The position numbers and the translations under genes are program-made. The notes under the pieces were generated by a model, which was not told where the DNA came from, made no database searches, and saw only the letters and a list, made by a program, of their open reading frames with translations. DNA of 64,000 bases from Arenicola marina (Eukaryota > Annelida > Polychaeta > Arenicolidae): the NCBI GenBank assembly GCA_964019135.1, contig OZ025248.1:33225670-33289669 (forward strand), written 5' to 3'. Positions 1-64,000 of this stretch are shown here, in pieces (the stretch's first letter is position 1; every line of letters begins with the position of its first letter).

Positions 1-228
1 AGGGATAGACTCCGGGGTGCGGGGGGTGGGTACCCCATATTACTGCCCCATATGTTCATATTCCACATCAATAGACAATAATGTGTAGCCCTGGCGGAAC
101 TGGAGTGCTGATCCATGCGCGCTCACGACACGGCGATTGAGACACAGCGTGAAGCTGAACATTTGCTCCTAGATGGTGTAAATCGTGATTTGACGTTCGC
201 GTCACTGTATGACGTTTTAGGTTCTAAC
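1..228. mobile_element. right end of a TIR DNA element (family A)
   Basis: The last ~100 bases match parts of the element at 4914-6115. The shared stretches are a block around 'gagacacag..tgaa' followed by 'tttgctcctagatgg', and a terminal block ending 'gacgttttaggttctaac'. Read in reverse, that end is GTTAGAACCYAAAACGTCATA-like, the same terminus as the other copy. The left end lies outside the window. This copy lacks the 721-bp insertion present in the other, so it acts as an empty-site reference. No transposase is visible, so it is non-autonomous. Confidence 0.6.
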
Positions 229-2889
229 ATACACATGTTCCTCACATAATGTTTCTTCGTTATCCACCCATTTTATCAGTCTTCGGGAAATATGTTCATG
301 CATGAATATCTTATTATAGCGCTACATAGAGATATAGTCCGGTCATTATTTTGGGTCATGTTTTGTGTGAATCGGGATTATCAACGCCTGTGAATTCTCC
401 ATTATACGCTTAAATAAATTCTCCAAAAGGGGTGCCATAGTATCGTTTGAATTCCTTTTTAGGTTCCATTTGTATCGTGTGCATTCCGGGGGCTTTACCA
501 TACACGCTAGCGCACTTTTACCATACACGTTCTCAATCTGCGAAATGCAACTGTTTACTGCGTCAGAAGAGTTACGCCGGCAATCATAGCAGTTCGCCTT
601 GTATGCGGTAATCGACGAAAGATACATCCTCCTATCGTTCCTCTTAAGAAAAGACAAAATGAAGTTTTATCTATCTTCCATAACCAATTTTGGGATGAAG
701 TTTTATCTATCTTCCATAACCAATCTTCGTTTTACCAGAGATTCAAAATGTTTTCGCCACTCGATCTGAGGCTGGGATACTTTTTTATACCAGTATTTGT
801 ATACCGTAGACTTCGCAGCACTTGCTTGGAGTCGGACAAAGTAGACGCTACTATATATAACACTTCCGTTCTTCGTACTTTCTCTTCGGTCTCTTCACAC
901 GTTGTGATAAATTCCTAACTTAATTGCCGCCACATATGACGTCAATGTATCTGCATTAGTATTTACCCTATATATATATAGGACAACGAGCTGCTTGTGT
1001 TCCGCTTGGGTTCTTCACACTTTGCGGTCGACCATGGTTGGTTTCATTTAGTCGCTTTTGGTTCTGGGATTTTCTTTTATGCCACAGGAAATATGCTCAT
1101 GCATCTGCTGAACAGCATCCACACTGCAGCATCACAAAACGCGTGACGGTCTGATGCAGCATATAACCGGCATCAATCAGGGATTTGGAAATTACTTCCC
1201 AGTGACGTCACATTACAAACTGAATGGCGTTATGCACAGGAACTCGCCACTCGTTACGGTCCGACGTCTTAAAAAAGTCATTACACTGTATTTACTTCAC
1301 TCAATGAAGAAATTATGTCATGACGCGCTCTCTGAATGACGTCATAAGATTGCATCATTCCAATCGAACCATATAGCGAGTGGCGGGAAGGTGGAGAGGC
1401 ATCCATAGGTCCTCATTACAGGTATGCGGCGCGGGAAACATCCCCATTTGCAGATGTACAAGCTCCAAAGACCCCCTATAACAACTTCGGTCAGTTCTAA
1501 AAGAACGGAGCAAAAGAACCTAGTCTCCCGTCTATATACCTGAAATTTGTAAACTTGACAATTTTCGAAAAACAACGTCATTTTGTGCGGTTCCGTAGGC
1601 CCGTTTGTTTTGTGCAGAAATCCGTTTTATATATGAGAAAGTCCTGTACGCTTCAAACGTTGTTTGTAAAGGACGTTTGTGAAGACCTCGGTTCCCAAAG
1701 CCCCCTTTTTAAAGTGGCCAGGGCACAACCCACCCATTTATAGCCCCCCCCCCCCCTCCCTGCTTCCAAGTACTTAAACCCTTAACGCAATATTTGGTAA
1801 TATACATAAAATAGGCCCGGACTTCAAGCTAGCTAGTGTAAAAAGTCTTTTTCAATACCGTTGCCCAGACTGGTTCCGTGGAGACTAAAACATACAGTAT
1901 AGAGCAATATACTCCTCCATACACAATCTAGTTCTAATGCACACACAGTGATTGGACTGCCAACCACTATAGCCATTTCCACCCTGGCCAATATTCTAGC
2001 AGACAAGACCATTATCTATGAAACTACCCGCAATCTAGATGCACAGGATTTTTATATTTTTCCTTTCCAAAAACCTGTAGTGTGCACTAGCATATTTCAT
2101 GAGGATGGATGTGTTGAGGATGGATGTGGCATAGATGTAAGAGGAGATATAATCATGTGACCCATGTCAAACTTCTTGGAAGGACATACAAATATTTCAT
2201 GGTTTATAGGACTAAACTAATATATATATTGATCCATTGATATGACTGCTTTCCAGTTTGTTGTCTACCAGACTAGTAAATTTCAGGTCAATTTCCCAGT
2301 TAAACCATGGCAAGTGTGATGAAGTAGATTTATTGCTGCATTGTAGCTGATTATTGTTGGCAAAAAGAATAATATTTTAACATATTTAACATAATACATC
2401 TATGTCATATAGTTAACATTTGCACAGTCAGGCAATGTGCCCGGGACAATACTTCAGAAGAGCTTGAAAATCATAATGTAATCATTCTAGGTTAATAGAT
2501 TGATATATAGAGATCGACCAGCATTAGGTATATTTTCGAGAAAAAGTGTGCCCAGTGATTCTGATAGGTAGGCCAATGGGTGGGTCCCAGTATCCCAGAG
2601 CTCCTTAAAATTATAGGACAACTAAAAAATAATGGGACATAAATTTTTTTTAACTGAAATGTTGCATACTCTGCTCACTATGTATTTATAATGTATCACC
2701 ATGTACCCTCACAGCATCATTTGAATTTTGTATACAACCAATGATGCAGAATGCATACCTATACCGCATAAAGGTGGTACCGACCCCCCTGTCTGTATCA
2801 GTCGATTTACTGTGCCTGTGTTCCTAACTAAATAATCTGCTGAGACCATATGTACAGTAAATCAGTAAAGACTAAAGGTGGGGTTAGCT
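229..2889. other. intergenic stretch without a recognised gene
   Basis: No recognisable gene was found. A roughly 30-bp motif containing 'ttttatctatcttccataac' is tandemly duplicated at about 658-729. An open frame on the minus strand (346-657, 103 codons, six Cys) has no splice or family support. The rest is AT-rich with short C and TA runs (for example 1744-1757). Confidence 0.4.
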
Positions 2890-3056
2890 TAGCCCTGAAA
2901 TGTGCCTCTCTGGGCACGCTCGTTAATCCTAGTCCTGCAAGCAAGCTGCTGTGGCTACCACTAACAGCGACTGGATCCATATCGGAACGGACTATATTAC
3001 ATCTATGGAACTAGGTAAATCCCAAAGCATGACCAGAGAGGCATGATTCAGGGCTA
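2890..3056. mobile_element. 167-bp TAGCC-type MITE
   Basis: Its ends are inverted copies: TAGCCCTGAAATGTGCCTCT at the left and the complement of TAGCCCTGAATCATGCCTCT at the right. The flanks are gggttagct (2881-2889) and gggctaggt (3057-3065), an imperfect 9-bp duplication matching at 7 of 9 positions. The termini match the elements at 5340-6060 and 25754-26362. Internally it carries 'gcaagcaagctgctgtggct', which recurs near 3575. Confidence 0.6.
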
Positions 3057-3409
3057 GGGCTAGGTTACATGCAATGGGCCGGTTAGAGGCCCCCACTGCC
3101 CAAGGCATATACAAAAGACACTGTCACCCCGCCCCCCCCCCCCTCCATTGATTCAATGTGCGGTGGGTGTGCCTGTGACAGTGTAGCCCAGAACCCTAGG
3201 CTGTGTGTGGGCTGAAACACATATGATTCTTCAACCATAGCCATGGATTCATGGCTAATGACAGTGTGAGGCTGTGCCACTGTCACTTGTCAGCTCTTTA
3301 TTTACGTGTGGCATGCAGGCTTCGTATCAACCGATTTGAGCGCCTGTGGCTGTGCTTCTCAAATCAAATGTCAGTGTGTGTACGTGGCTGAGCCTACACT
3401 ACAGCTCAC

Positions 3410-3640
3410 AGGCGCTCAGATCTAAATAAACAACGCCCCCCTCTCAGGCACCGCCTATATTGGCTATAATAGGCGGTGCCTGAGAGGGGGGCGTTGTTTA
3501 TTTACTTCGGGGGTTCTGTCAGCAGATCTGAGGCTGAGCGCCTGTGCTACAGCTATTACTTAGTCTTAGTATTAGTCTTGCAAGCAAGCCGCTGTGGCTA
3601 CCGGGACTGGACCCATATCGGAGCGGACTACGTTACATCT
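3410..3640. repeat. perfect 36-bp hairpin plus a dispersed-repeat copy
   Basis: Positions 3423-3458 and 3469-3504 are perfect inverted repeats of 36 bp separated by 10 bases. Outside this stem both sides continue with 'caggcgctca' and 'gagcgcctgt', so the palindrome is larger with a small interruption. The segment 3567-3640 is a direct repeat, with a few substitutions, of 2930-3004. This looks like a foldback mobile element, but no clear target duplication was found. Confidence 0.55.
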
Positions 3641-4033
3641 AGCCCCAAGGGACCACAGGCAAAGTTTCTCAGTTCTAGGGGTACCAATTGGGGTTCCTCG
3701 CGCCCCACCCACCCACGATTGAGGGATTTAACTCTTACACTTTCACCACCCTTTCGTCGTCTGCTTGGTGCCCGCCGATTGATGCCAAATACCGGAAAGT
3801 AACGCAACGCACCGCACTGTATCGCCATGACCCACCCCTGGCTAAGCTTGTAACGCTGAGAAGGTGGAGGTGAAATTCCGAAAGACAGTAGCAGTGACAT
3901 ATATAGCTCACTCAGGTTGAAAGTTTTATCAACCCCCAATAGTGTAGTGACCCCGGCGATCCAATTGCATTCCTTCGTTTCAACCCAACAATGATTTCAC
4001 ACGTGGAAGATCAACGCCGTCAGTTGCCTTTAT

Positions 4034-4290
4034 GGGGGGGGGGGGGGGGGGGTCGTGTTCTCAAGTCACGCAGAATAAATTTCTTCATTCCCAGGTCACG
4101 ATGAATTAAATGGAGAACTCCCCGTATACAATGGAAAGGGCGGATATAAATCGGCGAGTTCCCAATTCACGTTTTTTAATATTAAAATTTTCAGTTCACG
4201 ATTAATGAAAATTCCTGATCATGACGGTCGGCTAATATCCCATTCCCAGTTCACGAAGAATTATTTTCTTCATTCCCAGTTCACGGTGAA
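4034..4290. repeat. poly-G tract followed by TTCCCAGTTCACG-like degenerate repeats
   Basis: A run of 19 G (4034-4052) is followed by about six loosely spaced copies of a 'ttcccagttcacg' motif (for example near 4090, 4162, 4193, 4246 and 4275) separated by AT-rich sequence. Spacing is irregular, so this is a decayed repeat and not a regular array. No function is apparent. Confidence 0.4.
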
Positions 4291-4523
4291 ATACAAGGCC
4301 TATCCCTACCTTTATGGGGATGAGTTTTGTCAATGCTGATACCACAGAAGGATGTTGCTCGATCTGTTGTTACACAACGGTAACAATAATCCCTAGAAGC
4401 CGAGCTGTAGCGATAGGTCATGTCGCGAGATGGCAGGAGTAAAAATCAAACAGATAAGATAAGATTTTATTTTTACGTCGGTATAGGTATACATAGAAGT
4501 CAACAATAAATCGATTAGCTCAT

Positions 4524-4913
4524 GTGCCATGGGTTGGCACGCCGCGGCATCTCACACGAACGAGCATCGTACTGATTGAATATCCGGAGAAAGTTTTTAG
4601 ATCCGTACACAAGGAGAAGGACCAAGGTGTGATATGGGATGATGAACTGAACTTCAGAGAGGAGATCGCGTGCAGAATACAGGAAGCTAATAACATCATG
4701 GGTGTAATCCGAAGAACATACATATATCTGGACGAGCGGACCTTTACTCTACTGTTTAAAGCCCTTGTACAGCCACACCTGGAATATGCCGCCTTCCGTG
4801 TGTGATCGATCCATATTACAAGAAAGATATAGAGCAGCTAGAAAGGGTACAGAGAAGAGCGACCAGTCAAATCCCAAACATGAAGGGACTGTGTGTGCCA
4901 TGAAGGCACGTCT
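4524..4913 (+). pseudogene. LINE reverse transcriptase fragment, 5' part
   Basis: The frame reads EKDQGVIWDDELNF, then NNIMGVIRRTYIYLDERTF and FKALVQPHLEYA. This is the conserved end of the reverse-transcriptase domain of CR1/L2/Jockey-type non-LTR retrotransposons. The frame breaks after LEYA, but homologous residues (ERVQRRAT) follow in another frame. There is no RT core or endonuclease, so this is a 5'-truncated dead copy. It is cut at 4913 by the element at 4914-6115 and resumes at 6116. Confidence 0.75.
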
Positions 4914-6115
4914 GTTAGAACCCAAAACGTCATAGTGACCAAAACGTCATACCTTGGTAGAATGAAATATACAGTTTAAAGTTTAATTTCAACCATCCCG
5001 GTTATCGCTCACACAACCCTGCGTGGCGTTTCTGAAGGAGACAGGGCGGGGCCACTCGGGGCTAAAGGATTGATTGATTGACAATTAGAGACCTCATGGA
5101 GGCCGAAATTTACGAATTAAGGCGCAGGAAAATAAGGAAATCTAAGGTTTCTTGGAATAGAAGGTTCCAAGGGATGGACCCGGAGGGAGGGCGATACCCA
5201 TATTCCATCGTTTATGAAAGCACTTAAATATATCTGAAACTGAAGAGTTACTGCCTCTTATATTCATAGCCCCCGTCAACAGACACTGCGATCGAGACAC
5301 AGTGTGAAACGGTACATTTGCTCCTAGATGGCTCAGACCTAGCCCAGTGAACTTGACCCTTCTGACAACAAGCTGATAGGCAGAAGGGTCAAGCAATACA
5401 CATGGTTAAAAAAGTAGTAATGCATAACCAAGCTCACTTCGATGAATAATTGTCGATTATGACAACGAGCCTACCTCTTTAACTGGCCGCGACCCTCTTC
5501 TTTACACATTACTTGGACCCTAGAATGCAATCATTTTAAAGTTTGCTCTCTATTACTTGCACATGAATGATATTTTCATCGGTTGTTAACGGCTTTGCTG
5601 TCTGACGCTTCAAATTTGACCAGGCAATAAAACAGATATCATCCGCATGGGGGCGCCGCTAGTTGCGTCAAAAACGCAGGCATTACTATAGACCTACAAC
5701 GAGAATTAGTGGCGCCGCCATACGGAAGCTGTTGGGTGTATTACCTGATGTCAACAAACGAGCCGCGGCAACCGCCTAGAAAAATTTGAAGCGGCACGGA
5801 GGGAAACCGTTAACGACCGACGAAAATATCAGAAGTAGCAAGAAGTAGAGAGCAAACTTTAAAATGAATGCATCCTATGGTCCCAGTAATGTCTAAAGAA
5901 GAGGGTCGAGCCGATTAGGAGAGGTAGGTTCGTCGTCATAATCGACAATCATTCTTCGAAGCGAGCTGGGTGATGCAATGCTACTGTTTTGACCGTGTGT
6001 ATGGCATGGCCCTTACACCCCCGTTAGGGTTGAGGTCGTGAGGGCCATGCGTCAGGGCTAGCTCAGACCGTGTGATCTGACGTTTTCGTCATCTATGTCG
6101 TTTTGGGCCCTAACA
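4914..6115. mobile_element. TIR DNA element (family A) inserted in the LINE
   Basis: The left end starts GTTAGAACCCAAAACGTCAT; the right end is the complement of TGTTAGGGCCCAAAACGACA. The 7-bp CACGTCT occurs immediately before (4907-4913) and after (6116-6122), a target-site duplication. Removing the element joins the two LINE halves at ..RLQRLGLPTL, apart from old indels. It is itself interrupted by the element at 5340-6060; without that insertion it would be about 470 bp. There is no coding capacity. Confidence 0.75.
5340..6060. mobile_element. 721-bp long-palindrome TAGCC-type MITE
   Basis: It is flanked by a perfect 9-bp duplication, GCTCAGACC (5331-5339 and 6061-6069). The ends are TAGCCCAG and the complement of TAGCCCTG. 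Inside each end sits a private hairpin: 5352-5393 has a 13-bp perfect stem CTTGACCCTTCTG, and 6004-6050 has the stem GCATGGCCCT. Between them, about 5414-5985 is one large inverted repeat with ~280-bp arms at roughly 80-85% identity by eye, centred near 5700. No open reading frame is present. Confidence 0.8.
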
Positions 6116-6500
6116 CACGTCTACAGAGGCTTGGTCTCCCGACTCTGCGCTATAGACGGCTGAGAGGTGACATGATAGAGGCATACAAGATGTTAAACAA
6201 TGTTTATGATGATGACGTGGGTAGTCTGCTTAATTTATCAGAAAATAAGAGCACACGAGGACACTCATTGAAATTAAAGAAGAAGACTGGATCCTCAATA
6301 TTGAAACAGCGTGCCTTTAGCCACAACATTTTTACCCATTGGAATTCTCTCACACATAGTCAGAGCTCCCTCGTTAACATCATTTAAATCCAGACTAGAC
6401 GCATTTTGGAAGAACCATCCAATGAAGTTCGAATGGGACACCTCGGATGATATTCTAGCTCACTACGCAATGGCCAAAAATTGGTTAAATTAATCCCAAT
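6116..6500 (+). pseudogene. LINE reverse transcriptase fragment, 3' part
   Basis: Continues the element interrupted at 4913. It reads RLQRLGLPTLRYRRLRGDMI, then EAYKMLNN and, after a frameshift near 6330, SFKSRLDAFWKNHPMKFEW. This is the typical C-terminal tail of CR1/L2-like LINE ORF2 proteins. It ends just before the SINE-like repeat at 6501. Confidence 0.75.
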
Positions 6501-6945
6501 AAAAGGGAAGTTCCCTTTGGCCTTATGTGTAAGGTGTTCGCTATGGGTGCGAAGGTTGATGGTTCGAATCTCGAACAACTTTCGGCGTCCATTCGGGCCT
6601 GGGACCAGAAATACTACATTTGGTGCCGATGGAGAAGAACTTGGGTTGTCGGAACCACCCGGAGCCACAGGATATGGCCAGCGTCCGGTTTGACGGCTGG
6701 TGCATTGTGGCGGTCACTGCGAGGTCGCAGTCGATTGGGGAAAGGGTGGAGTGCGATATCTCGGCCCAGGCCCGGTGGATAAAAGACACCAAGCGCCTCG
6801 GGCCAAATGGGAAATTTCCTTTGGCCTAATGTGTAAGGTGTTCGCTCTGGATGCGAAGGTTGATGGTTCGAATTCCGCCCCTGCGGGTAGACAACTTTCG
6901 GCGTCCAGTCGGGCCTGGGACCAGAAATACTACACATGTGTATAC
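6501..6945 (+). mobile_element. two tRNA-headed SINE copies in tandem
   Basis: Two ~130-bp segments (about 6501-6630 and 6805-6945, offset about 304 bp) share 'tttggcct(t/a)atgtgtaaggtgttcgct' followed by a B-box-like GGTTCGAAT and 'gtcgggcctgggaccagaaatac'. A tRNA-like A and B box with short spacing suggests a tRNA-derived SINE head. The second copy has a small insertion after the B box. Overlapping open frames here are incidental. Confidence 0.55.
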
Positions 6946-7149
6946 TCATCATGCCAGAATCTAAGCCTACTTGTTTCTTTTTCCTTGACGGTGATTCTTA
7001 ATACAAGCAAATTCAGTGGACCACAGCAAAATGATATTATTTCGGTTGACCGTGGCTAAAATCACGTTATTATAAGTAAAATGAAATTGGCTTGAACCCA
7101 TTCCTTGGTTTGCCGAAAAAGGCAGGTAGATCTACTCTAAACTTTTCAC

Positions 7150-7292
7150 TCTTTAGCTAGCTACACCGGAAGTGTTAGGCTGGTTCCAGCGACGTACAAC
7201 GCAGGAACTCGTCGATTTGCAAAGTGACGTGGAGGATTATTCGGCACAAAACCGGTGCGGAAGATATTTTGTTTAGTTGTGTTGGGCCTGAA
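7150..7292 (+). promoter_or_regulatory. COPG promoter / 5' UTR region
   Basis: Lies immediately upstream of the COPG start codon. An ETS-family consensus ACCGGAAGTG is at 7165-7174 and a CRE half-site GTGACGTGG near 7225. There is no convincing TATA box. ETS sites without TATA are usual for housekeeping promoters. The transcription start cannot be placed from sequence alone. Confidence 0.4.
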
Positions 7293-7298
7293 ATGCAC

Positions 7299-10200
7299 AT
7301 GTTGAAGCGCGATAAAAAAGAAGAAGAGGAAGGTAAGCTTATGTTACTGATATTTGCCTGTTTTGTCTGACTTACAACCAAAGCAAACAAACACCGATAA
7401 TATTCAATCGTCATGTCACTGATTCAGTGATGGACAGTTGACATGTCATGTGTTGACACCGCAGCCCACCGCACAGCCAGGCACAGTAAATCAGTGAAGG
7501 GTGGGGGGCCAGGGAGGGAGCGTAGGGGACCCCCATAGCGTATGCAAAACAACTCCTGCTGGAACTGAGTGAGAGGCACCCACTTCAACCCCCTACCTTT
7601 ACCGCCCTTGGCCTTGATTGGCCCCATAAATGCGAGCCATAAATGCGCAAGTCCACAGTCTAGGCCTAATTTATCAATTTGCAACAACAACCACCAACTC
7701 TAGGAAGGGCAGAGCAAACATGGCTGACATCAAAAGATTTCACCTCCAAGATCTCACTTTTTTTTGCTTCAGATGCGAAGTTAGTATTATCTCACCTTGT
7801 CAAGCCAACCCAATGCCACCTTTGGGGTACACTGTTTTTCTTGTTATTGTAACCTGTTGTCAAAGCATATAAGGCAAGGTGTGCTAATCTTGATCCTTGG
7901 GTAACCTTGACCCCCATGTGCTATTTTTATTGATGATGTCACCAATCCATATTTTTTCGCCGATTTGATTTTTCGATAACAATCTAAGAGATGCCCCTGG
8001 TAACTAGACACAGAGAAGCTGGATTATAGATATGTAATTTTTTATCCAATTTGAATTAAATAAGTCATGCAACCCTACATTAACACGTGCTTTTTGCAGC
8101 TTATGTCAAACGTTAAGGTATATGAGTTTCAAAAGCTAGCAGTATGCCTGATTAATATGGAGGATGATAATTTATTAAATAAAAAAGAGTGACAGCAGAC
8201 GATGTTTACAACATGTGTGACATCATGACAGTTTTTCCCCATATCGACCTTGACCTTGTGAGAGATCAAGGTTACTCCACCTTTTTCACGACCGTGGTCT
8301 AACCTCGATCCCCTCTTTAATTTAAAGTCATTATCTAACAATATGTTCATGTGTTAGCAGTGGATGGACACAATTACATCCAACAATAACTGTCTGGCCC
8401 TGCTTCCGCATATTGTGACATTGACTAATATTTAAATGTGTTGTAACATAAATGAGTTATTTTGACTTCGTAACGCAGCTGTTCCAAATGGCATTCCCTT
8501 GGCATGATGGCCCATGAAGTATTCTAACTTTGCGTTATGACTACCTGTGTAATAAGACTAATAAATGTAGTTTCAAGGGATTGCTTTATCTATCGTTGGG
8601 CATAAGAGGCACAGTTATATGAATTATTATTGTTGCTTTCGCACACTAAGAATCACGATATGTAGATTAAATCACCCACCTATCCCGGGGGGTCGAGGTT
8701 AGACCACGGGGGTCAAGCTTTGACCATGGCCCCCACTGCCGTTCAGGAAATGAGCACTCCCCACAATCTGCCTAGGTTTTCGTTTTTTCTATAAAATCAT
8801 ATTATTTGAATACCATGGTTTACTGTTTGAACCAAAGATAAGTTCATTTCACATTATTAAAGAAAATAGATGTTTTTTTATCTCAAGGGGTCGAGATTAG
8901 CCCACTTTGCCTTACAGCTATTTAGCTGCATAAAATCAAATAACTTATCTCAAACTCTTTGCATAAAAACTGTGCTGTCCATTTGTTCAAATATGGACAT
9001 AATACCAAAACAACCATGCTTTGATATGGACCTCAGGGGTTTCAACACCTGGTTTTCCTATATGTTTAAAATGTGGATCTTTCCAAATCTATCAAGTAAT
9101 ATCAAAACTCTGCCAGTAATAGCCTTGATACAAGACTGTTGACCCCGTACCTAATGGAGACGTGAGAGAGCTATGAAGCAATAGCAAGCTTCAATGTTAA
9201 AATCAGTACCCTTCACTGCTTCAGGCATCGATTACAGAAAGTATACAAATAAACGGTCGTTATCAATTTTGTCATAACCTTATACACCTTTATAGTTCCA
9301 AGGGCAATGAGATTGAATGCAAAAAAATTTGATCAATTTTTATATTTTTAGAACTTTCCAACAAAAAATTGTTCACAAATTCTCCTCACTTTAGGTCTTG
9401 TATGTGATGTAACCTCCACCATGTCAGAAGATCAGCATTTTTTTTAGAGGGGGGAAGGGTATTAAAACTTAAATTACTTAAGTAGACTATACATATATAG
9501 GATAGGTATACTATTTTGGAGCTCTATTGTACTATAGTTATTCTTGTATGTGCCAAGAATGCATGTACCGTAAACTGCCTATTTGAAGCCGCAGCTTATA
9601 TTAGGAAGTTGGAGGTTCGACTTTCCGGGTTTGAGTCGCAAGTCAGGGTGCGGCTTTAAATAGGGCCTTTTGCCGATTTCAAGTGAGCGTGGCGAGACAA
9701 GCAGCGGGGGGGGGGGGGGTGGGGGGTAATATGAAAATTACCTTGGTGCAAAATAATTTATTGCATCATTACGTCATACAAGTCAACAAGTCGGGAGGCA
9801 ATCCATTTCAAATGTCAATAGTCTGTTCCCTCCACAAACCCCGTCGGAATCAAAGAAACCATCTTACAGTTGTGTTATCTATTTATACTGCCACGCAACT
9901 CCACCCACACCTATTGTAGACCAATGATCAGAGGCCAGGTTTCAGGTGGTGTAAATTGATATGGCTGCCGCCGGCCTCGCACCAAATACAATAAGTTCAT
10001 TGTGCCAGACAGAAACTTGATACTGGGTAGGTACGACAGTGATCCATAAACATGCAGTAAGAGCCAGGAGAGCCAGCCAATGGTGTGACACTTGATAAGA
10101 GCTGCGATCGGAGAGGGACAGTTGAATGTTGTTAGTAGTCGCGACTGCTATAAACCATTGATTGGCGGGGTTGGCCAGATGGGATTAAGCAGGGATACAG

Positions 10201-13200
10201 CGGGAAGAGGGGGCGGGGGAGTTGAGAGGGCCAAAGTCGGGGTGCGGCTTATAATATGTAGTTTTCCGGAAATGGTTCTGGGTGCCTGCCAACCCAGTTT
10301 TGAGGCCAAAGTTGGGGTGCGGCTTCTAATATGTATGCGGCTTCAAATAGGCAGTTTACGGTACATCAAGCTTTTTTGTACTTTCAGGTGGTAGCAACCC
10401 CTTCCATCATCTGGAGAAGAGCACTGTCTTGCAAGATGCAAGAACTTTCAATGAGACTCCAATCAACCCGCGAAAATGCAGTCTCATTCTCACAAAGATC
10501 CTGTATCTTATTAACCAGGTATGATGTCTTTAAATGCAACTGTAAATGATTTTGTTAAGATTTTGGAAAGTCATTAGTCTGGTTCAGTTCTTTGGACATC
10601 ATTGCATTTCATGGAATCTTTTTTTGTGTATGTCCAGGGTGAGCACATTGGGACAACAGAAGCAACAGAGACCTTCTTTGCCATGACAAAGTTGTTCCAG
10701 TCGAAGGATATAACCTTGCGCAGGATGGTGTACCTTGGCATCAAGGAAATGGCTACCATTGCTGAAGATGTGATCATTGTGACAAGCAGTCTGACCAAGG
10801 ACATGACAGGCAAAGTATGCATATGGCTAAATTCGGGAATATAGCAAGCTTTGTGTTTTGCAAGGCCTTCTTTACCTCAAGATATCATGCCAAAAAGCCG
10901 GCCAATGTCATATGCTCATATGTCATATGTTGCTTTAGTTTTTCTAAAGCACTGCAGATCTTTGGATAAATCCAAAAAAAGATCCTAAACCATTCTGATT
11001 TTTAAACATTTGTTTGAGTCGGCAATAAGTTATAAAAAAAACTTTTCAGTTACTCGTCTTGAAGTGCTTTATCATGAAATAATCTAGCCTTTTGTATGTC
11101 AAGGTAATTACCCAATAATATACTAAAATTTCTATCTGCCAACTATTCTTGTTACTATTGTTTTTGCATTTGAACTATATTCACATTTCAGGAAGACCAA
11201 TTTCGGGGGCCAGCTATTCGTGCCCTGTGCACGATAACCGACGTGAGTAATGCAAATATTCCTGGAGTCCCTGACATTTTATTTGTAATACTCAATAAAT
11301 TATTAAGCCATTTTCCTATCTGTGGTTAATGATGTTCACTATATATTTGCGAGCAGTTCTCCAGAGATTTTTAATTTGTCACTAAAGCAGGGGTATCAGT
11401 ACAAGTTTCAAGGATTGTGAATGAAGAGTAAAAGGCCACAAATTCTTTCATCAACTGCAGTTGCAATGGTAAGCAAGATATGCCATATTAGGACTGCCTA
11501 TGGAGAATACCCAGAATGATTGAAGTAGTTGTGAAAGATTCTTGCTCATTCATACCGGTTTTGCAGAGCACTATGCTGCAGGGGATAGAGCGCTACATGA
11601 AGCAGGCCATTGTTGATAAAGTGCACCCTGTGTCAAGTGCGGCTCTGACCTCTTCCTTGGTAAGTCTTCCTAGTCTTTTCCTGAGGAGTTAATGATTTGC
11701 ACTGTTACTTTCAATCTTCTCGTACCCGGATCATTGTTTATGGTAATTTCATGTTCGATATTCAGTTTGGCAATGGTACCTTTAGGATGAATCAGGGGCC
11801 ACCATGGTGACTTGTGTGGCCTTGTCGAGTTAGGCCAGCCATTGCACCGTTCGGTGGTTCGCGCCGCATTGTGCGAATAAAAATTCCATTTATGTTTGGT
11901 TATCTATATACACAAGCATACCACTGTATCATTTATATCAATAGTAATAATAAATACATATTATGCCTTCAGCATCTGGCGCGACAAAGTCCTGACGTTG
12001 TGAAGAGATGGGTTAATGAGGCGCAGGAAGCAGTCAACAGCGACAATGTCATGGTCCAGGTAGGAAGCTATCGACTTCTATGTCATCTATGACCGTTCAC
12101 CCTAATGACATATGTAAAAGATGAGAAGGACCAGTGACACAATTCCATTACGAAGAGCCTTCTTACCTCAGTTGGTAAGCGAGCTGAGCTGCAGATCATG
12201 ATCATGCGTTCGCGCCCTGGCCCCTGCGCCTGAGGGGTGTAAGCCCCATTTCATTGTCTCGTTTAGTGTTATTGGACTCTTTTTGTATGTGGCTGCTTGC
12301 ATATTTCAGTACCATGCCCTGGGCCTGCTCTACCACATAAGGAAGTCTGACAAGCTCAGTGTCACCAAACTGGTGCAGAAGTTTGCCAGACACTCGCTTA
12401 AGTCTCCCTACGCCTACTGTCTCCTGGTAAGTCTGAATGGTTCTTCCCAAGACGTCACATGAAATTATGGCTTGAATATCTGAACCATGGTCTTATTTTT
12501 ACGCGATATGCCAAACTGTATAAAGTTACAGGTTCGGGTATGTAGTGGTATCAATAATAATGCATGCATATCTTGATAAATTATGTCCAACTAATGATCT
12601 GCAAACGCACAATGAATGATCTATGCAGGCGTTTGTAACTTTCTCTTTCTTTGTCAGATTCGCATAGCTTGCAAGCTGCTGGAAGAGGAAGATGCAGGGT
12701 ACGTAAAATTCTTAAAGAACCCATTCAGCAGTATCTATGCATCTCATTTATGGTCGCTTGAGTCTGAAACAGCTTATGAGTCCTGTCATGGTAACTCGTG
12801 TTAGTGTCTTAGTTGGTGATTTAATTGCTTGACGGATCGTGCTTTCGGCTGGATCTCTGCTATATCTTGAAATTCAATAGCAACGGCAAATATTTATTGC
12901 CATTAATGAATTTATGAGATCCTTGCACCCGTTCCGCGCAGACTTTAAGTTGAGCAAACAGTGACTTGCTTGGGTATTGTAGAACTGACAGTGCGATGTT
13001 TGAGTTCATCGAGAGCTGCCTGCGCCACAAGAGTGAGATGGTGATCTACGAGGCGGCCCACGCCATTGTGAACATGAAGCACACGACCGCCAAGGAGCTG
13101 GCCCCAGCCGTGTCCGTGCTCCAGCTGTTCTGTAGCTCTCCCAAACCCACCCTGAGGTTTGCTGCCGTCAGGACCCTGAATAAGGTACGCGGCTTATAAA

Positions 13201-16200
13201 CATAAGGCGACCAAGCCGCATGTTGCTCTTTGCAATCCGTCGGTAAGCATATGGCATTGGTTCGAATGGGAAATGTGTTTATATCAGTCTCCCTGTCCGA
13301 GCCTTTCGCACTAGAAGATGTGTCGTATGCATTTTCTCTCACAAACCTTAATCAAATTTCACCCTGGGAGTTGACAATCAAAAAGTTGTCTAAGTCTGAG
13401 ATTGCGGGATGGGTTTATCCCGAGCCTTGTGTCACAATCGGCCGCAGCCAAATAAGTGCGAGAATTGGTATTTCTGAACAATGTACGACACCTTAGGCCG
13501 ACATTTCTCATGTTATTTCGTTATCTGCAAAAAGTGATTTATCAACCAATACATCGTGCACGATCACGGCCCCTCACGCCTGGACCAGTGCAAACCAAAA
13601 TAACTTAAAGGAAAATAGTGGTTACTTGGTGGTACACGTTATGTGCATTCAATACCATACTTACGTTAGGGAAATGATGTCAAAGCGGCCAGTTCGAATC
13701 GTATGCCGGCGCGGTATTTTTTGCAAAGGCTAAGGGTGATTAACATGTGTTGGTTGATGGCTGCTTGCAGGTTGCCATGAAGCATCCGGCCGCAGTGACC
13801 GCCTGTAACATGGACCTCGAGAACCTCATCACCGACGTGAACAGAAGCATTGCCACGCTGGCCATCACCACCCTGCTTAAGGTAAGACCCCACAAAGACG
13901 CATGTCAACAGGAAGATTGCCACGCTGGCCATCACCACTCTGCTCAAGGTAAGATCCCACAAAGACACATGTCAACAGGAGCCTTGCCACGCTGGCCATC
14001 ACCACTCTGCTCAAGGTAAGATCCCACAAAGACACATGTCAACAGGAGCATTGCCACGCTGGCCATCACCACTCTGCTCAAGGTAAGATCCCACAAAGAC
14101 ACATGTCAACAGGAGCCTTGCCACGCTGGCCATCACCACTCTGCTCAAGGTAAGATCCCACAAAGACACATGTCAACAGGAGCCTTGCCACGCTGGCCAT
14201 CACCACTCTGCTCAAGGAAAGATCCCACAAAGACACATGTCAACAGGAGGATTGCCACGCTGGCCATCACCACTCTGCTCAAGGTAAGATCCCACAAAGA
14301 CCCATGTCAACAGGAGCCTTGCCACGCTGGCCATCACCACTCTGCTCAAGGTAAGATCCCACAAAGACACATGTCAACAGGAGCCTTGCCACGCTGGCCA
14401 TCACCACTCTGCTCAAGGTAAGATCCCACAAAGATACATGTCAACATGAGCCTTGCCACGCTGGCCATCACCACTCTGCTCAAGGTAAGATCCCACAAAG
14501 ACACATGTCAACAGGAGCCTTGCCACGCTGGCCATCACCACTCTGCTCAAGGCAAGATCCCACAAAGACACATGTCAACAGGAGCATTGCCACGCTGGCC
14601 ATCACCACTCTGCTCAAGGTAAGATCCCACAAAGACACATGTCAACAGGAGCCTTGCCACGCTGGCCATCACCACTCTGCTCAAGGTAAGATCCCACAAA
14701 GACACATGTCAACAGGAGCCTTGCCACGCTGGCCATCACCACTCTGCTCAAGGTAAGATCCCACAAAGACACATGTCAACAGGAGCATTGCCACGCTGGC
14801 CATCACCACTCTGCTCAAGGTAAGATCCCACAAAGACACATGTCAACAGGAGCCTTGCCACGCTGGCCATCACCACTCTGCTCAAGGTAAGATCCCACAA
14901 AGACACATGTCAACAGGAGCATTGCCACGCTGGCCATCACCACTCTGCTCAAGGTAAGATCCCACAAAGACACATGTCAACAGGAGCATTGCCACGCTGG
15001 CCATCACCACTCTGCTCAAGGTAAGATCCCACAAAGACACATGTCAACAGGAGCCTTGCCACGCTGGCCATCACCACTCTGCTCAAGGTAAGATCCCACA
15101 AAGACACATGTCAACAGGAGCCTTGCCACGCTGGCCATCACCACTCTGCTCAAGGTAAGATCCCACAAAGACACATGTCAACAGGAGCATTGCCACGCTG
15201 GCCATCACCACTCTGCTCAAGGTAAGATCCCACAAAGACACATGTCAACAGGAGCATTGCCACGCTGGCCATCACCACTCTGCTCAAGGTAAGATCCCAC
15301 AAAGACACATGTCAACAGGAGCCTTGCCACGCTGGCCATCACCACTCTGCTCAAGGTAAGATCCCACAAAGACACATGTCAACAGGAGCATTGCCACGCT
15401 GGCCATCACCACTCTGCTCAAGGTAAGATCCCACAAAGACACATGTCAACAGGAGCATTGCCACGCTGGCCATCACCACTCTGCTCAAGGTAAGATCCCA
15501 CAAAGACACATGTCAACAGGAGCCTTGCCACGCTGGCCATCACCACTCTGCTCAAGGTAAGATCCCACAAAGACACATGTCAACAGGAGCCTTGCCACGC
15601 TGGCCATCACCACTCTGCTCAAGGTAAGATCCCACAAAGACACATGTCAACAGGAGCCTTGCCACGCTGGCCATCACCACTCTGCTCAAGGTAAGATCCC
15701 ACAAAGACACATGTCAACAGGAGCCTTGCCACGCTGGCCATCACCACTCTGCTCAAGGTAAGATCCCACAAAGACACATGTCAACAGGAGCCTTGCCACG
15801 CTGGCCATCACCACTCTGCTCAAGGTAAGATCCCACAAAACGCCAACTCGCGACATATATCTTCCTTCTCCGGAAATTTAATATACCAACAAACTTTTCG
15901 GTTGTCGCCTAGCCTAACGTGTTACCGCCATCTTAATGTTGGGGTTAGTGACCTGGTGACGTGTGTCTCACCACTGATGGCCGCCATATTTTATCATACC
16001 TTACAGACTGGCAACGAGAGCAGCGTCGACCGCCTCATGAAGCAGATCTCATCCTTCATGTCAGAAATCTCGGATGAATTCAAGATCGTAGTTGTCCAGG
16101 CTATACGGTGAGTATTGCTGTAAAGTTCAGCGTCTGCCCGTAACTGCAAGAGCATTGTGTTAAACCCCTTACCAGAGTGTGCCACAGCTCATGACGCTGC

Positions 16201-19200
16201 ACCCGCATACTACCCGTGACGCCCTAATGTGGGAGAGGTTTCAGTCCAATGTCTTTTTCACTGTCACAGTTTTATGTTTTGCGATATGAGTGTTTCGAGT
16301 TCGTTGCGACTCAGATGGTAATTCCATTAGTTATATCTTTGAGAAATTTTCTGATATGTTCTGTTATTAACCCCTAAATACATGTATGTATTAAGCCGGT
16401 GGGCCCTAGTGTTTCTGCGCATGATCGACTGACCTGTACCCTGGTTGTGGCCGCAGGTCGCTGTGCCTCAAGTTCCCCAGGAAGCACGCCGTCATGATGA
16501 GCTTCCTGTCATCCATGCTGAGAGATGAGGTGACCAGTCGCGGCTTAGACATACCACTAATTATCGTCACCTCTGCCAAATGTGTCGAAATTGGACTACA
16601 TTTACCTATTGTATAATCCGCTCAGGCAGTGACATTTGGGAAAGCAATTACGATACGGTGATGGAGTAATTTAAAGTCGTTTGATAAATTATTTATGGTG
16701 AAACATAAATATCAGGCTATCCTTGGCCCCAGTTATTTATACTTTTATCATTACGCTGTCAGTTTTGCCTTCGTCACTATCTTTTACAAATTTTCGTACA
16801 TTATCAGCTGCTACTTAACTTGCATCATGCTACCAATAATGCAGTGTTTAGATTGCTCAAACCCATGCGCAATCCATCATTAGTAACCAAATCATGGAGT
16901 AGGTGAGTGAGACGGTTCTCTCTTATATATCGTCCAGGGAGGGTTCGAATACAAGAAGGCCATCGTGGACACGATCATCATCATTATTGAGGACAACCCC
17001 GAGGCCAAGGAGGCGGGCCTGGCCCACCTGTGCGAGTTCATCGAGGACTGCGAGCACACCGTGCTGGCCACACGTATCCTGCACCTGCTGGGTCGCGAGG
17101 GGCCGCGCACCCCGCAGCCCGCCAAGTACATCCGCTTCATCTACAACCGAGTCATCCTGGAGAACGCTGCCGTCAGGGCAGGTCAGTCTCCGTCCGGCCT
17201 AGAGCCTAGAGGCGTTTTGATTCTCGGCGTGCATGTTTATCTACCTTGGCGTAACGTTTAAACATGCCTGTTCGTCCTAGTCCCGCAAGCTCGTGGCTTA
17301 AAGTTTTTTTAAATTTTGTATATGTTTCTGCTCGTAATATATTTTGCATATTTGCTTGAGTGAGCATTATGATGGTTGGCTTAGCATGAAGATGTGATTA
17401 TAAATATGTGCGGCGTCTAAATATCAAATCATTGATTTCTCTGGACCACCTGTCTACGTGTGCAGTTCTTCACTGGATATGCCCGATGAGTGAGTGTTTG
17501 CGGTGTTAACCATTCTGTTGTCTGCTTCAGCGGCTGTGACGGCGCTGGCCAAGTTCGGTGCCCACTGCGAGGAGCTGGTTCATAGCATCAGCGTGCTGCT
17601 TGAAAGGTCAGTCAACGCATTTCGCTCCTAGTCAGTGAAAATGTGGTACGTTATCGCTCTCTACCGATCAGAAATCGCGTTTCGCTCTCTACCGATCAGA
17701 AATCGCGTATCGCGCTCTACCGATCATAACTCTTGTATCACTCCCCACCTCCGAACTCACGAATCGCTTGTTACTTGTAAGAGTGTGCTCTATGGTTTAG
17801 ATCCCACGCTGTACATTCTCCAATATCACGCTGTATATTCTCATAATTGACGGTGTTCTCAGGTCCCAGTTGGACACCGACGATGAGGTTCGTGACCGCG
17901 CCACCTTCTTTCTCAACATCCTCAACGAGAGGCAAAAGGCACTTAACTCTGCCTTCATCCTCAATGGTAAGCCTGCCGTCTTTATGTTACATACGGTGAA
18001 ATGCTCCTTCTGGCGGCTTCCAGACACTGGTTTAAATAGTGTGTTTCAAACGACCGTTTTTGGAGCGTTGTCTGTGGCGGTCTTGAGAGCCTAATAAAGT
18101 AGAGCAATTGCTGAATATTTCTGATACAGAGGATCCGTAATTATCTTGCCGCGGATTGGGGATTATTAGCGTGGCAATGCTCTTGTAGTAAATTCGCTTA
18201 CTAGCCCACATTGGTCGACGCATGCTGTACATAATGCATGCTGAATTGGAACTAAACTGTATCTTATAGCATCATGACTTATTGCCAGAAATCAAAGTTT
18301 GTATTAGAGACCTACCTTTAATACGGGAGTTGTATCTACAGGCCTACAGGTGAGTATCGTGGGTCTGGAACGCGCCTTGCACCAGTACACGATGGAGCCC
18401 AGCGAGCAGCCCTTCGACCTCAAGTCCGTACCTTTGGCCACACAGCCACTGCAGGACCAGAAACCAGGTGAGGCCGCGACTGACTTGTGTACGGTGTAGC
18501 AATGCACCTCTCTGCCATGTATTGCCTGCTATCTGCCAGGCGTAAGTCCCACTCAATCTCTCTGCTGGAGCATCCGTTACTCGGTGGGTAAGCGGGCTGA
18601 GCTGTAGATCATGGCTCTAGTTAGACTTTTAAATGCACTGTAGGGTCCTAATTGTTCTCCCTGTCTTTCTGCCACTACTTTAAATGCTCACGCATGTATG
18701 ACGTCGTTTAGTCTAGTTAGTTTGGTCTGTGTAACTGTTCATAGAGTATATACAGTGTGATTAATAGCTCACTTTAGGCAGTGTTATTAACCTGGTAGGT
18801 GTACGTGTAATATGTGTATGACGTCAGTTGTGTCTATACAGTGTGTATGACGTCAGTTGTGTCTATACAGTGTGTATGACGTCAGTTGTGTCTATACAGT
18901 GTGTATGACGTCAGTTGTGTCTATACAGTGTGTATGACGTCAGTTGTATCCATACAGTGTGTATGACGTCAGTTGTGTCTATACAGTCTGTATGACGTCA
19001 GTTGTATCCATACAGTGTGTATGACGTCGGTCGTATCCAAACAGTGTGTACGAAGTCAGTTGTATCCATGCAATATGTATGACGTCAGTTGACTTAATAC
19101 AGTGTGTATGACGTCAGTTGTATCCATACAGTGTGTATGACGTCCGTTACATCTATACAGTATGTATGACGTCAGTTGTATCTAAACAGTGTGTATGACG

Positions 19201-22200
19201 TCAGTTGTTTGTTCATGCAGCGTCCCGGCCCGGGGAGGCGGCGTCCGCCAAGCCCGAGAAGGAGAAGGTGGCCGCCTCACGCCAAGACGTCTACGCCGGT
19301 ATGTCGCCCAGCCCCACCAACCCCCACCCACCGCACACACCTTCTGTATATATCGTTATTAGGGGTGGATATTGTGTTCATCACGGAGAAGTATTTTTTA
19401 GATAATGGATACATAAACGATTACAGAGAGGAATGTTTTTAAAAATTAGCTAGTTTGTTCTTGATGATGTTAACAAAGGCATTAAAATACTCTATTTATT
19501 TAAGAAAGTAGATATTGTGATGCTAATGTGGTTGTTTACTCGTGGTGTGTTCTTAGAACAACTTGCTGGGGTGCCGGAGCTGGCTAACCTGGGTCCCCTG
19601 TTCAAGTCGTCGAGCATGCCGATAGAGCTGACCGAGTCAGAGACGGAGTATGTGGTTCGCTGCGTGAAACACACCTTCCCTAACCACATGGTGTTCCAGG
19701 TGAGTCACGCTCTGCTGCGATGAAACGTTCCAGTGTCTGGGAATTTTGTAACATTAATAATACACTAATAGTAATGAACAATATACTAGACGCATTCCGG
19801 CAACGAAACGGATCATATATGGGACCGGACTTTATAAGATTAATCTCTTCCGATGATTTTCCTTCCTGGTAAGATAAATACACGTTCCCATGCCTTATCG
19901 TTCTTGCAACTCTTGAAACAGATTAACAAGAATGGGATAAAAATTTAACGGTTCATGATACAGACTGATTGGTAGATACTTCAGTGTTAATAGATACTGG
20001 CTATCAGCCTAGGGAGCCAGTGACAGGCAAGGTAACTGACCGACTGATCCTCGAGTGACAGGCAAGGTAACTGACTGACTGATCCTCTAGTGACAGGCAA
20101 GGTAACTGACTGACTGATCCTCTAGTGACAGGCGAGGTAACTGACTGACTGATCCTCTAGTGGCTGGCAAGGTAACTGACTGACTGATCCTCTAGTGACA
20201 GGCAAGGTAACTGACTGACTGATCCTCTAGTGCTCTAGTGGCAGGCAAGGTAACTGACTGACTGATCCTCAAGTGACAGGCAAGGTAACTGACTGACTGA
20301 TCCTCTAGTGACAGGCAAGGTAACTGACTGACTGATCCTCTAGTGACAGGCAAGGTAACTGACTGACTGATCCTCTAGTGACAGGCAAGGTAACTGACTG
20401 ACTGATCCTCTAGTGACAGACAAGGTAACTGACTGACTGATCCTCTAGTGCTCTAGTGACAGGCAAGGTTACTGACTGACTGATCCTCTAGTGACAGGCA
20501 AGGTAACTGACTGACTGATCCTCTAGTGGCAGGCAAGGTAACTGACTGACATCCTCTAGTGACAGGCAAGGTAACTGACTGACTGATCCTCTAGTGACAG
20601 GCAAGGTAGCTGACTGACTGATCCTCTAGTGACAGGCAAGGTAGCTGACTGACTGATCCTCTAGTGACAGACAAGGTAACTGACTGACTGATCCTCTAGT
20701 GCTCTAGTGACAGGCAAGGTAACTGACTGACTGATCCTCTAGTGACAGGCCAGGTAACTGACTGACTGATCCTCTAGTGGCAGGCAAGGTAACTGACTGA
20801 CTGATCCTCTAGTGGCAGGCAAGGTAACTGACTGACTGATCCTCTAGTGCTCTAGTGACAGGCAAGGTAACTGTGACTGATCCTCTAGTGACAGGCAAGG
20901 TAACTGACTGACTGATCCTCTAGTGACAGGCAAGGTAACTGACTGACTGATCCTCTAGTGACAGGCAAGGGAACTGACTGACTGATCCTCTAGTGACAGG
21001 CACGGTAACTGACTGACTGATCCTCTAGTGACAGACAAGGTAACTGACTGACTGATCCTCTAGTGCTCTAGTGACAGGCAAGGTAACTGACTGACTGATC
21101 CTCTAGTGACAGGCAAGGTAACTGACTGACTGATCCTCTGTCTGTCGTCAGTTCGACTGCACGAACACGCTGAATGACCAGATTCTGGAGAACGTGACCG
21201 TCCATGTGGAGACCAGTGACGGGTTCGAGGTGGTTCGCAACATTCCGGCGGCCCGCCTGGCTTACGACAAGCCCGGCACCACCTACACCCTGATCCGAGT
21301 GCCCGACGACCCCACGCAAGGTGAGCACGTCGCTACAGCACACCCTGAATTATTAAGGCCTAAATTATTGTAGCAAGATCATTGCAGTGAAAGTAGAACC
21401 ACGCGCATATATACGCTCTTCTTATAAATATACCATTCAAAACAACAAAAGTGTTTTTCGAATACAAACCCTGCCTAATCGGCCAAAGGTGTATAATGAT
21501 ATATACACGCTCAAAGAAGTCACTTGCTAAACGATTCTTTGTGATCGTTTAGTTCTGGAGAGGTACGTGTTAGGCCCGAGGTCTTATAGCAGCTGTTGTC
21601 ATTAGGAATCCTTCGCCGTTGTTTACAGTGACCGGTACGTTTAGCTGTACGCTCAAGTTCAACGTCAAGGACTGTGACCCCAACACGGGAGAGGCGGACG
21701 AAGACGGCTACGAGGACGAATATGTGGTGAGTGGAAACCCCAAATTTCCACTCTGGTCAATGGCCTTCCGTCCCGCTCATAATATAAACAAAGCCCTGGT
21801 TAAGTTCATCACTTTAAGTCTCAGATTGGTGGTGAGGAACTCGCGATACTTAACATGGAGCAAATTACACCCAATGGTATCTATAAGCAATAATTAGTTT
21901 CACTTCATTTTTTTACGGAATTTCGGCGAGGCTTGTATTTGAGATGGTGCGGCGTTCCTTTGACCTTCAGCTGGAAGACGTGGAGGTGACGGTGGCTGAC
22001 CACGTGCAGCGTGTCATGAAGCCTAACTTTGCGGCCGCGTGGGAGGAAGTGGGCGAGCCGAACGAGCTGGAGGATACCTACGCTCTGTCCACCATGAAAA
22101 CCATGGAAGGTCGGTGTACATGTCAGCCCACAGCCTCGCTGTGGGCCACGTTATGTTTAGAATACAGACTGGATACCGGTATCACTTGCATCTTTGTATA

Positions 22201-22820
22201 TTTTATGCGTAACATGTGCCGCGGGATTAAACCCCACTAACCCTTTATTTAGGGGGCTGGGGGGTGGTCACTTCACGGCCCAGTGGGTAGCGCGTCCGCT
22301 TATTGTCGAGGGTGCTCTGCCTGGCCAGCCCAAGCGGCCGGCGCGTTGGTTCGAATCCCACCTGTGCAAATGTTTTTGGTTGTCCAGGATAAATATCCTA
22401 TACCTGTCTTCGCAAAGAGTAACGGGATACTCCAAAAGGCACGGCTCCTCCCTTCCGATGATCGCGATATGACCTGAATTTACAGCGTCCTACTGTAAAC
22501 GAACCAACCATTAGGTATGTGTCAGCATATCATTAGTTAATAACCAATAACGTGCCGTACGCGGCGTATATCGCGTCCTTCCAGAGGCCATCAAGAACAT
22601 CATCCAGTTCCTGGGCATGCAGCCGTGCGAGCGCTCGGACAAGGCCCAGGAGGGCAAGAGCTCGCACACCCTGTACCTGGCCGGGGTCTACCGGGGCGGC
22701 CACGACGTCCTCGTCCGGTCGAAGCTGGCCCTGGCCCAGGATGGCGGCGTCAACATGCAGATCACCGTGCGCAGCACAGACGCTTTCGCTTCCGAGGTGC
22801 TCGCCACGGCCGTCGGCTAA
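7299..22820 (+). CDS. COPG: coatomer subunit gamma (gamma-COP), complete 22-exon gene
   Basis: Gamma-COP links the adaptor-like half of the COPI coat to cargo and ARF1 on Golgi membranes. Exons: 7299-7332, 10388-10518, 10638-10814, 11192-11242, 11567-11659, 11973-12059, 12310-12426, 12658-12698, 12983-13184, 13771-13881, 16007-16107, 16457-16529, 16938-17181, 17531-17606, 17863-17966, 18342-18467, 19221-19298, 19557-19699, 21152-21320, 21629-21726, 21971-22109, 22585-22820. All introns are GT-AG and every phase matches; the product is 876 aa (vertebrate ~874). The N-terminal HEAT trunk (about 1-550) includes [27 protein letters not shown] and RWVNEAQEA. The appendage begins near residue 640 ([12 protein letters not shown]) and ends with [20 protein letters not shown] matches the family start, but an in-frame ATG lies two codons upstream (7293). 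No breaks; near-certain identity. Confidence 0.97.
7333..9565. other. COPG intron 1, upstream part
   Basis: No exon or clear gene is seen. A 25-30-bp motif resembling 'gtggtctaacctcgatccc' near 8294 reappears inverted near 8690 (ggggtcgaggttagaccacg), with a weaker copy near 8886, which suggests an old foldback element. The rest is AT-rich intron. Confidence 0.4.
9566..10363. mobile_element. 798-bp TIR MITE in COPG intron 1
   Basis: Perfect terminal inverted repeats of 28 bp start TACCGTAAACTGCCTATTTG and end with the complement. Subterminal 'gggtgcggctt' motifs repeat inside the element. The target duplication is ambiguous: TA at each end is possible, or CAT if one end base is excluded. The right end lies only 24 bp upstream of exon 2, so the element sits just beside the 3' splice site. 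A fragment similar to its interior (gccagacagaaactt) occurs at about 26877. No coding sequence. Confidence 0.75.
12150..12245 (+). mobile_element. tRNA-derived SINE head, COPG intron 6
   Basis: The sequence 'cctcagttggtaagcgagctgagctgcagatcat' resembles an A-box-bearing tRNA 5' half and recurs in similar form near 18575 and 28105. A weak B-box-like 'gcgttcgcgcc' follows. It does not fold as an intact tRNA, so it is called SINE debris. Confidence 0.4.
13837..15839 (+). repeat. 67-bp array of exon 10 end plus 5' splice site, 30 copies
   Basis: The first unit is the real 3' end of COPG exon 10 (13837-13881, 15 codons encoding [15 protein letters not shown]) plus the first 22 intronic bases. Twenty-nine further units follow with exactly 67-bp spacing: landmark gccacgctgg runs from 13852 to 15795, which is 29 x 67. 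Almost every unit keeps AAG|GTAAGA, so intron 10 begins with about 30 near-identical donor sites. The array consensus differs from the real exon at GTG/GTC, AGA/AGG, ACC/ACT and CTT/CTC, all synonymous. Some units carry CTT for ATT (Leu for Ile). Reading through in frame meets TAA at 14017. Confidence 0.95.
18555..18625 (+). mobile_element. SINE head fragment, COPG intron 16
   Basis: 'ttactcggtgggtaagcgggctgagctgtagatcatg' matches the tRNA-like head seen near 12165 and 28105. No B box or tail is clear. Confidence 0.35.
18811..19208. repeat. 29-bp minisatellite carrying a CRE palindrome in each unit
   Basis: Fourteen units are phased at 29 bp, with TGACGTCA-phase positions 18819, 18848 and so on to 19196. 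Eleven of the fourteen keep the perfect palindrome TGACGTCA, the consensus site of CREB/ATF bZIP factors; the units at 19022, 19051 and 19138 are mutated. The array ends 12 bp before the exon 17 acceptor at 19221. Confidence 0.9.
20017..21139. repeat. 35-bp minisatellite abutting the exon 19 acceptor
   Basis: About 32 units of a 35-bp repeat contain GGCAAGGTAACTGACTGACT and GATCCTCTAGTG. Some units carry a short extra 'tgctctag'. Each unit holds a donor-like AAG|GTAACT and two or three CTGAC branch-point-like words. The array ends 12 bp before the exon 19 acceptor at 21152, so the acceptor-proximal intron sequence derives from the repeat. Confidence 0.9.
22260..22510 (+). mobile_element. tRNA-derived SINE, COPG intron 21
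   Basis: The head 'cacggcccagtgggtagcgcgtccgct' and B box GGTTCGAATCCCACC form a tRNA-like unit. The tail 'caggataaat..cct' to 'cgcaaagagtaacggg' and 'gatatgacc' is shared in diverged form with 46605-46795. It lies about 75 bp before the last COPG exon. Confidence 0.6.
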
Positions 22821-24160
22821 CGGGGGACCCCTCTCCACGCACCCCCAACCCGGCGGGCGGGCGGTGGGTGGCGGCGGGAAAGGGGAGGGGGGGGGGAGGT
22901 GTCGCGGTTCATAATTTACATTCTCGTCGTCGTCACTGTAATTGACATATATAGGATTTGTTCATTAAAATGTCCTGAGCAGTTTAGAGTTGCATTGCCA
23001 TGTGGGACGATAACATTTCAGGATGGCCTCAGCTAAAACCACTTATATGGTGTTCTGATATCATATATATAGATATTTGGGGTTATTAGTTTTCAGGATT
23101 GGTGATTCCTGTATGAAGCTCCGGTTAAGCTGAATGGCCATGCAACGACAATTGTATATGTTATTTGGGATTTTAGATTGATAGGCTAGGGAAATTTGAT
23201 TTTGATTATTGTGTTTTGCTCGGAAGCCAACATCATCCTGTTAACGACACGTACAGAAACAGTTATTAGTTTATTCTTGGCCTGCATATATGTATGACGT
23301 AAGCTACCCTCTGGATGAGCATTTTCTGCTTAATGTACGCCGAAGTCATCTGTACTAAAGCGAAGTAGGAATGTGACATATGTATGGTTATATTGGATAA
23401 CTTGCTATTTTCAAAAAGTGACAAAGCCTATTCCATTCTACAGCTGTCGATCAAGTCTATAGTTCGGTCCAATGACAGTGGCGCCAGTATGTGCCATTGG
23501 TTCAGTGCCCTGGGTCGTTTTAAGTTTCTGGTGCGAGTCTATCTTGGAATTGCCATTAGAATTGGAATGTCTGGGGATGTTCATGTCGGATGACGACGGA
23601 GCCCAGAGCTGCGTGACGCATGGCTTGCTCTCCACGCGACGCACATCAGAGGCTTCACGTGAGGCACATCGGAGACTATGTGACGCACGTCAGAAGCTCC
23701 ACGTGATGCACATTGGAAGCCCCACGTGATGTACATCGGAGACTCCATGTGACGCACATCGGAGGCTCCACGTGATGCACATCGGAAAAACCATGTGACG
23801 CACATCGGAGGCTCCACGTGACGCACATCGAAAACTCCATGTGACGCACATCAGAGGCTTCACGTGAGGCACATCGGAGACTATGTGACGCACGTCAGAA
23901 GCTCCACGTGATGCACATTGGAAGCCCCACGTGATGTACATCGGAGACTCCATGTGACGCACATCGGAGGCTCCACGTGACGCACATCGCAGGCTCCACG
24001 TGACGCACGTCGCAGGCTCCACGTGACGCACGTCGCAGGCTCCACGTGACGCACGTCGGGATATCCATGTCATTCACAATCCTATTAATGCTTCGGAAAA
24101 TGTTTCCTTTACATAAATGCTATTTGCTCATAGGCTGTCCTGCTTGTCAATAAATGTCTG
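22821..24160 (+). promoter_or_regulatory. COPG 3' UTR with candidate polyadenylation signals
   Basis: Follows the TAA at 22818-22820. A first ATTAAA is at 22964-22969. A canonical AATAAA at 24149-24154 is followed by a GT-rich stretch (tgtctggttcaatgaccttg). If the second is used, the 3' UTR includes the E-box minisatellite at 23626-24062. Confidence 0.45.
23626..24062. repeat. 23-bp minisatellite with an E-box in many units
   Basis: About 19 units of 23 bp contain 'cacgtgacgcacatcgga' variants, many with the palindrome CACGTG and others CATGTG. A block of about 130 bp starting near 23648 recurs about 204 bp later, so there is internal duplication. Minus-strand open frames here are repeat artefacts. 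Confidence 0.85.
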
Positions 24161-25104
24161 GTTCAATGACCTTGTCTTTGTCTATATTGCATACTAGAAT
24201 ATCAGATTAGTTCATCTAAAATGACACTAAAAGCAAAAAAAAGTGTTCTTCATCTAAATCGTAAGAAATACGGAGCCGTTGCAAACAGTTCAGTAAAGGC
24301 CATTGACCTTCACGATCTGACCGAACTATAAAATAATAGTTTTTTAGACTGGCGTTTATCATTTTTGGTGATTTTTTTTTATCACGCCGAACACCTCTGG
24401 ATATCGCCTCCTTGATTACGTTATGACTTACTCCATAGCAGCCTCGTCGTCGATTCGGACGCACGAATTGTCAGTCGGCATAAGTGCACAAGGATCAATC
24501 CATTCGTCGTTATTGATGATCCGTACACACATACGTGGGACATTTAAGAAAGCCTAGTTGTAAGCGCGCTCATGCAGCTTGGTATACCTCTGCCAGGTGC
24601 TGCAACCATCGTGCCGGAGTTCGATACGCTCGCTACCACTCTACCAATTACGGTCTTATTCCGTGGAGGACGATGTCATTCTTTCACAAGATGAAGGGGC
24701 TTAGCTACCACGGAAACGTCCGTTTTACTAATCCTTGACCCTTCACATTTAGGTGATATGACCTAACCCCTATAAACGACGGTTTAATCTTTTTTGGTAA
24801 GCTTAGATTAAAATATGGAATTTCGGGTTTCATCTTGTATAAACGACATTTGCACACCCTGTAAGTATCTAGTTCGCATTTTTGCTTTTACGGCCGTCCA
24901 TATGTCACGATAGCCTGGTTCCGCGGTCCCAACTTCGCTCGCTCAGCTTACTTGTGTGAGTTTGAGCGGCGGTACCAGCTTAATGTCACGATCGCTCTTC
25001 AACAAAATCCGACAGGGGGACTCTAACCTTGTTCGTAGAACGTAGCGGCCCGAACGGCGCGTCGCCTGGCGAGTGGAATCGCACGCCTTGTTTCCGGTGG
25101 AAAA
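24155..25104 (+). promoter_or_regulatory. intergenic gap and NDUFB8 upstream region
   Basis: No gene was seen between the COPG polyadenylation signal and the NDUFB8 start. Just upstream of the ATG is TTTCCGGTGG (25091-25100), an ETS/GABP-like core on the opposite strand, which is common in nuclear genes for respiratory subunits. No TATA box is seen. The transcription start is not identifiable. Confidence 0.35.
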
Positions 25105-27492
25105 ATGGCTTCACTTGTGAAGGTTGGGCGGCTTGTCGCTCGCCCTTTACTTGCAAAGCGAGCTGTTCTTGTTCCGGCATGCACTCGGTCGTATGCGTGT
25201 AAGTCGTGTTGTTAAATTTTTTCAAGTTGCCTAAAAATCAAAAGCCTAAGTCTTATGTAGTATTTCCAATGTACCGAAGAAAACTGTCCGGTTGAAAATC
25301 TGACCTTACCAGCTTGGCTAACGTTGGCAGGCAGAAAACCGATCCAGGACAGGGGCCGTATTCATAATCGCCACTTAGGCTACGCCACTAGACTTAGCGT
25401 TAAGTGGAAGATTTGTCGAGCGATTGTCCGTTTTAAACTACATAAGTAGTCACTTAAGAAGGGGATTTTCTGAATTAAGATAGTGCTAAAATTATGATAA
25501 TTTATGTTGAAGAGAATTCCGTAACTCTTTCCCACTCATGCCATGTATGCATTTTGACGCCTTCACACTTAGGCCGCACAAGCGCCTTAGGACACCTTCA
25601 CGCTTACCCTGCAGAAGCGCCTTGTGACGCCTTCACGCCTACGACGCAAAACCGCCTTCCAACTATCACTACTATTTTAAGCAGAAATTCTGGGTTCCTC
25701 AACGAGAAAGTTTCCTTCACATAAATAGAACACATTTTAAGGTGAATAGCATATAGGCCTGGTATATGCCTCTTTAACCACGCCTGTAAACGGAGCAAGG
25801 GTGAGAGCCATGCCGCCCACCAGGCTTAAAATTAGAAATCATGGACCGGTGGAACGTCGTAACAGAATAAATATCCAGCGCCTACCCATCAAATTGCTCC
25901 ATTAGGTTCTGAAGCTTTTAGGACTTTCGTCGGACAGTCATTTCTTTGGTCGGTAGTGTATTTTCTTGTAATCCGGGCAATTTGTATCCTCTCTCGCTTC
26001 ATTTCCAAAGCTCTGCCGCTCGCCGGAAGTAAACAAACTTAGCGTGAGCACTCGCTGCCAAGCTGCATTTGCTGACATCTGGCGAATGGCGGAGCATTGA
26101 AAACGAAGCGAGAGGTGACAAAAATCGCCCGGATTACAAGAAAATATACTACTGATCAAAGAAATGAGTGTCAGATGAAAGTTATAAAAGCTTCAGCAAA
26201 ATAGTGGAGCACATTGATGGGTAGGCACGGCATATTTTTTCTGTAAGAACTTTCAACTTGAGCCACTGGTCCGCGATTTCTAATTTTAGGCCTGGTGAGC
26301 GGGCATGGCCATCACCCTTGCTCCATTTATAGGCGTGGTCAGAGAGGCATGTACCAGGGCTAAATAGCATACACCCACCCGAGGCCAATACCAGCCTGCG
26401 TAGCTAACCACTGTGCGAATGCACTGACCTAGATCTGGCTGGCAAGGTAAACTTATCAGTAAGCTGGTACTGATACTCACCCATATGTATGCAAGGCATG
26501 TATAACCCCGGAACCAGGCATTTGGCATCAGGATAGAGCTTGTGCTATCCCAAGCCCTATCCTATAGAGGATAGAGTCAGTGCCGCACTAGGTGCGCTCG
26601 CAGGGCACTTTTTCTGCATGGGAAAGAGTTAATCATTCATAGACACTACCACAAGCGCAAATATCAATGAGCTGGTGAGGCTAAGACAAAAATGCGGAAA
26701 TAATTTCAGTATTCAGGGGCCATATTCATAATCCCCTCATAAATTATGTATGAAAAGTATATTTTCAACTTAGCCTCACCAGTTCAATGTAGTGGTATTC
26801 ATGATTAAGCCTGGAGGATAATTTGTCTTCAATATAATTTTTGCACTTTCTTAATTGCTGTATAAGACTAAGTAGGCCAGACAGAAACTTAATACCAAGT
26901 AGCTAGATGCGATGTGACAGTGGTTCTACATTTGGTGCTTGAGTAATTGGCTTCATTCACTGGATGGGATTATGATAAGGGGGGACGGTAGAAGAATGAC
27001 CCTAATCAGGTCAGGTAGAAGGTGGGGGGAGCTCTTAAAAGAATCCTATATAAGTTGCACTGGTGTATAAGTTGCACCCCTCTGCCTTGTACTGTATTCC
27101 CAGTCTTCTACCCACTCGATGTGATATATCACACCTGCCCAAAGCAATGGGTGAACTCCCTCTCCATATCCCCCTCCAAACAGCAACAAGGCTCCTGAAC
27201 AATCAATTGGAAAACCAATAATAATACTGCTTTCTTATGTTAATCAGGTAGACTGCCAGTTGGTGGTTGACCAACTAAGGGCAGTTATGCCCAAGGAGCC
27301 AGTAAATTAAGGTTAAGCAGGTTTGAACCAATTATCAGTAGATAGACAGAAAGAGAAAGTACTCCATATTAGTTTTGTATTCTAAAGATGATTTAGCAAT
27401 GAAGGAACCAGATTTTGTCACATCACTTGAGTACATTGTGAAATAGGGCTTCTATGGAAAGGCCTAAGCACCTCACCTGTTCCACATTAAGA

Positions 27493-27525
<33 letters not shown>

Positions 27526-29512
27526 CCCTGATCATGATCTTGTACAAGCATCTTGTTGCTCAGTGATGTTGAAATTAACAGTTAACATTTGAGCAACATT
27601 TTGTTGCCCCTGCTGCATATCAACCATGTCACAATAATCACTGTTCTCCATATGCTCCACTTGTATAGACTGGAATAAGGATTGGAAGCCGGGACCCTTC
27701 CCCACAACACCAGAGGAGCGAGCAGCTGCAGCAAAGAAATATGGCCTCAGGCCAGAGGACTACCAGCCCTATCCCGACGATGGCATGGGATATGGAGACT
27801 ACCCCATGCTGGAGAGAAACCCTGTGGAGGCCAGAGATGCCTATGAAAACTGGGATATACCAGAATTGAAAAAAAACTATGGGGAACCGGTAAGTTTTGA
27901 ATAAATTGTGAATTGTGTGAAGTCGTATATCAGTTACTATTTGTAATTAGTTGCCATATCTATAATAGAGGTATGAGCTTGAATCTTTCTTGGTGCCCAG
28001 GTGAATAATTGGGCATGAACTTTTATTGTACTTTTTATTTAATAAACATTTCCAAAGAATACAAATTGTTTTGGGTTAGAATCTCTTTGTGATGGGTGAT
28101 TCTCCGTAGCTCAGTTGCTAAGCAGGCTGAGCTGCACATCAACAGGTCATCTAGATATATGACCCTTTCCATCAAAGGCAGATTTTATCCAAGCAAAGTT
28201 CATGGTCCCTGGAGATTTTCTTGGCCAAATTCAGGTGCACAAAAGCGGTCTAAAACGTCTGGCATCTCATTTCATTCCTTTCTCGTCATGGTGCTTGGCC
28301 AGCTATTGATATCCAATGTCCTTCTGTGACAAGAGGGCCAGGACAGGGATTAGTTGTTATGACCTGGCTCCGTTTGCTGATATGTTTACTCAATGTTTCA
28401 GTTGCACGTGGACATTGACGCTATGAGGGAAGATGCGTGGAACCCCAAAGCTGTGTACAAGAATAGTTTGTGAGTACAGTTTGTACGTGATGATACTTGA
28501 GCGAAAACTGCCCATCTCGGGGCATTCCTCTATTATACAACTTCCTTCCGTTATACGGGCTTTTCGGGCTGGCATTACAGAAGTCGCATAACGCAGAGAC
28601 CACTGTACCCACCTTTCCCTTATACTTAATATCAAGAATGGACATATTTTTGGATATGCAACCTACCACGCAAAAAGTATAGTGACATTAATACTATGGC
28701 TAACATGTCAACCGTGAATAGTGATTTTTTACATGTGTGTTTGAAGGATATTACTGTGATGGCTGTTCTTGTTCCAGTTCCTACATGTACGGCTGGTTTT
28801 TCGCTGTCGTTGGAACAATCACGCTTTGCTACATCCTCATGCTGCCCTACCCACATCATCACAAAGTGGTAGGTCATGTAACAGTCGATGATATGATGAA
28901 TTTATTGTTTATTGGCCCGGCGTCAAGAGGAAGCAGCCGTCATTTGCGATCGGACATGGGCGAAAATGGAGGGTTGTTATAGATTGATGTCTGGGGGGGG
29001 GGGGGGGGGGGAGGGGGGCTGATGTAATGGTTTGTGCACAAGACCGCAGGTCCTGGGTTTAAATCAGTGCATGGGCACCTAATCTGGGACCTGTTTTATC
29101 CACGTATCATTCATCGTCCTGGCAGGTTCTTCGGGCCGGTTTATCCCTTGTATGTACAATGGCCACCTAAATCACTTTGCTAATCGCGCTATTAATATTA
29201 CTGCGAGTTTCAACTTCTACAATCGCCTGGAACTTGTTTAGAATTTCCCCCGTAGAGGTGTGGGTAGTTATGACTCCTACATAGCGTGATCTACCTAAGT
29301 AACGATTACCAGCTGATAATAATATTGACTTACGGATGAAAATTTATCTTCGGATGAACTCAAGCGCACCATCTTATAATTAAAAGAGAATGGCCTAAAA
29401 TTCGCAATATGGTCGGTTGCCCTGTCTGATAAATGACGCTTTCTTATTTCAGATGCCAAAGCAATACGCCCAAGAAGGCAAGACACATTATACTTTTGAA
29501 CCGGTGGAGTGA
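25105..29512 (+). CDS. NDUFB8: NADH dehydrogenase 1 beta subcomplex subunit 8, five exons
   Basis: NDUFB8 is a supernumerary single-pass subunit of mitochondrial complex I, in the distal membrane arm. Exons: 25105-25198, 27669-27889, 28402-28469, 28778-28868, 29453-29512. Phases match and the product is 177 aa (human 186). Residues 1-31 ([14 protein letters not shown]..) are Arg/Leu-rich without acids, like a mitochondrial presequence. Exon 2 carries the family signature [19 protein letters not shown], then [16 protein letters not shown]. Exon 4 encodes the membrane helix ([19 protein letters not shown]). The short last exon ends EPVE. The start context aaaATGG is strong. It lies 2.3 kb downstream of COPG in the same direction with its own spacing, so it is a separate gene. 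Confidence 0.95.
25754..26362. mobile_element. 609-bp foldback TAGCC-type MITE in NDUFB8 intron 1
   Basis: It is flanked by a perfect 9-bp duplication, AATAGCATA (25745-25753 and 26363-26371). The ends are TAGGCCTGGTATATGCCTC and the complement of TAGCCCTGGTACATGCCTC. Almost the whole element is one inverted repeat with ~300-bp arms centred near 26060; for example 'ttttcttgtaatccgggc' appears in both arms. It has no coding capacity. Terminus and duplication length match 5340-6060 and 41109-41210. Confidence 0.85.
26372..27668. other. NDUFB8 intron 1, downstream part
   Basis: Contains old repeat debris: 'ggggccatattcataat' near 26714 echoes 'ggggccgtattcataat' near 25363, and 26877-26945 resembles the interior of the MITE at 9566-10363. 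An (AT)n run is at 27496-27525. No further exon was seen. Confidence 0.4.
28095..28335 (+). mobile_element. tRNA-derived SINE, NDUFB8 intron 2
   Basis: Begins 'tctccgtagctcagttgcta' followed by 'agcaggctgagctgcacatc', a tRNA-like head of the family seen near 12165 and 18575. About 200 bp of tail follow, up to 'cttctgtgac'. The exact end is uncertain. Confidence 0.45.
28995..29125 (+). mobile_element. G-run and SINE-like element, NDUFB8 intron 4
   Basis: A run of G (from about 28993) precedes 'tgatgtaatggtttgtgcac', a tRNA-like A-box region, and 'gtcctgggtttaaatc', a B-box-like motif. The tail includes 'acctgttttatccacg'. Degenerate. Confidence 0.4.
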
Positions 29513-29698
29513 CGTCAGTATTTATTATTCAGGCCATCCCTAGGGAATAGAACTAGATTTAAAAACATGCGATTTACGTTATCGCAGTTAGAGACAAGTT
29601 GCTAAGTTCGTGTAAGGGTTGTTATCGCAGTGTGGAAATCCATGTTAATAGCGCAAGAAGTCTCTAGAATGTCTGTACAAATTGATCATTGATATTGG

Positions 29699-29704
29699 AA
29701 TAAA
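29699..29704 (+). promoter_or_regulatory. candidate NDUFB8 polyadenylation signal
   Basis: AATAAA lies 187 bases after the stop codon. It is the first canonical hexamer seen downstream of the stop. Confidence 0.5.
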
Positions 29705-29804
29705 CTGTTCACAATATATGAAATTTGCTTCATGTACATGCAAGGGACAGTTCCTTGCACTTTGGGACAAACTAAGGAGGGTCCATACTGGAGGTCTGGA
29801 AGGG

Positions 29805-30030
29805 GGGGTGCATGCAGTGTCGATTTTTCAAAATTTTCAGTGTCGAATGTCAATTTTTCCCGACGTTCCGTGTCGCTTTTTGTCTAAATTCAGTGTCGTT
29901 TTTTTTTCTCACAAATTTGTGTAGCTGTTGCTATTGCAGGTCTATAATGTCGGAATTTGAGGGTCCGTGTCGAGTGGCGATTTTTCAAATATGCCTGTGT
30001 CACTTGTCGCCATTTACATCATACAGACCC
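29805..30030 (+). repeat. dispersed repeat with GTGTCG/TTTTTC motifs, copy 1
   Basis: Made of irregular 'gtgtcg' words separated by T-rich blocks (gtcgatttttc, gtcgctttttg, gtcgttttttt). It ends 'atatgcctgtgtcac' and 'cgccattta'. The reverse complement of 33255-33515 aligns along its whole length. A G run precedes it. Class unknown; the two copies in opposite orientation suggest a mobile repeat. Confidence 0.6.
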
Positions 30031-30266
30031 CTCATACTGCCTTTTCATACCGGGGGGACTTTCTTTTGGCGTTGGGTGGAAAGTCACAGATATCCGCTAA
30101 AGTGACTTCAAGCAATTCTTTCAATGTAGAGACCGGAGAGTGGAAACTGGCTGCTTTGATGCCACGAGACGCACTAACGCATCGCCATCCATGCCAACTG
30201 CCAAACTGAACAAATATACCGGTAGTCGCCTAACTTCCACGCCATGTCCAGCGAGCATCCTGCCCA

Positions 30267-30840
30267 TAAGCCGTATTTACCCGCACAACTGATCCGCAAA
30301 GCGCACCATAAGCCGTATTTACCCGCACAACCTAATCCGCAAAGCACACCGTAAGCCGTATTTACCCGCACAACTGGTCCGCAAAGCGCACCGTAAGCCG
30401 TATTTACCCATACAACTGGTCCGCAAAGCGCACCGTAAGCCGTATTTACCTGCACAACTGGTCCGCAAAGCGCACCGTAAGCCGTATTTGCCCATACAAG
30501 TGGTCCGCAAAGCACACCGTAAGCCGTATTTACCCGCACAACTGGTCCGCAAAGCACACCGTAAGCCGTATTTACCCATACAACTCGTCAGCAAAGCGCA
30601 CCGTAAGCCGTATTTACCCATACAACTGGTCCGCAAAGCGCACCGTAAGCCGTATTTACCCATACAACTGGTCCGCAAAGCGCACCGTAAGCCGTATTTA
30701 CCCGCACAACTTAATCAGCAAGGCACACTGAGCCGTATTTACCCGCACAGCTGGTCAGCATCGCACACCATAGACTACATTTACCCCCACAACTGGTGAG
30801 CAACACCGTAAGCCCTATTTACCCTCACAAGTGGCCAGTA
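30267..30840. repeat. 42-bp minisatellite, about 14 copies
   Basis: The unit contains taagccgtatttacccgcac and aactggtccgcaaagcgcac. As 42 is a multiple of three, long frames stay open on both strands; these are repeat artefacts. The last three or four copies are decayed. Confidence 0.85.
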
Positions 30841-33254
30841 TAGAACACCGCTGCTTGAGTTGTGGTTAAACATGCATAGGAATCTAGGCGATAATTTACT
30901 TATGGGTTAAACAGCCATACGAATCAATATATATTGGTCATTAGGATGAGAACTAAAAACTCACCTATGATAATAATGGTATGGCGATCGGTTGATGTTC
31001 CTACAATTCTTGTGGTTTTTAGTGGCAGATGGGGGCACATTCACGACTTTATTAATATGATTTCTAGATATATGTTAGATATTTAAATTTAGACATTGGG
31101 CACTCCGCAAAATCGATCCGAGTGTGAAATCTCTATTACATGCGCAATAAGTGGTCTTGGTGGTATTTATAAGAATATAAGGCGCAAGTTTTAAGCGATT
31201 TAAACAGTTGCTTTCGGTCAATTTGAACACATTCTGTATAGTACACTAGAATGAAACGTTATCATTCTGCATAGTGCACTAAGAAACGTTATCATTCACA
31301 TGTAACAAATCTGCTACACTGGCTTGAAGATGCAATGTAATAGTAAACCTGGCAGAAAGGGCATTTTTGGGTTTGACAGCTGACCGTAAGTTGCAAGCTA
31401 TGTGAACTACGTCACAGATATGTGTGTACTTCACCGTTTTAAATTATTGCACCATGTTCGGGATGCTGAGCAGGCTCCAGGCAATAAATCGTTGTGATGA
31501 CTAAGTGATAATACTAAATAATTCTTGCAATAAGCCGGCCTTAAAACGTAGCAATCTTAGATCCTTAGATGATTTTGATGGGAAACAACTGTTCAGATAG
31601 CTTTAATGACGCACGAAAAATGCCTTTCCGCCACATGTAGCCACTCCACTTGGTGTTGTAATAAGGGGTTAGATTATTCGTCCATGTAACCAAAACATGC
31701 ATTGCTGCATTAATAGGATGCATGGCAATATAGGCAGCGACATATGCGGGAACTTTAATGAGGTAATGTTTAATGAGGTATTTACAAATTGGTGACAACG
31801 ACATACCTCAGCATAACAAGCAGAACGGTCAACGCCTAAAAACATGTTGCTTGGTATTGGTTGACGTCACTGCATGGACGTCAAATGGGGACTCTGGCTT
31901 GAGGTCATGTCTGGTATGTAAATGCCTAAGTGTTCGTCACCAAAAGACTAACATCGATGCCCTAAAGTGTCATAAAATACCAACATCTCATTTTATACTG
32001 GACATGCCTTGATTTCTGAAGTCACAAGGATACTCTATGTACAGATTATTAGATATATTGGATAGCTAGGTTAAACAAAAACACACACCAAAAACATAGA
32101 GCAAAGTGAAAATGGATATAGTTGACGTGGTTGACAAGGGCAGAATTGCGCTTCCTAAAGTTTTCAAGCGAAGGTAATTTTCCTTTTAATTATACTTTAA
32201 TTATACTAATTAAGCGCAGCGATAGATCGATGGCGTCCTTTATATGTCAGTCATGCGAGGGTCTCACACCATGTATTATTCGTTTATCTCTTTATCTCTG
32301 TTCTCTTTTGATCGCATATGCAATTGTTGTTGTGAAATTGAACCAGGGTCCTGTGGCCTTGACGCATGATACAAAACAATGCAATAATATATGCGACTTG
32401 CTATGTATAGAGCACAAAGAGCTGCTACACCCCGACATTTCAATCCGGAATAAATATAGTCCTGGCTTGGCAGCGTTTGATTACTGGTATATAGCTGATG
32501 GGCAAAGACAGCAGCAAAAAAGTGGGAAAGGTGGGTGCTATCTAATGCCATCAGCCCAACCCCTATCGATTACGTTGTGTATTCCAGGCTGTTCAGTCCA
32601 ACGTACTGGATGCGTTATGGGTTGCCTCGGCGTCCTAGCGCAGTTCAATTAAGGTTTCAATCATGTGACAGTCTGATTACATGCCTCTCATCCCCAAATG
32701 TCATGGAATTGACATTTGGGGTTCAGCTGCCACAACATTATATATAAATATATATTTGTATATATATCTTCAACCGATGCATTTAAAAGGGGCGAATGAT
32801 ACAATGAGGTCACATATATGCAGCTGGAACACTTTATGCACCACGGAGAGGCGGTCGACGAAGCATCCGCGATTTCAGTGATTGAGAAAAAGTTGACCAT
32901 GTATTTGGTGCTTCATCAAATCCTGCGACTTAATATATGCTCGGTTACAAAAATGGGGGGAGAAGGTGAATGGGAAGTGACCGCGATGCTGTTAATACTT
33001 AGGAAAACAACGATTCAACGTCAAATAAACGGGGTGCGGGCGGGGGTGTAGAATATGCTTCCCGTTGGAGGTATAAAACGGTGTGATATGTATGGTAATG
33101 TCGGCTGCAGTGTTATCCAACATCTTGTTTACAAGGGGGATCGATAAGTTAATGTTTTAGGCCACCTCTATGCTAAGTCTGACTAAACCGGGCCACAAAA
33201 CACCTGCGACAAATTGTTAACAAGATGAACGGATGAAATGGCCCATGCAGGCAC
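30841..33254. other. intergenic stretch without a recognised gene
   Basis: No supported gene. A 176-codon open frame at 32122-32652 (+) has no recognisable domain and no splice context. A short inverted repeat is seen near 32694-32722 (ccccaaatgtcatgg..tgacatttgggg). AT-rich. Confidence 0.4.
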
Positions 33255-33515
33255 AATTAGGGAGGGGTGTCGAAGGGGTAAATGGCGACTCGCGACACAG
33301 GCATATCTGAAAAATCGACATTCGACATTGACATTAACCCCCAAATTCCGACACGACAAGATCTGAGCGACATCGACACAGATTGTTGCAAAAAAACGAC
33401 ACTGAACTTAGCCACAAAGCGACAAAAAAGGTCGTAAAAAATCGACTTTTGACACTGAGAATTTAGAAAAATCGACACTGGACCCCCCCCCCCCCACCAC
33501 CCCATCCCAGACCCC
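33255..33515 (-). repeat. dispersed repeat with GTGTCG/TTTTTC motifs, copy 2 (inverted)
   Basis: The reverse complement matches 29805-30030 block by block: 'gtcgatttttc', 'gtcgttttttt', 'tgtcggaattt', 'atatgcctgtgtc'. A C run at 33483-33496 corresponds to the G run next to copy 1, so the homopolymer belongs to the element. Confidence 0.6.
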
Positions 33516-35002
33516 TACAAGGGTTCGAAGCCGTCGGTGATCTGCAATGACTCGACCACGGCGGTTCCTCTGTTACATCCGGTTTAAATTTGGGACGATG
33601 GATGGCAATCGATCATCCTGCTTCCATTTGATACATTATAATGAGCGCTTTAAGAAGCTGATCGGGTCACATTCCTGACTGTTTGTGAACGATAAATACT
33701 ATACTGGATATATGAACGTATACACGTACTTAACTAATTTTCTTCATGACCAATGGGCATCCCCCTAAAGTGAATCATGATGACCGGTAACTGTAAGTTT
33801 CAGGAAGCGCCCTAATGATTGATTATACTGATAATTAGTGGTGACATTCGCCTAATGTGGGATTTTGAGAAATGGTGGTGGGGTGGGGTGAAGGGGTGCT
33901 TCATACGTACGTGGGTCGCATTCACAAGAAACATTGGTGTGGGGGGGGGGGGCAGTGGTATGGGGGGGGGGGCCTAAAAAGGGGAAGCGGGCGTGTCCAC
34001 ACATTTTAATCACATAGAGTTTCCTCGGGCATCCCAGCTCCAACATGGATCGAGGAGTGGACCATACTCATGGACCCCACGTGGCTTACGCATGGGCTTT
34101 CGCAGGTCCATCATACGTGTAGCCTACTTGACGATTGGCGGCCCCTTGTATCTGCCTTTCGGCGGAAACTGCAAAATGATCCCAGAAAATGTGATGTGTA
34201 GTATGGTTTTTATTAATACCGCCCCAGGGTTTATATTAAGGTGAAATGCAATTGCGATCCCTGGCCGAGTACGTGGTTAAAGGGCACGACCATGGTGTCG
34301 GTGACTTGTCCACGTTTATCTTTGTCAAGAATAAAGAAGGGAGAAAGCGCCATCTAGCGAAGGCGCGTCTTAAGTCAACACATGCATATATCCATTGTGA
34401 GACGAAAATAATTTATTTTTATACTTTTACGTAAGTGAAGTAAACTCCATATGCGTTGGATTTATCTGGTAACATATGTGCCCATATAGTCACGCAAAGA
34501 ATTGACACAGAGTCAGCGCACTACAAAATACTATACTATTATCTTAATCGCAGCTGTCCTACAATATAAATACACAACGTACCTAGCATATGTCCTTAAA
34601 TTGTTAACTTTCCCACCACAAATCAACCATTTGCACCATCCCGCTATTGGATAAATCTAGTGCAGCACTGAACCTAAACAAATTGGCCGTGCTTAACACA
34701 CACAAAAATGTTAAATCGACCAGCGAGTAAGGCATAACACACACACCCCTGACTATCGGCCATTGACTGAGCAAATCGCTTGATCCTTATATCCACCACG
34801 ACGACTAATGCCGCGAAATTACCCCGACATCAGGCACCTATATGAACAATCCTGTGATATCATTGATATAATGCCGACTGCTGTAGCTATTTTGATATAT
34901 CATCTAACCCATCACAAGTCAACTTCTTTGACATTAATTAAGAAACGCTATTCGATAGCCCACTAATAATTACAACCTATAAGTAACAACGTGATAAAGA
35001 AA
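33516..35002. other. intergenic stretch with G runs
   Basis: Two G-rich runs are at about 33939-33952 and 33961-33972. No gene, splice-supported frame or structured repeat was recognised in the remainder. Confidence 0.4.
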
Positions 35003-35285
35003 AGTGGCATACTCGGATAAGGTGCGGGCTGCATGCAGACGTCATTAACTATGAGAGTAAATTGGCATACTCGGATAAGGTGCGGGCTGCATGCAGACGT
35101 CATTAACTATGGGAGTAAAGTGGCATACTCGGATAAGGTGCGGGCTGCATGCAGACGTCATTAACTATGGGAGTAAAGTGGCATACTCGGATAAGGTGCG
35201 GGCTGCATGCAGACGTCATTAACTATGGGAGTAAAGTGGCATATTCGGATAAGGTGCGGGCTGCATGCAGACGTCATTAACTATG
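35003..35285. repeat. 58-bp tandem repeat, five copies
   Basis: Units start at 35003, 35061, 35119, 35177 and 35235, each with 'ggcatactcggataaggtgc' and 'ggctgcatgcagacgtcatt'. They are nearly identical; the last differs by one base in the first motif. Each contains the palindrome TGCATGCA and a GACGTCA core. Confidence 0.9.
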
Positions 35286-35610
35286 CATTACGGGAGTAAA
35301 TGAGAAGACGCAAATTGTCTGAAATAAATGGAACTTAATGTGACATGGCCGAGGTAACACAGTGTCAATAACAATTAATAACACTTATCTCGGCAGTGTT
35401 AACGTATACGCGTATGTAATTTGAACACATCAGCACCAAATTGTTTAAGGAAGTGTTCATGATAGTTAGCAAAGCACTTTAAGCATATCATTAGAAGGTA
35501 ACAAATGCTGAAGTGTTAACCCGGACCAGCCTACAAGGCATTTCTTGCTCTTGTCGAACAAACACGTCTTGGTTGGCTTCAGAACGTTCATCGCATGCAC
35601 GACGTATTAT

Positions 35611-35960
35611 GGTAAGATAAGATAAGATAAAGTTTCTTTAACGTCGGTATGTAAAAGCCAACAATAAACATTAGCACAATTGCTATTGACCGACAATGAA
35701 GGATGTAGTTTTTGGCGAGCTTACCGCCGGCAAAAAGGCTTGGGAGGATCTAGCATCCAAAATGAGGGGATGGGTACGTCTCGTGCGAGATGGAATGATC
35801 CACCAACGAAGACACGCTCTGGGTTGTGAAACTGATCTTATGCGATGCGACGACTGTGGTAAGCTCTGCCGGTCACAGATAGGCTTATTCAGTATTACTT
35901 AAACCACCACAAAAGCTGCAAATCCATCGTCTTTCGCAGACGGTCGGATACCAACCAACA
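35611..35960 (+). pseudogene. LINE ORF2 C-terminal fragment with zinc-knuckle
   Basis: After a GATAA repeat and 'aacgtcggtatgtaaaagcc', similar to 4457-4512, a frame from 35696 reads KAWEDLASKMRGWVRLVRDG and ends CDDCGKLCRSQIGLFS. This C-x2-C with 'CRSxIGLxS' is the Cys/His tail found at the C-terminus of many non-LTR retrotransposon proteins. A frameshift follows and the His/Cys residues continue in another frame. Dead fragment. Confidence 0.6.
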
Positions 35961-36496
35961 GCAAAGCATGCTAGCGATAAAGCCACAGTTATAATTATCC
36001 TCATTTCTTGGTTAACAAAAAAACTTCAACAGAAAAGTATCGTCTAAGTTATATATCTATCTGTAGCGTAACTGCCTTATTTCAGATCATTCTATAGTCT
36101 ATAGGAGGTTAAATGGCCCACTTTAGCCTTCGATGGAGATAACAATGTCTAGATTCTTCCCCGTCCGTGATATCCTCAGCAGAGAGACCCGTCATACCTA
36201 CCGGTATGCTTACCATGACCTGCACGGTGTCGCGTTTTTATACAAAGATCGTTTAACCAATCATTGTGATGAATAACCATGTGAGCAGAACCATTCCCTA
36301 AATCCCTATGGTTTTATCCTTGTTTTGCTGTTAATAGTGGTGACAAATCACAACGACAAAGAAAATGGAGAGTATGACTGTACACAACACCAGGAGCACA
36401 TGGACAAAGTCACAAAAACTAATATTCATCTCTTGCATCTGCAGAAAAAATCAGCCCAATTTGAAACTATCTGGAGGACTACGTGCACGATTAGAA

Positions 36497-39400
36497 TCAC
36501 AAAGTCAACGTTTCAAAGGGCCACGTGTAGTTATACATGTAGAAGTCCACGGAATACTGGTCGTAGAGGAACAACAAACTATTGAGGGTTACATTCTTGT
36601 AGAACGTCTTCATTGTGGCCAGGTCGTTCCGTTTGGAGGTGATATGACCGCCAACGACGGGGGTACTGGCCGTAGAGCCGTACAATTTCTTCATAATGTA
36701 CTTGACGTCCGTGTGGAGCGTATCAAACTTCCCGATGTAGTCATACTCGATATCGCAGGGGTGGCACACTTCATACATGACGCTCCAATGAACGTCGAAG
36801 TCCTTGTGATAGACGACGAACTGGACGAACTCCTCGAAGGTAACGCCGCTGGCGCTGATCTCCTCCTCCGTCAGGCCAGGACGGTGCAGTCGCAGGATGC
36901 GCCGCCGGATTCGGTTCCAAACGTGGGAGCGGCGGTTCTCGTTGAGGTCCAAGAAGCGGTCTTGATAGACCGCGAGGAGGCGTTCGAACGGATGGGTGAC
37001 GAAGAGGACCTTGGCGTGCTCCATGAGGAAGTAGTTCATGTCGCGCTGCGCGGCGAAGTGGAGGGCGTCGGGCGCCAGTCGCTTGTCGATGATCCGGTCG
37101 TCCCGCTGGGACTGATCCTGTCGGCGCGACTCCGGATGTTTGAAGAGCGTACGCACCAGGGCGTGCAGAGCCGAGGTCCACGCCGTCGACCGGTGGTGCA
37201 GCGCCGGACAGAAGATGATCTCGTCCACCGGATCGACGATCATGTTGTCGGCCACGCTGCGCGCCACCCGCCGCCAGGGGTCGTGGTCGTCGCCCTCGCG
37301 GATGATCTTACAGGTGGAGGCGATGAGGCCCTTCCGCCGCACCTGCTCCGCCTCCCACTCCAGCTCCGCTGTAAAGACACGATGGGTACACTTGATGAAG
37401 TTGAAGGACACATTAAGAAATGAAGGTGAAGGGCACGATACGAGAAGAATGTGAAGGGCACCGGAAGAGATGAAGGTGAAGGACACAGTAAGAGATGAAG
37501 GTAAAGGACACAGTAAGAGATTTGCTCATCGAGATACACTAACAGCGGAGATGACAGCATATATATATATATACTGTATATATATATAACGCACTAGGAT
37601 TGACATCCAATGAGATATGTACAGTGCCTGTAGAATTAGAACGTGTACACTAGATACCCTATCTATGAACTAATGCATTCTAGTAAAGCATTCTATTGCG
37701 GACATATATGATCTGTGCCACGTTTAATCTGTAAAATATGCATATTCGACTGCCGACGACAAAGAATTAAGGGGCCAAGAGACAGCTCCGCTAAAACTGG
37801 TAGAATGTGTAATTAAAAAGCATTTGCACGATCCGACTTAGCCATGCAAAGCACCAGGTTAAATTCTGCTTCATTGCCGGCCTTTTAAAAGACGGCGATG
37901 CGTCGCCGTGAATGAATAAGGGGTCACTCAGGAGTCACCAGTTTGCCGGACACGATCTATCCATAAGAAAAGTACGGCGGTTCGGTTCTTTTCACATCGA
38001 GTTCCGCACACCATGCTGCCATCTACTAGCTGAGCCACTCAGCCACAACCCATGCGCCCAGAGCGGAATGTTTAATTAGTTGTTAGGCATGGGTGATTCC
38101 CTTAGCAGACAGATGAAACCAATGTTCTCTACGGCATTCCGTACTGGGAAGAAACACCCATTAAGCGAAGATTTATACTTTTCCGCCCGGCATGATGAGC
38201 TCATGCGGGCCATGCAGTCACCATGACAATAAGCATACTCTCAAGCGGCCCTGTGTTAACTCGATGCATTGATCTCTACACGACCCCCGGCCAATTCCGA
38301 GGATCCCTAATTCTGAATCGTTTTATGAACATGATGAACAAACACTCCTGCCGTAGCGTACAGTGGAATTAAAGGTGAGAAGGGCGCAAGCTATATGTGT
38401 ACATGCGTCCTTCTAATATATTGCGAGCCGTCAGGAAATCGTTCAATGGTGGGTGGTATGGCGCTGACAAGAAGGCCCAGAAGAAGATAGCTTGCTTCGA
38501 GTTCTTTTTGCGAAATATCCTTCTTATTAAAATCCATTACTGAATTTTGTCCGGCCGCCTTGTAGTGCGAACAACGGCATATTTCATCTACAGTTAACTA
38601 GCATGAACGTAGTCGGTCATTTTCTAGCAGGAGATGCACGATCTGACAGACGGTACATTGAGAAACCCATTCTCCCGGCAGAGGTCGTTTCGCTAGCCCA
38701 GTCAGCATGATCAGTGATGAGCTCAGTCTGTGGGATAGAGCGTGACAACGATCGGCACGATATTTGGTGCCGCCATCTAGTGAGTGATTTCACAGTTAAC
38801 TGATCAACCGAAAGGCAGAGCGTCTAGTTGAGATTTGACAACTATTACGTGCTCAGCTGCGCCCCCACCATCCACCACGTGACATCATCTTAAAAGAAAA
38901 GTCTTAGATCCACCCCGGGAATATTTTCATGTGAGAAATACCCCCCCCCCCCCGCCCCCCGCATCCCCGCACAACATCCCGTCAACAAAATATCATATAT
39001 ATTTCATATAAAATAACATCATGGCGACGATAGGCTAACTGTCGACCAATACACGTCACTTGAACCTACTGTCCCGAACGGCGCGGCTACGATTCAAGGT
39101 CATCGATTAAATATATTTTATGTTTGGCCAATATCACAGCTCTGTTATGCAGCACTCCACAGGCGCTCTGTAAAATCAATTGAGTGCCTTCCATAATGTA
39201 TAACAAATCAATTGAATTGTTTGTGAATGCTTAGGATAGAGCCTATAGATATGCTGTAATGTTCCGGCGAGGAGACTGGTATAGCACATCAAACTATTAT
39301 AGGTTACCATGGTTGGAGAAATTTGCCAGCAACGTAATATAATTACAGAATATTTAATTAGTTTCGTAGCGGATCTTACTGCTGAAGTGTGTGCGCGCGC

Positions 39401-42400
39401 ATGCCGTTTAACTACAATCTCCATTTTATGGGTTAGATTTGTTTATACATTCCACCATAACCTTTTAAAGAGAAAACCACGGCTGCCCTACATTTCTGTA
39501 TGGAGCGAGCTGGAAATCAATTGCTATATCGGCCGAAAAGCACCATTTACCATACGCAATGGTTCGTCCGACTATATGTAACTTATAAGCAAAGCGATAA
39601 GTGTATTTATGCTGCGGGCGATTGTCCTTGGTTACAGACTACTGTTATTTCCTTCAGGATTTTCATGTGCCAGAACACTTGTATTTTAGGCGAGGCATCT
39701 GCTATTCAAATGTTTACGGTAATAAAGTAATAAGGTTGCGAGCTTCCCGTTAGATGGCGATATAGACATCCCGGCTGACACACCACAACGTTTTACAGAC
39801 TGGGATTGAGAGCTTCTAGGTTTTTGGATTCAATGACATTCAACACGTGGCTGAACGAAGAGCGTCTAGTTGTCCCCTATCTGTGGCATCGCTGATGACA
39901 CTCCTTGGTCCATGCATGGCTGTTTACAGATGGCCGGGCGCGTGAAACCAACAGCTGTTTATTGACCGTGCGACGCGAAAAACATCCTGCTCCACAAATG
40001 TCAGGCGAACGCTGTTTCTGATACCCCGTATGCATTATTCCAATGGAACGAAGCCTATGGCTGTACAATTAGCCATCCATGCTATAAATCAGGACCACTT
40101 CCCTGTCATACATTTTTCGTGGTCGACAGCCGATCGATACGAATAACACGGACTTATTTATTACCACGGGTTGTCCAAATGCTTTATCTCGTAGACTGGC
40201 GCATGGAGCGGAGAGCCAGGCTGTCCGGAATCGTCTTCCTTGCAAAACCTCGGCTTCGCAGGAACACTGACGTTAACTTGGTATAGCTCAGTGTGACGGT
40301 GTGCTCTTGTCCGGGATGGGAGCAGGACAACCACCCGGACAACTCCCACCCGGACAACTCCCCCCGGGACAATTCCCCCCTACGACAAGTCCCTCCCGTA
40401 CAACTCCCCCCGGGGACAACTCCTCACCGGACAACTCCACCCCCCCCCCGGACAACTCCCCCCCCCTCCTTCTCGGCTATTCCGTGGGTGGCTATGTCCG
40501 GGAAATTGTCTCCGGGGGGGGGTTGTCTGAGAGGGAATTGTCGTAGCGGGAATTTGTCCGGGGGGGGGTCCGGGTGGAGAGTCATCCGGGGGGGGGGACT
40601 TGTCACAAGAGGGGATTGTCCGCGGGGGAGGCGGGGGTTGTCGGGGGGGAGTTGTCCGAAAGGGAACCGTCCAGGATATACCCGTGCTGTACCCTGCTCA
40701 GTGTATCAAGTCAGTGCGAAACAATGCACATAAAAGAATGACCTCACGATAAATCCATCTCGCACTCATGTCATATTCATATCATCTCATTACCCCAAGC
40801 AATATAACCTATACACGTATACCTCGGATGAAAATTGTGTGACATCAAAATCGGTTTCCCTTATGCCTATTGATAATTTCATAGGTCATATTGAGATTCG
40901 CTGCAGCAGTAAAGCCCATATTACTGCAGCTGTCAATAAATTGCGTTGTCACTGAAGCATAGCCGGTTTCCATGCTGCATTTACGCAACCGTGCATACTA
41001 TGCTGCTTTTAGTGTCATAAATCTGGGGACGCGCGCACAGTGCCCTGCCCTGATTGTATTCTGCCGAGTCTTTTGGAATCAGATTGATGAACCTTGTCTG
41101 TCTTTTTCTAGCCTGAAAATGAGACGCTAATGGCGTGAGACAGTCTGAGGGATCGATAATGTCGGTCCCTCAGACTGGCTCACGACATTAAAGTCTGATT
41201 TTTCAGGCTAGTCTTTTTCATGAAGGAAAACCCAAATATCTTTATTCGTGATTGATCGGGTGTGGAGTGACGCTCCCTAGACTATATATCTGTTGAATAT
41301 CTCTTTATGTACCGGTTCACTACTGTGTTACTTTTATGATTTTTTAATATCTAAACTATTATATATCATATCGCTTTAAACAATTGAAGCAATTGCATTG
41401 AAAAGGACAGCCAACCTTTACGGGGTAATCCACCGGGGGGTGTTGGTACAGATCAAATTATGCATATTAATATAGAGGCTATATCTACACGTGCCTTTGA
41501 CAGGTTGTTCAGCGCGTCTGAAATTATTGATCACCTATCACTTCACCAACTGTGGTATTAAGCTGGGCCTACATGCCCTACCCACCGGGTCGACTGCAGT
41601 GGTCGTCGGCCTTACGTGCTACAGGGGGGGGGGGGCAGAAACTTTGGTGCAGATGGCCGTACAGACCTCATGACTATATTAAGTACAGTTTTCTTGAGGA
41701 AGTAAAGACTGAGCTTGTATTACATCGCCTGTCGGCCACTTCTTGAATGAATTGGACTTGTATTACATCGTCTGCTTTGCCACTTCTTGAATGACTTGGA
41801 CCTGTATTACATAGTCTGCTTGGTCACTTCCTAAATGACTTGGACTTGTATTACATAGTCTGCTTGGTCACTTCTTGGATGACTTGGACTTGTATTACAT
41901 AGTCTGCTCGGCCACTTCTTGAATGACTTGGACTTGTGTTACATCTTCTGCTTGGTCACTTCTTGAATGACTTGGACTTGTGTTACATCGTCTGCTCGGC
42001 CACTTCTTGAGTGACTTGGACTTGTGTTACATCGTCTGCTTGGTCACCTTTTGAATGATTTGGACTTATATTACATAGTCTGCTTGGTCACTTCTTGAAT
42101 GACTTGGACTTGTATTACATCGTCTGCTCGACCACTTGTTGGATGACTTAGACTTGTATTACATCGTCTGCTTGGTCACTTCTTGAATGACTTGGACTTG
42201 CATTACATCGTCTGCTTGGCCACTTCTTGAATGACTTGGACTTGCATTACATCGTCTGCTTGGCCACTTCTTGAATGACTTGGACTTGTAGTACATCGTC
42301 TGCTTGGCCACTTCTTAGATGTATTGGACTTGTATAACTGTTACACCGTCTCCTTGGCCATTTCCGGGATGACTTGGACTTGTATTATATCGTCTGCTTG

Positions 42401-45400
42401 GTTACTTCTTGAATGACTTGGACTTGTATTACATCGTCTGCTCGACCACTTGTTGGATGACTTAGACTTGTATTACATCGTCTGCTTGGTCACTTCTTGA
42501 ATGACTTGGACTTGCATTACATCGTCTGCTTGGCCGCTTGCTGGAAGACTTGGACTTACATTACATCGTCTGATTGGTCACTTCTTGAATGACTTGGACT
42601 TGTAGTACATCGCCTGCTTGGCCACTTCTTAGATGTATTGGACTTGTATAACTGTTACACCGTCTCCTTGGCCATTTCCGGGATGACTTGGACTTGTATT
42701 ATATCGTCTGCTTGGCCACTTCCTGAATGACTTGGACTTGTATTACATAGTCTGCTTGGTCACTTCTTGAATGACTTGGAGTTGTATTACATAGTCTGCT
42801 TGGTCTCTTCTTGAATGACTTGGACTTGTATTATATCGTCTGCTTGGCCACTTCCTGAATGACTTGGACTTGTATTACATCGTCTGCTTGGTCACCTTTT
42901 GAATGATTTGGACTTGTATTACATAATCTGCCTGGTCTCTTCTTGAATGACTTGGACTTGTATTACATCGTCTGCTTGGTCACTTCCTAAATGACTTGGA
43001 CTTGTATTACATAGTCTGCTTGGTCACTTCTTGAATGACTTGGACTTGTATTACATAGTCTGCTTGGTCACTTCTTGAATGACTTGGACTTACATTACAT
43101 CGTCTGATTGGTCCCTTCTTGAATGACTTGGACTTGTAGTACATCGTCTGCTTGGTCACTTCTTAGATGTATTGGACTTGTATAACTGTTACACCGTCTC
43201 CTTGGCCATTTCCGGGATGACTTGGACTTTTATTATATCGTCTGCTTGGTTACTTCTTGAATGACTTTGACTTGTATTACATCGTCTGCTTGGCCACTTC
43301 TTGAATGACTTGGACTTGTATTACATCGTCTGCTTGGTCACTTCCTGAATTACTTGGATTTGTTTTACATCGTCTGCTTGGTCACCTATTGAATGATTTG
43401 GACTTGTATTACATAGTCTGCCTGGTCTCTTCTTGAATGACTTGGACTTGTGTTACATCTTCTGCTTGGCCAATTCTTGAATGACTTGGACTTGTATTAC
43501 ATCATCTGCTTGGTTACTTCCTAAATGACTTGGACTTGTATTACATCGTCTGCTTGGTCACTTCCTGAATTACTTGGATTTGTTTTACATCGTCTGCTTG
43601 GTCACCTATTGAATGATTTGGACTTGTATTACATAGTCTGCCTGGTCTCTTCTTGAATGACTTGGACTTGTATTACATAGTTTGCTTGGTCACTTCTTGA
43701 ATGACTTGGACTTGTATTACATCGTCTGCTCGACCACTTGTTGGATGACTTAGACTCGTATTACATCGTCTGCTTGGTCACTTCTTGAATGACTTGGACT
43801 TGCATTACATCGTCTGCTTGGCCGCTTGCTGGAAGACTTGGACTTACATTACATCGTCTGATTGGTCACTTCTTGAATGACTTGGACTTGTAGTACATCG
43901 TCTGCTTGGCCACTTTTTAGATGTATTGGTCTTGTATAACTGTTACACCGTCTCCTTGGCCATTTCCGGGATGACTTGGGCTTGTATTATATCGTCTGCT
44001 TGGCCACTTCTTGAATTACTTGGACTTGTATTACATCGTCTGCTTGGTCACTTCTTGAATGACTTGGATTTGTTTCACATCGTCTGCTTGGTCACCTTTT
44101 GAATGATTTGGACTTGTATTACATAGTCTGCCTGGTCTCTTCTTGAATGACTTGGACTTGTGTTACATCGTCTGCTTGGTCACTTCCTAAATGACTTGGA
44201 CTTGTATTACATCGTCTGCTTGGCCACTTCTTGGATGACTTGAACTTGTATTACATAGTCTGCTTGGTCACTTCTTGAATGACTTGAACTTGTATTACAT
44301 CATCTGCTTGGTCACTTCCTAAATGACTTGGACTTGTATTACATAATTTGCTTCGTCACTTCTTGAATGACTTGGACTTGTATTACATCGTCTGCTCGAC
44401 CACTTGTTGGATGACTTAGACTTGTATTACATCGTCTGCTTGGTCACTTCTTGAATGACTTGGACTTGCATTACATCGTCTGCTTGGCCGCTTGCTGGAA
44501 GACTTGGACTTACATTACATCGTCTGATTGGTCACTTCTTGAATGACTTGGACTTGTATTACATCGTCTGCTTGGTCACTTCTTGAATGACTTGGACTTA
44601 CATTACATCGTCTGATTGGTCCCTTCTTGAATGACTTGGACTTGTAGTACATCGTCTGCTTGGCCACTTCCGGGATGACTTGGACTTTTATTATATCGTC
44701 TGCTTGGTTACTTCTTGAATGACTTGGACTTGTATTACATCGTCTGCTTGGCCACTTCTTGAATGACTTGGACTTGTATTACATCGTCTGCTTGGTCACT
44801 TCCTGAATTACTTGGATTTGTTTTACATCGTCTGCTTGGTCACCTGTTGAATGATTTGGACTTGTATAACATCGTCTGCTCGACCACTTGTTGGATGACT
44901 TATACTTGTATTACATCGTCTGCTTGGCCACTTCCTAAATGACTTGGATTCGTATTACATCGTCTGCTTGGTCACTTCTTGAATTACTTGGATTTGTTTT
45001 ACATCGTCTGCTTGGTCACTTTTTGAATAAATTGGACTTGTATTACATCGTCTGCTTGGCCACATGACCTGGGCTTGTGTGATGTCGACTGCTTAATTGT
45101 TTATTAGAAGGTCGCAACCGGTGCTACATCGTTTTCTCGGCTATTTCTATCGTTTGGACGGCCACTCACTGGCCTATCATACTTGGCCAAAGTGGGCCAA
45201 AGTCGAAGTGAAATATTTAACAGCTATTAGTAATTGTATTTCTTTTAAGAGATACATGTATCCAAAATTATGGGCACTAACTACCACACACTACTAATTA
45301 AGGCCCTGTCAAGTATTCCCACTGAATTAGTTGTAAATAACGTAGGAAGAAATTCCACTTAATTATTGCTTACCTCTTGATTTGACTTCGTCCATCTCCG

Positions 45401-45503
45401 CCATACTCTCGCCGATAGAGACGTGCAGAACAAACAGGCACACGTTGCCAATGAAGGTACAACACAACAGATAGACGAGCAGTTTGCGGGCCTTTCGTCT
45501 CAT
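36497..45503 (-). CDS. carbohydrate sulfotransferase (HNK-1 ST / CHST8-14 family), two exons
   Basis: Members transfer sulfate from PAPS to glycans in the Golgi lumen. Exon 1 is 45503-45374 and exon 2 is 37368-36497. The donor splits codon 44 after its first base and the acceptor restores it; 333 aa. Residues 8-30 (KLLVYLLCCTFIGNVCLF..) form the signal anchor after basic MRRKARK, so type II. Exon 2 carries the Sulfotransfer_2 domain: a 5'-phosphosulfate-loop equivalent at 95-107 (IFCPALHHRSTAW), the 3'-phosphate region at 164-180 (VLFVTHPFERLLAVY) and family signature CHPCDIEYDYIGKF near 245-258. Usual PK and VRxPFERL..S residues are changed (Lys to His, Arg to Thr, Ser to Ala), so activity is uncertain. 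The stem is short. An unseen middle exon is possible but not required by phase. It runs tail-to-tail with NDUFB8. Confidence 0.82.
37414..37520. repeat. 25-bp tandem repeat beside the sulfotransferase acceptor
   Basis: About four units of 'agatgaaggtgaaggacaca' plus five bases begin some 45 bp from the exon 2 acceptor. On the gene's strand this is a pyrimidine-rich run inside the intron, so it lies just upstream of the 3' splice site. Confidence 0.65.
37521..40299. other. sulfotransferase intron, gene-poor part
   Basis: TA-rich microsatellite sequence lies at 37558-37589 and a C-rich run at 38941-38964. No exon-like sequence on the minus strand fits the phase of the flanking exons, and nothing else was recognised. 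Confidence 0.4.
40300..40680. repeat. inverted G/C-rich minisatellite
   Basis: The left half (to about 40465) repeats GGACAACTCCCCC-like units. The right half (from about 40500) repeats the complementary form, GGGGGAGTTGTCCG-like. The whole is thus a palindrome of minisatellites centred near 40480. The right half has many G runs of four or more. Open frames here (Pro-rich or Gly-rich) are composition artefacts. Confidence 0.8.
41109..41210. mobile_element. 102-bp TAGCC-type MITE
   Basis: A perfect 9-bp duplication GTCTTTTTC flanks it (41100-41108 and 41211-41219). The termini are TAGCCTGAAAA and its complement, and the stem continues to 'cagtctgaggga', leaving a 13-base centre. It is a near-complete hairpin with no coding sequence. 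Terminus and duplication length match 5340-6060 and 25754-26362. Confidence 0.85.
41690..45080. repeat. 44-bp minisatellite, about 77 copies, in the sulfotransferase intron
   Basis: The unit contains cttcttgaatgacttggact and tgtattacatcgtctgcttg. Variant units recur in order: one with 'ttagatgtattgg' and an inserted 'aactgt' appears near 42315, 42630, 43165 and 43917, and 'gaccacttgttggatgac' marks others. This indicates higher-order repeats. The array ends about 290 bp from the exon 1 donor. Confidence 0.9.
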
Positions 45504-46520
45504 AGTCCACCGGCACCCCGCCTCGTCTCCGTGCCTCGCCCCAGATGGTGGTCGCTGCAGGCGCTCCTTACGCCCATTGTCTCACGGCGGGATAGGCACA
45601 GGTGGGCAGGGCGTACTGGGTGAGGCCCGATTCGGACATCGCGACGATGAAGTGTCAAACAGCAGGACATTGGCGGTCTATCTGCCGGTTGGACATCGGT
45701 TGTTAAAGATCGATCTACCGGTGGTTTTAAAGACACCGGTTATATAAATATATTACGGATCGATCTCTAAGCCGTATTGTGGGGTGGGGTAATTGTTTCT
45801 CTATCCGCCTTAAGGATCAAGAAGAAGAGGATGACATCAGCTCACTGAAACCGAAGATGGAAGTCATGGATCCGTTTACTGGAGTGCTACTTTATACAGC
45901 TGTTGTAGCCAGCGCGCGGCTGTACATTCCCGTAGAGGCAGTCGCTGACACCCTCGGCCGTGCAATACGGAAAGCCACCAACTAGCTAGCTACCAATCCG
46001 ACTGGCGGTTATGGACCAGCTGTGCCCGGGTACCATGCAAGTCGACCTCCAGCCCCCTCCTCCTCCCTCCCACGGGTTCGATCTCGCCGTCCCATCGTAG
46101 GCGACTCCGTAGCCGCCAGCCAGCGCCGGCATGTGCGGTCACGTGATCCGAGCCCCGCTCGGTCCTGTATAGGTATGTGGGGCTATTGAGGACGAGAAGC
46201 CATTCATAAAAGGCCTACGACTGCAGCAGCGTATCCACGTCACTGGTGAACCTGTGGACTGCCAGCTTTGTTTACCCCCATCGTCCCCATCCTCACAGAT
46301 CAATGGGAGTTAACATTTACACGCACGCCGCGCGCCGAGCCGACTCGATAAAACGCCACCCCGCGCCCTGTTGACTAGTTGTTGACCGCACCAACGCCCC
46401 ACCAGAGAGCTTCATCCCGCGCCATTTAAAATCACATAATTCCACCCCCACTCCTTTCCCCACACCCTCGTCCCCTCACCTCAGTCATTCACTTGATCTC
46501 GCCCACGTACCCAGCTGTAA
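45504..46520 (-). promoter_or_regulatory. upstream region of the sulfotransferase gene
   Basis: Lies 5' of the start codon at 45503. A TATATAA-like word on the minus strand is at about 45737-45747. Further upstream is GC-rich. The plus-strand frame 45779-45985 (68 codons) matches nothing I know. Promoter position is a guess. Confidence 0.25.
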
Positions 46521-46890
46521 GTGATGACTCGTGTTGAACTTCTCTGTCTCTCTCTCTCTCTCACCCTCTCTACATCTTTCTCTGTCTCTGACTCCCACCC
46601 TCTCCATAACGGCACGTGGATCGGTAGTTCGCGCCCCGCTGTGGTCATGTCTGTGTGGTCGCAGGATAAAGGTCCCATGTCCTTCTTGGCAAAGAGTAGG
46701 GGGTTGCCCCCGGGGACATGGCTCCAATCTCTCTTCCTTCTCCCAATGACGCAATATGACCAAAGTGGTTAAAATCTCTTGAATAAAACCCCCCTGTCTC
46801 TTTCTCTCCATCTCTCTCTCGCTCTCTTTGTCCCCGCCTTCCCCTCTCCCTTTGTTTCGTTCTCTTCCCCTCTCTTCCCCCGTCCGTCTC
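46521..46890 (+). mobile_element. SINE embedded in CT-rich microsatellites
   Basis: CT-rich runs (46540-46580 and 46795-46880) flank a ~190-bp segment. It has 'cggtagttcgcgcccc' (B-box-like), 'caggataaaggtcccatgtc' and 'ggcaaagagtaggggg', then 'gacgcaatatgacc'. The same order in diverged form occurs at 22320-22475, so both are copies of one SINE family. Confidence 0.5.
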
Positions 46891-47603
46891 AGCGTCCCAA
46901 GTGGCTGACCTTGGGCTGTAGTCACGTGCTAAGCGAGTGCACTTTACACATGTCCTGTTTCTGCAACAGATAATATCAATCCGTCGCATGGTGATGGGGT
47001 GGGGGTGATGGTGTGTGGTGGATTGGGCGGCTCATACTGAAGCGTGGTATCAATTTATCGCCCCCCCCCCCCTCTTTCTCCCCATTCAGCCCTGATTGCA
47101 CGGTTGCAGAGTTCGTCGCGTTATTGTCTTATGAAACGATTTCCTCCGGTCTGATGCGGTGTGACGACCGCGTGGGCGGCAGCCAATGGGGAACGGCAAA
47201 TCAGTTGCAGTCAACAACCGGTGTCGATACGTACGTCTTCACGTCGATACGAGGTTTATGAACACGTGTGATGTACTATATAATATGGCCGACAAATAAA
47301 ACGTCACGCCGCAAATGTGGATAAAAACAACGATACATAAGTACCGCGTGAGTTTAGTGCGGTATTCTATATCACTTAATCCTCTGTCTTTGATTCGTAC
47401 GGGTGTTAGATCTATTAGGTCCTTTGCTTCGCGGTGTTTATATTCACAACAGTGATAATAATCTTAATGGTTTTATATAATCTGAAAACCTGATATAATG
47501 AAACTCCCAGGCTAGGTTGGCGACGTTCATATAACAATGTACGTATAATAGGCCTGATTCAGCTCATAGTTTACGCATGGAATTTGGAGTGTCATGTAGA
47601 AGT
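46891..47603. other. spacer before the satellite array
   Basis: Contains a C run at 47060-47071 and otherwise unremarkable sequence. No gene recognised. The satellite begins abruptly near 47604. Confidence 0.4.
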
Positions 47604-50600
47604 AGCCATGTGTAGATGACAGAGCGGTGGGGAGAAGGGATCCGCGCATAGGGACAGTGAGGGGAAGGAGCCATGTGTAGATGACAGAGCGGTGGGGAGA
47701 AGGGATCCGCGCATAGGGACAGTGAGGGGAAGGAGCCATGTGTAGATGACAGAGCGGTGGGGAGAAGGGATCCGCGCATAGGGACAGTGAGGGGAAGAAG
47801 GCATGTGTAGATGACAGAGCGGTGGGGAGAAGGGATCCGCGCATAGGGACAGTGAGGGCAAGGAGCCATGTGTAGATGACAGAGCGGTGGGGAGAAGGGA
47901 TCCACGCATAGGGACAGTGAGGGGAAGGAGCCATGTGTAGATGACAGAGCGGTGGGGAGAAGGGATCCACACATAGAGACAGTGAGGGGAAGGAGCCATG
48001 TGTAGATGACAGAGCGGTAGGGAGAAGGGATCCACGCATAGGGACAGTGAGGGGAAGGAGCCATGTGTAGATGACAGAGCGCTCGGGAGAAGGAATCCAC
48101 GCATAGGGACAGTGAGGGGAAGGAGCCATGTGTAGATGACAGAGCGGTAGGGAGAAGGGATCCACGCATAGGGACAGTGAGGGAAAGGAGCCATGTGTAG
48201 ATGACAGAGCGCTCGGGAGAAGGAATCCACGCATAGGGACAGTGAGGGGAAGGAGCCATGTGTAGATGACAGAGCGGTGGGGAGAAGGTATCCCCGTATA
48301 GATACAGTGAGGAAAAGGAGCCATGTGTAGATGACAGAGCGGTGAGGGAAGGGATCCACGCATACGGACAGTGAGGGGAAGGAGCCATGTGTAGATGACA
48401 GAGCGGTGAGGGAAGGGATCCACGCATACGGACAGTGAGGGGAAGGAGCCATGTTTAGATGACAGAGCGGTAGGGAGAAGGGATCCACGCATAGGGACAG
48501 TGAAGGGAAGAAGCCATGTGTAGAGGACAGAGCGGTAGGGAGAAGGGATCCACGTATAGGGACAGTGATGGGAAGGAGCCATGTGTAGATGACAGAGCGG
48601 TGGGGAGAAAGGATCCGCGCATAGGGACAGTGAGGGCAAGGAGCCATGTGTAGATGACAGAGCGGTGGGGAGAAGGGATCCACGCATAGGGACAGTGAGG
48701 GGAAGGAGCCATGTGTAGATGACAGAGCGGTGGGGAGAAGGGATCCGCGCATAGGGACAGTGAGGGGAAGGAGCCCTTTGTAGATGACAGCGGTGGGGAG
48801 AAGGGATCCACGTATAGGGACAGTGATGGGAAGGAGCCATGTGTAGATGACAGAGCGGTGGGGAGAAGGGATCCGCGTATAGGGACAGTGAGGGCAAGGA
48901 GCCATGTGTAGATGACAGAGCGGTGGGGAGAAGGGATCCACGCATAGGGACAGTGAGGGGAAGGAGCCATGTGTAGATGACAGAGCGGTGGGGAGATGGG
49001 ATCCACACATAGAGACAGTGAGGGGAAGGAGCCATGTGTAGATGACAGAGCGGTAGGGAGAAGGGATCCACGCATAGGGACAGTGAGGGAAAGGAGCCAT
49101 GTGTAGATGACAGAGCGCTCGGGAGAAGGAATCCCCGCATAGGGACAGTGAGGGGAAGGAGCCATGTGTAGATGACAGAGCGGTGGGGAGAAGGTATCCC
49201 CGTATAGATACAGTGAGGAAAAGGAGCCATGTGTAGATGACAGAGCGGTGAGGGAAGGGATCCACGCATACGGACAGTGAGGGGAAGGAGCCATGTGTAG
49301 ATGACAGAGCGGTGGGGAGAAGAGATCCACGCATAGGGACAGTGAGGGGAAGGAGCCATGTGTAGATGGCAGAGCGGTAGGGAGAAGGGATCCACGCATA
49401 GGGACAGTGAGGGAAAGGAGCCATGTGTAGATGACAGAGCGCTCGGGAGAAGGAATCCACGCATAGGGACAGTGAGGGGAAGGAGCCATGTGTAGATGAC
49501 AGAGCGGTAGGGAGAAGGGATCCACGCATAGGGACAGTGAGGGGAAGGATCCAAGTGTAGATGACAGAGCGGTGGGGAGAAGGGTTCCACGTATAGCGAC
49601 AGTGAGGGGAAGGAGCCATGTGTAGAGGACAGAGCGGTGGGGAGAAGGGATCCACGTATAGGGTCAGTGATGGGAAGGAGCCATGTGTAGAGGACAGAGC
49701 GGTGGGGAGAAGGGATCCACGTATAGGGACAGTGAGGGGAAGGAGCCATGTGTAGATGACAGAGCGGTGGGGAGAAGGGATCCACGCATAGGGACAGAGA
49801 GGGGAAGGAGCCATGTGTAGATGACAGAGCGGTGGAGAGAAGGGATCCACGCATAGGGACAGTGCTGGGAAGGAGCCAAGTGTAGATGACAGAGTGGTGG
49901 GGAGAAGGGATCCACGTATAGGGACAGTGAGGGGAAGAAGCCATGTGTAGATGACAGAGCGGTGGAGAGAAGGGATCCACGCATAGGGACAGTGAGGGAA
50001 AGGAGCCATGTGTAGATGACAGAGCGCTCGGGAGAAGGAATCCACGCATAGGGACAGTGAGGGGAAGGAGCCATGTGTAGATGACAGAGCGGTGGGGAGA
50101 AGGGATCCACGCATAGGGACAGTGAGGGGAAGGAGCCATGTGTAGATGACAGAGCGGTGGGGAGAAGGGATCCACGTATAGAGACAGTGAGGGGAAGGAG
50201 CCATGTGTAGATGACAGAGCGGTGGGGAGAAGGGATCCACGCATAGGGACAGTGAGGGGAAGGAGCCATGTGTAGATGACAGAGCGGTGGGGAGAAGGGA
50301 TCCACGTATAGGGACAGTGAGGGGAAGGAGCCATGTGTAGATGACAGAGCGGTGGGGAGAAGGGATCCACGTATAGAGACAGTGAGGGGAAGGAGCCATG
50401 TGTAGATGACAGAGCGGTAGGGAGAAGGGATCCACGCATAGGGACAGTGAGGGAAAGGAGCCATGTGTAGATGACAGAGCGCTCGGGAGAAGGAATCCAC
50501 GCATAGGGACAGTGAGGGGAAGGAGCCATGTGTAGATGACAGAGCGGTGGGGAGAAGGGATCCACGCATAGGGACAGTGAGGGGAAGGAGCCATGTGTAG

Positions 50601-52086
50601 ATGACAGAGCGGTAGGAAGAAGGGATCCACGCATAGGGACAGTGAGGGAAAGGAGCCATGTGTAGATGACAGAGAGCTCGGGAGAAGGAATCCACGCATA
50701 GGGACAGTGAGGGGAAGGAGCCATGTGTAGATGACAGAGCGGTGGGGAGAAGGTATCCCCGTATAGACACAGTGAGGAAAAGGAGCCATGTGTAGATGAC
50801 AGAGCGGTGAGGGAAGGGATCCACGCATACGGACAGTGAGGGGAAGGAGCCATGTTTAGATGACAGAGCGGTAGGGAGAAGGGATCCACGCATAGGGACA
50901 GTGAAGGGAAGAAGCCATGTGTAGAGGACAGAGCGGTAGGGAGAAGGGATCCACGTATAGGGACAGTGATGGGAAGGAGCCATGTGTAGATGACAGAGCG
51001 GTGGGGAGAAAGGATCCGCGCATAGGGACAGTGAGGGCAAGGAGCCATGTGTAGATGACAGAGCGGTGGGGAGAAGGGATCCACGCATAGGGACAGTGAG
51101 GGGAAGGAGCCATGTGTAGATGACAGAGCGGTGGGGAGAAGGGATCCGCGCATAGGGACAGTGAGGGGAAGGAGCCCTTTGTAGATGACAGCGGTGGGGA
51201 GAAGGGATCCACGTATAGGGACAGTGATGGGAAGGAGCCATGTGTAGATGACAGAGCGGTGGGGAGAAGGGATCCGCGCATAGGGACAGTGAGGGGAAGG
51301 AGCCATGTGTAGATGACAGAGCGGTGGGGAGAAGGGATCCGCGCATAGGGACAGTGAGGGGAAGGAGCCATGTGTAGATGACAGAGCGGTGGGGAGAAGG
51401 GATCCGCGCATAGGGACAGTGAGGGGAAGAAGGCATGTGTAGATGACAGAGCGGTGGGGAGAAGGGATCCGCGCATAGGGACAGTGAGGGCAAGGAGCCA
51501 TGTGTAGATGACAGAGCGGTGGGGAGAAGGGATCCACGCATAGGGACAGTGAGGGGAAGGAGCCATGTGTAGATGACAGAGCGGTGGGGAGAAGGGATCC
51601 ACACATAGAGACAGTGAGGGGAAGGAGCCATGTGTAGATGACAGAGCGGTAGGGAGAAGGGATCCACGCATAGGGACAGTGAGGGGAAGGAGCCATGTGT
51701 AGATGACAGAGCGCTCGGGAGAAGGAATCCACGCATAGGGACAGTGAGGGGAAGGAGCCATGTGTAGATGACAGAGCGGTAGGGAGAAGGGATCCACGCA
51801 TAGGGACAGTGAGGGAAAGGAGCCATGTGTAGATGACAGAGCGCTCGGGAGAAGGAATCCACGCATAGGGACAGTGAGGGGAAGGAGCCATGTGTAGATG
51901 ACAGAGCGGTGGGGAGAAGGTATCCCCGTATAGATACAGTGAGGAAAAGGAGCCATGTGTAGATGACAGAGCGGTGAGGGAAGGGATCCACGCATACGGA
52001 CAGTGAGGGGAAGGAGCCATGTGTAGATGACAGAGCGGTGAGGGAAGGGATCCACGCATACGGACAGTGAGGGGAAGGAGCCATGT

Positions 52087-55000
52087 TTAGATGACAGAGC
52101 GGTAGGGAGAAGGGATCCACGCATAGGGACAGTGAAGGGAAGAAGCCATGTGTAGAGGACAGAGCGGTAGGGAGAAGGGATCCACGTATAGGGACAGTGA
52201 TGGGAAGGAGCCATGTGTAGATGACAGAGCGGTGGGGAGAAAGGATCCGCGCATAGGGACAGTGAGGGCAAGGAGCCATGTGTAGATGACAGAGCGGTGG
52301 GGAGAAGGGATCCACGCATAGGGACAGTGAGGGGAAGGAGCCATGTGTAGATGACAGAGCGGTGGGGAGAAGGGATCCGCGCATAGGGACAGTGAGGGGA
52401 AGGAGCCCTTTGTAGATGACAGCGGTGGGGAGAAGGGATCCACGTATAGGGACAGTGATGGGAAGGAGCCATGTGTAGATGACAGAGCGGTGGGGAGAAG
52501 GGATCCGCGTATAGGGACAGTGAGGGCAAGGAGCCATGTGTAGATGACAGAGCGGTGGGGAGAAGGGATCCACGCATAGGGACAGTGAGGGGAAGGAGCC
52601 ATGTGTAGATGACAGAGCGGTGGGGAGATGGGATCCACACATAGAGACAGTGAGGGGAAGGAGCCATGTGTAGATGACAGAGCGGTAGGGAGAAGGGATC
52701 CACGCATAGGGACAGTGAGGGAAAGGAGCCATGTGTAGATGACAGAGCGCTCGGGAGAAGGAATCCCCGCATAGGGACAGTGAGGGGAAGGAGCCATGTG
52801 TAGATGACAGAGCGGTGGGGAGAAGGTATCCCCGTATAGATACAGTGAGGAAAAGGAGCCATGTGTAGATGACAGAGCGGTGAGGGAAGGGATCCACGCA
52901 TACGGACAGTGAGGGGAAGGAGCCATGTGTAGATGACAGAGCGGTGGGGAGAAGAGATCCACGCATAGGGACAGTGAGGGGAAGGAGCCATGTGTAGATG
53001 GCAGAGCGGTAGGGAAAAGGGATCCACGCATAGGGACAGTGAGGGAAAGGAGCCATGTGTAGATGACAGAGCGCTCGGGAGAAGGAATCCACGCATAGGG
53101 ACAGTGAGGGGAAGGAGCCATGTGTAGATGACAGAGCGGTAGGGAGAAGGGATCCACGCATAGGGACAGTGAGGGGAAGGATCCAAGTGTAGATGACAGA
53201 GCGGTGGGGAGAAGGGTTCCACGTATAGCGACAGTGAGGGGAAGGAGCCATGTGTAGAGGACAGAGCGGTGGGGAGAAGGGATCCACGTATAGGGTCAGT
53301 GATGGGAAGGAGCCATGTGTAGAGGACAGAGCGGTGGGGAGAAGGGATCCACGTATAGGGACAGTGAGGGGAAGGAGCCATGTGTAGATGACAGAGCGGT
53401 GGGGAGAAGGGATCCACGCATAGGGACAGAGAGGGGAAGGAGCCATGTGTAGATGACAGAGCGGTGGAGAGAAGGGATCCACGCATAGGGACAGTGCTGG
53501 GAAGGAGCCAAGTGTAGATGACAGAGTGGTGGGGAGAAGGGATCCACGTATAGGGACAGTGAGGGGAAGAAGCCATGTGTAGATGACAGAGCGGTGGAGA
53601 GAAGGGATCCACGCATAGGGACAGTGAGGGAAAGGAGCCATGTGTAGATGACAGAGCGCTCGGGAGAAGGAATCCACGCATAGGGACAGTGAGGGGAAGG
53701 AGCCATGTGTAGATGACAGAGCGGTGGGGAGAAGGGATCCACGCATAGGGACAGTGAGGGGAAGGAGCCATGTGTAGATGACAGAGCGGTGGGGAGAAGG
53801 GATCCACGTATAGAGACAGTGAGGGGAAGGAGCCATGTGTAGATGACAGAGCGGTGGGGAGAAGGGATCCACGCATAGGGACAGTGAGGGGAAGGAGCCA
53901 TGTGTAGATGACAGAGCGGTGGGGAGAAGGGATCCACGTATAGGGACAGTGAGGGGAAGGAGCCATGTGTAGATGACAGAGCGGTGGGGAGAAGGGATCC
54001 ACGTATAGAGACAGTGAGGGGAAGGAGCCATGTGTAGATGACAGAGCGGTAGGGAGAAGGGATCCACGCATAGGGACAGTGAGGGAAAGGAGCCATGTGT
54101 AGATGACAGAGCGCTCGGGAGAAGGAATCCACGCATAGGGACAGTGAGGGGAAGGAGCCATGTGTAGATGACAGAGCGGTGGGGAGAAGGGATCCACGCA
54201 TAGGGACAGTGAGGGGAAGGAGCCATGTGTAGATGACAGAGCGGTAGGAAGAAGGGATCCACGCATAGGGACAGTGAGGGAAAGGAGCCATGTGTAGATG
54301 ACAGAGAGCTCGGGAGAAGGAATCCACGCATAGGGACAGTGAGGGGAAGGAGCCATGTGTAGATGACAGAGCGGTGGGGAGAAGGTATCCCCGTATAGAC
54401 ACAGTGAGGAAAAGGAGCCATGTGTAGATGACAGAGCGGTGAGGGAAGGGATCCACGCATACGGACAGTGAGGGGAAGGAGCCATGTTTAGATGACAGAG
54501 CGGTAGGGAGAAGGGATCCACGCATAGGGACAGTGAAGGGAAGAAGCCATGTGTAGAGGACAGAGCGGTAGGGAGAAGGGATCCACGTATAGGGACAGTG
54601 ATGGGAAGGAGCCATGTGTAGATGACAGAGCGGTGGGGAGAAAGGATCCGCGCATAGGGACAGTGAGGGCAAGGAGCCATGTGTAGATGACAGAGCGGTG
54701 GGGAGAAGGGATCCACGCATAGGGACAGTGAGGGGAAGGAGCCATGTGTAGATGACAGAGCGGTGGGGAGAAGGGATCCGCGCATAGGGACAGTGAGGGG
54801 AAGGAGCCCTTTGTAGATGACAGCGGTGGGGAGAAGGGATCCACGTATAGGGACAGTGATGGGAAGGAGCCATGTGTAGATGACAGAGCGGTGGGGAGAA
54901 GGGATCCGCGCATAGGGACAGTGAGGGCAAGGAGCCATGTGTAGATGACAGAGCGGTGGGGAGAAGGGATCCACGCATAGGGACAGTGAGGGGAAGGAGC

Positions 55001-55784
55001 CATGTGTAGATGACAGAGCGGTGGGGAGAAGGGATCCACACATAGAGACAGTGAGGGGAAGGAGCCATGTGTAGATGACAGAGCGGTGGGGAGAAGGGAT
55101 CCACGTATAGAGACAGTGAGGGGAAGGAGCCATGTGTAGATGACAGAGCGGTGGGGAGAAGGGATCCACGCATAGGGACAGTGAGGGGAAGGAGCCATGT
55201 GTAGATGACAGAGCGGTGGGGAGAAGGGATCCACGTATAGGGACAGTGAGGGGAAGGAGCCATGTGTAGATGACAGAGCGGTGGGGAGAAGGGATCCACG
55301 TATAGAGACAGTGAGGGGAAGGAGCCATGTGTAGATGACAGAGCGGTAGGGAGAAGGGATCCACGCATAGGGACAGTGAGGGAAAGGAGCCATGTGTAGA
55401 TGACAGAGCGCTCGGGAGAAGGAATCCACGCATAGGGACAGTGAGGGGAAGGAGCCATGTGTAGATGACAGAGCGGTGGGGAGAAGGGATCCACGCATAG
55501 GGACAGTGAGGGGAAGGAGCCATGTGTAGATGACAGAGCGGTAGGAAGAAGGGATCCACGCATAGGGACAGTGAGGGAAAGGAGCCATGTGTAGATGACA
55601 GAGAGCTCGGGAGAAGGAATCCACGCATAGGGACAGTGAGGGGAAGGAGCCATGTGTAGATGACAGAGCGGTGGGGAGAAGGTATCCCCGTATAGACACA
55701 GTGAGGAAAAGGAGCCATGTGTAGATGACAGAGCGGTGAGGGAAGGGATCCACGCATACGGACAGTGAGGGGAAGGAGCCATGT
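52087..55784. repeat. 3.7-kb higher-order repeat of the 65-bp satellite, copy 1
   Basis: A 2401-bp block plus a 1297-bp block, with the same sizes and variant order as 60063-63760. The 2401-bp half also occurs at 48455-50855. A visible difference between copies is 'tagggaaaag' near 53010 versus 'tagggagaag' in the other two. Confidence 0.8.
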
Positions 55785-58700
55785 TTAGATGACAGAGCGG
55801 TAGGGAGAAGGGATCCACGCATAGGGACAGTGAAGGGAAGAAGCCATGTGTAGAGGACAGAGCGGTAGGGAGAAGGGATCCACGTATAGGGACAGTGATG
55901 GGAAGGAGCCATGTGTAGATGACAGAGCGGTGGGGAGAAAGGATCCGCGCATAGGGACAGTGAGGGCAAGGAGCCATGTGTAGATGACAGAGCGGTGGGG
56001 AGAAGTGATCCACGCATAGGGACAGTGAGGGGAAGGAGCCATGTGTAGATGACAGAGCGGTGGGGAGAAGGGATCCGCGCATAGGGACAGTGAGGGGAAG
56101 GAGCCCTTTGTAGATGACAGCGGTGGGGAGAAGGGATCCACGTATAGGGACAGTGATGGGAAGGAGCCATGTGTAGATGACAGAGCGGTGGGGAGAAGGG
56201 ATCCGCGCATAGGGACAGTGAGGGCAAGGAGCCATGTGTAGATGACAGAGCGGTGGGGAGAAGGGATCCACGCATAGGGACAGTGAGGGGAAGGAGCCAT
56301 GTGTAGATGACAGAGCGGTGGGGAGAAGGGATCCACACATAGAGACAGTGAGGGGAAGGAGCCATGTGTAGATGACAGAGCGGTGGGGAGAAGGGATCCA
56401 CGTATAGGGACAGTGAGGGGAAGGAGCCATGTGTAGATGACAGAGCGGTGGGGAGAAGGGATCCACGTATAGAGACAGTGAGGGGAAGGAGCCATGTGTA
56501 GATGACAGAGCGGTAGGGAGAAGGGATCCACGCATAGGGACAGTGAGGGAAAGGAGCCATGTGTAGATGACAGAGCGCTCGGGAGAAGGAATCCACGCAT
56601 AGGGACAGTGAGGGGAAGGAGCCATGTGTAGATGACAGAGCGGTGGGGAGAAGGGATCCACGCATAGGGACAGTGAGGGGAAGGAGCCATGTGTAGATGA
56701 CAGAGCGGTAGGAAGAAGGGATCCACGCATAGGGACAGTGAGGGAAAGGAGCCATGTGTAGATGACAGAGAGCTCGGGAGAAGGAATCCACGCATAGGGA
56801 CAGTGAGGGGAAGGAGCCATGTGTAGATGACAGAGCGGTGGGGAGAAGGTATCCCCGTATAGACACAGTGAGGAAAAGGAGCCATGTGTAGATGACAGAG
56901 CGGTGAGGGAAGGGATCCACGCATACGGACAGTGAGGGGAAGGAGCCATGTTTAGATGACAGAGCGGTAGGGAGAAGGGATCCACGCATAGGGACAGTGA
57001 AGGGAAGAAGCCATGTGTAGAGGACAGAGCGGTAGGGAGAAGGGATCCACGTATAGGGACAGTGATGGGAAGGAGCCATGTGTAGATGACAGAGCGGTGG
57101 GGAGAAAGGATCCGCGCATAGGGACAGTGAGGGCAAGGAGCCATGTGTAGATGACAGAGCGGTGGGGAGAAGGGATCCACGCATAGGGACAGTGAGGGGA
57201 AGGAGCCATGTGTAGATGACAGAGCGGTGGGGAGAAGGGATCCGCGCATAGGGACAGTGAGGGGAAGGAGCCCTTTGTAGATGACAGCGGTGGGGAGAAG
57301 GGATCCACGTATAGGGACAGTGATGGGAAGGAGCCATGTGTAGATGACAGAGCGGTGGGGAGAAGGGATCCGCGCATAGGGACAGTGAGGGCAAGGAGCC
57401 ATGTGTAGATGACAGAGCGGTGGGGAGAAGGGATCCACGCATAGGGACAGTGAGGGGAAGGAGCCATGTGTAGATGACAGAGCGGTGGGGAGAAGGGATC
57501 CACACATAGAGACAGTGAGGGGAAGGAGCCATGTGTATATGACAGAGCGGTAGGGAGAAGGGATCCACGCATAGGGACAGTGAGGGAAAGGAGCCATGTG
57601 TAGATGACAGAGCGCTCGGGAGAAGGAATCCACGCATAGGGACAGTGAGGGGAAGGAGCCATGTGTAGATGACAGAGCGGTGGGGAGAAGGTATCCCCGT
57701 ATAGATACAGTGAGGAAAAGGAGCCATGTGTAGATGACAGAGCGGTGAGGGAAGGGATCCACGCATACGGACAGTGAGGGGAAGGAGCCATGTGTAGATG
57801 ACAGAGCGGTGGGGAGAAGGGATCCACGCATAGGGACAGTGAGGGGAAGGAGCCATGTGTAGATGACAGAGCGGTAGGGAGAAGGGATCCACGCATAGGG
57901 ACAGTGAGGGAAAGGAGCCATGTGTAGATGACAGAGCGCTCGGGAGAAGGAATCCACGCATAGGGACAGTGAGGGGAAGGAGCCATGTGTAGATGACAGA
58001 GCGGTAGGGAGAAGGGATCCACGCATAGGGACAGTGAGGGAAAGGAGCCATGTGTAGATGACAGAGCGCTCGGGAGAAGGAATCCACGCATAGGGACAGT
58101 GAAGGGAAGGAGCCATGTGTAGATGACAGAGCGGTGGGGAGAAGGTATCCCCGTATAGATACCGTGAGGAAAAGGAGCCATGTGTAGATGACAGAGCGGT
58201 GAGGGAAGGGATCCACGCATAGGGACAGTGAGGGGAAGGAACCATGTGTAGATGACAGAGCGGTGGGGAGAAGGGATCCACACATAGAGAAAGTGAGGGG
58301 AAGGAGCCATGTGTAGATAACAGAGCGGTAGGGAGAAGGGATCCATGCATAGGGACAGTGAGGGAAAGGAGCCATGTGTAGATGACAGAGCGCTCGGGAG
58401 AAGGAATGCACGCATAGGGACAGTGAGGGGAAGGAGCCATGTGTAGATGACAGAGCGGTGGGGAGAAGGTATCCCCGTATAGATACAGTGAGGAAAAGGA
58501 GCCATGTGTAGATGACAAAGCGGTGAGGGAAGGGATCCACGCATAGGGACAGTGAGGGGAACTAGCCATGTGTAGAGGACAGAGCGGTGGGGAGAAGGGA
58601 TCCACGTATAGGGACAGTGATGGGAAGGAGCCATGTGTAGATGACAGAGCGGTAGGGAGAAGGGATCCACGTATAGGGACAGTGAGGGGAAGGAGCCATG

Positions 58701-60062
58701 TGTAGATGACAGAGCGGTAGGGAGAAGGGATCCACGCATAGGGACAGTGAGGGGAAAGAGCCATGTGTAGACGACAGAGCGGTGGGGAGAAGGGATCCAC
58801 GTATAGGGACAGTGATGGGAAGGATCCAAGTGTAGATGACAGAGCGGTGGGGAGAAGGGTTCCACGTATAGCGACAGTGAGGGGAAGGAGCCATGTGTAG
58901 AGGACAGAGCGGTGGGGAGAAGGGATCCACGTATAGAGACAGTGAGGGGAAGGAGCCATGTGTAGATGACAGAGCGGTGGGGAGAAGGGATCCACGTATA
59001 GAGACAGTGAGGGGAAGGAGCCATGTGTAGATGACAGAGCGGTGGGGAGAAGGGATCCACGTATAGGGTCAGTGATGGGAAGGAGCCAAGTGTAGATGAC
59101 AGAGCGGTGGGGAGAAGGGATCCACGTATAGGGTCAGTGATGGGAAGGAGCCATGTGTAGAGGACAGAGCGGTGGGGAGAAGGGATCCACGTATAGGGAC
59201 AGTGGGGGGAAGGAGCCATGTGTAGAGGACAGAGCGGTGGGGAGAAGGGATCCACGTATAGGGTCAGTGATGGGAAGGAGCCATGTGTAGATGACAGTGG
59301 TGGGGAGATGGGATCCACGTATAGGGACAGTGAGGGGAAGGAGCCATGTGTAGATGACAGAGCGGTAGGGAGAAGAGATCCACGCATAGGGACAGTGAGG
59401 AGAAGGAGCCATGTGTAGATGACAGAGCGGTGGGGAGAAGGGATCCACGTATAGAGACAGTGATGGGAAGGAGCCATGTGTAGATGACAGAGCGGTTGGG
59501 AGAAGGAATCCACGTATAGAGACAGTGAGGGGAAGGAGCCATGTGTAGATGACAGAGCGGTGGGGAGAAGGGATCCACACATAGAGACAGTGAGGGGAAG
59601 GAGCCATGTGTAGATGACAGAGCGGTAGGGAGAAGGGATCCACGCATAGGGACAGTGAGGGGAAGGAGCCATGTGTAGATGACAGAGCGCTCGGGAGAAG
59701 GAATCGACGCATAGGGACAGTGAGGGGAAGGAGCCATGTGTAGATGACAGAGCGGTAGGGAGAAGGGATCCACGCATAGGGACAGTGAGGGAAAGGAGCC
59801 ATGTGTAGATGACAGAGCGCTCGGGAGAAGGAATCCACGCATAGGGACAGTGAGGGGAAGGAGCCATGTGTAGATGACAGAGCGGTGGGGAGAAGGTATC
59901 CCCGTATAGATACAGTGAGGAAAAGGAGCCATGTGTAGATGACAGAGCGGTGAGGGAAGGGATCCACGCATACGGACAGTGAGGGGAAGGAGCCATGTGT
60001 AGATGACAGAGCGGTGAGGGAAGGGATCCACGCATACGGACAGTGAGGGGAAGGAGCCATGT

Positions 60063-63000
60063 TTAGATGACAGAGCGGTAGGGAGAAGGGATCCACGCAT
60101 AGGGACAGTGAAGGGAAGAAGCCATGTGTAGAGGACAGAGCGGTAGGGAGAAGGGATCCACGTATAGGGACAGTGATGGGAAGGAGCCATGTGTAGATGA
60201 CAGAGCGGTGGGGAGAAAGGATCCGCGCATAGGGACAGTGAGGGCAAGGAGCCATGTGTAGATGACAGAGCGGTGGGGAGAAGGGATCCACGCATAGGGA
60301 CAGTGAGGGGAAGGAGCCATGTGTAGATGACAGAGCGGTGGGGAGAAGGGATCCGCGCATAGGGACAGTGAGGGGAAGGAGCCCTTTGTAGATGACAGCG
60401 GTGGGGAGAAGGGATCCACGTATAGGGACAGTGATGGGAAGGAGCCATGTGTAGATGACAGAGCGGTGGGGAGAAGGGATCCGCGTATAGGGACAGTGAG
60501 GGCAAGGAGCCATGTGTAGATGACAGAGCGGTGGGGAGAAGGGATCCACGCATAGGGACAGTGAGGGGAAGGAGCCATGTGTAGATGACAGAGCGGTGGG
60601 GAGATGGGATCCACACATAGAGACAGTGAGGGGAAGGAGCCATGTGTAGATGACAGAGCGGTAGGGAGAAGGGATCCACGCATAGGGACAGTGAGGGAAA
60701 GGAGCCATGTGTAGATGACAGAGCGCTCGGGAGAAGGAATCCCCGCATAGGGACAGTGAGGGGAAGGAGCCATGTGTAGATGACAGAGCGGTGGGGAGAA
60801 GGTATCCCCGTATAGATACAGTGAGGAAAAGGAGCCATGTGTAGATGACAGAGCGGTGAGGGAAGGGATCCACGCATACGGACAGTGAGGGGAAGGAGCC
60901 ATGTGTAGATGACAGAGCGGTGGGGAGAAGAGATCCACGCATAGGGACAGTGAGGGGAAGGAGCCATGTGTAGATGGCAGAGCGGTAGGGAGAAGGGATC
61001 CACGCATAGGGACAGTGAGGGAAAGGAGCCATGTGTAGATGACAGAGCGCTCGGGAGAAGGAATCCACGCATAGGGACAGTGAGGGGAAGGAGCCATGTG
61101 TAGATGACAGAGCGGTAGGGAGAAGGGATCCACGCATAGGGACAGTGAGGGGAAGGATCCAAGTGTAGATGACAGAGCGGTGGGGAGAAGGGTTCCACGT
61201 ATAGCGACAGTGAGGGGAAGGAGCCATGTGTAGAGGACAGAGCGGTGGGGAGAAGGGATCCACGTATAGGGTCAGTGATGGGAAGGAGCCATGTGTAGAG
61301 GACAGAGCGGTGGGGAGAAGGGATCCACGTATAGGGACAGTGAGGGGAAGGAGCCATGTGTAGATGACAGAGCGGTGGGGAGAAGGGATCCACGCATAGG
61401 GACAGAGAGGGGAAGGAGCCATGTGTAGATGACAGAGCGGTGGAGAGAAGGGATCCACGCATAGGGACAGTGCTGGGAAGGAGCCAAGTGTAGATGACAG
61501 AGTGGTGGGGAGAAGGGATCCACGTATAGGGACAGTGAGGGGAAGAAGCCATGTGTAGATGACAGAGCGGTGGAGAGAAGGGATCCACGCATAGGGACAG
61601 TGAGGGAAAGGAGCCATGTGTAGATGACAGAGCGCTCGGGAGAAGGAATCCACGCATAGGGACAGTGAGGGGAAGGAGCCATGTGTAGATGACAGAGCGG
61701 TGGGGAGAAGGGATCCACGCATAGGGACAGTGAGGGGAAGGAGCCATGTGTAGATGACAGAGCGGTGGGGAGAAGGGATCCACGTATAGAGACAGTGAGG
61801 GGAAGGAGCCATGTGTAGATGACAGAGCGGTGGGGAGAAGGGATCCACGCATAGGGACAGTGAGGGGAAGGAGCCATGTGTAGATGACAGAGCGGTGGGG
61901 AGAAGGGATCCACGTATAGGGACAGTGAGGGGAAGGAGCCATGTGTAGATGACAGAGCGGTGGGGAGAAGGGATCCACGTATAGAGACAGTGAGGGGAAG
62001 GAGCCATGTGTAGATGACAGAGCGGTAGGGAGAAGGGATCCACGCATAGGGACAGTGAGGGAAAGGAGCCATGTGTAGATGACAGAGCGCTCGGGAGAAG
62101 GAATCCACGCATAGGGACAGTGAGGGGAAGGAGCCATGTGTAGATGACAGAGCGGTGGGGAGAAGGGATCCACGCATAGGGACAGTGAGGGGAAGGAGCC
62201 ATGTGTAGATGACAGAGCGGTAGGAAGAAGGGATCCACGCATAGGGACAGTGAGGGAAAGGAGCCATGTGTAGATGACAGAGAGCTCGGGAGAAGGAATC
62301 CACGCATAGGGACAGTGAGGGGAAGGAGCCATGTGTAGATGACAGAGCGGTGGGGAGAAGGTATCCCCGTATAGACACAGTGAGGAAAAGGAGCCATGTG
62401 TAGATGACAGAGCGGTGAGGGAAGGGATCCACGCATACGGACAGTGAGGGGAAGGAGCCATGTTTAGATGACAGAGCGGTAGGGAGAAGGGATCCACGCA
62501 TAGGGACAGTGAAGGGAAGAAGCCATGTGTAGAGGACAGAGCGGTAGGGAGAAGGGATCCACGTATAGGGACAGTGATGGGAAGGAGCCATGTGTAGATG
62601 ACAGAGCGGTGGGGAGAAAGGATCCGCGCATAGGGACAGTGAGGGCAAGGAGCCATGTGTAGATGACAGAGCGGTGGGGAGAAGGGATCCACGCATAGGG
62701 ACAGTGAGGGGAAGGAGCCATGTGTAGATGACAGAGCGGTGGGGAGAAGGGATCCGCGCATAGGGACAGTGAGGGGAAGGAGCCCTTTGTAGATGACAGC
62801 GGTGGGGAGAAGGGATCCACGTATAGGGACAGTGATGGGAAGGAGCCATGTGTAGATGACAGAGCGGTGGGGAGAAGGGATCCGCGCATAGGGACAGTGA
62901 GGGCAAGGAGCCATGTGTAGATGACAGAGCGGTGGGGAGAAGGGATCCACGCATAGGGACAGTGAGGGGAAGGAGCCATGTGTAGATGACAGAGCGGTGG

Positions 63001-63760
63001 GGAGAAGGGATCCACACATAGAGACAGTGAGGGGAAGGAGCCATGTGTAGATGACAGAGCGGTGGGGAGAAGGGATCCACGTATAGAGACAGTGAGGGGA
63101 AGGAGCCATGTGTAGATGACAGAGCGGTGGGGAGAAGGGATCCACGCATAGGGACAGTGAGGGGAAGGAGCCATGTGTAGATGACAGAGCGGTGGGGAGA
63201 AGGGATCCACGTATAGGGACAGTGAGGGGAAGGAGCCATGTGTAGATGACAGAGCGGTGGGGAGAAGGGATCCACGTATAGAGACAGTGAGGGGAAGGAG
63301 CCATGTGTAGATGACAGAGCGGTAGGGAGAAGGGATCCACGCATAGGGACAGTGAGGGAAAGGAGCCATGTGTAGATGACAGAGCGCTCGGGAGAAGGAA
63401 TCCACGCATAGGGACAGTGAGGGGAAGGAGCCATGTGTAGATGACAGAGCGGTGGGGAGAAGGGATCCACGCATAGGGACAGTGAGGGGAAGGAGCCATG
63501 TGTAGATGACAGAGCGGTAGGAAGAAGGGATCCACGCATAGGGACAGTGAGGGAAAGGAGCCATGTGTAGATGACAGAGAGCTCGGGAGAAGGAATCCAC
63601 GCATAGGGACAGTGAGGGGAAGGAGCCATGTGTAGATGACAGAGCGGTGGGGAGAAGGTATCCCCGTATAGACACAGTGAGGAAAAGGAGCCATGTGTAG
63701 ATGACAGAGCGGTGAGGGAAGGGATCCACGCATACGGACAGTGAGGGGAAGGAGCCATGT
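60063..63760. repeat. 3.7-kb higher-order repeat of the 65-bp satellite, copy 2
   Basis: Same block sizes (2401 and 1297 bp) and same unit order as 52087-55784, offset 7976 bp. Near-identity by eye points to recent duplication or homogenisation. Confidence 0.8.
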
Positions 63761-64000
63761 TTAGATGACAGAGCGGTAGGGAGAAGGGATCCACGCATAG
63801 GGACAGTGAAGGGAAGAAGCCATGTGTAGAGGACAGAGCGGTAGGGAGAAGGGATCCACGTATAGGGACAGTGATGGGAAGGAGCCATGTGTAGATGACA
63901 GAGCGGTGGGGAGAAAGGATCCGCGCATAGGGACAGTGAGGGCAAGGAGCCATGTGTAGATGACAGAGCGGTGGGGAGAAGGGATCCACGCATAGGGACA

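Follow-up and report, generated by a model that had tools for sequence, protein, structure and literature searches.

An array of 30 exon-end and donor-site units in the coatomer gamma (COPG) gene of Arenicola marina

The COPG gene of Arenicola marina carries at one of its exon–intron junctions a tandem array of 30 units, in which the end of a coding exon is repeated together with its donor site in an exact 67-bp register. The array was analysed in a window of 64,000 nucleotides, by which we mean the whole stretch of DNA under study. It is a genuine and large array of high homogeneity that represents, in its structure, a known kind of repeats, those called mirages in amphioxus, and we think that its value is that of a natural competition experiment between splice donors, not that of evidence for regulation. 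Very probably it is a splice-junction minisatellite of the mirage type that was formed by tandem duplication and amplification, in which the first copy (copy 0) remains coding and the others are tolerated through exon definition.

The host gene encodes the gamma subunit of coatomer, and it was modelled on the plus strand with 21 exons between positions 10388 and 22820. The exons were placed at 10638–22817 by tblastn, using as query a human COPG1 sequence, and their borders, with canonical GT/AG, were set by hand. The N-terminal exon was not found in this 21-exon model and is expected further upstream. The initial annotation had named the gene as COPG, and an end-to-end match to mouse coatomer gamma-1 (5a1u_E) confirms it: the spliced protein of 864 residues aligns to residues 15–874 with 1402 bits and an E value of 0, with all 864 query residues taken into the alignment. 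COPG is a trafficking gene and is presumed to be essential. The exon at the array (13771–13881; exon 10 in the numbering of the initial annotation, the ninth of the 21 modelled) is 111 nt long, has phase 0 on either side and ends within the first unit. The next exon, at 16007–16107, is preceded by the acceptor TTACAG, which with a score of 11.9 is the top one of its intron (runner-up 4.5), the matrix having been built from 18 acceptors with this one included. The protein alignment to mouse gamma-1-COP is gap-free over a 20-residue stretch across the join 13881/16007; therefore, donor 0 and the acceptor of the 16007 exon form the coding join. As a separate observation, skipping of the 111-nt exon would remove 37 residues in frame, which would be a frame-keeping escape from the array.

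TRF delimits the array at 13840–15839 of the plus strand, with a period of 67, 29.9 copies, 98% matches and 0% indels, and a unit-by-unit reading resolves it into 30 units, the last one incomplete. Each unit is composed of 42 exonic bases (14 codons, AACAG...AAG) followed by 25 intronic bases that start with the donor, and it spans in this way the exon–intron boundary. Unit 0 comprises the genuine coding exon end and the donor that follows it. Units 1–28 are of full length, and unit 29 matches for 57 of the 67 bases and then stops; its first 57 bases are those of the consensus, that is, it is cut short and not diverged. In units 1–28 there is a single dimorphic column, with A in 11 of the 28 and C in 17, and outside this column only 8 non-consensus bases are present in 28 × 66 positions, distributed over 6 copies. 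At such length and identity, chance origin is no issue. The initial annotation had counted 29 extra copies, 67 bp apart, of 15 codons plus 22 bases; copies and spacing hold, and the unit is better cut as 42 + 25. The two descriptions differ in the phase of the cut only, the additional codon GTG of the 45 + 22 version being GTC in the copies.

The donor AAG/GTAAGA is identical in 28 of the 30 copies. In copy 5 it is broken (AAG/GAAAGA after 14216; 14217–14222) and in copy 10 it is weakened (AAG/GCAAGA after 14551; 14552–14557), so that the approximately 30 near-equal donors described initially become 28 identical and intact ones. Donor 0, GTAAGA at 13882–13887, is the sole one of the 30 that gives full-length COPG, and its use sets the exon at 111 nt and the intron at 2,125 nt. 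The use of any later donor k adds 67k bases to the exon and leads to a premature stop in every case from k = 1 to k = 29 (29/29), upstream of many exon junctions. The last donor, that of copy 29 (15825–15830), is 182 nt away from the acceptor, and the use of donors 28 and 29 would give introns of 249 and 182 nt, respectively, with exons of 1,987–2,054 nt. Two further statements of the initial annotation were thus borne out, namely that only the first donor keeps the frame and that read-through of the exon hits TAA at 14017, the open reading frame 13744–14019 closing with this stop at 14017–14019. Regarding intrinsic strength, the 9-mer of the array donor scores 10.3, above 16 of the 19 other COPG donors (leave-one-out scores of 3.7–11.5), and of the 731 other GT sites that COPG has outside the array just one scores as high. 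Its U1 pairing energy is −9.5 kcal/mol in all 28 copies, and 6 of the 19 other COPG donors pair more strongly. Since the 28 copies are equal in intrinsic strength, position and not sequence must decide which donor is chosen.

Splice-junction minisatellites of amphioxus had been mentioned in the initial annotation, and the precedent is real: they are the mirages (PMC3087553, PMC3902484), as tandem repeats over exon–intron boundaries are named in amphioxus (PMC3087553). The array has the structural features of mirages and would belong to this kind already described there. Mirages are present in two amphioxus globin genes, BflGb6 and BflGb9, in which regular splicing is seemingly undisturbed, and the same paper cites Adh3 mirages with units of 10–72 bp, length polymorphism and somatic instability (PMC3087553). 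Normal splicing has been reported for the Adh3 and globin mirages (PMC3087553) and is cited for Adh and TnC (PMC3902484). As in the amphioxus mirages, which can duplicate both 5' and 3' boundaries, splice signals are repeated, and the edge unit escapes homogenisation by a boundary effect (PMC3087553): copy 0 has 6 differences, compared with 0–3 in copies 1–28. The coding copy is also placed at the edge, as is seen from the unique role of donor 0, and the rest of the copies would be spliced out. In the case of BflGb6, two haplotypes of 6 and 3 units with 81–100% identity were described (PMC3087553), whereas the array in COPG has 30 units with 98%. Another difference with the Adh3 and globin mirages is its location in an essential trafficking gene, where two other arrays, close to 3' splice sites, accompany it. 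The 60- and 108-bp repeats of lancelet PGBD5, presented in that account without mRNA support, abut or overlap splice sites in a similar manner, but their copies are imperfect and number 2 or 7 and 3 or 6, according to the assembly used (PMC3902484), in contrast to the 30 near-perfect ones found here.

Other reported systems share particular aspects of the array. In the potato RdRp gene, tandem duplication across an exon–intron boundary brings extra splice signals, as it does in COPG, and the paper also cites 24-bp AGGT repeats in fission yeast (PMC4974935). Unlike the intron gain by tandem duplication discussed there (PMC4974935), the coding-compatible reading of the array makes no new intron or exon. 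Within the units the best acceptor scores at most −1.3, versus 11.9 for the real acceptor, which speaks against a new AG/GT intron pair. Intronic complete or partial exons, some of them with canonical splice sites, are described in a work on VCBP (PMC2632668), and in the pertinent passages of a paper on huntingtin (PMC2206037) tandem repeat elements are mentioned only beside assembly errors.

Concerning the history of the array, we infer that it began with the tandem duplication of a 67-bp piece covering the end of the exon together with the donor site. Unequal exchange or slippage would later have multiplied the units, the 3' part being the last to expand. The coding exon would have stayed in copy 0 while the remaining copies became intron, by which the intron would have grown from 182 to 2,125 nt. 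Over the 42 exonic nt, copy 0 departs from the array consensus at 4 sites, namely three synonymous ones and the dimorphic Ile/Leu column, a pattern that fits a coding constraint acting on copy 0 only. The 3' part is probably younger, because the 8 further non-consensus bases are all within the first ten copies: they occur in copies 1, 5, 6, 8, 9 and 10, and copies 11–28 are free of them, with a chance of 0.0006 for a cut that was picked post hoc and with one of the 8 changes (G in column 8) common to copies 1 and 6. A search for an ancestral-intron origin of the linker showed no parent, as the alignment of the copy-0 tail with the intron after the array was equalled by 267 of 2000 shuffles, and no higher-order repeats were found in the A/C pattern, whose longest repeated stretch, of 6, was equalled by 1936 of 2000 shuffles.

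The existence or the length of such an array could also be due to the assembly, by collapsed or mis-joined reads. Aberrant assembly has been invoked for the draft of amphioxus BflGb6 (PMC3087553), and the repeat numbers of lancelet PGBD5 vary between assemblies (PMC3902484). Nevertheless, a copied read would not yield the irregular A/C pattern and the six further-changed copies, and two more arrays with different units adjoin splice sites of the same gene, for which reasons we consider an artefact extremely unlikely.

The fact that all later donors give premature stops might be taken as a sign of function, and nonsense-mediated down-regulation had been put forward in the initial annotation. 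Two types of control were performed for this question, with shuffling of the intron part of the unit, for which all 29 donors were followed, and with random units, for which only the first three alternative donors were considered. All of the 400 units with shuffled intron part gave 29/29 premature stops, and the random units of non-3n length stopped with each of the three alternative donors considered in 420 cases out of 420. For random units of 3n length, 61 of 240 stopped for these three donors and 179 of 240 had no early stop. As the shuffled and the non-3n random units stop just as often, the stops in the array are a matter of arithmetic and not a sign of regulation; they were thus rejected as evidence of an NMD function, and the proposal of down-regulation lost this basis. 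A regulatory device, in which some transcripts use later donors and go to NMD while the copy number tunes COPG output, would be attractive in that each of the 29 later donors places a stop upstream of many exon junctions and that 27 of the 29 extra copies reproduce the real donor exactly. We regard it as quite unlikely, given that the control units reach the same outcome with no selection needed, that normal splicing is what has been reported for the mirages of Adh3 and of the globins (PMC3087553), and that the donors show no sign of preservation: two of the 8 non-consensus bases, although these are few events, fall on the T of GT and destroy or weaken the donor. With these small numbers there is no sign of selection keeping the extra donors, and in our opinion the array would lack a dedicated function.

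The question of how donor 0 is chosen can be approached with published work on competing donors. Carranza, Shenasa and Hertel (PMC9225289) studied minigenes in which, as in COPG, identical donors compete for one acceptor. Two identical strong donors with flanking introns of 365 nt led to the use of the upstream donor only, while short introns (below approximately 250 nt) led to preference for the downstream one (PMC9225289). Their donor survey, which covers human genes, gave only biases genome-wide: the upstream donor accounts for approximately 60% of the events among near-equal donors, and preference shifts to the downstream donor where an exon follows a long intron and precedes a short one (PMC9225289). 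Applied to the array, the exon-centred and the intron-centred rules would predict opposite ends of it as the site of splicing, a conflict that the initial annotation had missed. We think that the choice of the 5'-most donor is due to exon definition: donor 0 would pair first with the upstream acceptor across the 111-nt exon, and the array would be tolerated in this way. The intron sizes of the gene are in the exon-definition range of that work (PMC9225289), since 16 of the 20 modelled COPG introns are longer than 250 nt and the one upstream of the 13771 exon has 586 nt. Two points count against a firm upstream choice, namely that the genome-wide preference for the upstream donor is of approximately 60% only, and that donors 28 and 29, with the short introns that they would leave, are in the range of downstream preference (PMC9225289), so that donor 0 is not the sole pick based on these rules.

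The opposite outcome would be that intron definition wins, the last donors, at 182–249 nt from the acceptor, being often used and the allele being partly or largely null and carried by heterozygotes. The birth of the array lends itself to this reading, because without the 29 extra copies the intron has 182 nt (2125 − 29 × 67), under the 250-nt switch point, and the first duplication should therefore have arisen under a rule that favours the wrong donor; the preference for downstream donors fits that initial state, with 586 nt in the upstream intron (PMC9225289). Still, the resulting exon would be as long as 1,987–2,054 nt, and the way in which copy 0 differs from the array is consistent with a coding constraint acting on that copy. 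Moreover, a largely null allele is hard to reconcile with the presumably essential character of COPG. Taking into account as well that the published donor survey is of human genes (PMC9225289), we find it very unlikely that intron definition prevails, and exon definition with donor 0 is our preferred explanation. Masking of the other copies by RNA structure was rejected as not robust, donor 0 being the most open one at just one of three window sizes: in local folding its openness is 0.037 versus at most 0.014 for the others at W = 240, and at W = 120 and W = 400 it falls among their values.

A more speculative idea, which we rate as unlikely, is that exon and intron definition compete within this one intron with its identical donors, and that copy number and the acceptor-side arrays would tune COPG. 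In that case, the far donors near the acceptor would leak into NMD, or the row of U1 sites would speed the recognition of the preceding exon, and COPG would be tuned by a repeat length that varies between individuals and perhaps between cells. Whichever rule operates, the array is of interest for the study of donor choice. The designed minigenes with equal donors that we found have two sites (PMC9225289), whereas the array is natural, offers 28 identical intact donors at a fixed 67-nt pitch in an essential gene, and goes from a short-exon to a short-intron context. One cDNA experiment on it would show which of the two rules dominates.

The two further arrays of COPG, both on the plus strand and both missed in the initial annotation, are located at acceptors. 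The second array (18813–19208) has a 29-bp unit repeated 13.7 times with acceptor-like ends, and it finishes 13 nt before the exon at 19221, whose real acceptor resembles, by eye, the last and diverged unit. The third one (20019–21139) contains 31 copies of a 35-bp unit with AAGGTAACT, CTGAC and CTCTAGTGACAG, and it finishes 13 nt before the exon at 21152. Unlike the first array, whose copies equal the real donor, these two leave the real acceptors, which were kept out of the matrix, as the regional best, with 6.9 versus at most 4.0 and 7.0 versus at most 5.8, respectively. The donor-like 9-mer AAGGTAACT, with a score of 8.9, is repeated 24 times in the third array; most of its units hold this 9-mer, CTGAC and AG within 35 bp, and the unit resembles a tiny intron. 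Three of the four TRF arrays of COPG are found at 15 nt or less from a junction (binomial P of 0.003, for a distance picked post hoc); the figures are 1/4 at 5 nt (P 0.12), 1/4 at 10 nt (P 0.23), 3/4 at 20 nt (P 0.007) and 3/4 at 30 nt (P 0.02). Three splice-site arrays in one gene suggest that junctions may favour the birth or the retention of minisatellites in this genome.

Tandem repeats are also present elsewhere in the window. A pyrimidine-rich array of 25 bp with 5.1 copies (37394–37521) precedes a likely acceptor, CGTGTCTTTACAG, by approximately 26 nt in a Sulfotransfer_2 gene of the minus strand; the exon, which starts at 37368 on that strand, was set by eye, and this is possibly another junction array. 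At 35001–35285 there is a 58-bp array with 4.9 copies that are 98% alike, each unit having GATAAGGTGCGG and GCATGCAG, with no gene identified around it. A 44-bp array extends over 41714–45063 with approximately 76 copies. A suspected piece of reverse transcriptase, the open reading frame 4497–4802, was discarded as such after a Pfam scan that found no family in it, and an NDUFB8 exon (PF05821, E value of 5e-32) is located at 27638–27901, approximately 5 kb downstream of COPG. The largest array, of 65 bp with approximately 253 copies and 92% matches, runs from 47599 to 64000 and reaches the end of the window, and the long open frame at 47527–52086 of the minus strand follows from this repeat.
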